Positions 1 to 64,000 of a DNA stretch of 64,000 bases are shown in pieces (the first letter of the stretch is position 1; every line of letters starts with the position of its first letter). This DNA is from Oidiodendron maius Zn (taxonomy: Eukaryota > Ascomycota > Leotiomycetes > Myxotrichaceae). The stretch lies in contig KN832875.1 in the NCBI GenBank assembly GCA_000827325.1, positions 1,550,001 to 1,614,000 of the forward strand. Reading direction: 5' to 3'. The notes below the pieces were generated by a model. The model had not been told where the DNA came from. It was given only the letters and a program-made list of their open reading frames with translations, and ran no database searches. Made by a program: the position numbers and the translations under genes.

Positions 1-294
1 GCCGCCCAGAAGCTACCGTGCCTGGACGGTCCCCTGCCAAGAGCTGCGCGCTCGGCATGACCGCCGGCCATTTACTTCGGGCAGAGCGACGATCGCCGAG
101 AACAGAAAGAGTACGATGATGGCAATGTGCGATGGCGATGGCACATCAAAATGGACACGATGTATGAGATACGGTCCTGGCGACGGTACGATTCCGTTTA
201 TCCTCTTGCCTCAGCATCAATTTTGTGGAGTGGCTAGACATGCAACGACGTCGTGCGCAATTTTAATCAACATTCTTGCAGATGACTGGCAATC

Positions 295-3200
295 TCACAA
301 TTGGAACCCCTTGCCTTCCCAATCGCACAACCACCGAGTCTGCAACCTCCTCCCCGCAAGACCCTTTACCCCAATGCGGATCTCCTCCCCCGGCACCAGA
401 TCAACGAAATTGTCAGCGAATACCGCGTCCTCGCCCTCCTCGATCGGCACTGAGATAACCACCCCTTTTACTGGGGCGTCGGCGCTGAGCGCCACTACGT
501 CCCCCGCACTCGAGTTCTCCACCTTGACCCTCACTGCAAGGCTCTGCTTGAAGCGCACGAACTTCAACGGTTCAGGCCAGGACACCCAGCGCGCCAGCTG
601 CGCGCCCTCTTCGTCGACCAACCTCGCAGCAATGACGGTCTGCCCTGCGTGCGGAATCTCCAGCTTCGCGAGCTCGTTGCTCTGGTTCGGCTTCAGGCGA
701 ACACTTCTCTTTGTCTCATCCGCCGGCAGCGGGACTTCCTTGCCACTCTCGATATCCCACGCCGACAAGTGCAGCACGGCATCCTGGGCTTCGACCCGCC
801 CGTTGACGGCCCAGATGCCCAGCGCGGATTTCTGCGCGCGGTAGCCCATCGTGATGTATGGCGGGAGCGAGGTCACCACTCGCTCCATGCCGACGACTAT
901 CGGAGCCAGCGCGCGCTGGGTGATGTAGAACGACGGCTTGCGGTGCAGGTCCACGTCGACCAGTGCCCAGGACGTGCCGGGCCAGATGTCATTGAGTTGC
1001 CAAACCAGGATGCCCGAGCAGTTCTCTTCGCCTATAAAAGAATAAGTTTTTCTGCTTTGCGTGTTTCGGTCTCTGGTAGCTGAGCTTACCTGGGCCGCGG
1101 AACTCCCTCCGCCAGTGGTTATAAGCGTAACTCATAGCTTCGGCTTGGAGGAACTGTGTGCAGTACACGAAGTCCTTCAGCGGGTTGAGGCGGAACCGGA
1201 AGTTCTCGCCGGCGTATAGGGGGTACCGACGCTCGTGCCCGGGTCCTTTGTCGTGCGCGTCGAACGTGAGAGACTGCCAATGGCGTTCCTTAGGGTCGGT
1301 GACTAGGTGTCGAGTTAGAACAAAATTCATACACTGTTTAGCCTCTCAGGGTATACGTACTGGCCTTGTGCAGAGTGCGCAGGTCAGGGGCAGATTCGAA
1401 CCCGAATTCAGAGACGAAGCGGGAGGTATAGCCTTTGTAGTCTTGGTAAGGCGACATCTTGCCATGCCATACTACAATATATCAGCGCGATTGATAAAAC
1501 ACTAACCATAGGGAAGGGCTAACCATCCCAAATATGCGTGTCTCCTATAGTGAGATCATTCGAGGTCTTGCCTCCATATGGACTGCTTCTCCAGTATGGC
1601 ACGTCTCCAGCGAGTCGCTCGCAGATCTCAGGTTGCACTCGTTCATAGATCTCTCGAGCTGGGAATTGCGTTTTGTCCCAAGGCCCTTTCTGGTCCTCAG
1701 GATCATACTCCCAACCCCATCTTTCAGCGAGCATGTAGTCCTCGTTGTTGCCAGCCCATATCACTAGACCTAGAGACAGGATTAGCAGAGATTGCTAGAG
1801 TTGAGGACCTTATTTGAATTTGAAGAAAACGCCCGAAAGGGTGTAAATCTGGAGAATACTTACTGGCATGATGACCAACTCTTTTAATATGCCCTTCGTC
1901 TTCCTCTTTCACCGCAGCGATGAAGTCAGGAGAAGCTGGATAGTCGCCACAAGCGAACAGGAAGTCCTGCCACACGAGGATGCCCTCTCGGTCACAGATC
2001 TCATAGAAATGATCTGATTCGACAATGCCGCCTCCCCAGACTCGGATCTGTCGTTCTATTAGCATTCTATCGTCACAACGAGATATCCGTATCTCCTCTA
2101 CATAGACAAAGGAAATAGAAAGTATACCATGCTCTGATTCCCTCCCTTCGCTGCCATTAGCCAGTCCTCATACCTCTCCCTCGTCATACGCGGGAGCATG
2201 AAGTCCCCCGGGATCCAGCAAGCTCCTCCCCCAAACACGCGAATGTTATTGATCTCGAACACGAATGCCGTACCTGGAGTGCCCTTGAGCTCGTGCTGCA
2301 GCAATCTAAGCCTTCGCAACCCGATCTTCCGCGTCTGCACATCTTGCCCGGCAACTGTAGCCGATATTGTGTATAGTGGGGACGAGCCGTAGAGGAAAGG
2401 ATACCAGAGTTGTATGTCCTTCTCGACTGATACCGTGCCTTCAAACGCACCCTTTTCAGAAACGGGGCGGGATTCCTCGAGCACGGTCTTGCCGTTGGGA
2501 TCAACGAGCTTAATGAGGATGGTTTTGGCCTCACCATCGACGACGCCGGTGATCTTGAGGTCAGCGTGCTGGAGGTTTTCGGAGACCTGCTGCCGCACAA
2601 GGAACTCGGAGATGCGGGTAGAGTATGTCTCAAGCCATATATCCTTCCAGGGCCCGCTGGTGTTGACTGCAGGACCCCAGTCCCAGCCCCAGTGGTACTG
2701 CGCTTTGCGGACGAAGAGCCGCTCGGGGCCGCCTGTTTTGTGAGTTAGATAATGTCTCTTCAACAATGGAAAGAGTTTCAAATTCCCCTAAAATACTTCC
2801 ATCTTGCAAACCAGCAAGAAAATCAAAACTGTGAGACGAAGGAACTTTTCAAAATATCCTCCAAGTTAACGATTGGTAAGAAAGGAAAGGGAATACAAAC
2901 CAAAGTGCACATCCGTCCCGTTCCCTTTATACCCAATCCTCTTCATCTCCTTCCTCCCCCACTCGGGAGCATTACTAAATCTCAACTCCAGCTCGTTTTC
3001 TCCCTCTTCCTCGGGTTTCTTGATAGTATCCGTGACGTCAACATGGTGTGCCAAATGCATGTTCTTTGATTCTAGGATCAACTTCCCGTTGAGGAAGACG
3101 GAGACAATAGTATCGAGGCCGTCGAAGATGAGGGCTACGCGGGGTGAGGAGGTGGAGGGAGAAGGGAAGGATGTTCTGTATGTCCAGTTTGCATCATTTA

Positions 3201-3478
3201 CCCTGAATCAGAGAGGTTAGATATTTGCAGGGGAATTTGGATTTGTTTTACAAAGGACGGAGGGCCAATTGTGAGGCTGCAGCGCAGACGAACCATAGTG
3301 TCTCCAACTCATTGCAGTCGATATACGGATCTTTGATCAGGCCATGGTGGAGCAGATCGATGTGTGCGACCGTGGGGAACTGGGCAACGGGAAGGAAGGA
3401 GGATGCGGCGCCGTTGTTCAAGGAGGTGGACTGCTTGAAGTGCCAGCCTGTGTTTATGGGGGTTCTCTTGAGCTCCAT
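295..3478 (-). CDS. mndB: GH2 beta-mannosidase, intracellular (MndB) type
   Basis: Hydrolyses terminal beta-1,4-mannose residues from manno-oligosaccharides or N-glycan cores. Reading begins at MELKRTPINTGWHF (ATG at 3478) and runs through about seven exons to the stop at 295. The order is an N-terminal sugar-binding beta domain, an immunoglobulin-like domain, the catalytic barrel and a C-terminal beta domain, as in GH2. The acid/base Glu lies in WAGNNED near 1750. The nucleophile Glu lies in FVSEFGFES near 1405, on an exon that follows a short intron. WGWDWGPAV, typical of GH2 mannosidases, is encoded near 2685. No signal peptide is visible, which favours the intracellular B type over the secreted A type; this is an inference. 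Exon junctions near 1080, 1490, 1765, 1860, 2065-2130, 2740-2870 and 3200-3290 were placed approximately. Family assignment is firm; exact exon ends are not. Confidence 0.9.
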
Positions 3479-5153
3479 TGTGGGAGTGTGCTCTTAGGGA
3501 CGGAGCTCTCTTGTGTGGGAGAGATTGCTATATAGGTACCCGTAAGTCTTCTTAGAGGATATGAAAGAGGAGGGTGTAGAGAGGGACTTTGAAACTGAAA
3601 TACAAATAGAAGAATAGAAGGAGAATACGTAAAATGTCAATTGATATGTACCCCCACGGCCACCCATACCATCCCATCCCCTGGCGGGGTTAAGCTACCC
3701 CACCATCGAAGATCTAGATGTACTACAGAGAGTGGGAGAACGAGCATGCCAGCATCAGGGGCTGCTAAGTACTTGGAGCTGACCGCTTGGCCTTCGAAAC
3801 GGAGCGCGCTCTTCTGTTATCCCGAGCGGCCGAAGAGGGAAAGGCTTGCCCAGCTTGGTTAGTATTCCGCTTAATTGGATCACTATTTACTGTAAGATGA
3901 GAGGTATGGTGAGATTACATTATCCTGGAGAGGACTGTTTAGACGCCCGATGGCTGTCTAAAAGGGTGGGATTGAGGGGGCGTTTGTTTTCGATAAGTGG
4001 CCGAGATCACGTGCTACATTCAATCTGCAACTTTCCTTTCAGTGGGATCGCCAGTCGACGGCTCTCATATTTTATATGCTGAGGAGTAGGTACATCATAA
4101 TCAATGGAGAACATAGACGCGAGTTGCTCTTGCCACCTGAGCGTCGCAGAAAGGCTCGCACAAAGGCTCTGCCCTGTGTATAAATACAATGACGCCAAGC
4201 AATGACGATCGTTTTTGGATATATCATGACGCCTAGAAGCTCAAATGTAACTTTGATGATGGCGACAGTCAAGTCCAGGCGCACCTTTCTATGTAGAGGC
4301 ATAGTGCCTTCGGTACAAACCTGGTCTATGGAGTATCTTTACGTCAATTGTCTCTTTATCTGCTAAGGTCGGATTATCAAGACGGAATGAAGTTATTTCA
4401 TTCGTTTGGTTCTTGAAACAATAATCTTCTGCTCACCGAAGAAACATCTTAGTTGCTGAGTCTCTGAGAAAGAATGAATATTTTTCTTGAAGTGAACTAT
4501 CTGCTCAGGCGTTTCTTTGGGTTTATCTAACAGCCCACGATCACTCTCCTACCCCCTTCATAGGAAAGTTTAGTTCGCTCTAAGCAGTTAGCTCATCATT
4601 TGCTTCACTTAGCGGTGCTTCCAATTTGAACTGGAGACAATATTTAGTCTGGAAGTCTGGTGGCTTTGGACCCCTACTTGTACCTAGATTTCCTTCCGCG
4701 AAGACCATTCTCCTCACTCAACATTATCCCACAAATCTCTCCTACAGCTGCCGCATTGTCAGATCACCCCATTGGCATATCCATTTACTCTTGTCCAGGC
4801 AATCCTCGTTATGCTCTATCGCGGACTCTTAAATGTCTTTTCAACGGGCTGTGAGCACTGATAAGGTTTTCCCGCTCCGGGATATTCAGTTCCTATATTC
4901 CCTTTAAATTCTCCACCAACCCTGCCCTTCACCCGTATTCCACACTCTGGCAAGAAGATATCGCCTTAGTTGACTCACTGCTAACCACTCTCACCCTAGC
5001 AAGGTACTGGTAAGCGATGAGACTGTGGTGTTATTCACTCTTTTTGCACCTTGCCTTTGTCTGCCTCAGAGGCTGCTAATCATCGCCTAACAGGGTTTGC
5101 CTATCGCATACTATTCTGTTCCACCTAGTTCTCTTTCACCCACGGCTCCTACA
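3479..5153. other. intergenic, no gene seen
   Basis: This 1.7 kb gap separates the beta-mannosidase start from the F-box-like gene, so it holds both divergent promoters. Short open frames on either strand show no family motif and no consistent splice structure. The part from about 4860 to 5150 is pyrimidine-rich and directly precedes the F-box gene start. I see no repeat, tRNA or transposon signature. Confidence 0.6.
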
Positions 5154-7451
5154 ATGGGAAAACGAACCAAAGTGAGCAAGAGACGACGAGAAGATCTTGA
5201 CGAGGTAGATCTGGCAACTTTTGCAACTAATTGGCCTAGAGTTAAGAGAAATTGTACGACTGGCCCTAAGAACTACATCGACCTATGCTCCGAGTCAGAG
5301 GATGATGAGAAACAAGAAGATAACATTCCGAGTGGAGGTGCAATGACCTATATCCGAGCCACAGGCAACGAAAAGCGCAAATATGACTATAATGGCGGCG
5401 ATGCGGCTATCGACGAGGGTAGAAGTACCCCTGCCCCTGGCCCTCAAGCACCGGCCGTTCCGAAGTCCAAACATGAGACCAAATCTAATCATAGGATACT
5501 CCGACTCACCCTCAGTCAGTACATGCAGCAAAAGCTTAGAGCTGGCTGCTTGTTCAAAGAGCTTCCATTGGAGGTATGCTGTCTCTTTATCCTATAATCC
5601 ATTATTCCCTCTTCACTATGATTTGCCAGCATTGCTCGTTCTGCATAATCCCTCCTCAGCGCTTTCCTTTTTTTCTTACCATACCTTTAGCTGGCGCATT
5701 GATTCCTTGCTCTCTATCCATTCTATTATGAACATACAACTTTTTCTACTTGGCTTGATTGACTATTCGACTAGCTGCATCTACTAAACCTTCTATAACA
5801 TATGGGCCATACATTATCTGACATTACATCCGCAGATTCATCAATTTGTGGTCGCCTATCTTCCCATGGATCGAGATGTAGCTTCGTATGCTCAAGTATG
5901 CAGAATTGCTGCAGATGCAGTCTCAGGCTTCGTTTGGCGAGTTCGCTATGCCCGCTACTTTGATCTGCCAGAGGGTCTGAACACAGATCAGATTGCAAAG
6001 GACTACAAGATTCTCCGCTCCATTTCTAAGAAGTGGACTTGCTTTGATGAGACTCTCTTGCGGAGAATTCTCCCTCTTCCTATCCAAGTCACCCAGGAGC
6101 AGCGGTTTAACCGCCCGCTTTGCCTTAGCATGTTGAAGAGTTTGATCATCGGTGCGTTTAGTTGCCACATCAAGAAGATAATTACTCATAGAAGACAGGT
6201 TCCAATGCTCGAAAGGATCAGGATGAATATGGCAACGAGTTAATCATTGGTCTGAACCACAATTATATTCGCAAACTGGTAATCAGAGACGAGTGGGACC
6301 CCGCCCAGGATAATGTGCAGTTCATCGATATTCTGAATGCCATTCTCAACACTGATGAGACTGTATCCCCCAAGAGGATTTTATCTGCCGAAGACGAATT
6401 TCTGATGCAGATTATCCAGCTCTCCCTGACTTCGCTAATTCTCGAGCCAAATAATCTCAACAAAGTCCACCATTTTGACTGGCTGCAGGAGATGGTGTAT
6501 GGAGGCCCCTACAACAAATCGCTATTCAAGGGTACATGGATGTGCCAAGTAGATTCCCGTCTATGTCTAGCTACAGTTAACTTCTTTAATTTCCACTTTA
6601 AAAATAGTGGAGAGGGACTTCTTGCGGAGGAGTATTTGGATCTCGAGGCTGCTCAGCTGCCACAGCTTTGGATGGGAAGGCTCAAAGACGAGACGCAGTT
6701 GCTTGGAACTCACTGGAAGGGTGCATATAGTAAGCCAACAATCCGAATCCAAACAATGCTCCTGCTAATATATGCGCAGCATACTTGGACGAACATGATC
6801 TTTCCCGGTTTCGATCTAGATTTACCAGGCGCGGTCTCTATCAGACCATATATATTGACAACTTCGACCCTCTTCAAGTAAGCTGGCGGCTTTAGGGCAT
6901 AGTACTGTGACTGACACTGTCTTTAGGACATCGCCATGTTTTTTGATGAATCTAAATTTCCCTCAAATGCCTGGCCAGAGAGTTTTGAGAAACATCATAC
7001 TACATGGCCGTACCATAGCTCAGTCTTTCCTACAAGGCCCCTACGATATAATAGAGGTGCCGAAGTAGAGCTAAAGCAGTATCCATTGAAGTCATTCTTC
7101 GGCACCTCGAGAGGAGAGAGAGATGCTCATTTCTACGGGCGCATACACGCTGTACCACCGCAAGGAGGTATCCCCGGCTTCCAACGTATCACCTTTCTCA
7201 AATTCTTCCTTGTTGGTGGAGAGTATGACACTGGTTCAGTTTGGGCATACGAGGGTTGCGTCCTGCCAGGCAATCGTGTCATAGTTGGAAGATGGTGGTG
7301 GATTACTGATGAGGACATCGGAGTCAAGGATATTGCATCTGGCCCATTTATACTCTGGAATGTCGATGAAAGCTACGCCGATCCGCCTATTGACAAAGAA
7401 GAGTCGATCGAATTTCTTAGAAAGCTGAGAGACGTCGGAGTCGGAGTTTGA
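5154..7451 (+). CDS. large F-box-like domain protein, fungal orphan type
   Basis: Five exons join in phase (5154-5573, 5836-6151, 6199-6720, 6780-6877, 6927-7451) to give about 626 residues. The ATG at 5154 (MGKRTKVSKRRRED) is chosen because a basic, nuclear-signal-like stretch follows directly. An acidic, serine-rich linker (SESEDDEKQED) leads to an F-box-like helix pair crossing the first intron: LFKELPLE, then IHQFVVAYLPMDRD. The rest is a long alpha/beta region with no motif I can name, ending in a tryptophan-rich segment (VGRWWWITDED). F-box proteins usually recruit substrates to SCF ubiquitin ligases, but here only the F-box-like start supports that role. Proteins of this shape are common and variable in Pezizomycotina. 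The gene structure is well supported; the function is not. Confidence 0.72.
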
Positions 7452-8269
7452 CAACAGGGAGGGATTGTTTGAACTACGATTGATAGCACTACATCTCTGT
7501 CGTCGGTATAGCTCTCCTTCTATCTTGATATTCGATATATCTCTATGCCTCAAGAAACGATGCGAAGACCAGCTCCTGAAAGATATTCTAATCTCGGACA
7601 CATTTCCCCCAAATTTGGCTTTTCCTTGTTCCTAATTCCTGCACATTTCCAGCATAGACAAATATGCATGAGACAGACTGACGCAAGTTTACGGCTCTGG
7701 AGTCCGCTTGACTATCATTTTTAATAAATTTCTCTTGCGGTGGGATTTTACATCTTGGTGAGAGATACCAGAAATGTCTCTAGAGGAGTCAAAATGGAAG
7801 GATGGATTACGGCTGGATCAGAACCATCTGCAGGCATCTAAATTAGTTTTCTGACTTACTCCTTGGGGATTGGTCGCGTTGGACAGAACCCGAGCAAGTG
7901 AAACGAAGCTCATGAAATGAAATTCACGAAGTGAAGCCCACAACTTGAAACTTATGGCCCGACGATGATTTTACCTAGAATCAGATAGCAAATTGAATGC
8001 GTCTATTTAACTACTTGGTCTTACTTCTGCAGCCAGCTCAATTCAAGGGTTAACTTTCCTCCAGAGAAGCACGAGATCTTCTCTTTCTAACCTCGTAAGT
8101 TAATCAATGCGACATTGAAAGTGTCCGAGGACCATTAGTATTCCGCATTATTGAAAGTCTTGCGCTAAGCATGGTTTTATTTCCGTCTGGATTTGCCAAA
8201 ATGCCAAGGGCATACAGCTACCTCGGACCATTTCTCCAAAAACACCACGCAGCGAGGCTCAAACGGTAT
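7452..8269. other. intergenic, convergent 3' region
   Basis: This 0.8 kb stretch lies between the converging F-box-like and SEC13 genes. It is moderately AT-rich with no coding signal. Around 7890-7960 the sequence has several short near-repeats of gaaatgaa/gtgaagc type, but nothing that defines an element. Confidence 0.5.
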
Positions 8270-9525
8270 CTATTCCTCGATATTCTTGACGCACTCCCAC
8301 TCGCCCCGTAGATTTTCTTTCCAGAGGGATACCTTGTTGTCGCCTGCTGAGACAGCAAGTACGTTGCCACTCAACGACCAGCTCACGCGCCAGACAACGG
8401 TCTCGAAGGGAAGGATTTTGCTGCTCCTGTAGCAGTTCAGGTTAGTATTGCTCAGCAAATCATAGTGGCGAGAGGGGCTTGAAGGAACGTTCACATACCA
8501 AACGGTCGGATTAGATGGATCGCTCGTCCAAATTCTTACGGTCTTGTCCTGACTTGCACTTGCGACATAACTCCTCTGCAATACGCTCGGACTCCACGCC
8601 ACATCTCTCACCCAGTCGCCGTGTCCTACCAATGGTTTCCCCTCCTGTTTGTAGCTCTGCGTTGCCGGATCCCACGCCCAGAACTTGACTAAGTTATCTG
8701 ATCCGCCAGTAACGAATCTCCTCTGGCCGCCTGCACTCTGTCCTCCGGCAGTAGAAACTAGAGAGCCCGCGCTCGTAGACGGCGCCCAGCTAACACTATT
8801 GACTCCGATGCCATGGGCCTGGAAGATCTTGTGATCCATGCTGTTGTCTTTGAACTCAAGAACGGACACGTTTCCATCTGAGGAGGCGCAGGCAAGCAGG
8901 CAGCCAGACTCGTGAGGCGCCCACGAGAGAGTATTCACGGAAGCGGTGTGTAGTGCAAAATCGTAAATTCGAGTCCATTGTGAGTTAGTCTCGCGCCAGA
9001 TGAAGACTTTGCCATCGTATGAGGCGCTTGCGAGGATATTGCCGTACTTAGGGTGAGCCCATGAGACGGACCAGACAGCTCCTTCGTGGCTGCGGGGTAA
9101 GAAGATTAGCTGGTTGTTTGAGATTGAGAGATAGAACATGTTGGACATGGTGTCAAATAAGGAAATAGGTGTGAGCAGTGATCTATTTCGGCGGGAACTC
9201 TGAATGAGGGGAAAGGATGCATACCCTTTTAGAGTCTCGGTCAGACGGTGTGTTTCTCCCTCTACTTCGAAGATCTTGACTGTGCGATCCGACGAGCAAG
9301 TCGCCAGGCGACGGCCGTAGTAATCGAGGACTGCATCATGCTATAGAACGTGAATCAGCCAAAGTCTTCAGATGCGCGGCTGCATTGACAGATTAGAGGA
9401 ACATCATGGTCTTCAAAGTGTGCCAATTTGCCAAGATGCGCTGCAACGAAATAATAATTTCTAGGATACAAGAGTAGACTTACAATCATGTCATCATGAC
9501 CCGAGTTTGAAATAACTTGCGCCAT
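8270..9525 (-). CDS. SEC13: SEC13, WD40 subunit of COPII coat and nuclear pore
   Basis: Four exons (9525-9484, 9340-9225, 9089-8499, 8426-8270) join in phase to 301 residues, the usual length of Sec13. The ATG at 9525 starts [14 protein letters not shown], the typical Sec13 amino end. Six WD repeats follow: examples are [61 protein letters not shown] and [12 protein letters not shown]. The [11 protein letters not shown] and [11 protein letters not shown] strands fit the family. The protein pairs with Sec31 in the outer COPII cage at ER exit sites and with Nup145C/Nup84-complex partners in the nuclear pore. It lies head to head with PEX20, with about 410 bases between the two starts. Identification is very secure. 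Confidence 0.96.
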
Positions 9526-9937
9526 GTTGACACAATTCCTAGTGTTGTAGTTTACCGTTTCTGAAGTTGATCCTGTGGTCCAACGTTGCTGCCAGGCTGT
9601 TGTTTGGCGGTGGCGGAACGGAATAACTATACGCCGGCGAAGAGTGATCAATTGCCTCCCTCGGCTTGATCTCCAAGGTGGTGGAAACACTTCGATTCAC
9701 CCAACTTCAGCCCTCCCGTCTTCTATTATCCGATCTTGTCAATATATGGACAAGGATACCTCACTCCTTTTCTAGTACTCAATACTGCGCCTTGGAGCGT
9801 TTGTATAGCAGTCCTTGCCACATAAAACGTCTCCTTGGGCAACCTCGGCTCAGTTCCCTACATTTGCCTTCGGCTCGATCAATACGAACATCTCCCTCAA
9901 ACATTTGACCAGACGCTCAAGGAGACCGTATCACAGC
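9526..9937. promoter_or_regulatory. shared divergent promoter of SEC13 and PEX20
   Basis: About 410 bases separate the two divergent start codons. The stretch just before the PEX20 ATG is pyrimidine-rich, as is common upstream of fungal starts. No specific operator could be named by eye. Confidence 0.5.
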
Positions 9938-11051
9938 ATGGCGGACGACTTATGCGGGCCATCAAATGCTCTACAGAATTTCCAAAAACACAGCACCGTT
10001 GATCGAACCTTACAACAAGATCGATTCGTTTCCAGACATTCGCCTGCTCAGGTAAGTTCCCCCGCATGGCCAAATATTATCACTCATTTTTGATCTAATC
10101 TTGTAATAGGGCTTCCGATCTTCCCCTGGTCCAAATTCAGGACTCCTAGATCCTGAATTCGAAGCCTTCCAAGCCGGTAAACTCCCTCTGGAGTCTCACA
10201 CGCCCCCCTTCCAGCAGTTCTCTCATACCCCCTCCCCACACCTCCAACCACCTGTCGCAGGTCCTTCAGGATGGGCCGCCGATTTCCAACGCCTGAATAT
10301 CTCCACGCCGCCTCCACAATTCCAACCAACACAACGAAACGCTCTACAACGAGGACATGATGTCGGTGCGTGGCAGCAGGACTTTAGACAACAGCTTCAA
10401 ATGGAGCAGCAAGGAATGGCACATGCACAGATGCTAGACGGGCTCAGCTCCCAGTTCACATCAGTGATGTCGAGGGGAGTAGGAATGCATGTTGGCATGC
10501 AACCGCAATATATGGGAGGCATGGTGAACTCGCAGCTCAGGCAGGAGCAGCAACAGCCTGTCGAGGCATTCGACGACGCGGCATTTGCACAGGCATTTGA
10601 AGATGCAGCAAAGGCCGAAATGGCCGTAGAGGCAGAGCCACAATCCCAGGCACAGGAGCTCAGCCAAACGACTCAAGAGGTGCAGCTCAACGAGTCTGCA
10701 GAACGCTTCATGTCAACCTCTCCTGTCCTGGAAGTCCAGTCCCCCATCCCAGTACAGGTACGTATCGGTGCCGACCTAATCCACAACCCATCCGACTCAC
10801 CCGAACCCCAACCCGAGGACCCAGACGCGCTGGCGCGTACCGCTGGTCAGTTGCTGGAGAGTGTGAGAGGCAACACCAGCCAGAAGTTCCAGAACAGCGA
10901 GTTCCTTCAGTTGATGAGGCAGTTCCGTGACCGGGAGGTTCAGGTCGAGGGCGATAAGATCGTGGAGAGGTCTAAGGCCAGGAATACGGCGGTAGGTGCT
11001 GAGGAGACCATTGGTGGCGGCGTTCCAGAGACGGTCCAGGTGCAGCCATGA
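9938..11051 (+). CDS. PEX20: PEX20, peroxisomal PTS2 import co-receptor
   Basis: Two exons (9938-10051 and 10110-11051) give 351 residues. The amino end MADDLCGPSNAL carries the conserved cysteine near position 6 that is used for ubiquitin-dependent recycling in Pex20/Pex5-type receptors. Two WxxxF-like motifs, WAADF and WQQDF, would bind Pex14/Pex13. The central part is glutamine-rich and disordered. The carboxyl end (FLQLMRQFRDREVQVEG) matches the Pex7-binding region of this family. Pex20 works with Pex7 to bring PTS2 proteins such as thiolase to the peroxisome. The intron is clean (GTAAGT at 10052, TAG ending 10109) and keeps phase. Fungi with Pex20 lack the mammalian Pex5L arrangement, which again points to a filamentous ascomycete. 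Confidence 0.92.
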
Positions 11052-11817
11052 AGACCCTGTACATAAGCATAGACTCCGGTTCTTGCACGCGCAAATAGTT
11101 ATATACCCTCGTTGATGCAAGAAGTCTCTCCACCACATGCATATCTCAACGGTTTTGATATCATGCATATAGGAGAGTTCCCAACTGACATTAGGGACTA
11201 GACCGCCTAGACACTGGAAGGTAGTGATCAGTGGTAAACAGTAATCAAAGCCCATCTTTCCACAAATCCCACTCCACATTCCAACTATGCGTTTAGAGCG
11301 AGTCCTGTCTGCAGGATAGGGCATATCACGTGGTTGTTGCCCTCGGCTCGGCGCATTCCATTGCGAAGGAAATAAGGCACTTTTCCCTGGGGCAGAATAG
11401 CAGCGAGTGATTTTGGCAGCTGAGATGAGATCGGCAATTAAGATGCCCAGTCCTAGGGAGGTTTCCTTGTATCCGAACAGGGCCGATTTTGTCATGCCCA
11501 GCTCCGGGCCAATTGTAACGTTGATACCGTAGGATCGCCCCATTGCAAGCTTTCCAAGGTCATTTATTTTACATACATCGTTGCGGGGAACGCAGGCCTG
11601 GTTGCTGTATGGAGGAAGGAGGGGTAAGTAGACCGCCGTAGTGTAAGTGATTGCTGTACCTGTCCTGAAAGCTCGTGGGGCAGCTCTTGCCCGGAACCAT
11701 TAAATACCACCGGGCGATGGCCATTTCCTCGCCTGGGTGCCTGTGAAGCTGGAAGTCAATACTTCGCTGTGCTGCTTGCGCTGGAACCGTCTGGATATCG
11801 AGCTGATTATCATCATC
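11052..11817. other. intergenic, with a doubtful antisense open frame
   Basis: This gap lies between PEX20 and the GH125 gene. A minus-strand frame with an ATG at 11543 stays open across it and on into PEX20 antisense. It shows no recognisable motif and is rejected as a gene below. The part from 11600 to 11817 should hold the GH125 promoter. Confidence 0.45.
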
Positions 11818-13507
11818 ATGGGACGCTACTTCTTAGGGGGTGCAGCTTTGGCTGCCGCGCTCTTCTCAGTTACCGTTGCAGACTGCCCTGACTACTCGGC
11901 CTATTCCCAGCAAATCCATCAGCCAGTGAGTTCAGGAAAATATCAGCTGTCGTCCATGAGACCAGACCCAGCATGCCGAACGTTCAATTCGTCGATCGTG
12001 GAAGACACAATTACGAGCATGGCATCCGTCATCAAGGACCCGGATCTCTACCGCCTATTCCAGAACTCGTTCCCGAACTCTCTCGACACGGCAGTTAAGT
12101 GGAAAGGCGTTTCGGCAGATAACCCCGAAGAGGAGTTAACGTTCTTGATTACTGGGGACATCAATGCCATGTGGCTGAGAGATTCCGCCAACCAGATGCA
12201 GTCTTACCTCTCCCTCGTGAAGGCGGATAGCAGCAGCGATTCTCTCGCCAGTTTATATCGTGGTGTGATCAATCTTCAGGCGCGATATGTTATTGAGGCT
12301 CCACACTGCAATTCCTTCCAGCCGCCTGTCGAATCTGGGCTGAAGCCAGTGCAGAACCAGGTTCTGCCTGACATCTTCACCCCGCCCGTCTCCAACCAGA
12401 CGGTTTTCGAGTGCAAGTACGAGTTGGATTCAATCGCGGCCTTCCTCGAGATATCCACCAATTATTTCCAGGCAACGGGGGACATCGAGTTCTTCCGGAA
12501 GTTCCAATGGGTGGATGCCATTAATACCATCCTTGATGCAACACAGGCACTGCTCATCGGTACTTACGCATCTAACGGATCAGTTAACACTGTTCCGTAT
12601 ACCTGGCAGCGAACGACCACTGTTGGAACAGAGACTCTCGACAACAATGGACGAGGCAACCCCGTGCAGGCCGGGACTGGCCTGGTGAGATCTGCTTTCC
12701 GACCGAGTGATGATGCGTGAGTGATCTAGACCTCAAACGTTTATGCAGGACTCTGACAGCATCTAAAGAACCATCTACCAGCTATTTATTCCCGCCAATA
12801 TGATGTTCTCTAGGTACCTCGACTCAGCATCCGAGATCATGGCTGCAATTGGTGGTCAGAGGAACACTGCGAACCAAATGCATAACTTCGCGCAAAGCAT
12901 CCGGACCGCGATTTCTAAATATGGCATCATAAATGACAATGCCTATGGGGAAATGTACGCTTATGAAGTTGATGGTTTTGGATCACGTGAGTTACAATTC
13001 CATACAAACTGATAGCTGTATACTAACCTTACGTAGGCAGTCTCATGGACGACGCCAACATCCCCAGTCTGCTGAGTGCTCCTTTCTTTGGTTACTTGAA
13101 CATCAGCGACCCCATCTACCAGACCACGCGCAAATTTATCCTCAGCGAAGATAACCCATATTTCATGCGCGGGCCAGTCATCAATGCGTACGTTCCTCTT
13201 TGTTTCTCTTCTTATTAAACTGACCCATTCTAGTGTTGGCGGACCTCATGCTGGGCTTGGCCAAGCCTGGCCCATGGCCAGCATCATGCGGATATTCACT
13301 TCTAGCGACGACCAAGAGATCACGACAGCCCTAAAAGAAATTGTTAGCACTACTGATGGACTAGGACTGATCCACGAGAGCATCAACTCCTTTAACCAAG
13401 CTATCTGGACGAGACAATGGTTCAGCTGGGCGAATGGACTGTTCGGACAGTGCATTTTGGATCTGCAACAGAGGAAGCCTGAGATCTTGCAACAGAGCTT
13501 TCAGTAG
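11818..13507 (+). CDS. secreted GH125 exo-alpha-1,6-mannosidase
   Basis: Four exons (11818-12716, 12769-12986, 13037-13187, 13234-13507) join in phase to 513 residues. The chosen ATG at 11818 gives [18 protein letters not shown] followed by TVADC, a standard signal peptide; an upstream in-frame ATG at 11737 would bury it. GH125 hallmarks are visible: [16 protein letters not shown] near residue 117, FRPSDDA at the first junction, [14 protein letters not shown], and the terminal HESINS and [13 protein letters not shown]. Several NxS/T sites are present. Family members remove alpha-1,6-linked mannose by inversion; the Asp in MWLRDS and a Glu further on are the likely acid and base, from family knowledge. 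Related fungal genes are often annotated as DUF1237. I am sure of the family; the physiological substrate is unknown. Confidence 0.93.
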
Positions 13508-13693
13508 ATATGCGAAATATAGTGAGAGGTAGGTGTGGCATGAGACAGCAGGCTAAAAGAACGAATAAACTAATCTTATGAGCAAAAAATTGTTACTTTA
13601 AAAAATGTGCCTGCTATTATTGAAAGTACCGATAACTAACTGAGCTATTCATTATCTACTTCATGGAACTCTAAGACTTCAATGAACTTCTAT

Positions 13694-14692
13694 CTATGCC
13701 TTGATATAACGGCCAGCTGCATTGGGGTCGTTCATATGTGCCAGCCAAGCCCCAGCAACCTGATCCATACACTCCACCAACCCAGGCCTCTTTGGTTGCC
13801 ATCCCAGCAGCTCTTTCGCTCGTCCTGAGCTGAGATTCCCTGAAACAGTCATGGCTTCCGAAAATAGATCTCCACCCGTACCAGAAAGCACAACTTCTCC
13901 CTTGAACCCAATCTCCCTAGCCGCAGCGACCATAATGTCATGCATACCCTCCTTGCTTGCGAGAAGATCGAACACAGGGTAAACTCCCGTCCCAGAAATC
14001 AGAGGGAGCTTGTTCACAGCAGCATGCAGGCCAGACCCAACATCATCGACATGGACCAGAGCAGGGCGAGAATTGGGGTTCAGGCTCACGGAGACGGAAG
14101 AGGCACCTGAAGAGGCAGCTTTGGAAATGGTATCGAAGTACGATGTCCAGATCTCGCACGATCGGCCGTAGACCAGCGCAGGTCTTATAACCATGGTGTC
14201 TAAGACTTCAGATGCAGCAAGAACTTCTCTTTCCAGGACGGGCCGCCAGCTCAGGAGCTGTGGAGCCTGATGTGGAGCCTCCGGCAGGCCAACGGGGTAC
14301 AGGTCATTCTTCGGAACATGAGACGAGCCATGGACCCAAGTTCCAGAGGTATAAATAAAGCCCAATTTCGGCGTCTTCAACTGCGCCGCGCTCGCGGCTG
14401 CCAAGCGCTTCCTCTCGCTAGCCACAAGAGCCTGAAGGAATACTGGAATATCGTCCTTGGCGGAAGATACGTCCACAATGACATTGATGTGCACTTTGTA
14501 GACGGCGTTCACAAGGCCAGCGACATCGCTCAGACTGCCTAGGATAGGGATGATTTCTCCCCGGGCCAGCTGGTTGGCCTTGGCTGGGTTGCGGGCGAGG
14601 CCGAAGACGCGGTGCGAGCCTGACTGAATGAGAGAGTGGCAAAGAGCTTCGCCGATGTGGCCCGTGGCGCCGAAGACGAGAACATTAACCAT
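13694..14692 (-). CDS. extended-SDR / NmrA-like NAD(P)-binding epimerase-like protein
   Basis: This is a single exon of 332 residues starting with MVNVLVFGATGHIGE, whose GxxGxxG glycine motif marks a Rossmann fold. An arginine shortly after (GLARNPAKA) suggests NADPH preference, by inference. A YTSGTWVHGSS segment stands where extended SDRs carry catalytic Ser/Thr and Tyr, but the usual YxxxK is not clear. That leaves open a regulatory or atypical reductase. VIRPALVYGRS and RPALVHVDDVGSGLHAA match the later substrate-binding part of NAD-dependent epimerase/dehydratases. Similar fungal proteins are annotated as NAD-dependent epimerases or nucleoside-diphosphate-sugar epimerases. The gene converges with the GH125 gene, with about 190 bases between the stops. 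The substrate cannot be told. Confidence 0.82.
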   Translation of the reverse strand: MVNVLVFGATGHIGEALCHSLIQSGSHRVFGLARNPAKANQLARGEIIPILGSLSDVAGLVNAVYKVHINVIVDVSSAKDDIPVFLQALVASERKRLAAASAAQLKTPKLGFIYTSGTWVHGSSHVPKNDLYPVGLPEAPHQAPQLLSWRPVLEREVLAASEVLDTMVIRPALVYGRSCEIWTSYFDTISKAASSGASSVSVSLNPNSRPALVHVDDVGSGLHAAVNKLPLISGTGVYPVFDLLASKEGMHDIMVAAAREIGFKGEVVLSGTGGDLFSEAMTVSGNLSSGRAKELLGWQPKRPGLVECMDQVAGAWLAHMNDPNAAGRYIKA

Positions 14693-15362
14693 TTTTAAAT
14701 TAGGGATGTAACCTTTTAAGTTTCAGGGGCGATCCTAATATAAGGTTTGAATGGCTCAATTGAAAATATATACTTGTGAGCTGTAAGGTGTGGTCAGAAT
14801 ATCTTTCTGTGCCTTAGCCGGTAAAGTTCTGGTTTGGGGCGGGAACTGTGCTGGAGCAAGTGAGGGGGGTCGAGATTATATAGAAAACCGCCATGGTGAT
14901 AAGAAATGACATCTCCAGATCAGAAAGTGGAATTGAAGCTGTTCAATTTGATTAACGCCGAAAATACAAAATCCATGGACAACGAGATATTCTCATGTAA
15001 AGTCCGTAGTGTTGACATGCTCGGGTTTTGTGGTAAGTCCGTTTTTGGTGTTCCCCTTTTCGCTTAATTGTTGTTCTCTCAGTAAGATTCTCAGGAGGTC
15101 GTGCTTCCATTGTTCCTATTTGGGCGAAATAGGAATAGAGACACAGCGTTCTCTGCAGTGGATCATAAATCATTATCACACCGACATATGTTTGGATATC
15201 GTCCGCTCTATGTCGCGGAGTTAATAGAATGATGTGAGATATGGCCGAGATCAATCCCACTTCGCCAATTCGGTTCTACTTCATCGACTCGTTATTGCGA
15301 AGCAGTTGAGTGTATGCATATGGGCATTGATCATTATATACTAGCGTGGGGTGAACTACCTC
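14693..15362. other. intergenic, no gene seen
   Basis: About 670 bases upstream of the epimerase-like gene and downstream of the PhyH dioxygenase. Short open frames carry no motif. No repeat or RNA gene was recognised. Confidence 0.5.
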
Positions 15363-16247
15363 CTAACCTTCCAGAGAGTACCCCACATCTCCACTCTCCT
15401 GTCCTAATTTGATTAAGCGCTTGCGCATACCCTCTGCCCTCTTCCTCTCCTCTTCTCCCAGGACACTCAGGTCAATATCTTGAACCCAACCACCAATGCC
15501 GTGTTGAAGCACATTTCTGGCCCTGAGCGTGCTGCCTCCAGCATGCCCAATGCTGCCGTGTAGCGTCATTCTCTCAGTATCAGCCTTATACGCGCCTCGG
15601 TGGAAGATGTTATTATTATAGAACACCACGTCGCCTGCCTTCAGCTGAACTCTGGTCTCCCCAGGTAACCCTGTGGCCTTGGGATCGGCATCCCGTTCAA
15701 CCTGCGTCCTCGCCCGGAGGTGCGAGCCTGGAATGGCTATGAGACTCTGGTCATCATACAGCGCTAAGTTCCATTGCGCACTCCACGCCGGCTGGTGAAG
15801 TCTTTCCAGCTCCTGCTCCGCGGTTGCCGTTGGTGGGATATCGTCCCTATGCCATGTGAGTTCAAAATCTCGGTCAGGTCGACACAGTAGGTTGAAGAGC
15901 TCGAGGACTAGTTCATCATCTCCGCATTGCAAGAGCTCCTTGACGATGTTTACGATGGGTGAAGAGAAGTAGTTCTCGATAAAGATCTTGGAGGCCGGCA
16001 GTTTCGGGTGCATCATAAATTGCACACCCCAGATTCCCTCGGCGGCGGGGTTGGCTCCAGGAGCAATGTTCCATGGAGGGAACTGCTTGGGGAGGGTGCG
16101 GACATAGGGCCAGTTGCCTGCGCGTGCGAGGGCAATGGTGTCCGCTGCGGCGGCGCGGAGGGAGGCGAGTTGTTCGGGAGTCAGGATGGAAGGCACGACC
16201 ACAAAGCCGTCTCGTTTGAGGGCGTCGAGGTAGGATGTCTGGGTCAT
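15363..16247 (-). CDS. phytanoyl-CoA dioxygenase (PhyH) family Fe(II)/2-oxoglutarate oxygenase
   Basis: This is a single exon of 294 residues opening with MTQTSYLDALKRDGFVVVPS, the usual start of PhyH-fold enzymes. The iron site is visible as WHRDD (the HxD pair, near residue 137) and a distal histidine in NNNIFHRGAY. The arginine in ERMTLHGS is a candidate for 2-oxoglutarate binding. The segment LIAIPGSHLRART is the typical strand before the distal histidine. There is no PTS1 tripeptide at the end (SLEG) and no signal peptide, so a cytosolic location is likely. Members hydroxylate many small molecules, including secondary metabolites. The substrate here is unknown. The neighbours give no pathway hint. 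Confidence 0.85.
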   Translation of the reverse strand: MTQTSYLDALKRDGFVVVPSILTPEQLASLRAAAADTIALARAGNWPYVRTLPKQFPPWNIAPGANPAAEGIWGVQFMMHPKLPASKIFIENYFSSPIVNIVKELLQCGDDELVLELFNLLCRPDRDFELTWHRDDIPPTATAEQELERLHQPAWSAQWNLALYDDQSLIAIPGSHLRARTQVERDADPKATGLPGETRVQLKAGDVVFYNNNIFHRGAYKADTERMTLHGSIGHAGGSTLRARNVLQHGIGGWVQDIDLSVLGEEERKRAEGMRKRLIKLGQESGDVGYSLEG

Positions 16248-17457
16248 GACGTGCTCTGTACGTGAGTATGAGTGTGAGTGTTGAGAAGGTGCTTGGAAGT
16301 CTACAAGAGCAGATGCTGAAGATATCTATCGAATTCTCATCTAACATCCAAGTCCCTCAAATCTACCCCTCCGCTAGGTCTTGGTCGTTACATGTCAGGT
16401 GATGAATGAGGCATTGTAGAGTGGAGGTTGATAACCCGAGTTTGCAAGGTTACCAGGCTGGATTCCTTACCATTGAACCCCGCTGAGCCGCAGTGGGGCA
16501 GAGAAGCCTTCAGGCATTCACCTTGCCCGCCTTTGGAGCGAAGGGCATGTAACGTAACGAAATCTTCAGCAGAAAGCTTACTCCGCGGTAATAGCCTGTA
16601 CACGAGATGGCATTGAGTTTGCATTGAGTTGTCGATATCATCAAGCAAGCCGGAACTCCAACCCGAGTCCCCAACTGCTGTCCCTGCTTTAGTTCCACTA
16701 TTTGTCGCTCAGAGGCGGTGTTGACGATCTTTATTCGCGGCAGGATTGTTACAATTCAAAACTAAAACGAGTCTAACTAATTGATGGCTTTGCCTGTGAC
16801 AGGAGACAGCCTTGGTATATTTGTCTGCTGAAAAGCTTACGCCGACCATCGAAACGAGAACCCTTGGAGGCTGCATACAACGCAGAGGTAGTTTGTATAA
16901 CAGCTGGCTGATGATACTAATCTACTGTGGTTTTGCATGATACGTGAAATTTAGCCAGCCCTTGCAGAGGAGAATTAATTGTTAATGCTCTATGGCACCA
17001 TGGAGGTGCAGGTCAAAAGACCGATATTTAGTGGTCGGCTTCCATCGGCGCTTGATCGAGGCAAAGTTTGATTGTAATCAGTTAAGAGTAGACAACAGAC
17101 TCTAATGTGGTCATTCTTGGCATGTTTACTTGCGCATATCCGATGCACTTATTACAATCAATCGTGAATTGCCCTACGTGTTTATGTGCTATGTTCATTT
17201 AGTATTTTCTGGCCGCATGCGTATTGACGGGTTCTTGTCCACGTGATGTCGAGTCGTTGACGCGAGACACTAACCCGGAAACGCGTTGACCTTAGAGATA
17301 TGCTCCTCTTGCAGCAGTAAGATACTTTATCTTTTGATCTTCAATCTCTATCCACAAGTGATGGGTGTCTCAATATTCATCTTATACATCCCAATGCTAT
17401 AAGCATTCGATGGGCGCTTAGGAATATCTCAATCTAGACCTGTGCGCTGAATCTTGA
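16248..17457. other. intergenic, no gene seen
   Basis: This 1.2 kb gap holds the divergent promoters of the PhyH gene and the helicase. Around 16420-16500 the minus strand has a tRNA-like D-arm string, but no cloverleaf forms (see rejected items). The stretch 16730-17300 is AT-rich without coding signal. Confidence 0.5.
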
Positions 17458-20400
17458 ATGTCCGGACTAGGACAAGAGAGAATGCCCCCAGAAGGTCTCC
17501 TCACGAACCTCAATTCGTCCCAACAGGCAGCAGTATCTTCCTTCGCAGACACATTAGCAATCTTAGCTGGACCTGGAAGTGGCAAAACGCATACTCTGAC
17601 CTCTCGCACTGCATGGCTACTGGCTCAAGGACTGCAGCCATGGAACATTGTTGTGGCTACGTTCACAGTGAAGGCAGCACGCGAAATGAAGGAGAGGATT
17701 GGAAGGTTGATTGGAAATGGACTGGAATCGAAGCTGATACTGGGTACCTTTCATAGCATTTCACGGAGGTACTTGGCTCGCTATGGACATTTAATCGGCA
17801 TACCCAAAGACTTTGGGATCGCTGACAGTGCAGATTCCTTGGCGATTATCAAGCGGATTATAAAACGACACGAGTTTATGCTGAACCCAAAGACAGCACG
17901 ATCACGAATCAGTGGACGAAAGGCCAAGGGCCATGGTTACAATGACGAACGTTTTCCGAAAAGGCTACCAGCAAGATCAGTCGAGGCACAAGAGTTTGAA
18001 ACTTGCTACATAGAGTACGAAGAAGCATTGGAGAGGTCGAATCTTCTCGATTACGATGATCTTATGCTTCGATGCGTCGATCTTCTGAGAAAACATCCGT
18101 CTTGTGTCTCGAATGTGGAGGCAGTGTTGATCGACGAATTCCAAGATACAAATGTGGTCCAATTCGACTTGATGCGATTATTTGCTTCAGCGCGGAATCG
18201 AATAACAATCGTTGGCGATCCTGATCAGAGCATCTATGGTTTCCGAGCTGCGGAGATAAAGAACTACAAAAGGCTGCTTCATCAATATCCTGATACTGTC
18301 ACGATTGCATTGGAAGAGAATTACAGGTCGTCTGGTGCTATTCTACTGACAGCCCTCAATGTTATCGAGCAAGACACGTCGAGGGTAGCCAAAACCCTTA
18401 TGCCCACCCATATTGTTGGGACACGCCCCGTGCTTCGGAAACTCTCGAATGCCCACATGGAAGCCGAGTGGATTATTGCCGAAATCCAAAGGTGTGTTGG
18501 GGCAACTGGTGACCTTTTGACTTTCAATGATATTGCTATACTTCTGAGATCAGCCTCCCTGTCCAGACTCATTGAGAGTGCATTGGGAAAGAGTGGAATA
18601 CCTTACCGCATGGTTGGTGAGTCTCCATCTTAAGGATTACAGTTACGTCAGATTCTGCTGCATACAACAGTCTGGATGATCTTGGATGGGAAGCGCATAT
18701 CATCGACTAACCCTGAATTTGTAGGTGGTCTTCGATTTTATGATCGAATTGAAGTCAGGACGATCCTTGATTATTTGAGAGTCATTAGCCAGCCAGACAA
18801 CAATGACGCTTTGTCTCGCGTTATCAATACACCATCAAGAAGGGTTGGGGAGGCAACAGTAAAGAGACTTTTGGAGGAGGCTGATCAATCTAAAATAACA
18901 CTCTGGGCTTTGATACTAGGAGCTGTGCAAGGAAAACGCATGCCAAAAACAAAGCTTACCAAGGCAACAGAAAAGGGGCTTTCAGAATTTGTCAACATTA
19001 TTTTCTCTGCTAGAAGCAGAGTGGTTGATTCCGAGAGTTCAATCAACATAGTTGGCCTTATCGATTTTGTTTGCAAGAAAACGAACTACGAAAACTGGTT
19101 AAAGGATCATCATGCCGATGTCACCGGGGCTCGCTGGGAAAATGTGCAAGAGCTTATTATACAAGCTCGTGACTTTCAAGGCCTTGTCGCAGCAGGCTCT
19201 GAAGATGAATTCCTGCCTGAGATAGATGGTGTGGAGCAGAATGAAGAATCAGACCATCTCTCCAGATTCCTCGCAAATGTGGCGTTGGCCTCAGAAGTCA
19301 AAGACGAAGAAGATGGTGGGGCGACTCTTCAAGTCACAATATCTACCATCCACGCGGCGAAAGGTTTAGAATGGCCCGTTGTCTTCATACCAGCTCTATA
19401 TCAAGGTTCCATTCCTCACTCTCGCAGTGAAGATACAGATGAAGAGCGCCGACTTCTCTATGTCGCAATGACGCGAGCTAAAGTTTTATTATATATGAGT
19501 ATTCCGCTCAACAGCTCACAGGGCGAACAAACGGTCCTGTCTCCATTCTTATCACCTGTGTCTTTAGCTCCTCTTTTGGATTCACGAGGTCCGTCCTTTC
19601 CATCATCGACCTTACAATCAATCGCCCAAATTTTGCGACGACCATTGCCATCTCCAGATGTGCTCTCTAAAGTGGCCTCTCATCTCTTCAGCACAGAAGA
19701 TGACCTGTATCCTATTAATGGAGAAGATGAAAATACTGATAACGAATCATGTTATTCAACAAATTTGAAGAATGCATACACTCGAGGCCAAATGCAACCA
19801 AAGAGGCGGAGAATGGAGTTTGGCCGATCGATTAGTCATTTAGAACAGAAGTCGGGAACAGATCATACGCTGTCTCCAATATCATCTGTTAACAGAGCTT
19901 CAAGTTTTACAGTAGGCTCTCCGCGTCAAGCGATTTCTTTCATCAGCGGAGGCTCACTTCTTGCCTTAAAGGAGCAGTCGATAAATCGTGCGGTTGGATC
20001 CATGATTGTGGAGGGAGAGAAAGGTAACTCGAGATTGAACAAGGCTAGATCTGAAGCGCAAAAGTCCACGGCCTTGGATGGCCAGGGGACACTACACGGC
20101 TTTCTAGGCAGAACAGACCCTCGCCCGTTAAAGCGCACTCTGACTAGTGCCACGTATGCAGAGTCTTCTAAAGATTCAGTGGGAGGTGCCACGGTTACGC
20201 GATTTCCAGCCAAAGGGATTCAGCAGCCGAATACCTCCGTATCTGCACCTGAAATGGCTCGCATGGCCCCGGCGTTAGCAAACCATCGTATTGGCTCAGG
20301 AAAAGCAACATGGCCCAAGCCTGGATTGCGGGTTGAAGAACATAGAAGGAATGACTATGTATTTCTGTCAAGTTCGCCCGCAAGGCCGTCCTCACCAAAA

Positions 20401-20616
20401 AACTTTGAGGCTATTCCAGATAAGCCAACAGGCCTAAGTGCAAAACCTGTTCTGATGCCATTATTAAGACCTGCAACAAGTATGCATACGACCACTATAG
20501 CAACCGTTCAGGGAGGGAGTTCTAAGAAGACATTGGGGGTTAAGAGGAGTATGACAGGATGGCCAAGTCAGAAGGGAAATGCGTTTGTTCCGCCTACAAT
20601 CAAACGGCGTGGGTGA
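17458..20616 (+). CDS. srs2: Srs2-type UvrD/PcrA superfamily 1A DNA helicase
   Basis: Two exons (17458-18616 and 18725-20616) give 1016 residues. All helicase motifs are present: Q-like LNSSQQAAV, Walker A GPGSGKT (about residue 40), TFHS, motif II DEFQDTN, motif III GDPDQSIYGFRAAE, motif IV ENYRSSG, motif V TIHAAKGLEWPVVF and motif VI RRLLYVAMTRA. After the motor comes a long disordered tail, as in yeast Srs2 and Neurospora MUS-50. It includes QGTLHGFL, a degenerate PCNA-interaction box, and ends LGVKRSMTGWPSQK. Srs2 strips Rad51 from single-stranded DNA and prevents unwanted recombination at forks, working 3' to 5'. Only one intron is present, and its upstream half contains a stop, so splicing is required. 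Identification of the family is certain; Srs2 over another UvrD-like helicase is highly likely from length and tail. Confidence 0.92.
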
Positions 20617-21059
20617 CTACATAGAGGAACTGACCCGGCTATTTGTTTAAGGACGCGCAGCTGCTCGTCTTAGTCTGACGTGAAGATACCTTTGCCTTAG
20701 CTTTCGAAGCTTCATGAACCTCTGGTTGATTGCTTGCACGTGATAAAAGAGTTACAGAGCCAGGAGTATCCTAGGCATATGGAAAGTCTCATGTTGAGAT
20801 TTGCTCCTGCTAGCCTATTTGTAGGCGTTTAGTTCTGTGGTCCAATACAGAGGCTAAGCCTCCACATTACTAAGGTTCCACTGATCTATACGAAATCTAG
20901 CACAACCCCGCAATGCGTGTACAAGGGATAATCGGCCCACCGATTCCCCAATTCCCCCGGTATTCCGCCCCCCGCAAGTTCAGGGCCACGCCTAAATAAC
21001 TCTCGGCCATCCCCTCGTCAGCGGAACGACTCTACAACCATGGTAATGGTTCCGTCGCA
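20617..21059. other. intergenic, promoter of the zinc-finger factor
   Basis: About 440 bases between the helicase stop and the next start. A C-rich stretch lies at 20930-20985, shortly before the start codon. No specific motif was identified. Confidence 0.45.
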
Positions 21060-23411
21060 ATGGAGGCTCAAAGCCTTTCAACCTGTGATCAATGTGGGAA
21101 GACCTTCCAGCGGAGGGCCCATCTCCTCCGCCACCAACAGCAACGTACTGTGGACCGCTACTTCTAATTACCGAGTACGAGATTAACTGACTTGTGTAAA
21201 TAGATTCGGGAGATAGACCATATGGTTGTAAATTCTGCTCCAAAACGTTTAAACGCAGGTATCTTTTGTCGCACCTCTTCGGAAGAGTTGGGCTGATATC
21301 TTCCCCCGTCAGTGATGTCCTGCGAGACCATTTCAGTCGATGCGATCGGCGAGGAAACTCAGCAATACCGAGCTCTCTAGAACGTGGCCGGAAACGACAT
21401 GCGTGCGACGAATGCTCAAGGTTGAAGGTGAAATGCGATAACAATATCCCGTGCCGAAAGTGTAAAGAGTTTGGGAGGACGTGTGTCAAGAGGCGGCCTA
21501 CTTGTGCGTGGATAGCTCCTCTCCTCTAATTTATTTGCTGTTTTTATCATGCGCAGTTAAATGGCACCCTATACTCACTGATACCACCAGCTGCGACGAG
21601 TCCAGGAACGACGACTGCCACTTCGACTTCTTCGGAAATCTCTACCTCGGATCGGAGCTCCATTGGATTCCTGCTCAACCTCGCCAGCGAAGCCGACTTC
21701 ATGCGTGAGTTCCCGAAAGAGAGCATGCCAAACCACCCAAAGAGCCAGGTGGACAATGTGTCCAGTCCAATTGCAGCAGGGAATGAATCTGGGTATATCG
21801 CCACGTTTGAAGGACTACATCAATGCTCACCGTCGCAAAATGGTCATATACAGATGCCCAGAGAGACGAGTTTGGATATATTCCTGAGCAACCTCGATTT
21901 AGGAACTTTTGAATGCCAGACAAACAACTACCATATCGGTCCCGAGAACGCAATGCAAGCAGGACACAGTCCTTTGTCGCATGACCGAGCAGCGCTTGAA
22001 CAAGTGGCGGCTGACATAAGAGAAAGGCTGGAGTCTTCGGCTGCAACAATGAATCTTCCAAACGTTCCTTCGAAGGATATACTGGAGTCGATTCACGCAA
22101 TAACCGGTAGACAAATTGGCATTTGGATTAGGCTATATTTTCGACACTTTCATAAACACGGACCTGTGATACATGAGTCAACGTTCAATCCGACTACAGC
22201 TGCTTTGCCTTTAGTATTAGCTATTATGAGCGTTGGCGCTATGGTGAGTGCCCTGAAATTCTCAAAGGAATCTAACCAACTGTTTCGTCAGTATTCTGTA
22301 GGGGGAACAGACGCAGAGAGCATGAGACTTCTTTTGGACACTATAGAAACGTGCATATTTTCATTTCCGGCATTAAGTGATGAGTATGATATACCTGGGC
22401 GGCAGTATGCGAAAAATGAAGAAGAATCATCATTAGAATTGCAACGCAGCCGATTGGAAGAGTTGCAAAGTGCATATGTTATGGTTGTGCTCCAGTACTG
22501 GTCAGGAAATCTGATCGCGAGGAAGAGAGCTCGCCAGCAAAGATTTAGCAGGATTGCTGCTGTATGTTGCCTATCCTAAAGCGCTGGGCTTACTAACTTG
22601 AATAGATGATTCATCAATTAGATATGCGTGCCATATGGCATCCACAAGATTTTGCAATAACTGATCAGCAATCGTTTCAAAGCTGGATTCTGCGGGAAGC
22701 ATATATTCGGTACGCACATATCCAATTCAGAATAAGCAATTCTTACATGTGGGTAGCACCATCGCAATGACGTTAATGCTGGACAATGTGTTTGGCATCT
22801 TCAACAACGTCCCGCCGCGCATGAACTGGGCTGAACTCGATCTTCCTTTTCCAAGTGACGACCGATATTTCAACATTGCAAACTACAATGAACTTATAGC
22901 GACTCGACTATTTCCCGCTAAGAAAATGAAGATTGAAGAGGCGTTTCTGATCCTATTTCTCCCCCCAGAGGCCTCAAAGGAGGAGCTCAAGGTGCTAAGA
23001 GATGGCCGCCTCACCGCGTTAGATATGCAGTTGCTCATTCACTGTATGCCTTGCGCTTCTTCTATATTTATAAACCAACATGCTAACATATATTACACGC
23101 CAGTCCTGTATACTCATCTCTGGACTCATACTTTTGGCAATCCGCTCATCTCACTCCCAACAACTGACATTCGTGCCCTCCTCCTCCCATTCAAAACCGC
23201 TCTGTGGAACTGGAAAATGATCTGGAACGAAATCAAAGCTTCGTCTCCGCACTCAGAATGGGAGAAACTGGGTTTCCAGAGATCGGCACAATCGTATTGC
23301 GATACGGTGGGCGCGCTGCTGAATGTTCTGGAGCGCACGGGAGGGAAAATTGATGGCATTAAAGGGGATTGCGAGAGGGGGGATCATCTAAGGACTTTGC
23401 TGAGTTTATGA
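21060..23411 (+). CDS. transcription factor with two C2H2 fingers, a Zn2Cys6 cluster and a fungal_trans domain
   Basis: Seven exons (21060-21144, 21204-21258, 21313-21503, 21591-22561, 22606-22709, 22757-23043, 23104-23411) join in phase to 666 residues. The first finger (CDQCGKTF and HLLRH) is cut by intron 1. The second (CKFCSKTF, then DVLRDHFSRC) is cut by intron 2. A complete binuclear cluster follows at once: CDECSRLKVKC, then CRKCKEFGRTC. A serine/threonine-rich linker leads to the middle-homology (PF04082-type) domain around IWIRLYFRHFHKHGPVIHE. The start at 21060 is the first ATG in frame with the finger. The acceptor of intron 3 was chosen at 21590 because the nearer one at 21556 leaves the wrong frame. 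Such C2H2 plus Zn2Cys6 regulators are a small fungal class. The targets are unknown. Confidence 0.87.
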
Positions 23412-23785
23412 GCTTACGCGCAAAGAGTACATAGTTTGCATAGGTGGTATATAGCCAGACTATCTTAAGTTTATACATACGAACCCAATGCTCGTACTCG
23501 CTTCGCCTGAATGCATATTCGCTTAAGCCCCTATTACTCGCATGATTCCCCTCAACGTCAGTTTAAGGGGGAAGACGAAATGATGCGCATTCTACAGTAC
23601 TTCCCAACTTTGTATAATATTATAGAGATTTGTGTATAGTAGGATAATGTTAGGTGGACTAGGGTTTATAGCATAGCTTTACAGATTTCTATCGCCTGGG
23701 GCCGAGCGATCAAATGGCTGGCGGCGTGAGGCCGAACAAAACTTTCGGCCGCAGGATTTACTCCTTCCAGGCACTCTTTCTTCCA

Positions 23786-23951
23786 AACTTTGTTGCACAT
23801 CGCAAAATACATGCTTTAGCTAATTTGGACCAATCAGCTTTTGAGGAGTTGAGCTCTTGAGCCTTCAAAGTCTTCCAGAAGTATGCTAAAGCCTCAAAAA
23901 CTCATTGGCTAACGGCTATACGTTAGCTGCTGCGATGTGCAACAAAAAGTT
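23786..23951. mobile_element. MITE-like foldback element, copy 1 (about 166 bp)
   Basis: The ends are inverted repeats: the left end reads aacttTGTTGCACATCGCA and the right end reads TGCGATGTGCAACaaaaagtt. The inner sequence is also inverted over about 60 bases per arm (ccaatcagcttttgagg against cctcaaaaactcattgg), leaving a short hinge near 23855-23885. There is no coding capacity. Size and foldback shape fit a non-autonomous DNA transposon. No clear target-site duplication was found, so the exact ends and superfamily are open. Related end sequences occur at 24226 and 59036. Confidence 0.6.
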
Positions 23952-24186
23952 GCAAAAGAAATAGTGGAGAGAGCTTAGGGCGATGTGTATAGAGTCAAGA
24001 GCTTCGAATGGCATCAATCGAAAATGAAACTCGCTCAATTTGTAACTTTGCGGGACTTACGATATGGAAGAGAGCTCTGGAGCGAGAGCAGAGAGGGATA
24101 CGGGTTAGAGAGACTACATGAATTGAGGTAGCTGATGACCCTTTCTGTAAGCTCTTGAACCTCTCTGAGTTGACAAAGGATTTAAG

Positions 24187-24242
24187 GCTTAAAAGCTCAT
24201 TGGTCGACGGCTATTCATTCTTGCCTGCGATGTGCAACAAAA
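24187..24242 (+). mobile_element. MITE-like element, partial second copy (right arm)
   Basis: This stretch repeats the right arm of the element at 23786-23951: gcttaaaagctcattgg, then cggctatt, then TGCGATGTGCAACAAAA. It matches the first copy closely except in the middle. A left end was not found with confidence; weak similarity may extend back to about 24140. It may be a truncated or older copy of the same family. Confidence 0.5.
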
Positions 24243-24611
24243 GTCTCGAGGGGATGGAACAATAGATCTTCCGAGTGGGGAATAATAGGAGAGTAAGAGG
24301 CTTTAGAAGTAGGCATGATACTTGTGTATTGAAGACTTTGACGACTTCAAAGATCAAGGAACCCAAGACTCTTGGGGTCAACGCTATTGCAATGACTTCA
24401 AAAATGGCAGCTTGCTACGCCTCTGGAAATTGAGACGTGCGATAAAACGTCGGACGGCGGGACGGGGTAGCACGTGGTAGTACAGTCTCGCATTCACTAT
24501 ATGAAAACTCCAAATACAGTTTGAATCTGATTGAAATGCAGTCTTTTAACACCGAAAACCCCCTCAAACCCGCAAACCTTCTATATCGAATCCAACCCCC
24601 CTCTCGCAAGC

Positions 24612-25826
24612 TCAGAAAGCACTAATACGACTCCCCATCCGGTCGGGTACCAGCTCCGGCGTATGCGAGCGAACTGGGTACTCGGTCGCTGGCGCAGCAA
24701 GCAGCGTGCTCGTGAGTGGCTGCGGCGATTGTATGCTGGGAGAGTGCTTGTCTGTCTGGATAGGCTCGACGTGGCCAGTCTTTCGTGGCCCAGTGCGTGC
24801 TGAGGAAGGGAGGATCTGCTCGAAGCCTTGAGAGGCGGCAACTGCCTCGATGGACTTAAAATACTATGTACGGTGTAAGAAGATGTTCGTGACATGATGT
24901 GCGAGAGGTATGAGAACTTACCTTGACGGTCTTGACTTGCAGTTCCAGGGTCGCATCCTCGTCTACCACGATCATGGGGTGAGGGTGCAGTTGGAGGGAG
25001 GACAGCGTCCACATGTGGTTAACACCGCCCTCGATACATTTCTGCAGGGCGAGAGCCTTGTGCGCGCCAGTGATGATGATGACAACTTCCCGAGCCTCCA
25101 ATACCGTCTGTACCCCAACAGTCAGCGCCATCTTGGGGACTTTGTCCAGGTCATTGCCGAAGAATCTGCTGTTGGCAAGGATGGTGTCATAGGCTAGGGT
25201 CTTGACTCTGGTCCGGGAGGCGAGAGACGAGCCGGGTTCGTTGAAGGCGATGTGCCCGTCAGGTCCGATGCCGCCCAGGAAGAGGTCGATGCCACCGTGG
25301 GCCTTGATAGCAGCCTCGTAGGCCACGCACTCAGCTTCCAAGTCTGGGGCGTTGCCATTGAGGATGTGGATGTTCTTCGGGTGAACGTTGACGTGCGAGA
25401 AGAAGTGCTTGTACATGAACGTATGATAGGACTCTGGGTGCTCGCGGGGAATACCAATGTACTCATCCTGTGGATTGTATGTTAGTTATACCCAAGCTAT
25501 GAAGTCTGGTGGTGAGGCTCCGGGCGGATATAAATTGAGGCCGGGTTGTGAACAGGCGCATACCATATTAAATGTCACGACATGTTCAAAGGATATTTCA
25601 CTAGCCTTGTACTTCTCGACAAGGATCTGGTATATCTTAACAGGCGAGGAGCCCGTAGGCAGGCCTAAGACGAAGGGGTGCTCTGCTGTTGGGTTGAAGG
25701 TCTTGATCCTATCTCTTGGGGGGTTAGAAGGACCATCGTGAATCACGGGGTTGAGGACAAACCGATGATGTATTTGGCGATGTAAGCTGATGCCGCAGCG
25801 GGGTCTTCTCTGATGATGAGCCTCAT
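24612..25826 (-). CDS. nagB: glucosamine-6-phosphate deaminase/isomerase (NagB type)
   Basis: Four exons (25826-25763, 25712-25564, 25467-24922, 24854-24612) join in phase to 333 residues. The start reads [17 protein letters not shown], the standard NagB opening. Catalytic motifs are intact: [10 protein letters not shown] (phosphate loop), FNMDEYIG (general-base Asp, split by an intron just before the Asp) and [15 protein letters not shown] (Asp, His and Glu of the ring-opening relay). The enzyme turns glucosamine-6-phosphate into fructose-6-phosphate and ammonia, the last step of GlcNAc use. The tail after residue 255 is longer than in bacteria and low in complexity. It is divergent from the hexokinase-family gene across 1.5 kb. 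In Trichoderma and Candida, genes of this type cluster with the GlcNAc kinase. Known fungal names include dam1 and nag1. Confidence 0.95.
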
Positions 25827-26397
25827 TTTCGACTAGAGAGGGGGGAGGGGTTTGAGATTAGGTGTCTAAGACAACGTAGAGGGGTAGAGGGCAGCAGAAG
25901 GAGATCCTTTCGCCAGAAGCAGAGAGAGAAGAGTGGAAGCCCAGCTTTCAACGGTCTCGTAGTGAATAAGACATACACTTCGCACTTAAGCCTCTAATGA
26001 AAAATGGATGATGACTACAGTACTAATTCCTGGCAACTAGCTAATCAATCCCCAACCACATGTGACGTTCTCGATTGGATCGAAGGAATGGTATACCGGA
26101 CGTGGGGATACCCAGCCGGCGGGTGCTATGGAACGTCACGGTCAGCAGCCCTCACATTCCAACGCCACGGCGAAATTGCAAGAAGCCTTTGGATGGACGC
26201 TCCGGCCGTGAAACCCGTCCCTATGAAACCTGCACCGGTGCCCGGCATTTGGAACTGGTTCAGCGGAGATTGAAGAATGCCCGCGGGTGGAGCATTCCCG
26301 CCTGTCAAAATCTCTTGGGTGCTCCACGCTGGCCGGATGCGCACAGTCAGCGACCTTGCCAGCCCAGGAACGGAAGATTTTCTTCTAGGCCACACTG

Positions 26398-26404
26398 CAC
26401 AAAT
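26398..26404 (+). promoter_or_regulatory. candidate NDT80-family binding core, CACAAAT
   Basis: The core matches the CRCAAAW consensus of Ndt80-type DNA-binding domains. One such match per 1.5 kb is not far from chance, so this counts only because an NDT80-family regulator is encoded 4 kb away. Confidence 0.25.
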
Positions 26405-26734
26405 GGTTGTGGATGTTGTCGTCGCTACCGTCGCGCGCCGTTCGCGTACGGCATCCATTACTTAAGCACCGGTGGGTGTACTGTAGCACCGCAAGTGGCA
26501 CTCCAGGATTGTAACGTTGCCTCTCGCCCTCCTCACAACCACCAACCCGTCCATTCGCACCCAAGAACTCAACGACCAGCGGCGACTTAGCCGCGTCAAT
26601 CCAGGGGCAGGGCCGCCTACATCTCGCACGTTGGGCTGGTGGAGCTTCCGTTTCTCTGCTCCTGGCCGCCTAGTCCGTCTTTCCAGCCCCCGCCGTGGAA
26701 GTTGAAGACGCGAGAGAAGACCAGCAAAGAAACC

Positions 26735-26741
26735 CACAAAA
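26735..26741 (+). promoter_or_regulatory. candidate NDT80-family binding core, CACAAAA
   Basis: This core fits the CRCAAAW consensus and is preceded by CC, so it misses only the first G of the extended gNCRCAAAW site. It lies about 590 bases before the kinase-like start and 910 bases before the deaminase start. Confidence 0.28.
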
Positions 26742-27324
26742 CGAGTCACGTACAGACCCCCGGAAGTCACAGTGACTTACGGGAGCCATGCCCCTCGCGC
26801 CTCGACGCGCAGTACAGCCGTTACATTGCCCTCCGGCGCGTGTACCGGGTACTCCGGTCGACCTGGGGAACCAACGCGCAGGATCAGCTCAGAGTAGGGC
26901 CGCTATGGCGAATCTGCCCTGATCTCCTTGCTGTTTCGACTGAGTTCGCCGCATCCTATCAAGCTGTTGCATCCCATGCCGCGCAGCGTAAACAGCCGGT
27001 ACTATCTCTCTTTTGCATTGTTACCTGGCTTTTCTGGGCCAGCAAGACACACGTCTCAGTCTCTACCTACCTTACCACCTTGCCCGCCTATCTCCTTCCC
27101 TCCTTAGCCTCGTATTTACTTCAAAAGACGTCTTTGCTCGCGGCGAAACAAGAACAAATCTTGCTTTTTTGCGCATCCTGCCATTCATTGCATGTTACCT
27201 CGACCATAGGCCTGCAAACTAGAGTATGGGGAACGGCTCCAATCGATCCATCCAGATCTGCTATCCTAGCCGCGCCTAGTAGCGCCGCGGACGTCCATTT
27301 CTATATGTATCGACGCTCGATGTC

Positions 27325-28999
27325 ATGCAGCCGTTCATTGCTGCAATGCTCAAGGTACGACAGGCCTTCTTCGCCGCCATCGTCAGGTCGTTGCGGCGAA
27401 CCAAGTCGCTCTTGCGAACGATCCTCACCTTTTGGATCTCACCACTTGTATTAAAGGGCGAAGATGTGGTCAACTCGTCGTCCAAGCAGCGGCGGGAAGA
27501 GTTCTTAGAGGAGGTTGAGCGGTGCCTGAGGGATGAGGTGAAGCGGGAGCGGTTGCTGGCCATCTCCAATGGGATCAAACGCCAGCTTAGAATCAGTCTA
27601 CAGGACAACCCCCAGAATATGCTCCCGTCGTATAATCACCAGCTCCCGACCGGGAATGAGTGCGGAACCTACCTGGCGCTTGACGTGGGGGGGTCGACCT
27701 TCAGAGTTGCCTTGATAGAGCTCTCTGGGAAGAAAGGTGAAGCGCAAGACACCAAGATCCTGACAAGCAGGTCTGTCAAGATCGATCAGACTATCAGACA
27801 GCTCAAAGGACTGGCTTTCTTCGACTGGATTGCGGAGAGGATCGATGAGACCCTGTCCGGGCAGAGCGAAGGGCACGATCTGACCGGTGCGCCTCTGTCT
27901 ATGGGATTAGCCTGGTCGTTCCCTATCGAGTATGTCCCTCCATCGCAACTTCGTTGAGCATGTCAGCTGACCAGCGCAGGCAAACTTCTCTCAGGAGTGG
28001 CCTCCTCTTGGGCATGGGAAAGGGCTTCTTAGCTGCCCACGGCCTTCTCGGCGAAGACCTGGGCGATCTCATCCGAGACGCCTGTTCGCGAAGGGGGCTC
28101 ACGGTCCAACTTAATGCCATTGTCAACGACTCGTCAGCCACGCTGCTGTCTAAGGCGTATCATGACCAGACTACCCGGTTCGCCCTCATCCTCGGCACCG
28201 GGTTCAACATGGCAGCCTATCTCCCAGTGGATATATTCTCCCCATCAAAGTTCGGGGTCCGGCCCTCGACATGGCATGACGAGGCTCAAAGCGTCATCGT
28301 CAACACCGAGATGTCGATGTTCGGGGCTGGCGTCCTCCCCTTCACGAGATGGGATGACCTAATCAACGCGGTTCATGCACAGCCAGAATTCCAGCCGATG
28401 GAGCACTTCGTCAGCGGAGGGTATATCGGCGAGATTGCCCGCCTAGCATTGGTCGAGGGGATCCAGAACGCAGGATTGTTCGGAGGCGTCGTCCCCGCCA
28501 GTCTGAAAGATGGGTACTCTCTGGATACGGAGACGCTCTCAAGAATAGAAGCGTGAGTAATTTTGTGTTTAAATAATTTTTATCCCAGCTGACACGCAAT
28601 CGCAGCGACCCCTCCCCAAACCTCGCCACGGCGCGCAAAGTGTTCCTGGCCCGACACCCCATGACCTATCAACCGACTGTTGCCGACCTGCAGGCGCTCC
28701 GGTTCATCGCATCCAACGTCGCATACCGGGCGAGCTGTATTGTGGCTGCGGGGATTCACGCACTGTGGGAGCTCCGCAACGAGGCCGAGCACATCGAAGG
28801 CAGCGCCTACGAGCACACGCTGGTGGCCTACAACGGCTCCGTCATGGAGAACTATCCCGGCTTTCGGGCGATGTGCCAGACGGAGCTGGACGGCCTGGTA
28901 GTGGCCAGCGGAGGTAGAGCAGGCATGGTAGAGCTGATGTACGCTGAAGAGAGCTCCCTCGTAGGCGCCGCCGTGTCGGTTGCCTGTCTAGACGGATGA
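27325..28999 (+). CDS. hxk3: divergent hexokinase-family protein, probable GlcNAc kinase (HXK3 type)
   Basis: Three exons (27325-27929, 27980-28552, 28606-28999) join in phase to 523 residues. Hexokinase landmarks are clear: ALDVGGSTFRVALIEL (phosphate-1 loop), LNAIVNDSSATLL with the catalytic Asp, GTGFNMAAY, NTEMSMFG and SGGYIGEIARL with the sugar-contact Glu residues. The usual SFPxSQ and WTKGF elements read SFPIEQ and GMGKGF, so two sugar contacts differ from glucose hexokinases. The first 45 residues include a basic, partly hydrophobic stretch (LLRTILTFWISPLVL) that could be a membrane or organelle signal. Position beside the deaminase and a RON1-like gene strongly favours GlcNAc phosphorylation, as reported for T. 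reesei Hxk3. The alternative is a non-catalytic regulatory hexokinase (HxkC/HxkD-XprF class). The fold is certain; the substrate is inferred from context. Confidence 0.88.
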
Positions 29000-30170
29000 T
29001 TATATGACCTTGTGTGTAGGTGTACTGGCATCTTCTTGCATATACACCGGAACTGCATATAGGGAGTTTGATGGGCCAACGGTACATATTATATATATTA
29101 CATGCATTTTTGGATAACGAATGAAGCTATAATTCTCACGAAGGGGCGGTGTTCAATTCATAATTACATGCCCTGCGTATAATTGTTCGATCATCATGGA
29201 GCTCCCCCTGGCGCACATCCGGGTACCTCTAGCTGGGTAGTCTCGCCCAATTGCCTCAAATTACCACCCCAGCAAGGCCACATCTTGCAGGGAGAGAAGG
29301 AAGCCATCCCTACCTGACTATTAGTAATAATTCGCCTTTTGCTGCTCTCCTACTCGTCCTGGCTGCGTCCCTTTCATCCGCACGTCCGTTTGTCGCCCCC
29401 TAGGACTGGGCAGGCAGTGCAGATTTCCCGGCCTATTTCTCTGACAGTACCGCAGCGTGTCCCTGGAGCGCCCGCCACGCCGAAACCCGAGCCAATCCGG
29501 GGGTGTGGGGAAGCCTGGCGCCGAACGAAAGAACAACCTGGAATGGGCTTGGATGGGGGTTTGTGTGTGCGATTCCTGGTTTCGGGCCGCGCTGGGGGGG
29601 AAGGCGGAGGCGGCGAGGAGGAAGAGACAGAGTGTTGGGGAGAGGGTGGTGCTGTAGTGATAGGTACTGTAGAGATAGAGAGATAGCAGATAGGAGGGCA
29701 GCTGGATGCGACGGATTAGCAAGGGGAGCTTTCCCTCTCTGCGCAGGAGATGAGCTGTGGGTTTTGGGGAGAGATAACAGAGATAACCCAGCGTGGGCCA
29801 GGAACGGCTGGCACGCCTCTGCGCGCGTGCGGCGAACTGGGCGGAGTCGGAGTGGCCCGGCAGAGGAGAACAGAGCTGAACTGGAAGGCCTGGGAGTCGG
29901 TTTGGCTTCCTTCCTCCCTCCTTCCAAAGATTGATTTGCATCCCGCGTGTCGTCGCTCATCGCTCGTTCGCTCGCCTCGTGCCCTCTTTCTGCCTTATTT
30001 CCTGAACCTCCGCACTTCCTCCCCCTCGCCCGTCGTTCTTATTTTATACCGGGGAGACTGCTATAACCTCCCACCAGTACTACACTCTAAATATACATCC
30101 CATCCATCGATACACCTATATCCGGCAGCTTCTCTTGTACTTCCCTCTGTCAGGCCCACGAGGCTGTCCG
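29000..30170. other. intergenic, promoter and leader of the NDT80-family gene
   Basis: This 1.2 kb gap contains long open frames on both strands between 29300 and 29960. They lack motifs and reflect high GC content. From about 29940 the sequence becomes CT-rich (for example cgctcgttcgctcgcctcg and the following cctccgcacttcctcc), typical of a long fungal 5' leader. Confidence 0.5.
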
Positions 30171-30215
30171 ATGATGGCATACGATGCGACCAGCCTACCT
30201 ACCACCCAGAGATAG
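30171..30215 (+). promoter_or_regulatory. upstream open reading frame in the NDT80-family leader
   Basis: ATGATGGCATACGATGCG opens a 14-codon frame ending in TAG at 30215. It overlaps the first possible main-frame ATG at 30184 in another frame and stops 61 bases before the second at 30277. A scanning ribosome starting here would skip 30184 and could restart at 30277. This supports 30277 as the main start and suggests translational control, provided the mRNA begins upstream of 30171. Confidence 0.4.
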
Positions 30216-30276
30216 CAGCACTGCAAACACGGCCAGCACCTCCACCTCCACCACGACCCTCACCCTCCGCCCCGAC

Positions 30277-32020
30277 ATGAACGTCGCACAGCACGACCTC
30301 TTGCGACTGACCGCTCCGGACGCGGGCCACCACCTTGGCGGTCATCTCGACATGGAGGCCTTCGATCCCGACATGAATTTCGAGCCCGACGGTTTATTGT
30401 GCGTGTTCCTCCCCTTCTGCTCAGCTGAACCGGCGCTGGCCAGCGCCGGCGAAAAAAGCGTGCACTCACTGACCTCCTCCCTTCTCTGCAGAGACCACCC
30501 CACGAACAGCCTCCCCTCTATCCCTTTCACACCCTCCTACGAGATCTCCGATGCCTTCTCCACCACCTTTGAAGACCCCTTCTCCTACCAATCGGGCGGA
30601 CCTTACGAGTCCATCCTCGATGAGACCGGCACGGCGCAGAGTGGTGACTCCGCCTCTGCAGACCCCGACAACAAGCTCCTGAGCTTCGGCGCACCGATCC
30701 TGAAGGCGGCTGTGCTCGACGACCAAGGACAGACATGGCCGACCATGTCGGCTGAGTTGTACGGCATGTTCTTCGTCGCCGAAGATGTGTTCGGCGGCGA
30801 GACTACGGGCCGCCCCATGGAGCTGACCTGCTACCGACGCAACCTCTTCCAGATCTCGGGCATGATCACGCTGTCGAGGAGTATTTCGCAGATGGTCAAC
30901 GCCCAGGGCCAGCACGTGCCCGTTTACGACCTGCAGGCGACCATCTCTGCCCTGGAGAGTATTGAGGGCAAGAGTACGGAGATCATCAGCGTGCCGTGGA
31001 AGACGAACAACGGGATCGCGAGCGAGGACAAGTCCGGCGCCGCGCCGCCAAGATGGCCCCTGGATCTGAGCATGAATCCCGAGTTGGACCCGTCATGCGT
31101 GTCCATCCCCATCGCCTGGAAGCGGCTTCAGTTCAAGCACGCGACCGCCAACAATGGCAGGCGGAAGGGGCTGCAGCAGCACTATATCATCCAGATCAAC
31201 CTCATGGCGACCCTACCCAATGGAGAGCAGGTCAAGCTATCCGAGATCCAGAGCGGACCCATTATTGTAAGAGGGAGAAGTCCTAGGAATTTCGATAGCA
31301 GGAAAGACGTGCCTCTCAGCGAGCGGAAAGTAGAGCCCAAGCAGCGGACTGCGAGCGATGCTTCACTTCCCCCAATGAAGGTTGATCCGGCAGTTACCAA
31401 CAGTAACTACAGGTTTTATTCTATGAATGGAGTTCAGGTGTGTTCACATATTTCATCTCACCATTTAGTCCCAACTAACAGGGATTCAGGGTCAGCCGCC
31501 GCCGCAGCAACACCAACAGCAACAACAGTATGATATGGCTGAATGGCCCGGGACGAGCCCCACGCTCCCGCACGCCTCGGCCGATGGCTCACCAACACAG
31601 GCTCGCCAGGCCAAGAAGATGATGGGACAATCAAGCACCCATCGTCCTCCGATCCCAAAAACAAAATGGAAGGCGGAACTGACGCCGACTAAACCATCAT
31701 CCGCATCGGCACCCATTGATCTCTCACTTGTAGATGACGACCATGGACGCTCGAATGGCTTGGGATCTGGGGTTGGGAAGCCTTCTTCTGTAGGGGAGTC
31801 CAGCCCGATCGTAGAGAAGGGCAGGAAATTGGGTCACGGCAGCCCAGTCGAGAACGCGGACCTGCTGTACGAGTACTTCCCGCTCAGCCTGGATGACTGG
31901 ATGCCCCCAGTTGACGCCATCTACCGGCCACATGTTGTGCACCATACGATCCTTCCGCCGGATCTCAAGGCAGCTCAGCTGCGGAACAAAACGAAACGGT
32001 ACTTCACCGCGGAGGATTAA
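30277..32020 (+). CDS. ron1: NDT80/PhoG-family transcription factor, RON1-like
   Basis: Three exons (30277-30398, 30492-31437, 31490-32020) join in phase to 532 residues; an in-frame ATG at 30184 would add 31. The NDT80 immunoglobulin-like DNA-binding domain spans roughly residues 100-330. Recognisable parts are ELYGMFFVAEDVFGGE, RPMELTCYRRNLFQISG, SISQMVNAQGQ and the late KLSEIQSGPIIVRGRSPRNF. The carboxyl part has a polyglutamine run just after the second intron, then a conserved end with DDWMPPVDAIYRP and KRYFTAED. Filamentous fungi have several paralogues (VIB-1/XprG, FSD-1/NdtA, RON1). The setting between the GlcNAc-kinase-like gene and the GH3 glucosaminidase gene points to RON1, activator of GlcNAc and chitin use in T. 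reesei. By sequence alone a VIB-1/XprG identity cannot be excluded. An upstream frame precedes the start. Confidence 0.9.
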
Positions 32021-33709
32021 CACAAACCGAGACCGAGAAGTGGGATGCAGGCCGTGTACGAATATATATGAAATATGTAAGACTCGGGTAGGCGAGGGAT
32101 TAGTTGGACGAGTGTGTCACTTCACTCGCAGTGGAATGTTACGCCACTGATTTGAGGCAGGGATGGGGTGAATGGATCCGGGGAGAACTTTATATATACC
32201 ACGGGAGAGAGATGCCCGACCCTGCGCACGGGGATTTGCGGGTTACGATAGGAGTGATAAGTTGAGCACGCACAAGTCTGATAGCCTCACATCCATGGAT
32301 GTCGCAGGGCAAGGCAGAAAAGGGCTGGCATTAGGGCCAGAAGCCCAACACGCTGCGGGAGGGGTAGAGGGATCGAACAGGACGTGGCATAGCCAAGAAG
32401 GAGGATCTGTCTGCCTACCTATTGAGTTAGGGAGCTCTTGTCGTAGCCATAAGCAATGTCATCTTTTTACACCCCCAGAAATGTATAAAAATGGCTGTGA
32501 ACCTCTTGCTCACTTCGAGATGTAAAGCATGAGAAACACCCATTCTGTCTGGTATGGTGGCCCTTGTGTTGAAGCAAGAAGGGAGGGCGATGGATTTGCT
32601 TGCCCCTGAGTAGTTATATGGAACACCACGCCAAAATATAAGGTAGAGGTAACAGGTCGCTACCTCTGAGCTCTTACACTTCGATATGCCAAGCGATGTT
32701 TCCTCGACCTAGAGGCACAACCGTATTTTGTCCACTGATTTGATGCATGAGCTATACCTGCCGTCCAAACTCGCATGAACAATGTAATAACGACATGAAT
32801 GCAGAACACACTGAAGCCCGCTCAAAGAACAAAAGCTAGCAGAAGAGCCGCACGGCTCTTATATACCTAAGGTAGGTAGCCTCTCTCGGCACTGAGTAAT
32901 GTCACATTGAAACATTCTGATATAACATGTCGTGCTCACTCTTCGGTTCCAGCTCGGTGGTTTTACACCAACTGCCGACGATCCCCAATCCATCCATCAA
33001 TTTAATTTTAAGCAGCGAGGCGATTTCTTTGTATAGTAGGTAGCAGTCGCCCACAGATGTGATCTGAGCTGAGCAGAGATGAAATCGAGTAGGTTACCTT
33101 GTTGCCCATCACAGGTTCCATAGAAACCTTGCGCCGGTGGAGGGAAGATGTAACGTTAGTTCCGCGCGTGTTCCCAGGTTCGAAGCGAAGGGCGATCCAC
33201 CGTCTCAGAAACAATTTGGTTTACTCCGCTTTTTATTTCGGTGGCGCTTTTTTCCAGATTCCTGCAAACCCCCCCCCCCCCAAAAAAAAACCACGTGACT
33301 CTTTCAAGCCGACCTCCCGGGGCCCCTCCATTCGAGATGGCCGGACATCGAAACCTGGTTTACGAAGCGAGCACGACCAGCGAAAGGCGTTGTACCCCAT
33401 TGTTTTTCTTACGGAAGTGCTTCGCTGTCCTATCATACCGAGGCTGAATCTTGTCCGGTTCCAGAAGAAGTATGAGCGGCGAGAACTTCATAGATTCCTT
33501 GCCTTATGCGCTGCTGACGTGACGAGAGGGAGAGTGTAAGGGACTGCATCTCTTGCCCAGTGTGCTGCTTCGTGCCAGCCCCGTGGGCCTCCCCCCTCAG
33601 ACCGCCAACCACGGTTACCTGCTCCCGCGAGAGAGGAGGACGAGGAGCAGGCGCAAGGAGGAGGAAGTGAGGCTATACGGCGGCGTGCTGGACCCCACCG
33701 CGTGAGAAG
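32021..33709. other. intergenic, with a C13-A9 homopolymer tract
   Basis: This 1.7 kb gap lies between the RON1-like and GH3 genes. At 33269-33290 there is a run of 13 C followed by 9 A, then CCACGTGAC, an E-box palindrome. The rest shows no coding signal. The last 170 bases before the GH3 start are purine-rich. Confidence 0.5.
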
Positions 33710-36700
33710 ATGGAGGCCGTCTCTGAAGAGGTGCTGGACGGGAAGTGGGAGGATCTGGATTGGTATGTTTTGCCCTTTACCTTTCTCGCTGCATAGCCTG
33801 GTTTTGAGACGTTGTGAGAGGCGAGAGTGGAGGGAGGAGAGAGAGGAACAAGATAGTGTGTGCTGATTTGATATGATATGTGTAGGGCGATGGGACAGTG
33901 CTTCATGATGGGTTGGGAGGGCACGGAGATCACTAGTCAGATCCGGACGCTGATTGAAGATCACCATGTTGGAGCTGTTTTGCTGACGACGAAGAACTTG
34001 AAAGGTAATTGCTTGTGTTTCTTTATTTGTTAACTATATAACTGCATTTTATGCTTGGAGTCGATCAAAGTTGAAGGCGGTCTGGATGGATTGAGGTCTG
34101 AGGCTGAGAGCTAGATTTCCTCAATCGTGCATGGGTTTCCGGGACTTGACCTATCCCTATGGCCTCTGACCCACTTACTTCGTTGGCGCAGTTGTTTCTG
34201 GCTGGAAATCGTTGCTTCTCTCCCCAATATACCCTTTTGATATCTTTGGATATAGCAACGTGATCAAGACTGACCGCTGCAGGTGCCCATCAGACTGCAC
34301 GGCTGGTACAGGAGCTGCAGACCATCGCCCATCAGGCTGGACATCCCGTCCCTCTGCTCATCGCCCTGGATCAAGAGAATGGCGGAGTCAATAGCCTTTT
34401 CGACGAGGACTATATCTGCCAGTTCCCTAGTGCCATGGGGGTGGCAGCTACCGGATCTCCCGATCTCGCATACGAGGTCTCAAATGCCACGGCCAAAGAA
34501 CTGTCTGCTGTTGGAGTCAATATGATTATGGGCCCGGTGCTTGATGTCCTGACGAATGCGAGGTATCAGCCGTTGGGAGTTCGAGCTACAGGAGATGATC
34601 CACAAGAAGTATCTCAGTATGGCATCGCTGCAATGAATGGGTATAAGGATGCCGGCATTACGACTTGCGGGAAACACTTTCCTTCATATGGGAATCTAGA
34701 TTTCCTTGGGTCGTCTCTTGATATGCCTATCATCACGGAGACTCTAGAACAGTTGAGTTTGAGTGCTTTAGTACCTTTTCGAAATGCCATTCGGGAGGGC
34801 CTGGATGCGATTATGGTGGGTGGGTGCGCTATAGCTAATGCGGGTATGAATTTCTCATCTCGTTCAGGCCATCATCACTAACATTATCAGGCATGAATGT
34901 CATGCACGCCTGCTTGAGTGACCAGGTCGTGGACGACCTCCTGAGAAAGGATCTTGGCTTTAACGGAGTTACCATCTCAGAGTGTCTTGAAATGGATGCT
35001 CTGAGCCACGATATTGGAGTCAGGGGTGGGACTGTCATGGCCGTCGAAGCCGGCTGCGATCTCGTCCTCCTGTGCCGCTCATTCTCAGTCCAGCTTGAAG
35101 CCATCTCTGGACTGAAGCTTGGAGTTGAGAATGATATGATATCACGAGATAGGATCAACTTGTCCCTTACGCGAGTTTTGACGTTGAAGTCAAAATGCAC
35201 GTCCTGGCAGAAGGCCCTTAACCCGCCGGGAATTAGTCTCCTCTCTCAACTTCATCCGAGCCATCTTACACTCTCTACTAAGACATACGACAACTCTATT
35301 ACCGTCATGAGGGACACCGGTCATCTTCTTCCTCTATCGAATACTCGCTACGCCGATGAAGAGCTGCTTCTGCTTACTCCTCTCGTAAAGCCGCTACCAG
35401 CCTCAGCTGAGACGAGAACGCTCGCCGAGTCTAAAGGGGTGCCATCAGAGCATGATAAATGGAACCATAGGTCTTCCATTATGAGCGGCGAGAATGTATT
35501 TCGTGAGCTGGGTCGCTTACTTGCACGACAACGCCATGGAAAACTCCTCCACACGTCATACACAGCAAATGGTGTCAGGCCAGTCCATGAAAATCTTATC
35601 AATAGAGCTGGATGTATCATTGTCGTCACTGCAGATGCCAACAGAAATCTGTATCAGAACGGATTTACAAAGCACGTTGCAATGATGTGTTCCATGCTCA
35701 GTTCCGGCGGAAAGAAGAAATCGTTGATCGTGGTCTCGGTCAGCTCTCCTTATGATTTTGCAATGGATAAATCGATAGGAACGTATATATGTACATTCGA
35801 CTTCACAGAGACTGCCATGGGCGCCCTGGTGCGCGCCTTATTTGGAGAATTCGTTCCCCAAGGCACATTACCTGGGACGCTTAGAAAGAGTAGAAAAGTG
35901 CAAAAGTCAAGGCAGCACTGGCTAGTCGAGAATTGGAATTGGGATCGAGATAATAGAGGATTGCAGGCTCTCATCAAAGCACTGGAGAAGACCGTCCTGC
36001 TAAATCAACAGTCTGGCTTGATAGGGGCCTCTGCTTCAGCATTCTCACTGGTAGGTCTGCCAAATCGGTAAATATCTGTAGACTAACAAATCGCAGCCGT
36101 TTACATCGGCTGAGGAGACAATTGAAGAATCGCATTACGTTGTCCGCAATAGCTCAACCCAAGCGCTCTTCGGTTTCTGCAGTACTTACTACCACCCTGC
36201 CTCTGCAACAGGCATGCTCGGCGCCATCTTCGTTGACCCCTCGAAACGCAATCTCTCCATTGGGCACTCACTACACCAGCGTGCCCTCCGCGGTCTTCTT
36301 CAGAAGCCCCGCATAAAGAAGCTCCAACTAGGTTGTGGACTCCCTTCTATATTCCTCGGTATCCCTATGAGTGATCTGTCTGAGGGCGCACGATTAAAAC
36401 GCTGGTTCGCCACCAATGGGTGGGATATCTCATCGCCAAGACTGCTATATACTCTTACGATAAAAAATCTGAGCAATTGGGCTCCTCCAGAAGGGCTACT
36501 TCAGAGTATCCAGCGCGTGAGCTTTGGGTTTGATCTGATTCATGGCACAGAGAATGCATCTTCGGTCCTAGACCATGTCTCCGCTCATGCCAGTCCTGAG
36601 ATCCAGGGCCTCTATCAGCTAGCCCTGACGGATCCCAAAACATGTGGCATCGTGAGAGCGAAGTCCCCTGTTGATGGTGCGCTGGTTGGGACGGTCATAG

Positions 36701-37011
36701 TCTGCCGCTCGTCGACGTTGCTAGAGACGTACATGCCGGTCCTCCACTCCGATGGATCGGAGGGTGTCGGGGGGATCTTGGCTCCGGTAGTTCCGAGTAG
36801 CCCACAAGCGAGTATCGTGCTGCAAGGTCTTGCGTTGTTGGGGATTAGACAGAATAAGGCGCATAGATGTGCAACCTGCGTGTTGAACTGGGTCGCTGGT
36901 GAGGAGCGGGATGTTCTTCTTTCTATGGGCTTTGATGTTTTGGATGCGTGGGAAGAGTTGAGTTCTGTTTCTGAAAGGGTGAGCCTCATGTCTTCTGGCG
37001 CTGACGAGTAA
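33710..37011 (+). CDS. nag3: GH3 beta-N-acetylglucosaminidase fused to a GNAT-like domain (NAG3 type)
   Basis: Five exons (33710-33762, 33886-34004, 34283-34843, 34891-36050, 36097-37011) join in phase to 935 residues. The first 340 or so form a NagZ-like GH3 barrel: LLIALDQENGGV (substrate loop), GVNMIMGPVLDV, and GITTCGKHFPSYGN, which corresponds to KHFPGHG. LGFNGVTISECLEMDAL corresponds to the nucleophile strand. In bacterial NagZ that strand reads SDDL with Asp as nucleophile; here the position is Glu. A middle region without a clear name follows. Residues from about 630 resemble one or two GNAT acyltransferase folds (MLGAIFVDPSKRNLSIGHSL, GLALLGIRQNKAHRC). No signal peptide is seen, so the protein is probably cytosolic. 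It would free GlcNAc from chito-oligomers or conjugates and so feed the cluster. The family is secure; acetyltransferase activity is only inferred. Confidence 0.92.
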
Positions 37012-38420
37012 AGGGGTAATGCGTGCTGATATGCTTCCATGATCTAGTTTAGTGATATGAGTTTAGGCTAGGTAGTGCAATTTTATACCATTGATCAAAT
37101 GCAAGGTTTAAGATTTTTTCTATTGGGTTGTATTCACTTGTTTGTTCGTATCTTCACCATCACTTTGACGCTTTCTCCTCTTCGTCTTACTCTTTCAAAA
37201 AGTAAAAAAGAATTGAAAATAAGAAACGCGATGCTTATACAAATTAACTGCTCGCTTGTAGTCGAGCGAGCTTCTCTCTCATCCACTTCCTCACCATATA
37301 AATGGTTACCCTTAGTCCTTTCACCCCAAAAGAATATAAAAAATCACAAAAGTAATTGCAGGTCAGACTAGGATCGAACCCAGAACCTCCCCATGTACCT
37401 GCGTCATGGCCCTTCCAACGATAGAGTATACCTCCACTCTAGTGTGGTCGTCCGGGGTCACTTTGTGCGGGAGCGTTCTTCCAATTGAACTATCCGGCCT
37501 GTGCGAGTCTTCACAGAAATGTCTGCGTGTGTTTGTTGAAGACAAATCGTTTATTTTGATATATACTGTATATCTTTTGTACACGGATTTGGAGAAGTGA
37601 ATCTGATGCGAGTGGGAGGCATGCTCTTAGCGCGCCCCAGTGAGAGGGAAGCGAGGTGATGTGATACAGGGAATAGGTACTAGGATGTGCATTACAGAGT
37701 AGATGCTAGACTGCCTTGGGCTGTGCGTCTCTAGGGAACTAAGGCTCTCTGGATCTTGGTAGTTAGATCTGAGTGGGAATTTGTATCAAATATAATTGTG
37801 AAGTTGGAACATGGTATAATCCAGTGCTAGAATGGCATTGAGTTTAGTTTTACATATACAATATAAGTACATTGTTTCAACGTTAAGATCTAATTGATTT
37901 AAAATGCTGTAAAATATATCTATCTACAAAATAATGGAATCTCTGTTCCTGTGAGATCACACCGCATGCGGACAACCCCCGTCGGTGGTAGATTTATATC
38001 ACGTGTCTACGGTCATAGTCCTCCCGAGGCCAGCTTTCAGTCATTCCAGTTCCCCTCCGTGCGGATGAAATGGATTGAATTTTTACCCCAGTTATATTCA
38101 TTCATGGCTAGAATAATGCATCTGGAGATGTGGTTTTATATTTCTCTTCCGCCCGGTAAATTTCTCCACCAATTATTTAACCCTCCATTGCCCCACCATA
38201 GCACGCCTGTTATATATTTCCCCGCTATGGTTTCCTCTGAGTTTGAGGTATAACTATTACCCTAATACCCGAAGCCAGACTCCTCTTTCATGTTTTCTTT
38301 TATACTTTGTCCTTGACTCCTGTTTATTATTCATGCTCCAATTGTCAAATTTCTTGTCTCTTAAACTTAAAAATCCAACCGTGGCGACAGTGGGGTAATC
38401 ACGGCAACGAAGTGAACAAC
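37012..38420. other. intergenic, AT-rich, with a tRNA-like relic
   Basis: This 1.4 kb gap divides the GlcNAc cluster from the L-galactonate dehydratase gene. It is AT-rich at 37070-37350 and 37740-37950. The only structured feature is the degenerate tRNA-like sequence listed separately. The last 150 bases are probably the dehydratase promoter. Confidence 0.5.
37360..37499 (-). pseudogene. tRNA-like sequence with intron-like insert, probably a tRNA pseudogene
   Basis: Read on the minus strand, it begins GGCCGGA TA GTTC AATTGGAA GAAC, a perfect D-arm with invariant A14, G18, G19 and A21. It ends CTGGG TTCGAT CCTAG TCTGACC, a good T-stem and acceptor. Between them lies CTCCC, then about 75 extra bases, then the partner GGGG strand, as in an intron-containing tRNA. 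Three defects stand out: one acceptor mismatch (C3/A70), a six-base T-loop instead of seven, and no U33 before the anticodon. The amino acid cannot be assigned. It may be a decayed gene rather than a working one. Confidence 0.42.
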
Positions 38421-39929
38421 ATGGCAGAAATCACCATCACAGGCTGGGAATGGAAAGATGTTCGATTTCCGACCTCCTTGGACAAGACGGGCTCGGATGC
38501 CATGAATGCAGCTGGAGATTATTCCGCAGCATACTGCATTCTCCAGACCGATTCGAAATATTCCGGTCACGGCATGGTATAACCACCCATTCTTCATCCC
38601 ACGTAAATCGCAGATTAATTACTCCCCTATGTGCTTGAAATGATAACTGATATTCGGTGATTATAATAGACATTCACAATTGGGAGAGGGAACGACATCG
38701 TATGCAAGGCAATCGACCATGTTGCAGATAGAATTAAGGGCAAAACACTCTCATCTCTCGTTAGCAATTGGGGCGAAACATGGAGATACCTGGTCTCGGA
38801 CTCGCAATTGCGCTGGATTGGCCCTGAGAAGGGTGTGATCCACCTAGCTCTCGGAGCTGTGGTCAATGCAATCTGGGATCTTTGGGCGAAGTCTCTCGGC
38901 AAGCCCGTCTGGCGGATTGTGGCCGATATGACGCCAGAAGAATTCGTGAAGTGCATTGATTTCAGGTATATTACTGACGCGATTACACCTGAGGAGGCGG
39001 TTGAGATGTTGAAGGCTGAGGAGGCCGGAAAGGCACAGAGGATCAAGGATGCGGAGGAGAGCAAGGCAGTTCCAGCATATACTACCAGTGCCGGGTGGCT
39101 GGGTTATGGCGAGGAGAAGATGAAGGGGCTGCTGGAGGATACCTTGAGCAAGGGATATAAGCATTTCAAATTGAAGGTCGGCTCGAGTGTTGAGACTGAT
39201 CGACGACGATTAACCATCGCACGAAGTGTAATTGGGTACGACAGAGGAAATATCTTGATGGTGGACGCGAATCAGGTATGTTTTTTTTTTCACTGGTTCA
39301 TTATAAATCATATTTCAGAGACGCTAAGACCAGTAATATAGGTTTGGTCAGTCCCAGAAGCTATAGAATACATGAAAAAGCTCAAGGATTTCAAGCCTTG
39401 GTTTATCGAAGAACCAACATCGCCCGACGACATCCTAGGACACAAAGCGGTTCGAGAAGCGCTCCGCCCCTACGGTATTGGTGTTGCTACTGGCGAGATG
39501 TGCCAGAATCGTGTTATTTTCAAGCAGCTCCTGGCATCTGGTGCTATCGATGTGTGCCAGATTGATGCTTGCCGCATGGGAGGTGTCAATGAAGTTCTAG
39601 CCGTCCTCCTCATGGCCAAAAAGTTCAACACCCCAATTGTTCCTCACTCTGGAGGTGTGGGATTGCCAGAATATACCCAGCATCTGAGTACTATTGACTA
39701 TGTGTGCGTGAGCGGGAAGAAGAGTGTTTTAGAGTACGTGGACCACCTCCATGAGCATTTCGAGCACCCGGCGGTGATCAAGGATGGTTACTACCAAACG
39801 CCAATGGAGCCAGGATATAGTGTCGAAATGAAGCCTGCTAGCATGGTGCAGTTTGGATTCCCTGGAACAGAAGGCAGCTGGTGGAAGAGCGAAGAAGCGA
39901 GACCAATCTTGGAAGGGGTCAAGATTTAG
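38421..39929 (+). CDS. lgd1: L-galactonate dehydratase, enolase superfamily
   Basis: Three exons (38421-38576, 38670-39275, 39342-39929) join in phase to 449 residues. The sequence follows the T. reesei LGD1 / Aspergillus GaaB family closely: SLDKTGSDAMNAAGDYSAAY, MTFTIGRGNDIVC, GPEKGVIHLALGAVVNA. Active-site elements of the mandelate-racemase group are present: the KxK motif in HFKLKVG, the metal ligands in MVDANQ, FIEEPTSP and VATGEMC, and a histidine in IVPHSGGVG. The enzyme removes water from L-galactonate to give 2-keto-3-deoxy-L-galactonate, the second step of the fungal D-galacturonate pathway for pectin sugars. No other gene of that pathway is in the window. It acts in the cytosol. 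L-fuconate dehydratase is a related alternative, but the whole-length agreement favours LGD1. Confidence 0.94.
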
Positions 39930-40434
39930 GGGACAGGAGACGTGGGAAAAGGGGGTCGAGGGTTTTCATGTTGGGCTCTCGTCCGCAGGGCAACGATGGC
40001 ATCCTGTACAACATTCTATGTTGTCTCGTGTAGGCATTCAAAAAGGGGGTCGAGTGGAATCTCGTCCGCAGGGCAACGATGGCATCCTGTATATTTTTTT
40101 GATATCCCGGGTACAGCATATCGTCTGAATTTCTTCATTTTGTCTAATAGCTTTAAATTGAGGTACAATTGCCTTCATACCTAAGCTCCAGACTCGTGTG
40201 TAAATTTTGGGATAAATCTGAGCAACAGGATAAGCGATCCATCACGTGCGTTTTGTTGATAGTATCCGACAGGTCACTCCTTCCGACGTTTCAGGCCCAG
40301 TTCATAACGCAACATCGTCAGATGATGTTATTCACAGTCAATTATAGGTGATAGCACTGGATGCGCTGTCCTGATTTACCGTACTACTCAATTGTATCTC
40401 TTGTATTTCGACATCCCCTTCGCTTCTGCCCGTC
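39930..40434. other. intergenic, with a direct repeat
   Basis: About 500 bases between the dehydratase stop and the next start. Its first part holds the 32-bp direct repeat listed next; the rest shows nothing recognisable and should contain the promoter of the membrane spermine-synthase-fold gene. Confidence 0.5.
39977..40091. repeat. 32-bp direct repeat, 83-base spacing
   Basis: The string tctcgtccgcagggcaacg plus the following 13 bases (atggcatcctgta) occurs at 39977-40008 and again, identical, at 40060-40091. A second shared string (gggggtcgag) stands just before each. It lies in the 3' flank of the dehydratase gene and looks like a recent local duplication. Confidence 0.75.
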
Positions 40435-42299
40435 ATGCCTCGACAAAAAGCTTCGAAAGGCAAAGCGCCGCAGGTATCACAACGGGCCCCAAAATTAACG
40501 AAAGAGAACTTTGAGAAAGAGCTCCAAGACTTGGCATCAAAGGCCAAAGAGGAGACGTGGCAGAAATGGGCCAGAGATCAAATTTGGGTATTGATTAAGG
40601 CTGGCGGCCTTCTCACTTTCGCTGCAGTATATTCAAACGTGTCTCAACTCGCTCTATCACCTGTTTTCGGCTCTATACCAGCTTCCATATGGCATCAGAG
40701 CGGAGTCATAATAGCTTGTTTCCTTGGATGGAGTTTGAATTTGTTTCTTGCCAACAATTTGCCTTACAAGACTGTGAAACTTTTACCAGTTCTTGCGGCA
40801 TATATTCCTATTATGCAGCTCGCCCTTTCAAAGTATAGTGGACTTCTGGGCGCCCTTTATGGGCCTCTAATTATTGAGAGTGTCACTTTCTTCCCTCTAC
40901 TTATGTTGTCCGTATCAAGCACCGCTATCATCTTAGACGATATGGACATGAGCCCCGGCAGGTTTAAGTGGATCACAGATGCACTGCCAGGCATTTTATC
41001 CTACACTTTCTACAAGGTGGTGGAGAATTTTTCGAGAGTCAATCTTCAGGAGATGCTTGTGAAATACTCCTTTTTGAATCGCCTGAACCTTGAGCTGGGA
41101 TTCATTGGGCTATATTCAATAATTGCACCTTCGAATCTGCTCATTTTCACAATCCCTCCGCTCCTCCATACCGTTGTCTTAAACCCTCATGTTACTCTTC
41201 CATGGACAACATATTCTCTAAATGCAACCCTGAATCAGAACGGATGGTCATTACTTGACCGGCAGGAATCACTCACAGGATACCTCTCCGTGATTGAGAA
41301 CAAGAATGTCGGATACAGAGTTATGAGATGTGACCACAGTCTTCTTGGAGGAGAATGGCAGTTATCAGCTACGAAAACCAGCACGAAGGAACCTATTTAT
41401 AGCGTATTTGTTATGTTGGAAGCCGTTAGGCTTGTCGAGGTTTCTCTTAGAGTGCCTGATGAAGAGGCTAGTGCTTTGGTCGTGTAAGTCACCTGTGTTG
41501 GGCGATGAAGATGCGGACTGATCAGGAATAGTGGTTTGGGTATTGGGACAACTCCGGCAGCTTTGATCGCCCATGGAATCAACACCACAATTGTGGAAAT
41601 TGACCCCATTGTCTATCGTTTTGCATCTGAGTATTTCGATCTGCCGTCGAACCATACGGCTGTTATCTCCGATGCTGTATCTTATGCCTCTCTATCCGTA
41701 GCATCGGGGAAAAAGTTCGATTATATTGTTCATGATGTTTTCACCGGCGGTGCAGAGCCAATCGACCTTTTTACCTTTGAATTCCTCCACGACCTTCATT
41801 CTCTGCTCAAACCTAATGGGGTAATAGCTATTGTAAGTTAAAACCTTATTGATTCCAGCCTATGTTAGTTAACTGAACCCCCTAGAACTATGCTGGAGAT
41901 TTCATCCTCCCCTCAACACGCATAGTATTACATACCATCCTCTCCATCTTCCCAACCTGTCGTATCTACCGTGAGTTCGTTGCTCCCTCTTCCTCGATGG
42001 TTGATGTAGACGGGCGAGACTTTACCAACATGGTGATATTCTGCACCAATGCCCCCGACGGAACAATCACCTTTAGAAAACCCGATACTCGAGACTATTT
42101 AGAGAGTCACGCAAGGAGAAAGTTCTTGGTGCCGGAGCATGAGGTTTTGAGAGATGAATTTGCACTTCAGGAGGGTGATGGCGAAGTGCTAAGCCGAAAT
42201 AATACACAGAGGTTTGAGATTTGGCACCACAAAAGTGCATTGGGCCACTGGGCTGTGATGAGAACTGTGCTCCCCGCTGATATCTGGGAGAATTGGTAA
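40435..42299 (+). CDS. membrane-anchored spermine/spermidine-synthase-fold protein
   Basis: Three exons (40435-41483, 41532-41832, 41886-42299) join in phase to 587 residues. A basic amino end is followed by about six hydrophobic segments between residues 50 and 260 (VLIKAGGLLTFAAVYS, GVIIACFLGWSLNLFL, LPVLAAYIPIMQLAL, ALYGPLIIESVTFFPLLML and others). The second half has the Rossmann fold of polyamine synthases: VGLGIGTTPAALIAHG (nucleotide loop), TIVEIDPIVYRFA and YIVHDVFTGGAEP. The aspartates needed for aminopropyl transfer in true spermidine synthase are not evident. Activity as a polyamine synthase is therefore doubtful, and a SAM-dependent methyltransferase-like role is possible. Proteins with this layout are widespread in ascomycetes but uncharacterised as far as I know. 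The gene structure is secure; the function is open. Confidence 0.85.
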
Positions 42300-42818
42300 A
42301 CGGATCAGGAGAAACGTACAACGTTCCTAGAGCAGGAATGAAATAAAAATGGGCGGCAAAGCAAGGAGAGTAAGTGAATAGTATAGGTATTAGGGCTATG
42401 GCATACATGATAGCGCTGCATCACAACATGCATCCGCAGCCTGTGGTGAAGGTGTCTTAATGCTCGCTACTGAAACAACTTGAAAGTGATTATAAACTAT
42501 ACACTATCACTCAATGCCTGGTCTTAAATACGCCTCAGACGTGACTTCTTTCAAACTTACAATTAGGCACGCACAGCAGAATCGATAGTCAAATGAACTT
42601 TGGAAGTTTTGGTAAAACTTTAGTGGATATCAATTCTCTCAGAGAATAATATATTATATATATATTCGGAAGGCATGAATAAACTCCCCCAATTCCCCTC
42701 CTCTACAGATAAATCCCAACTCCACACCCCACCCCAGAGACCCAGAGAGATTCCAAGCCAAAAGAAATCTTTCTGAGCTGAACCACCTAGACCCCCCTTC
42801 CAATCCCCATTGACAGGT
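42300..42818. other. intergenic, convergent 3' region
   Basis: About 520 bases between two converging stops. It is AT-rich near 42640-42665, with a TA-repeat string, and pyrimidine-rich after 42680. No gene seen. Confidence 0.5.
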
Positions 42819-44402
42819 CTAGTACCCGCTATCCCAGATATCGTCCTCTACCAACTCAGGACTCTGCACTATCCCGAGTTTTTTCTCCTGCTTCTTCATC
42901 ATCTTGCGATCCTCCTTGGTGACCAATCTGGGTGTGACGGGAATCACTGGAGAGAAGGGCTGGTAGGGGCTATACGGAACTGCACCCGGGCTCCACGGCA
43001 TGCCGCCAGTCCTCAAGCCTCCCGTTGCGGGTCCTCGACTGGGATCTGTCGGCTTGCGCTCAAATACCGTGGTCTTGGTAGATTGCTGGAAGGAGGAGTA
43101 AGAGGGGGAGGTCAAGGCGGGCTCGAATTGACGGAAGGGAAGTTGGCGTGTTGAAGATGCAGCGCTGCTGGGAGTGGCGCTGTAGGTGCTCGGTGCAAAG
43201 TGAGACTGCTGCGGTTTGGGAGAAGAAGGGAGGCTGGGCCCGGAGATCTGAGATGCGAAGCTCACGGGTGTGGTTGTCTTTTTGGGGAAAACAGACTGTG
43301 CGCCTGGGCCAAACGGCTCGAGTTGCTCTGCAATCGTTCTGGTCTGACTGGCGATTGAACCTTGTGAGTTCTGGCGTCCTGCCGGCTGGAAGGGGGCTTG
43401 GTCGGTTGGAACCGGTGGTGGCGGTGGGGGAGCATAGAATCGTGGCGAGAGAGGCTCACGCTCCTCTGCGGTGCTCCTCTGATGATATGTTGGACCTCTG
43501 GGAGACTGAAGAGGGCTTGAAATTTGCATTTCCTTCTTAAATGAAGATTTTCTCGGCGAGATTATGGAGGAGATGATTGATGAGGCTCGAGAAGACTTGC
43601 TCGGCTTCTCCTCTGACAGCATAATATTTGCCGGGCGCGGTTTCTCGATCTTCTTCGAGGGAGATCCGATGCGCTTAGGATTAGGGAGAGGCGGTGGACC
43701 TACTCCTCGCAATTGCGCTGGAGGGGGTAGGTCCTCGACGGATATACCGGCCGCCTTTGCGTCCTCCTGCTCCATGACGTGCGCATATATGCTCTCTAAG
43801 TCTCGCGCCATTAGGCCTTGGTCTCTTTCTACAATTCGATAGTCGACGTTTGGATCGCCAGAGCCGGGTGACGCTGTTGGTGAGTACGGGGATGTGGTGG
43901 ACCGCGGCGATGATGGGGGGAAAACGTAGGGATTCGGGCCACCGTTCTCTTGTGGGCTCTTCTCTTGTGTCGGCCAGGAGAAATTGGTTTGGACACGGAG
44001 TGGGCTGACTGGGCTGGTGTCTTGCAGACTGGTTCCGAAGGCGAGATTTGGGCCAACGATGTTGGTCGCTAGCATCTCAATATCCCGATTCTTGTACGGA
44101 ACCTCGATTAGCTGACGGACTTTCCTGCGCGCCAGAAAGATCCCGATTGCAACGACAATGAGCGAAAGGAGGTAGGCCCCGACTATGCCACTGATCTGGG
44201 CTGGAAGTAGCGCCTTGTTCCTCGAAGCTCCAGCTGAGAGAGGCGGGCCGTCAGCGGGTGGTGGAGCGGGACCCCAATCGATATTTAGAGGGTTGCTCCT
44301 TTGCACATTCGTCGAGAGGTCGGCGGAGGTTATATCGATCCAGAGCAGCAGGAGCAGGATCGATTGCACGGAGAAGGTTGTCTCAGCTCCAGCATGCATC
44401 AT
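42819..44402 (-). CDS. single-pass membrane protein with long proline/serine-rich cytosolic tail
   Basis: A single exon of 527 residues from the ATG at 44402 (MMHAGAETTF). The amino end is a signal peptide (SVQSILLLLLWIDITSA). A short proline-rich outer segment follows, then one membrane span near residue 78 (GIVGAYLLSLIVVAIGIFLA) and basic residues (RRKVRQ), giving a type I topology. The remaining 400 or so residues are disordered and rich in Pro, Ser and Lys, with polyproline (YAPPPPPPPV) and many SP/TP sites that suit kinase or SH3 partners. The last residues (VEDDIWDSGY) look like a conserved terminal motif. I do not recognise a named family. By shape it could be a cell-surface sensor or polarity protein; that is a guess. 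Confidence 0.78.
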   Translation of the reverse strand: MMHAGAETTFSVQSILLLLLWIDITSADLSTNVQRSNPLNIDWGPAPPPADGPPLSAGASRNKALLPAQISGIVGAYLLSLIVVAIGIFLARRKVRQLIEVPYKNRDIEMLATNIVGPNLAFGTSLQDTSPVSPLRVQTNFSWPTQEKSPQENGGPNPYVFPPSSPRSTTSPYSPTASPGSGDPNVDYRIVERDQGLMARDLESIYAHVMEQEDAKAAGISVEDLPPPAQLRGVGPPPLPNPKRIGSPSKKIEKPRPANIMLSEEKPSKSSRASSIISSIISPRKSSFKKEMQISSPLQSPRGPTYHQRSTAEEREPLSPRFYAPPPPPPVPTDQAPFQPAGRQNSQGSIASQTRTIAEQLEPFGPGAQSVFPKKTTTPVSFASQISGPSLPSSPKPQQSHFAPSTYSATPSSAASSTRQLPFRQFEPALTSPSYSSFQQSTKTTVFERKPTDPSRGPATGGLRTGGMPWSPGAVPYSPYQPFSPVIPVTPRLVTKEDRKMMKKQEKKLGIVQSPELVEDDIWDSGY

Positions 44403-45645
44403 GCTGCTACTGCTCTCTTCAAACAACGGTCCGGCTACCCAAATAGAACCTCATGGGACGAAACCCGTCCGATACAGAGAAAACATGGAGTTGACCCTTT
44501 CTGCGACTTTGTGGAGGGCGCCTGGAGGTAATATAATGTGGCCGAAAAGGCAAGCCATGACTGTCATTGGGTCAGGCCTGTGATAGTGATGCTCCTTGGG
44601 CGAACCCGGAATCAGGGACCCGCATGGGCGCTCAATGGCATCGACAACTGTGATGGGCTCGAATATGTTTCCCCTCGCATAGGATGCTGTGGGATGAGCG
44701 GTGTGGTTGGCTGCTCCGAAAGCTGTAAGCGCCCGGCTGGAAGGCTGTGATGCGGATTGGCAGATGAGTGCCGGGGATCAACGGTGGGGGACGGCCTGGC
44801 CGGCTTCCCACAGGCCGTACGACGATTGGACTTCCTCTTGTCACCTCGCATTGATGGCAGTGACGAGTCGTCGCTGCAATGGCCCTCTCATTCGAAGGTG
44901 TACTGAAGATCAGTGATCGTGTCACGTCGATGCGGATTGTGCCGTCTTCCTCGGCGCCAAACCACGACGTCTCCGGGGCGCTGTGTGATCAACCTCAGCA
45001 CCATTGGACATTGGTAGTATTGGTGCTGTGACTGACACCAAAATGACTTGCCATACCTGATGCCGGAACCGCTCTGCTCTCACACACAACCAGGATGCCG
45101 ATCTTGTGGGCGACAGACTGCACAGCAGATATCGGAGCCCCCAGTTGATTGTAATTCCTGGTTGTAGTCCTTGCTACACAGTGGAAGTGACGAAAAATAA
45201 AGCAATATCTTTCCTGGTGGAGCGTTTGCACCTGTATTGTTAGTACAAGATACATGTCTGGGCATGTCGGAGGGCCTTCAGTCATCAACGATATCTGTTT
45301 TCAAGACGGTAGACTAGATGGTCTCAAGACATTCGTCAGAGCAACCTCCTGGAAAAATCACTAAACACTTGGTACTTTTAGTTTGAATCCTTGAAGTATA
45401 AGTTTTTTAGGTCTTGGATAGTATAAATAGAACTGCGGGCAAAAGGCAAGGAGCGTGAACGGTATGATTTCTGACTAGGTCTGAGTAGTAGGTCACGTTC
45501 TTCAGGTCCACAGTGAACGATCTAAAATTATGAACATAACTTCAACTGAATTAAACCACAAATCTCATATACACCCCGCCATCTTCCACTTTTATCCTGC
45601 CATCCCATATCATTGCGGTCCTATCCTTGTCGACCCCATAATCGT
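44403..45645. other. intergenic, no gene seen
   Basis: This 1.2 kb stretch lies upstream of the single-pass membrane protein and downstream of the small membrane protein. Its first 550 bases are GC-rich with long but motif-free open frames on both strands. No repeat or RNA gene was found. Confidence 0.5.
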
Positions 45646-46263
45646 CTATCTCAGGTTCCTATAGCCCATACCTACCTGCGTCCGTCTTCTGCCGCCACCC
45701 ATACCAACACGCATGATCTCATCCAGAGCAATCCAAAACCACAACTTCTTCACATATTCCCATCCGTCTCTCTTGACGCTGTCGGGAGTGATAAACCATC
45801 CTACGCTCCACAGAGCGGCAATCACCGCAGTCACAATTCCCCTCCTCCATATCTCGTACCCACCAAACTCCGCAACGCCAAGCAAGACGGCTTCAATGCC
45901 AATGTACTTCCAATATTCAACAGGCTTGTATATAAAGAGCAGCTCGCCGCCACCACTACTAGTCTCGACACGGCCGTTTCGAATAGTCTGACGGGAGCCT
46001 GTTGGGAGGCAGATGGCGACAGGGTAGGTCTGGGCAGCGAGTTGCCACTGAAAGTAGACGGCGGCGAAGAGGAGCACGCCGGCGAGGAGACGGTCGAGGA
46101 AGAACGACCCTTCGAGATCGTACGTGACCCAGGAGATCGGGCTAAAAGGTGTGGCGGCCGTGTAGAGAAGGATGATCATCGGGATCGAGGAGAATTTGCG
46201 GAAGCCTGTCGACTGAACGACGCCCCCTTCTGGTCTGTAGGAGCGCGCCTGAGGTTCTGCCAT
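45646..46263 (-). CDS. small multi-pass membrane protein of unknown function
   Basis: A single exon of 205 residues from MAEPQARSYRPEGG; an ATG three codons upstream (46272) is equally possible. Four hydrophobic segments are visible: SIPMIILLYTAATPF, LLAGVLLFAAVYFQW, YIGIEAVLLGVAEFG and GIVTAVIAALWSVGWFI. There is a charged loop between spans two and three (SRQTIRNGRVETSSGGGE) and a basic tail (GGGRRRTQ). No enzymatic motif is evident. The continuous frame and clear membrane pattern support a real gene. I do not recognise the family. Confidence 0.68.
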   Translation of the reverse strand: MAEPQARSYRPEGGVVQSTGFRKFSSIPMIILLYTAATPFSPISWVTYDLEGSFFLDRLLAGVLLFAAVYFQWQLAAQTYPVAICLPTGSRQTIRNGRVETSSGGGELLFIYKPVEYWKYIGIEAVLLGVAEFGGYEIWRRGIVTAVIAALWSVGWFITPDSVKRDGWEYVKKLWFWIALDEIMRVGMGGGRRRTQVGMGYRNLR

Positions 46264-46272
46264 CTTCACCAT

Positions 46273-46991
46273 TGTTAAAGATTGCGTGCACGATGAGACA
46301 GGTATGTATGTCCCTTGCGTTCGCGTCTACACTGTGGTACAGTAAGTCGAGAACGTTAATGTGGCAGCAGCGAAAGAAAAATGAACAGTAGGATTCTCGG
46401 GATGGTGCCGAGTAAATACTCCCTGCCAAGATATACGTTCAGCAAGGCATTGTGACACAGATTTATTGCGGCGCAGGCACAGCTTGATGCCTAGGCATAG
46501 CCGCGATGTTGGTTCGCATTCTGCCTTGTAGCGGGCCAGGTCTAGAAGCGAGGGTCTAAAATACGAATTTGTACGTAAAGATGCCAACGAACACCAAAGA
46601 GATCCAACATTACGATTTCAAAATCTGGGAGTATGTCACTTTGATCTAGCAAGTACCTAATAAGTGAGTTTACGTGGTGCTATAGTCCCTTCCCCAGTCT
46701 TTAAGCTTGAGATATTCGATATTTGCTCGTTTATTCAACATCGGCAAGGCGAGGAAGACGGATTTCAAGGGTCCGCCAGCCAAGTTAAGGGATATCATAT
46801 TGCTTTCAACAGAATGGGACCTACCAAGATCAATCCTTGAGCAAGGTCGTATACGGTATAAGTGATGTATCGCGTATTGAAGAATATCTATATAGTCATT
46901 GATCGGTCATTTGCACTTTCTAGGGAGCTCAAGGATGTGCTTGCACTGGCTATTTAGGAGCATACAGTATGACTTCCAACATACAATACTA
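46273..46991. other. intergenic, no gene seen
   Basis: About 720 bases between two minus-strand genes; it holds the promoter of the small membrane protein and the 3' side of the transporter. Nothing specific was seen. Confidence 0.5.
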
Positions 46992-48455
46992 TCAGTAGCT
47001 TGACTGAGCCTTCGCGCGTAATTTGGGTCCATATACCCAAATGAGCACTGGTGCGGGTATACCAATCCCAATCGCAAGGAATGCCAATGTGCTGTTTCCC
47101 CAGCCGTACCCCAAAGCCGAGTACATGGTTGGAGCGAAGAGGGGAAATCCGAAAGCCGTTAAGCTGCGTAGGAATTGAGACGCTGCGAATGCTGAGCTTG
47201 TATGATCTGGATAAGTGTCTATGACGTAGGCTTGTAGCCCTTGGCCAGCGATTTGCATACCAAAGGAGAGTAAGCCTACCGCAAGGTCAACGACGATCCA
47301 AGGAGCGTGCTCTTGAGCGGCCCAGCCGTACATAAACAAGCCGGCAGGCGTGAGAATGGCCCCAATAAACATTATCGGAACTCGAAATTCCGGAATAGTG
47401 GCGCCATGAGCTCGACTCTTCATTTTCCGGTAGACCACATCCATAAGAGGCCCGCCGATTTCGGCTCCGATTATCTCGCCTGCGGCCATGGAGACGTAGT
47501 GGATGCCACTTATCGATATGGATTCATGATAATTGTTAATCCAGAGACCAGAAAATGTCGACAAAACCAGATATAATAGGCCGTAGTTGAAAGCAGATAC
47601 ACACGCCTGGACCTGGATGATGGGATGAAAGAGAAGTAGGCGAACTGGCCGAGAGAGGCTTCTCATTATCACCCAGGATGCGGAATGAGCAGAATCAAGC
47701 CTTTCAACTTCTGTAAAGTATCGTGTATTACCTGTCGCCTTCTGCAAATGTTTCGCTCTTTGTAGGAGAATTGTGGGGCCGTGAGTCTCGTGAAATAATG
47801 TGAAGGAGAGTATGACCATGACCCCTTGAAGCAGAGATGTTGACCAGAACATCCAGCGCCAAGTAGTGCCTTCAGTAATAAACCCTCCTATTATAGGACC
47901 AATCGCGGCACCGAGCAACGGGATGAGGACGTATAGTCCCAGAGACCGCCCGCGCTGCTCGGGCCTCCACACATCTCCTAGGACACCACCTGCTAAGGCG
48001 TAGACAGCACTGGCACCGAAACCAGCCAGTAGCCGAGCCGCAATGAGAAGTGCTTTATTATGAGTGAATCCGCAAGCAATGTTCCAAACAAGGAACCAGA
48101 CGTTTGTTGCGTGCAGGACGGGCTTCCGACCATAAACCTCCGAGAGCGGCCCTATCAAGAGAGGCCCAAAGGCGGTGGCCAGGAGATAAACTGACATTGA
48201 CATTACTGTTTCGGTGCTGTTCATATCGAGCTCGCGGCCGATAGTGGATAGAGCAGGAGCCATGACGGTAGAGACCATGATTCGGTTGAAACCGGTGGCG
48301 GACAGGACGCCTGTCACAGTCCATTTTTTGAGCAGTGGCCAGTCTTTAGGGTTCTCATCATCAGTGGGTAGAGCAAAAGTGACCAAAAAGGAGTCTTCTG
48401 GCGTATTAGTGGACGCTCCACTCGTTCCTTTCTCATTATCCATTGCACTGGCCAT
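46992..48455 (-). CDS. MFS transporter, DHA1 (drug:H+ antiporter) type
   Basis: A single exon of 487 residues from the ATG at 48455 (MASAMDNEKG). The cytosolic amino end is short and acidic. Twelve membrane spans are expected from the hydrophobic pattern. The MFS motif between spans 2 and 3 reads GPLSEVYGRKPVL, and span 5 has the antiporter-type GAAIGPIIGGF, so 12-span DHA1 is the best class. LWINNYHESISISGIHYVSMAAGEIIG and the tail are typical of fungal efflux pumps of polyketides, azoles or polyamines. It is not an NGT1-like GlcNAc transporter by its motifs, so it does not complete the GlcNAc cluster. The substrate cannot be told from sequence. Confidence 0.9.
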   Translation of the reverse strand: MASAMDNEKGTSGASTNTPEDSFLVTFALPTDDENPKDWPLLKKWTVTGVLSATGFNRIMVSTVMAPALSTIGRELDMNSTETVMSMSVYLLATAFGPLLIGPLSEVYGRKPVLHATNVWFLVWNIACGFTHNKALLIAARLLAGFGASAVYALAGGVLGDVWRPEQRGRSLGLYVLIPLLGAAIGPIIGGFITEGTTWRWMFWSTSLLQGVMVILSFTLFHETHGPTILLQRAKHLQKATGNTRYFTEVERLDSAHSASWVIMRSLSRPVRLLLFHPIIQVQACVSAFNYGLLYLVLSTFSGLWINNYHESISISGIHYVSMAAGEIIGAEIGGPLMDVVYRKMKSRAHGATIPEFRVPIMFIGAILTPAGLFMYGWAAQEHAPWIVVDLAVGLLSFGMQIAGQGLQAYVIDTYPDHTSSAFAASQFLRSLTAFGFPLFAPTMYSALGYGWGNSTLAFLAIGIGIPAPVLIWVYGPKLRAKAQSSY

Positions 48456-50046
48456 CTCTGCTATGGAACATCCGGCAGACAGTGGCGAAAGCAAAGTAAT
48501 ATATAATAGTCAACAGCTCTTTTGATTATCTCCACCTCCTCGGATGCAACGGATAATTGAGCGAACTTTCGCCAGAGACTCACACCGAGCTGCTGAAAGC
48601 TACCTAGGACTCTAGGCTGAGAGATGCTCTGATAGGTTGCCAGGTGCCTGGTACAGGGAAGAAGAGGGGAAGCGAGAATCTGATTAGATGGAATTACGCC
48701 GAAATCTTATCAGATCGTCTCTTTCTGCCAGATGACACATCTCTCCCAAACACCCCCAGTTCCGTATGTAAAATGGAGCTCTGCTGCCTGAACCTCATCC
48801 CGTCTTGTCGGTGAACTGAACATCAAGCCATTCCAGTTATGATATTGCGACGGGACATGGGAATTCGGGAGGGAGAAGTACGGGAGTGCGGAACTTGGTA
48901 ATTTGGACACGAAGAAATGATGTATAATTTATGATCGTGAGAAAAGTAATTGTTTCCATTGACCTAAGTACCCCGAAGGGCAGGGAAGAGATTCCCCTAA
49001 TTCCATATATATGTGCACTGAGTGTTCTTTCCCTCACATCATAACGCACGCCGAAACCAACTTATGCTGTAATCTAGCTCGTCTGCCAAATATCATCTTG
49101 ACTAGAATTTCGTCTTTACCAACCCATGAAGATGGCTGGATGTATGACTGACAACAGAAAGATATTCCCGCTGAAGGACTAGACTAGTGGTGTAGTCTCG
49201 CTAAGGAACGGAAACACAGCAGAAATAAATTCTGACAAGACGATGAAGTCAGCCATAGGGTATACCGATCGAGACGCTTTGTTGCACGAAGCTGAGGTTG
49301 AGTAACCAGGGCTTTACTCTCGAACTTCGGTATCGTCCCTCGCATACTTTTGTACTGTACTCATATACGATATACTTATATATTTAGCAATAAGCACTTG
49401 AGACGGCTGCCGTAAGCAATGTTTGTCATTCTTATGTATTCTGGTAATTTGCGAATCTGAAGCTATACTATATGAGGGGCGTTCTCTCCCAGACTAACCT
49501 AATTTGTGATATTTCTGCCGACTGAAATGTTGTCCAAGCCGTAAAGGAGGAGAGTCGATCTCGGTAAGAAGCAGCGGATTCGACTGGGAACAATATAGAG
49601 TTGTCCTGACACTTTTAAGGTACAGTAAGAAGTGGCCTGTGTACACACTTCACAGATGCTCCCTGAAGCATTTAAATTCTGGTAACCCAGACTGGGTTTC
49701 GGCGAATATAGGCACTATGAGCTGCGAATTGTATAAGATTTCACTTCACGGTTCTTATATGTGAAGAGTCGAAAAAACAAGAGGAACCATTCTTTGTGTT
49801 GTGAAAGTGGGATGGGACGTACGTTCCGACTAAACCGAACAAATCAGGGACGGAGGTCTTGGACAGCTAGCTACCACAAAATTTTGAATAAGGCTAGAGC
49901 AGATGATTGGTTTCCTGAAGCAGATCGAGAATCGCTGGGGATGGTTGGAAACGCTCCCCAGGCTGTGGCCTCTCGACCCATCAACATCGCTACAAAAGCC
50001 GCAGCAAAGGGAAAACCCACCGGCATTAGGTCTACCAGTCAAGCAG
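48456..50046. other. intergenic, no gene seen
   Basis: This 1.6 kb gap contains only short motif-free frames. It holds the MFS promoter and, toward the end, the presumed promoter of the Fungal_trans_2-type gene. A frame is open from about 49761 to 50144 but shows no family features. Confidence 0.5.
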
Positions 50047-51599
50047 ATGCCGTTATTATTATTTTTGACAGCAAGAGAGATGAGAAGACAAAGAAGCAAG
50101 GCCCAAAAAAAGCGGAGAGAGACTGCGCAATTGGCATTTATTAATACAACCGATTCCGGCCAACCTGTACCAGGAGCTCAGGAGTTGATTCGAACTCATG
50201 TCATGTCGGATTATTGGCGAAAGAAGGCATTGAAAAAAGGACAAAATCTTGGACGGAAAGCGACTAGACCAGAATTAAGCTCCAGTGCGAGTGAGGTTAT
50301 GCCGCTATTCGACCCGATTTGCCTTCAGCCTCAGCCACTAGGAGGGCCGGATCCATTCTCTAGATTTCCAGTTGAGATGAAACCGTTCATGTTTTCCTTG
50401 ATGCAGAGATGTGAGTTGTGTCCAGTGATATATCGATGACTAAACTTATAGTAACCAAGATGAGTTTGAAATCGCTCATGAAATATGCCTCAAAACGGAA
50501 CAGCACCAGGCTCAAATATCAAAGTGTGCAAGATTGATCTGGTTGCGAATGGCTTTCGCAGATGCAGCCGTTTTACGCGCGCAACTTTGCGTCATTGCAC
50601 TTCACATAGATGTAACAAATGGCAAGGAATTCTCTCCCAGCAGATATGCTCTCAAGAGGGATGCGGTAAGAACAATTGGCGAGAGGTTGTCTGAAACTCA
50701 ATCCGTTGTGTCCGATTCAACCATCACAGCTGTCACTCTGGTGGCTATTGAGGAGGTATGTTTGTTCGGTGACCCCATTAAACTAGCGCAGGATTAACAG
50801 CATACGGTGTGTAGGGAGTTGGACTTAATCATGCACACTGGGAGTCTCATATGAAGGGTCTTAGGGGAATGGTGGAACTCAGAGGAGGCTTGTCGAAATT
50901 GGATAAAGTTATCCAATGCTTGATTCACGTGTAGGAAATACTTTAGGCTGCACGTAAGACGATGACTAATGCTGGAGTTAGAGCCGATCTTCATGGCCGC
51001 GACGGAACCTGTACAAAGATACACTTCCCATGGACCAAAGGGTCGCTTTGTACACATAAACTTACCGACTTATTCCTAACTCTCGGGCCGCAAGAAGACA
51101 CCACGTGTAATAAGTCTCTAGATGGCTTCGATGAACATTTAATGATAACATTCGGTGTTGTGTGAAGTTTGACAGCAGTAACGAACCAGGCATACGAAAG
51201 CGAAATTGAAGTTGATACCTTCGTAGTAGAAGCAGCTACGGTCTGGATTCGGAGTCGCCTGAACGCCGCAAGCCTCATAGAACGAGATCCGAGAAACAAG
51301 CCTTGCACTTGTCATGCAGTCTTGGGATTCGGATCTATTTGGCAACGGTCATCGATAGAGCTACTGAACACGGCCTTGATAAGGCTGACCTCGTCTTCAG
51401 GCTCAAGGATTCATTAGGCCGTACTGATGTCAAGACAGAGATATCTCCTCTTTTGCTGTGGACAATCTTCTTCGGACGGATGGCAGCTCAAAACACCGTA
51501 CTTAGATGTTGGTTTATAACCATGTTCCGAGAAGTTACCCAGGACTTACATATATCTGATTGGCACTCCCTCAAGTCAAAGCTGGAGGGCCTCGCGTGA
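50047..51599 (+). CDS. Fungal_trans_2 / DUF3468-type regulator, partly degenerate
   Basis: The amino end shows the family signature FINTTDSG, then RTHVMSDYWRKK. Later blocks also fit: WLRMAFADAAVLRAQ, RYALKRDAVRTIGERL, HWESHMKGLRGMVELRGGL and the terminal ISPLLLWTIFFGRMA. Introns 50756-50814 and 50931-50981 splice cleanly in phase. Two places do not. The canonical donor at 50411 breaks the frame, and only a 37-base intron from 50415 rescues it. Between about 51160 and 51320 a junction of about 30 bases and a one-base shift would be needed. The 3' part may therefore be decaying. No Zn2Cys6 cluster is encoded just upstream, which is common in this family. The ATG at 50047 is the best start. Its role as a transcriptional regulator is known only by family. 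Confidence 0.6.
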
Positions 51600-52237
51600 G
51601 TAGCAAAGCGACATGATGAGCTGGGCCGATTGGTGTGGAATACCACTGTAATGCACGATCCTAGTGCTTTCTAAGCAGACTGGGAATCAAGGTTCTGCAC
51701 GGGGGTGTAAGACATGCTGCAAGGAGATAGGGAATCAATATCTGAGGTGGCTGCTGACGAAATTAAATTCCTTGACGAAAATAGGTTCAGAAACATGATC
51801 GCGTCATCTGCGAAAAAAAAAAGAAAAATATTAAATCAATGCAGACTTGAATCAAATCGAAGACGTTCTAGAACGACTACTTGTATAATTAGTTGGCATT
51901 TCTCCGGACGCATATTGCCCTTTTATGAAGCTAAATATAATCTTATATATACTTCATACGTAGCAGCCTACAGTTTGACTTGGCCTTTCAGAGCAGTGGT
52001 GAACACGGTAAGATCAAACTTTGGTATGAGAAGCAACCAATTTAGAAACAGTGTGGGGAAGGATATAGAAGGGGAAAGTGGTTGGACTTGGATGCTTCTC
52101 AAGAAGAGGATTTCGCTTCGGTTGTTTTAGCTAGCCGCCGAACTTTAGCCGACCGCTTCCGTTTCTCCTGGCACGCGAGCGACGTGGACGCAAGTATATC
52201 CCCCTACACTGCCTCACTCAGCACTACTACGACGCAA
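51600..52237. other. intergenic, AT-rich
   Basis: About 640 bases. A plus frame from 51714 to 52130 is lysine/serine-rich and without motif, and is not called. The frame of the next gene is open upstream of its ATG but lacks an earlier start codon. Confidence 0.45.
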
Positions 52238-53869
52238 ATGGCTGGAGATGAGGTGAGGGATGGACAAGAATATACACGATTGCATATTACTCCCTTGACG
52301 CCTGCGTTGCTCCCCACCTTCCTGTCGCCTTCTATTCTCACAATTGCCCGAAACATAAGCTACCACTCTGTCGAAACTTTCCCCGAACGCGCGTACGGCT
52401 TTGTCGAGCTACCAAAGATGGAAGCCTCCAAACTACAAAAGAAACTCAACGGCTCCATTCTCAAAGGCACGAAAATCCGCATCGAGACCGCACGGCCGCA
52501 GAAGGTACCAGCTTCCAACGAGCCTGAACCGGAGAAGCCGAAGAAGGAGCGGGGCAAGAAGAGGAAGAGGGACGAGACCATCCCTGCCATTGAGATTGGG
52601 GAGCGGAGTGTGAAAAGAGGTTGGACAGTGCCGACCTCGAAGGTGGACAAAAAGAGTGACAAGAAGGATAAAAAGGCGAAATCAAAGTACACCAATGACA
52701 AGGAGTGTTTGTTTAAAACTGTTGTTCCGCCGAATAAGCTGGACTTGAAAGAGGGGAAGAGGAGAAAGAGAAAAAATACGAGAGAAGAGGTTGTCCATGA
52801 GTTTGAGAAAACAACGAAGCACGCCAGTTTCTTGAGAGTGTCGAAAGTGGATAGCAGTTCAAAGACAGCTAGCGAGTTCATTGAGGGGAGAGGTTGGGTA
52901 GGTGAGGATGGCAATCTGATTGAGGAGGTCTCTATAAAAAGGAAAATGGCCGCTACAAAAGAGAATATTCAGCATGAAGACCGAAGCTCCGATGGTTTAG
53001 AAGATTACGAACCAGCGGCAACGGACACAAAGAGTAGGGAGAACGATGCTGCAAGCCCATCCGACGACGAGAGTTCTGAAATTAGCTCCTCTGAAGCAGA
53101 CTCCAGTGTCGAGCATACGAACAAAGACGAACAGGACACCTCAACCTTAAGTTCTGATCCGTCCGGGGATGAGTCGGAATCTTCTTCGGACTCATCAGAT
53201 TCCGAACCTGAACTCGCTGACGGGTCTTCGACACAAGATGCTGAGACCTCCTCTCAATCAGTTAGCAATGGCTCCAGAAAGCCCAACTCTCGACCAGCCT
53301 CCTCCTCTGGCCTAACTATCACCATTCCTCCACCCGCTAATCTTGCAACTCCCGCCGCAAAGTCCAAATCTGTCCACCCCCTTGAAGCTCTCTACAAACG
53401 TCCTGTGTCTACACCGTCTTCTAAGGCCCAATCAGGATCTTCTAAACCCGGCGTCCCTCTCTTCTCATTCTTTGGAGCCGATCAAGATGAAGCAGAGTCG
53501 CATGATCCAGTCCCATTCACGCCGTTCACGCAGAGAGAATTTGAATTCAGAGGACAGAGGTCAGCAGCCCCTACACCTGATACTGCACACCCCAACAAGC
53601 GCTTCATGTGGCCCGTTGACAAGGATAACGATGAGGAAGAGGAAGGAGACGAGGATGGAGGGACTCCTTCCGCGAAAGACAAGGGAAAAGGAATATCTAC
53701 AGGTACTAAAGAGGGAGAGGAGGATGGAAAGGAACCTGAAAGCGACTTCCAGAAATGGTTCTATGAGCATAGAGGAGAGACGAACAGGGCATGGAAGAAG
53801 AGACGGAAGGCTGTCGCGAAGGAGGCAAGGCAGAGGGAGAATAGAAAGAGAGCAGATAGAGCTGCATGA
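52238..53869 (+). CDS. RRM-bearing, highly charged nucleolar-type protein (Nop8/NOL8-like?)
   Basis: A single exon of 543 residues. The start is the ATG at 52238 (MAGDEVRDGQEYTRL), as no ATG lies further upstream in frame. Residues 12-85 look like an RNA-recognition motif: YTRLHITPLTPALL for the first strand, RAYGFVELPKMEA for the RNP-1-like strand and LNGSILKGTKIRIETARP for the last. A lysine-rich block with nuclear signals (KKERGKKRKRDE) follows. Then come a short conserved patch (EFIEGRGWVGEDGN), an acidic serine-rich stretch and a basic end (FQKWFYEHRGETNRAWKKRRKA). The tryptophan/arginine end resembles ribosome-assembly factors of the Nop8/NOL8 kind. I am fairly sure of an RNA-binding nuclear protein; the specific name is tentative. 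Confidence 0.75.
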   Translation: MAGDEVRDGQEYTRLHITPLTPALLPTFLSPSILTIARNISYHSVETFPERAYGFVELPKMEASKLQKKLNGSILKGTKIRIETARPQKVPASNEPEPEKPKKERGKKRKRDETIPAIEIGERSVKRGWTVPTSKVDKKSDKKDKKAKSKYTNDKECLFKTVVPPNKLDLKEGKRRKRKNTREEVVHEFEKTTKHASFLRVSKVDSSSKTASEFIEGRGWVGEDGNLIEEVSIKRKMAATKENIQHEDRSSDGLEDYEPAATDTKSRENDAASPSDDESSEISSSEADSSVEHTNKDEQDTSTLSSDPSGDESESSSDSSDSEPELADGSSTQDAETSSQSVSNGSRKPNSRPASSSGLTITIPPPANLATPAAKSKSVHPLEALYKRPVSTPSSKAQSGSSKPGVPLFSFFGADQDEAESHDPVPFTPFTQREFEFRGQRSAAPTPDTAHPNKRFMWPVDKDNDEEEEGDEDGGTPSAKDKGKGISTGTKEGEEDGKEPESDFQKWFYEHRGETNRAWKKRRKAVAKEARQRENRKRADRAA

Positions 53870-54203
53870 TTGTTCTTGCATTCTTTTAAGCAGCGTAGCA
53901 TTGTCTTTTAGAGCTTCGAATAGACTTCTTGGTTGTAAATACCCTATAATGGAGTCCGAGGTTGATGTCAACGTGCTACTGTTAAATCTTGCCTTGTCTT
54001 TGTCTCCCAAGTATTTTTCGACCCTCCTTGATTTTATCCTCAACGCAAGGCCACCCATGCCATAGACTTTTTTCATAAATGCTTCATGTTCAATGTATCA
54101 TATCTCTCTTTATTTCTTATGATGCGAAGACCAAATTGTCTCTACGGTATTGACTGGATTAACATATATAATGTATACTTGGGAGACTCAGGGTTTCATT
54201 CCA
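53870..54203. other. intergenic, convergent 3' region
   Basis: About 330 bases between two converging stops. A minus-strand frame overlaps it but is antisense to the RRM gene and motif-free. Nothing else is seen. Confidence 0.5.
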
Positions 54204-56462
54204 TCATATACATCTTTTAAGTTTATTTATAGTGTGAAAGAAATGAGTGTAGTTTGCCCATCCGTGTACGTCTACTTTAACGCCGGATATGCCATCTAGA
54301 AACCTGACTCGGGATCCTCTATATATTCGGTGATAGGAGGTCATATTTAACACATCGTTCAACCTGATCCATTTAGCACCCTGCTTTGAAGAAGGAATAC
54401 GAAAGTAACTTACATCTTCGATACTAGCTTGCAAGAATTTTCTTGCCTCAAGTCCAGCCCAAACTTTCAGCATGGAGAAATCGCCCTCCCTTAGCATACC
54501 ACCACCGCTCTGCGCCCCAAGTTGTCTAAGAATTGGTAATGCACTTGAGAGGAGGTCGATGTCGGGATTCAAACTCCTGCCAATGCCTTCCAACAGGAGG
54601 ATAGAAATGACAACATTTACGAAATCGCCCTCTAGTCTAACATGGTGCGTCCGTACCATGCCTAAAACCTCATTCAAAATATCCCCAATCTTCATGTTTC
54701 CCAACGCTAACGTTCGACTCTTGATGCCGAGTACCAGATGCTGCATTCTAAGAGCAAAAATTTCTTCATCAAGGACCGCTTCGGGTTGGCGGCAGCGCTC
54801 ACACATGAGATGGCCGGCCTTGTAGCCATCAAATTCGGCGATTGCCTTGAAAAGGTCAAGAAAATTCTTCCGGTTAGTGGCGTTTAATTCGGTTACCAAA
54901 CCTGTATCAATGAAGATGAGTTGCGGCCGGAAACCCTCTTTATCTAGTTTCGCGAGCTCTGCTTCCCAAGCTTCCTTGTCTTTCCCATGCCGGTAAGGAC
55001 GAAGGCGAGCGAAGACCTGTCCAGTCACATCGGGCTGCTGCTGCGTATCCTCATCGCCGTGCTTGCTGAATGGGAGATGCGGTACCGAAGAGTGATAGAA
55101 ACGTACCATGATATTTCCTGGGTGGAGGTCGGCGTGCACGAAATTATCAAGCAGCAGCATCCTTAGGAAGGCATCTAAGCCTTCATCGGCGATATCTCGT
55201 TGGAAGACCCCGCCTCCATTCTCCATAAAATCCGCAAGAGGAATGCCCTGTGCAAATTCTTCTACTAAGACTTGCCGAGTCGTAAAGTCGGTATAGGGGT
55301 AAGGGAATGAAGCTGTTGTCCGATTTTTGAAGTTCTTCCGAAAGATGGTCAAGTTGGCACCCTCGATTCGAAGGTCAAGTTGCAGTCGCATCATCTCCCC
55401 AAACTGTTGGACTTCACCTGGGAGCGAAAGCCACTCAATTGTTGGAATCGCATTCAGAATGGAAGCAAAGAACCCCATTATCTTCAAGTCTCGTCTGACT
55501 ATTCTTTCGACACCAGGATGTAGAACTTTTATAGCCACGTAGGAAGAGGGTACTCTGTGAGGTGTTCTCTTGATCAGAGTATCAACATTCTTCCTGACAT
55601 TACGCCGCAGGTTACGTGGTTCCTCAAGATCTGGAACAGCTAGATCAGGCTTTAATTTCGCCCTGTATACCTGCGCAATAGCTCCCACTCCTAATGGCTT
55701 CTCGTCAAACTCTTCGAAAATCTCCTCGAATGGTCTTCCGCCAAATGCTTTTCTGATGATTCGTTTGGTCTCATGCAGAGAATGAGCAGGTGCGTTGGAG
55801 TGAAGTTCAGACATGATTTCGCACATTTCAGTTGAGAAGATATCTGACCGTGAAGCTGCCCACTGACCCAGCTGCAATTCATTTAGCATCGTTCAATTTA
55901 GTCAGTGACGCAGTCATACCTTAATGAATGCTGGACCTGCTCTCTCCATGCTCTGAACCAAAAATGAGTACCACCACAAGGTACCTTCCCTCTCATTGTT
56001 CCTCTTCTTATCTCTCTTTCCGCACCATATTATTGGGACGGTCACTATAACGGGTACGAAGATGATGACCAGATGCAGGAACCTCAACCCTGTGCAAAGA
56101 GGCTCCCAGACGTAGATATCAAGGCATAAGGCCACGCTGTGCCGAAGCCTCTGAAAGCCATGCTCGTCATCTCCAATTTGCTTTGCGATCTCCTCTCGAG
56201 ATACGGCGAGCATGCGGGTCTCAGCTGTTTGATCCGTACCTCCATTATCCTTCTCCGACAGCTGCAAAAAGGTCGCCGGTGTCAAGCCGACCGCTGCAGC
56301 AAATATCAGACCAGGACGCCTCGGTGGCTTCCTCCAAAACCGCCCTCCGTTTCCTCCATTATGAAATCGCTTGGGCGCGACGGGGACGCGACATTGCAGG
56401 GGGGGTCGAAGTCGAGGTGCTTGGCGGAGGCAGAGACGGCCTGCGACAAAGGCCGGCCTCAT
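54204..56462 (-). CDS. ABC1/ADCK-family atypical kinase, mitochondrial (Mcp2/ADCK2-like)
   Basis: Exon 1 starts at 56462 with MRPAFVAGRLCLRQAPRLRP, an arginine-rich mitochondrial presequence. A membrane segment follows (FLHLVIIFVPVIVTVPIIW). One intron, about 55920 to 55873, separates AFIK from LGQWAASR, splitting the KxGQ signature of UbiB-like kinases. Further motifs are GVGAIAQVYRA (the loop that replaces the glycine loop), SYVAIKVLHPG, LDLRIEGAN (family ExD), FVHADLHPGNIMV and FIDTGLV (DFG variant). The family supports coenzyme Q or lipid balance in mitochondria. Sequence and layout fit fungal Mcp2 and animal ADCK2 better than Coq8. The end is ambiguous: a strong donor GTAAGT after ASIED could splice to an acceptor near 54315 and shorten the tail. 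The annotated end assumes read-through. Confidence 0.88.
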
Positions 56463-57172
56463 TATCCTTTCAAAATGACTCTGTCAAGCGTGTCGTGGCT
56501 ATCGGTACTCCATGGACGGCGGGTGCTGAGGAGCATTGCGGAGTCTGAGATGACTTTCGGAACCTCATCTCGGCGAAAAAGCACCTGAGAAAATCTGTGA
56601 CGTCAGTGAGTGAGCCGCATATCCAGGCACAACTTGCGAGAACGAATACAGAAGGCAATATAGGGAGAGAATAGTGAACATACGTATGTACAGATGTCTT
56701 AACAGGCCTCTCTGCTTCGAAGACTCAATATTTTCTTCAATTCGTGGTTCACGAAAGATGATAATGCTCTTCCGTTCCATGGGCTTTGCGCTCTAACCCT
56801 TTCTTCCAAAAACCTACTCTGCGCTGCATATGAGGCGTAGATTCACTTCTCCGAAGCTTTAAGATGATTATCTAGACTTATAAACTCTTCTTCTATCTTT
56901 CAGTGTGTTCTCTGGTAACCTGATTATGTGAAGCCATCACAGGCACATGCTCGAAAAGAAGTCGGTGACCGGAAACGGCCGGGAGAGTGGCAGAAAGGCA
57001 AGATTCGCTGTTCCGCTTTCCCTGACTTTAAACTCCTGCTCGTGATTTCATCGCCCCCAGATAAGAAAATTCCAACATCGCACTTAGAGATCTAGACGCC
57101 TCAACAGTAGCTCCCCCTAGCCGTCATTGCGATCTAAACCTTCCCTTTTTCAATTCGACAATCTGCTACAGT
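56463..57172. other. intergenic, divergent promoters
   Basis: About 710 bases between two divergent genes that both encode mitochondrial proteins (an ABC1-type protein and a heme lyase). A shared promoter is possible. No specific motif was identified. Confidence 0.5.
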
Positions 57173-58226
57173 ATGGGTTGGTTCTGGGCCGATTCCAAAG
57201 CCTCAGTCGTCACAGCGCGACGAGCGCCTCATCCCATACCCAGAGATGCCAGCAAGGTGCCGCCGGTATATCTTCAGTCCTCGCATTCTCTCCCTGATCT
57301 AACAACTAGTAGCCAGGATGCCCGATGCATCAATCCGGAGCTGCGGCTAAAACCCCCAGTCCCCCGTCTGAATCAGCGTGCCCATACACGCCAGTCGACT
57401 CTCCCAATAGCCCAAATTTCAGCTCCTCCAAATATTCTAAATATAATCCTTTGAACTACATGTTCTCCGACCTCTCCCAAGATCGCGCTCCCAATCAGGC
57501 CGTCGCCCTACCCACAGACCGTGAGCCGAGCACTATACCAAAGGGCAGTGGGGGAAACTGGGAGTACCCGAGCCCCCAGCAGATGTATAATGCCTTGCTC
57601 CGGAAAGGATACACAGATACAGATGCGACCGCGGTAGAATCCATGGTATCTGTACATAACTTCCTGAACGAGGGCGCGTGGGCTGAGATTGTGGAGTGGG
57701 AGAGGAGATTTAGTGGTGGATTGGTGCGCGGCTGGGAGATGTGCAAGAGAGGGGAGCAAGGCAGCATGGCGGGCGCCAACCTGCAAGCTAGAGCAGACGA
57801 GGATGAAACTAGCCAGCCAAAGCTAATTCGATTTATGGGACGACCAAAGGAGATGACCCCTAAGGCTGCACTTATCCAGCTCGTGGGGAAGGTCAATCCG
57901 ACCTGGGCGTATGTTCATGACCTTTCACAATTTCAAGCATGTTTAGTGTGGAAAACTGGATAGTGCTAATGTTTAGTAGGACCGAACCGCCATTCGACCG
58001 CCACGATTGGTTCGTGCAGAGGGAATATAATGGCCAGAAGTCAGAAGTCAGATACGTGATCGATTACTACTCTGGACCTACCGAAGCAACAGGCGAACCC
58101 GTCTTCTATCTTGACGTCCGGCCTGCCCTAACTCCGACGGCTGCTGTAGAGAGGATGATGAGATGGGGAGGAGATGTCTGGTATAGAGCAAGCGGTGCCA
58201 GCGTGAGAGAAGCAGAGCAGAATTGA
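57173..58226 (+). CDS. cytochrome c / c1 heme lyase (holocytochrome-c synthase family)
   Basis: Three exons (57173-57265, 57313-57908, 57980-58226) join in phase to 311 residues; the first donor could instead be at 57257. The start is [10 protein letters not shown]. Two heme-regulatory CP motifs follow in order, GCPMH directly after the first intron and ACPYT soon after. The core has [33 protein letters not shown] with the heme-binding His, and [13 protein letters not shown]. The last exon opens with [14 protein letters not shown], a family hallmark. The enzyme sits on the inner membrane facing the intermembrane space and attaches heme to the two CXXCH cysteines of apocytochrome. Whether it serves cytochrome c (CYC3) or c1 (CYT2) cannot be settled by eye. 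There is no cleavable presequence, as expected. Confidence 0.93.
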
Positions 58227-59393
58227 GCGAACTGCATAGAGCTTGAAAGAGTTGGGTGTTTCCTAGGTATTTGAGTGTCTCACCTACTGGCGTATGGGGA
58301 GATCGCAGGGATATTGGAGAGCTGGCTGAGAAGTCTCACTCGGTACTGTCCTTAGTCTCGGCACGATTGTGCTATCTAATTCTCCGTTGTCTTTTGGAGC
58401 TGTAGTATATTATGAAATCACGCCCTTTCCGCTTTTTATGCCTATGTTTTGTTGATGACTCACGTGAAACGAGAATATGAAACTCCAATTCAACCGTGAC
58501 AAGTTGTCAAATTCAAGTACATTAAGAAGCAACTGCTTCCCCTGGAGCGGATTGGCACTTTCCTTCCTTGCAATGCGGAGCAGAGTATATCACGGCGCTT
58601 GGCGCCAGTGGCGAAGTGGAAGGTTTTAATATTTGGGCCTTAAGAGATTGGAGGCATGATAATCTTGCTTGATTTCATTGAGCATGTATGGTTAGGTAGG
58701 GAGGAGTGGTTTTGTGAAGGCTCCTTCAATATTACAGCACCGCCGCACAATTTCTCTGCAATAAGGACTAGTATGCAATCAATCCTAGTTGCTTCCTACG
58801 TATTGCGGTGCAATTTCTCTGGTGGGCGGTAAACTATGCCTCAAAGTATTAGTTTGCTTCGAGAAGCCTATGTGATCCTCGTTTCTCAAGACGCCTTCTC
58901 TCAAGGGGTCGAAGGAGAAAGCTGACTTACCTCAAGCCACGCGATAATATCTCAGTCTTAGCTCTTGTGGCATATCGAAAAATTTCTTTTCATCCCAATT
59001 TACTTCTCATCCGAGACTATGTTTTTGAATAAACGTTTTTTGTTGCACGTCGCAAAACATACAAATGACTTTCGTCCAAACTCTGGTCCCCTGTTGTGCT
59101 GCGGTAGCACCTGAAGCCACCCCTCGCCACGAAAGCTGGCACGTTAAAAAATGGAACCTTCTTTTCAGGAGAGAGCGTTCGCTGAGAAAGCTGGTTTCCG
59201 GTGCTCCTGTATTCGCTGAATAGTGTGCATGGGCAACTCATATTTTATCAAGTCTCCCCACTTGAACGCACTTGCTACTCGGATATTGGGAAACTGACGC
59301 CCGCTCGTGGAGGTATAAAATTTTCAAATGTAATACTAGCAGCTATTCGTTCGTCACTGCTAAAATCTCGGTTCCTCTTCGACAAAAACTCAG
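58227..59393. other. intergenic, with one MITE-like end
   Basis: This 1.2 kb gap shows no gene. It holds one copy of the terminal repeat seen at 23.8 kb (listed separately). Short repeated strings caatttctctg occur at 58748 and 58811. Confidence 0.5.
59036..59059 (+). mobile_element. terminal repeat of the MITE-like family, isolated
   Basis: The string ttttttGTTGCACGTCGCAAAAC matches the left end of the element at 23786 (TTGTTGCACATCGCAAAA) with one change, A to G. I found no clear partner end within the next 500 bases, so this may be a fragment or part of a larger undetected element. Confidence 0.42.
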
Positions 59394-60360
59394 TTATAAC
59401 CGGACAACAAAATGGTCTAAACCCCATTTAATCTCGTCCACGACCACTTTCGGGTCTGTCATTTGTACATTGTGAGTGTTATTCGTCGTGAAAATGTACC
59501 GCCCGTTACTAGAGAGCTCCAACTGCCTCTGTTGTTTGATGATATCTTCCCCTGCGAATCTATCCGCCAAAGATCGATACTGTGCTCGTTCTTCCTCAGT
59601 CGCATCCCCAGTGGCAACACCAGCATCATAGAGACGCTGAAGATCCATTGCAGTATTCGCTGCAAGAACGCTCACCGGATGGTTCGCCAGAATTCGATTC
59701 TCTAGTTGTTTTTTAGCTGCTAATACAGGCGGATCTTTGAAGCAACCTTTCAGTTCAGCGGTGTGCGTGACTTTCGTTCTTTCGCTATTATGTTCTCTCT
59801 CGACAACGGCCCATTCCTATGGAGATAGTTTCTTATCTCGCCCAAGTGATGAGATAGCCATGAAATCAATATCCTTATCCATGGCTTGGACGTATGCTGG
59901 TCTGGATACGACGTCCTGGAGGACCTGGCTAAATTCGGTAACTGTGTCAGCAAACACTATCCAAATTACGTTCTTCTCCAGCAAGTGGATGAATTCTTGA
60001 GAGGTAAGCCCTCCCATTAATGAGCCACAATAATATATGGAGCCTCCCCGACCGTCTTGAGAAGAATATCGAGCTCCGTTGCAACAGATACGGCTGTGAT
60101 CTCCTCAGGGGTGACGGGAGGGTCCTCGCTCCTACCTAGACCAGACCGATCGTACTTCAACCATCGCGCAAAAGATGTGACAAGCCGTTTTACCATAACC
60201 TATTCATTATCGTGCTTCCCATTCCCTGCATGAGCACAACCATTGACGCCCCGAACTTGCGGTCAGGACCTAAGGGGGAGAGGTAGAGATTGTGGGTGCC
60301 AATTGAGACCATACGAGACTTGTCGCCAGTGTCCCAAGCTATATCAGACGGTGTAGACAT
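59394..60360 (-). pseudogene. broken alpha/beta-hydrolase gene
   Basis: The start reads MSTPSDIAWDTGDKSRMVSIGTH, and pieces of an alpha/beta-hydrolase follow in different frames: VVLMQGMGST, then KYDRSGLGRSEDPP, then MGGLTSQEFIHLLE (after the nucleophile region), then LANHPVSVLAANTAMD and the terminal VVVDEIKWGLDH. Joining them needs a one-base shift near 60205, another near 60020 where AHS and GG should meet, and passage through a TAG near 59818. The last may hide an intron, but the two shifts do not. The nucleophile Ser itself lies at the broken point. Related fungal proteins are hydrolases of unknown substrate. This is a host gene in decay, or one affected by assembly errors. Confidence 0.65.
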
Positions 60361-60812
60361 TTTGATATCTTAACTGAGGGAGGCTTATCGGAAATGACCA
60401 AAGTGAGCCAAAAAGGGGTGAAAGTTATTATAAACGAATCGACAATACCAAAATGGTGAGAGTACATCCATATAAAAGTAATTAGAGGTCGCAATATCTA
60501 AATATATATAGAGGGAATAGAAGTCTGCTTGCAAGGCAGCGTTATTTATCATCTCCGCTCCTCCACACGGCTAAGGTTACCTATTATATTCGGCTTAAGT
60601 GAGAAAACAACCACTTCCCATTTGAAGTATATCGAGCATGCGAAGCGACGGCGGATCTCTCTAGACTTTCAACGGTGAAGACAAGAAACAAATGTGTCAA
60701 TAATTAAATTTGCATAAGTCATATAGTTACATTACATTGCAATTTGCTACTTATAATTGTCAATTTACTAAGGATAAACGATCCTGAAAGTGGAGCTCGC
60801 TATAACAATCTC
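60361..60812. other. intergenic, no gene seen
   Basis: About 450 bases between the broken hydrolase and the carboxylesterase stop, AT-rich around 60680-60780. No feature recognised. Confidence 0.5.
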
Positions 60813-62519
<1,707 letters not shown>

Positions 62520-62942
62520 CGGAGAGGAGAGATCTACGACGTAACATACTTAACGGCAATGAGGAGATATATACAGTTGTACGGACTGTTCTCGGCGTCT
62601 TTACTACTAGCGACCTTGAAGATCCTATGACAGTTCGAGGTATTCGGAACAAGCAGCATGAGTGGGAGTATGGACACCATGAATTCTAAATTGGCCTGGC
62701 CTGTAGGGCTTGCCGAAGATGACCCGCAGCTGGGGATATCGCCAAAACCATTCCCGAGCTGAACCGAATTGACACAGAACTTTGGTGTACCCCGCGCCGC
62801 CGTGCAAGCCATTCAACAGGCAGCCACCGCTTCCGAATCCTGAACCCACATTCCATCTAACTTTCTCCTTCTCCCACGCCATTTTCTCGTTCGTCACCTC
62901 TCACAATCTCACTCAAACACAGGATAGGTTATCAAATCGAAA
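62520..62942. promoter_or_regulatory. divergent promoter of carboxylesterase and methyltransferase
   Basis: About 420 bases between two divergent ATGs. The final 60 bases before 62943 are pyrimidine-rich. No named operator was seen. Confidence 0.45.
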
Positions 62943-63978
62943 ATGTCTGACGACGGGCCCTCTCAGCGCAGAGCCTTTGGCGTAAAGCATATCAACACCT
63001 CCAAGGACGTCCCGTGGTTCCTCAAGTCGATCAAGCCTGGATTGATGAGCCCCGCTCTCGTCGACTTGTTGGAGAAGTATTCTGGCATCCCACCAGAAGA
63101 GCAGGAGAAGCACTTGCATGAAGTTGTGCGAATCCCACATCATACCCCCTGCATCTCCTATTTCACACCCTCTCCAAATCTCAACTCTTACACGACGGTG
63201 CTGTACCTAACACAAGACACAGCGAGATCTCGCATGGGAGATCTTCCCTATGCCGTGCATTGGGCTTTGGTGGTGGCTAGCCCTGGGCATGTCTACTCAC
63301 CCTAAGTATGCAGAGGTCCTGGCCTTGCTCAAATCGCATAGCCCCACCACACCGCGCGCCTATCTCGATCTTGGGACTTGTGTTGGGCAAGACGTACGCA
63401 AGTTAGTCCACGATGGTGTACCTCTCGAGTGCGCGTACGGATCAGATCTGTTCGAGGGCTATGAAGGCGTTGGCCACGCCTTGTTCCGCGATGCAGAGAA
63501 GATGAAAGGACATTTTATCCAAGCTGATATATTTGATAACTCTCCCGATGCGCCCTTGGTGAAGACCAGAGGCACATGGGACGTGGTCAATATCAACATG
63601 TTCCTCCACGGATTTACCTGGGATGAACAAGTCTCCGCATGTAAGTCCATCCTCAAATTACTAAAGCCTCAACCAGGGAGTGTGGTCATGGGCATCCAGA
63701 GCGGAAGCACCAAGAGTGGCGTGGTAACCCTCGGCCCGCCATTCTTATCAGATGGCGTGACGAAGGATGTTTTCCTTCATGACACGGAATCGTTTAAGAA
63801 GATGTGGGATGACGTTGCCCGGAGTGAGGGAATTGAGTTGAAGATTGATGTTGGCATCCAGCCCAGACTTGAGTTGGGGAAGCCAGAAGATGGAGCAGCA
63901 CACTCTAAGAGAGTTGGATTCTTCCCCAAGACAGAAGGAGAGCAGAGACGGCTGTTTTTTGCTATTGAACTAGCATAA
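62943..63978 (+). CDS. AusD-like SAM-dependent methyltransferase
   Basis: Two exons (62943-63125 and 63223-63978) join in phase to 312 residues. The amino part has the family stretch LLEKYSGIPPEEQEKHLHEV, then RDLAWEIFPMPCIG across the intron, then LALGMSTHPKYAEV. The SAM-binding core reads YLDLGTCVGQDVRKL (motif I), with YGSDLFEGYEG as the acidic second strand and GHFIQADIF as motif II. VVNINMFLHGFTWDEQ follows. Relatives include AusD and other methyltransferases of fungal meroterpenoid and polyketide clusters. They methylate small molecules, often at carboxyl groups. No polyketide synthase, terpene cyclase or P450 is visible, but the window ends 22 bases after the stop. The family is secure; the pathway is unknown. 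Confidence 0.9.
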
Positions 63979-64000
63979 ATGTGCTACCTGCTTTATGGGT

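Follow-up and report, generated by a model that had tools for sequence, protein, structure and literature searches.

A probable GlcNAc utilisation and sensing cluster of the RON1 type, with no deacetylase gene found in a 64-kb stretch of Oidiodendron maius Zn

Results

Gene content of the locus

The window (the whole stretch of 64 kb analysed here) contains a block of 12.4 kb at 24612-37011, which is filled by four intact intron-bearing genes, namely nagB, a divergent hexokinase gene, an NDT80-family factor gene and a GH3 gene. Gene models were made by a splice-aware method, domains were assigned with Pfam, and further scoring was done against NCBIfam and PDB. All 11 introns of the four models were GT-AG and no frame was broken. 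The initial annotation had placed a deaminase, a hexokinase, an NDT80 and a GH3 gene in this block; the intact models and domains confirmed this, and the outer limits of the models coincided exactly with its 24612 and 37011.

The glucosamine-6-phosphate deaminase gene nagB/dam1 (24612..25826, reverse strand, supported by the model, Pfam, NCBIfam and PDB) has four exons (25763-25826, 25564-25712, 24922-25467 and 24612-24863) and encodes 336 aa. It shares a divergent intergenic region of 1498 bp (25827..27324), a putative two-way promoter, with the HxkC-like gene hxk3 (27325..28999, forward strand), which encodes a putative GlcNAc kinase of 523 aa in three exons (27325-27929, 27980-28552 and 28606-28999) and was identified by the model, Pfam, PDB alignments and motifs. 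The NDT80/PhoG-family transcription factor gene ron1 (30184..32020, forward strand, model and Pfam) has three exons (30184-30398, 30492-31437 and 31490-32020) and encodes 563 aa. The last gene, ngs1, formerly called nag3 (33710..37011, forward strand, model, Pfam, PDB and residues), encodes a putative GlcNAc sensor and acetyltransferase of 935 aa in five exons (33710-33762, 33886-34004, 34283-34843, 34891-36050 and 36097-37011). The three gaps are 1498, 1184 and 1689 bp in gene order. The one gap ORF that was scanned (32172-32522) had no Pfam match, and the tRNA scan and the Rfam scan at gathering scores gave no matches. As a taxonomic marker, Sec13 scored highest against 4ycz (357.7 bits), followed by 2pm6 (236.2 bits); these are Myceliophthora and budding yeast, respectively.

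Deaminase and hexokinase

NagB matched Pfam Glucosamine_iso (1.3e-24) and PDB 1ne7 (3.1e-115), and it passed the NCBIfam model TIGR00502 nagB with 400.2 bits against a cut-off of 236.9. Alignment to E. coli NagB indicated that the DEY and DGHIAFNEP motifs are retained, and that the window protein has a C-terminal tail of about 70 aa which the E. coli protein does not have. Thus, the deaminase gene dam1 of a RON1-type cluster is present and intact.

HXK3 matched Pfam Hexokinase_1 (2.1e-46) and Hexokinase_2 (4.9e-56), and within these domains its sugar and ATP motifs are divergent, as in the HxkC/HXK3 family. It reads GTGFN and NTEMSMF where the GlcNAc kinase of Y. lipolytica reads GTGIN and NCEASLF, and where the second half of 1cza (hexokinase type I) reads GTGSN and NMEWGAF. 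Relative to this half of 1cza, WTKGF is changed to GMGKGF and EWGAF to EMSMF, and the distance from GTGxN to NxE is 9 residues longer. HXK3 retains the catalytic Asp 252 (in VND), together with Lys216, GTGxN and Glu312. Linkage and these residues suggest that HXK3 is a putative GlcNAc kinase, with a specificity extrapolated from its orthologues.

The first 45 residues of HXK3 contain 8 basic and no acidic residues, and mitochondrial association has been reported for A. nidulans HxkC. The helical moment of this N-terminus was reached in 110 of 2000 shuffles, and acid-free stretches of 45 residues are also present in RON1 and NGS1, so mitochondrial targeting of HXK3 is suggestive only.

Residues of the GH3 protein

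The product of ngs1 had a strong Pfam Glyco_hydro_3 match (2.6e-61) and consists of a GH3-fold GlcNAc-binding domain (aa 28-343) followed by a putative C-terminal GNAT region; its length is close to the 932 aa of T. reesei NGS1. The closest PDB match was 4zm6 (1.2e-84), which we take to be RmNag of Rhizomucor miehei. The GlcNAc-binding residues D87, R158, K188 and H189 are retained, but the hydrolase residues are lost: at the catalytic dyad the Asp is replaced by G200 and the His by S202, and the Asp nucleophile is replaced by E275. By contrast, 4zm6, 6k5j, 3bmx and E. coli NagZ all keep D-S-H and the Asp nucleophile. PDB 3lk6 and 4gyj, two further entries for the 3bmx protein, have Asn at the nucleophile, and we presume that they are engineered mutants.

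Bacterial relatives were compared by using a two-row alignment of NGS1 and E. coli NagZ, and the best 80 of 367 relatives, mostly Gammaproteobacteria by title, were taken. The Asp-His dyad was retained in 80 of the 81 bacterial relatives and the nucleophile in 81 of 81. The sole exception for the dyad, L005, is without that loop, so conservation of the dyad loop within the family is not absolute. Conservation of the Lys and His is partly by construction, because one scan pattern contains GKHF, while the dyad and nucleophile counts are unaffected. NGS1 as a single query found no relative in prokaryote genomes, and megablast of the GH3-encoding DNA against plasmids gave no match.

In the C-terminal part, V677 and G687 lie 10 residues apart, as do the corresponding pairs of T. 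reesei (V685/G695) and C. albicans (V686/G696). The Pfam GNAT score was 18.0 bits, just below the curated cut-off of 20.7, the match of the C-terminus to the GNAT part of 4zm6 was weak (E 0.00083), and a single-sequence AlphaFold model of this part had a mean pLDDT of 35.

The T. reesei orthologue has lost its hydrolase residues in much the same way (G-S-N at 206-208 and E282, although a figure legend of the same paper gives Asp208), and because of this loss NAG3 was renamed as the sensor NGS1 (PMC12176254). Judged by its residues, the GH3 gene of the window most likely encodes an NGS1-type sensor, and the earlier label of GH3 glucosaminidase had to be dropped. GlcNAc sensing and histone acetylation by this protein are putative functions, carried over from the orthologues.

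NDT80-family factor and promoter sites

An NDT80-family regulator is linked to the cluster. It matched Pfam NDT80_PhoG (1.6e-36) over all 180 profile positions, with a DNA-binding domain at aa 182-342, and the PDB search found only 5yhu (myelin regulatory factor, E 0.0055). A single match in viral contigs was a repetitive ORF with a short stretch in common, which we read as chance. RON1 and XprG fall in one clade and are orthologues (Kappel et al.); linkage and residues point to putative orthology of the window protein to RON1, as against VIB-1.

Ndt80-type (MSE) and CreA-type consensus patterns were counted in the three intergenic gaps and compared with expectation and with 200 shuffles. The full Ndt80-type site GNCRCAAAW was not found (0.42 expected). 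CRCAAAW occurred 4 times (1.84 expected, reached in 27 of 200 shuffles), and 3 of the 4 were in the nagB-hxk3 gap, a number reached in 4 of 200 shuffles; its density was 0.92 per kb in the gaps against 0.53 outside the cluster. The shorter CRCAAA was counted 6 times (3.85 expected, 40 of 200 shuffles) and CACAAA 4 times (1.93 expected, 25 of 200 shuffles), while SYGGRG (27 against 25.9 expected) and SYGGGG (13 against 14.2 expected) were close to expectation. The three gaps thus gave no convincing excess of sites of either type.

Deacetylase and transporter in the window

A linked dac1 is usual in such clusters, but six-frame tblastn of the 64 kb with E. coli NagA gave 13 matches, all with E of at least 0.63, while the positive controls of the same run were clear (NagB 1e-96, NagZ 2e-17). 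No GlcNAc transporter was found in the window. NGT1 is expected to be a symporter without motif C, which is a mark of antiporters, whereas the one MFS protein detected, at 46992-48494, carries this motif at residue 186. All 25 listed of its 64 NCBIfam matches were below cut-off, with efflux pumps on top and symport and sugar-porter models lower among those listed, and it was therefore rejected as NGT1. Among stop-to-stop ORFs of at least 50 aa in the window, no other had more than four membrane-like segments. As in the first annotation, then, dac1 and ngt1 were not found in the window: the NagA search gave only weak matches, and the single MFS protein is efflux-like.

Discussion

We consider it highly probable that the locus is a standard GlcNAc utilisation and sensing cluster of the Pezizomycotina type, with dac1 and ngt1 at other genomic sites. 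GlcNAc would enter through an unlinked NGT1 and be phosphorylated by HXK3, an unlinked DAC1 would strip the acetyl group, and NagB/DAM1 would convert glucosamine-6-phosphate to fructose-6-phosphate; a working pathway is assumed here, because dac1 was not found in the window. Control would be local: RON1, predicted from its orthologues to bind the promoters, would recruit NGS1, and the inactive GH3 fold of NGS1 would bind intracellular GlcNAc and switch on the C-terminal acetyltransferase, which would open the promoters.

The original label of GH3 glucosaminidase would make the gene product a working intracellular beta-N-acetylglucosaminidase that feeds GlcNAc to the pathway. The strong GH3 domain fits this, the deposited name of 4zm6 is N-acetyl-beta-D glucosaminidase, a glutamate may leave orthologues in Pezizomycotina with some hydrolase activity (Su et al.), and the dyad loop is absent in 1 of 80 bacterial homologues; but the dyad was kept in 79 and the nucleophile in 80 of these best 80 of 367, and none of the three residues that 4zm6, 6k5j, 3bmx and NagZ keep is left in the window protein, so we regard a working hydrolase as very unlikely. 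Somewhat less improbable, though still unlikely, is that the hexokinase is no kinase and that, like HxkC/HxkD, it only regulates the NDT80 factor without catalysis. In A. nidulans, HxkC and HxkD have been characterised as proteins that regulate XprG negatively, are not catalytic and are missing some conserved residues, and the GMGKGF and EMSMF changes and the 9-residue insertion would agree with this, but VND Asp 252, Lys216, GTGxN and Glu312 are all retained, the motif positions match Thr266 and Glu294 that Y. lipolytica Nag5 requires, and a hexokinase-like protein of M. oryzae turned out to be a true GlcNAc kinase; moreover, the kinase and regulator roles are not mutually exclusive.

The least probable alternative is that dac1 was lost from the genome and GlcNAc is no longer burned as carbon, which we would hardly expect. 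In that case hxk3, nagB, ron1 and ngs1 would form a module for GlcNAc salvage into chitin and for signalling, uncoupled from catabolism, in which HXK3 and NGS1 jointly switch RON1, although this too is barely probable; HXK3 would there be of the HxkC type and perhaps mitochondrial. No dac1 was found in 64 kb, Candida and Yarrowia are reported to have GlcNAc signalling that does not depend on catabolism, and there is precedent for a GlcNAc kinase with a regulatory role; but an intact, conserved NagB would be of little use without DAC1, and unlinked pathway genes are already published. The standard cluster with dac1 and ngt1 elsewhere is thus the preferred reading.

Of the original interpretation, the RON1-type cluster and the finding of no dac1 or ngt1 in the window stand, while the glucosaminidase, the placing of NGT1 in the T. 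reesei cluster and the logic of refutation do not. Grouping with XprG and HxkC had been named as counter-evidence, but RON1/XprG and HXK3/HxkC are orthologue pairs (Kappel et al.), so such grouping would support the cluster, and only grouping with VIB-1, NdtA/FSD-1 or HxkD counts against it. The value of the analysis is therefore partly corrective: that phylogenetic test would have been read backwards, and domain-only annotation labels 33710-37011 a glucosaminidase while its residues indicate a sensor. In the layout itself, two enzymes stay with both regulators, RON1 and NGS1, without the deacetylase, and should the remaining genome bear this out, the locus gives one example of the genes that remain linked when the cluster breaks.

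The RON1-type GlcNAc cluster is a known fungal type (PMC4950302), of which this locus is an ordinary member, and split layouts are already published. In T. reesei it contains hxk3, dac1, dam1, ron1 and nag3/ngs1, with dac1 among its three structural genes, and strains in which the cluster genes or ngt1 had been knocked out made far less biomass on GlcNAc. There, as proposed for the window, the genes for the deaminase, the hexokinase acting on GlcNAc, the NDT80 factor and the sensor with GH3 and GNAT parts are linked and ngt1 is not (chromosome 7, cluster on chromosome 6; PMC12176254), so the missing dac1 is the sole departure from the T. reesei layout. A survey of 18 species draws unlinked cluster genes, so linkage of dac1 is not required of every member. 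A. nidulans likewise has a split cluster, in which an inversion made two parts and xprG adjoins the nag3 orthologue. The A. niger genes for Ngt1 (An16g09020) and Dac1 (An16g09040) are numbered close together and Hxk1 (An13g00510) has another prefix; the break in the window differs from this gene-number pattern, with hxk3, nagB, ron1 and ngs1 kept together and dac1 unseen. RmNag (4zm6), the best solved-structure match, shares the architecture of GH3 plus a GNAT part, which is putative in the window protein, but still has D-S-H at the dyad and Asp as the nucleophile. In C. albicans the enzyme cluster includes the deacetylase, and NGS1 lies outside it, unlike in the window, and is not induced by GlcNAc; but C. 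albicans Ngs1/Rep1 resembles the system proposed for the window in having a GlcNAc-binding, hydrolase-dead GH3 domain fused to GNAT and a partner of the Ndt80 family.

The four-gene cluster

The window was of the filamentous-fungus type, with short GT-AG introns, and the four cluster genes were re-modelled with introns. The intron-aware models gave a glucosamine-6-phosphate deaminase (NagB; 25826-24612, minus strand, 336 residues) and, on the plus strand, a hexokinase-family protein (hxk3; 27325-28999, 523 residues), an NDT80/PhoG factor (ron1; 30184-32020, 563 residues) and a protein that joins a GH3 domain to a GNAT-like C-terminus (ngs1; 33710-37011, 935 residues). Reading frames were unbroken in all four, and the outer ends coincided with the cluster ends 24612 and 37011 of the initial annotation. 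The deaminase, hexokinase, NDT80 and GH3 parts were strong Pfam matches, and the GNAT part of NGS1 fell slightly under the Pfam cut-off. The deaminase matched PDB 1ne7 with E 3.1e-115, and its active-site motifs aligned gap-free with those of E. coli NagB. Its C-terminal tail of about 70 residues (24612-24863) had no equivalent in E. coli NagB. The four genes and their domains thus support the RON1-type cluster that had been proposed, which is real and of a known kind. In the ron1-ngs1 gap, a C run was immediately followed by an A run (33269-33290).

The GH3 protein as a putative GlcNAc sensor

Alignment showed that NGS1 of the window kept the four GlcNAc-binding residues (D87, R158, K188 and H189), while the catalytic dyad positions were G200 and S202 and the nucleophile position was E275. 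As a control, E. coli NagZ was aligned with 80 bacterial homologues (the best 80 of 367), and in this alignment the four binding residues were present in 81/81 sequences, the conservation of K and H being partly built in by the scan design; the Asp nucleophile was likewise present in all 81, and both dyad residues (Asp and His) in 80 of the 81. The exception was a NagZ homologue from a metagenome-assembled genome (L005, match 2501-3289), in which the dyad-bearing loop was missing, either as a true variant or through an assembly error. In the PDB alignments, 4zm6, 6k5j and 3bmx had the dyad and the nucleophile, and 3lk6 and 4gyj, other entries of the 3bmx protein, had Asn at the nucleophile, which we take to be an engineered mutation. 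The spacing of the acetyl-CoA contacts V677 and G687 equalled that in C. albicans and T. reesei. On visual inspection, the C-terminal 170 residues (aa 765-935, about 36496-37008) resembled a second GNAT-like unit following the first; this segment matched nothing in Pfam and nothing credibly in the PDB.

Su et al. reported that C. albicans Ngs1 lacks the catalytic dyad, binds GlcNAc via its GH3 fold, for which D74, R145 and K175-H176 are required, and is recruited by the Ndt80-family factor Rep1 as a histone acetyltransferase that GlcNAc triggers (PMC5063960). T. reesei NAG3 was renamed NGS1 by Ullah et al., whose text gives G-S-N at 206-208 where D-S-H is expected (the figure legend instead gives Asp208) and E282 at the position of the Asp nucleophile (PMC12176254). 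Su et al. cautioned that Pezizomycotina orthologues may keep hydrolase activity (PMC5063960). With dyad and nucleophile lost and the binding residues kept, the residue pattern argues that the GH3 gene encodes a sensor rather than a glucosaminidase, and the earlier label "GH3 glucosaminidase" was a misreading.

The hexokinase and the NDT80 factor

HXK3 retained Asp252 of the VND motif, Lys216, GTGxN and Glu312, and its sugar-side motifs differed from those of glucose hexokinase (GMGKGF vs WTKGF, EMSMF vs EWGAF), the reference being type I hexokinase entries only, that is, the two halves of one protein. The GlcNAc kinase YlNag5, with GTGIN and NCEASLF at the equivalent sites, is likewise without Trp-Gly, and point mutations in either motif were reported to abolish growth on GlcNAc (PMC4376941). 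A hexokinase-like protein of M. oryzae was described as a bona fide GlcNAc kinase (PMC8658026). A. nidulans HxkC was reported to be non-catalytic and mitochondrial (PMC3821154), and Kappel et al. considered HxkC, as the HXK3 orthologue, a likely GlcNAc kinase (PMC4950302). We favour the reading of the window hexokinase as a kinase, and an additional regulatory role is possible.

Grouping of the NDT80 gene with VIB-1/XprG and of the hexokinase with HxkC/HxkD had been proposed as a refutation of the RON1-type reading. According to Kappel et al., RON1 and XprG are orthologues in a single clade, VIB-1 is a paralogue restricted to Sordariomycetes and Leotiomycetes, and HXK3 is equated with HxkC (PMC4950302). 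Because of this published orthology, grouping with XprG and HxkC would favour the RON1-type reading, so that part of the proposal was inverted; placement with VIB-1, NdtA/FSD-1 or HxkD would speak against that reading.

Search for dac1 and ngt1

E. coli NagA was searched against six frames of the window for a deacetylase, and the best of 13 matches had E 0.63. Positive controls in the same run gave 1e-96 (NagB) and 2e-17 (NagZ), the latter indicating that such a search can detect relatives with identity as low as about 30%. No amidohydrolase Pfam match was found in 20 scanned ORFs, one between ron1 and ngs1 and the other 19 in the cluster flanks, all selected from 99 listed rows of at least 100 aa, with border rows counted twice. 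The sole MFS protein found (46992-48494, minus strand) was rejected as NGT1, since it has antiporter motif C and its best NCBIfam models, all sub-cut-off, were of efflux type (DHA-type pump). An all-frame scan for membrane-like segments gave no second transporter-sized candidate. On these four lines, dac1 and ngt1 appear to be missing from the 64-kb window, as initially annotated.

Just 3' of ngs1 lies an enolase-superfamily sugar-acid dehydratase-like gene (38808-39929, plus strand), which probably has no role in GlcNAc use. At 40435-41841 (plus strand), an ORF with multiple membrane segments precedes a spermidine-synthase-like domain, the two perhaps forming a single spliced fusion gene.

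Proposed mechanism and comparison with other fungi

GlcNAc would be imported through an unlinked NGT1 and bound by NGS1, itself held at promoters by RON1; histone acetylation by NGS1 would then induce hxk3, nagB and the unlinked dac1 and ngt1, and HXK3, DAC1 and NagB would convert GlcNAc to fructose-6-phosphate. What was observed in this fungus itself is limited to gene content and residue changes, and the remaining steps are carried over from orthologues. The promoter step gained no support from Ndt80-type sites, which were not convincingly enriched in the three intergenic gaps of the cluster.

In the survey of 18 species by Kappel et al., unlinked genes are drawn according to the figure legend, and in A. 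nidulans an inversion has broken the cluster in two (PMC4950302). In A. niger, Ngt1 and Dac1 have neighbouring gene numbers, and the number of Hxk1 places it elsewhere (PMC9319794). The A. fumigatus genes DacA, NagA and RonA are listed as AFUB_083460, 083490 and 083510, tag 083500 belongs to a beta-N-acetylglucosaminidase, and the genes were termed non-clustered (PMC12584764). The tags AFUB_083460-083510 are nevertheless almost consecutive, and by its position this beta-N-acetylglucosaminidase may be NGS1. The premise that NGT1 belongs to the T. reesei cluster was wrong, since ngt1 is reported on chromosome 7 and the cluster on chromosome 6 (PMC12176254). By this analogy the absent transporter would not be unusual, and an unlinked ngt1 is no departure from the T. 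reesei arrangement, from which the cluster described here differs solely in dac1.
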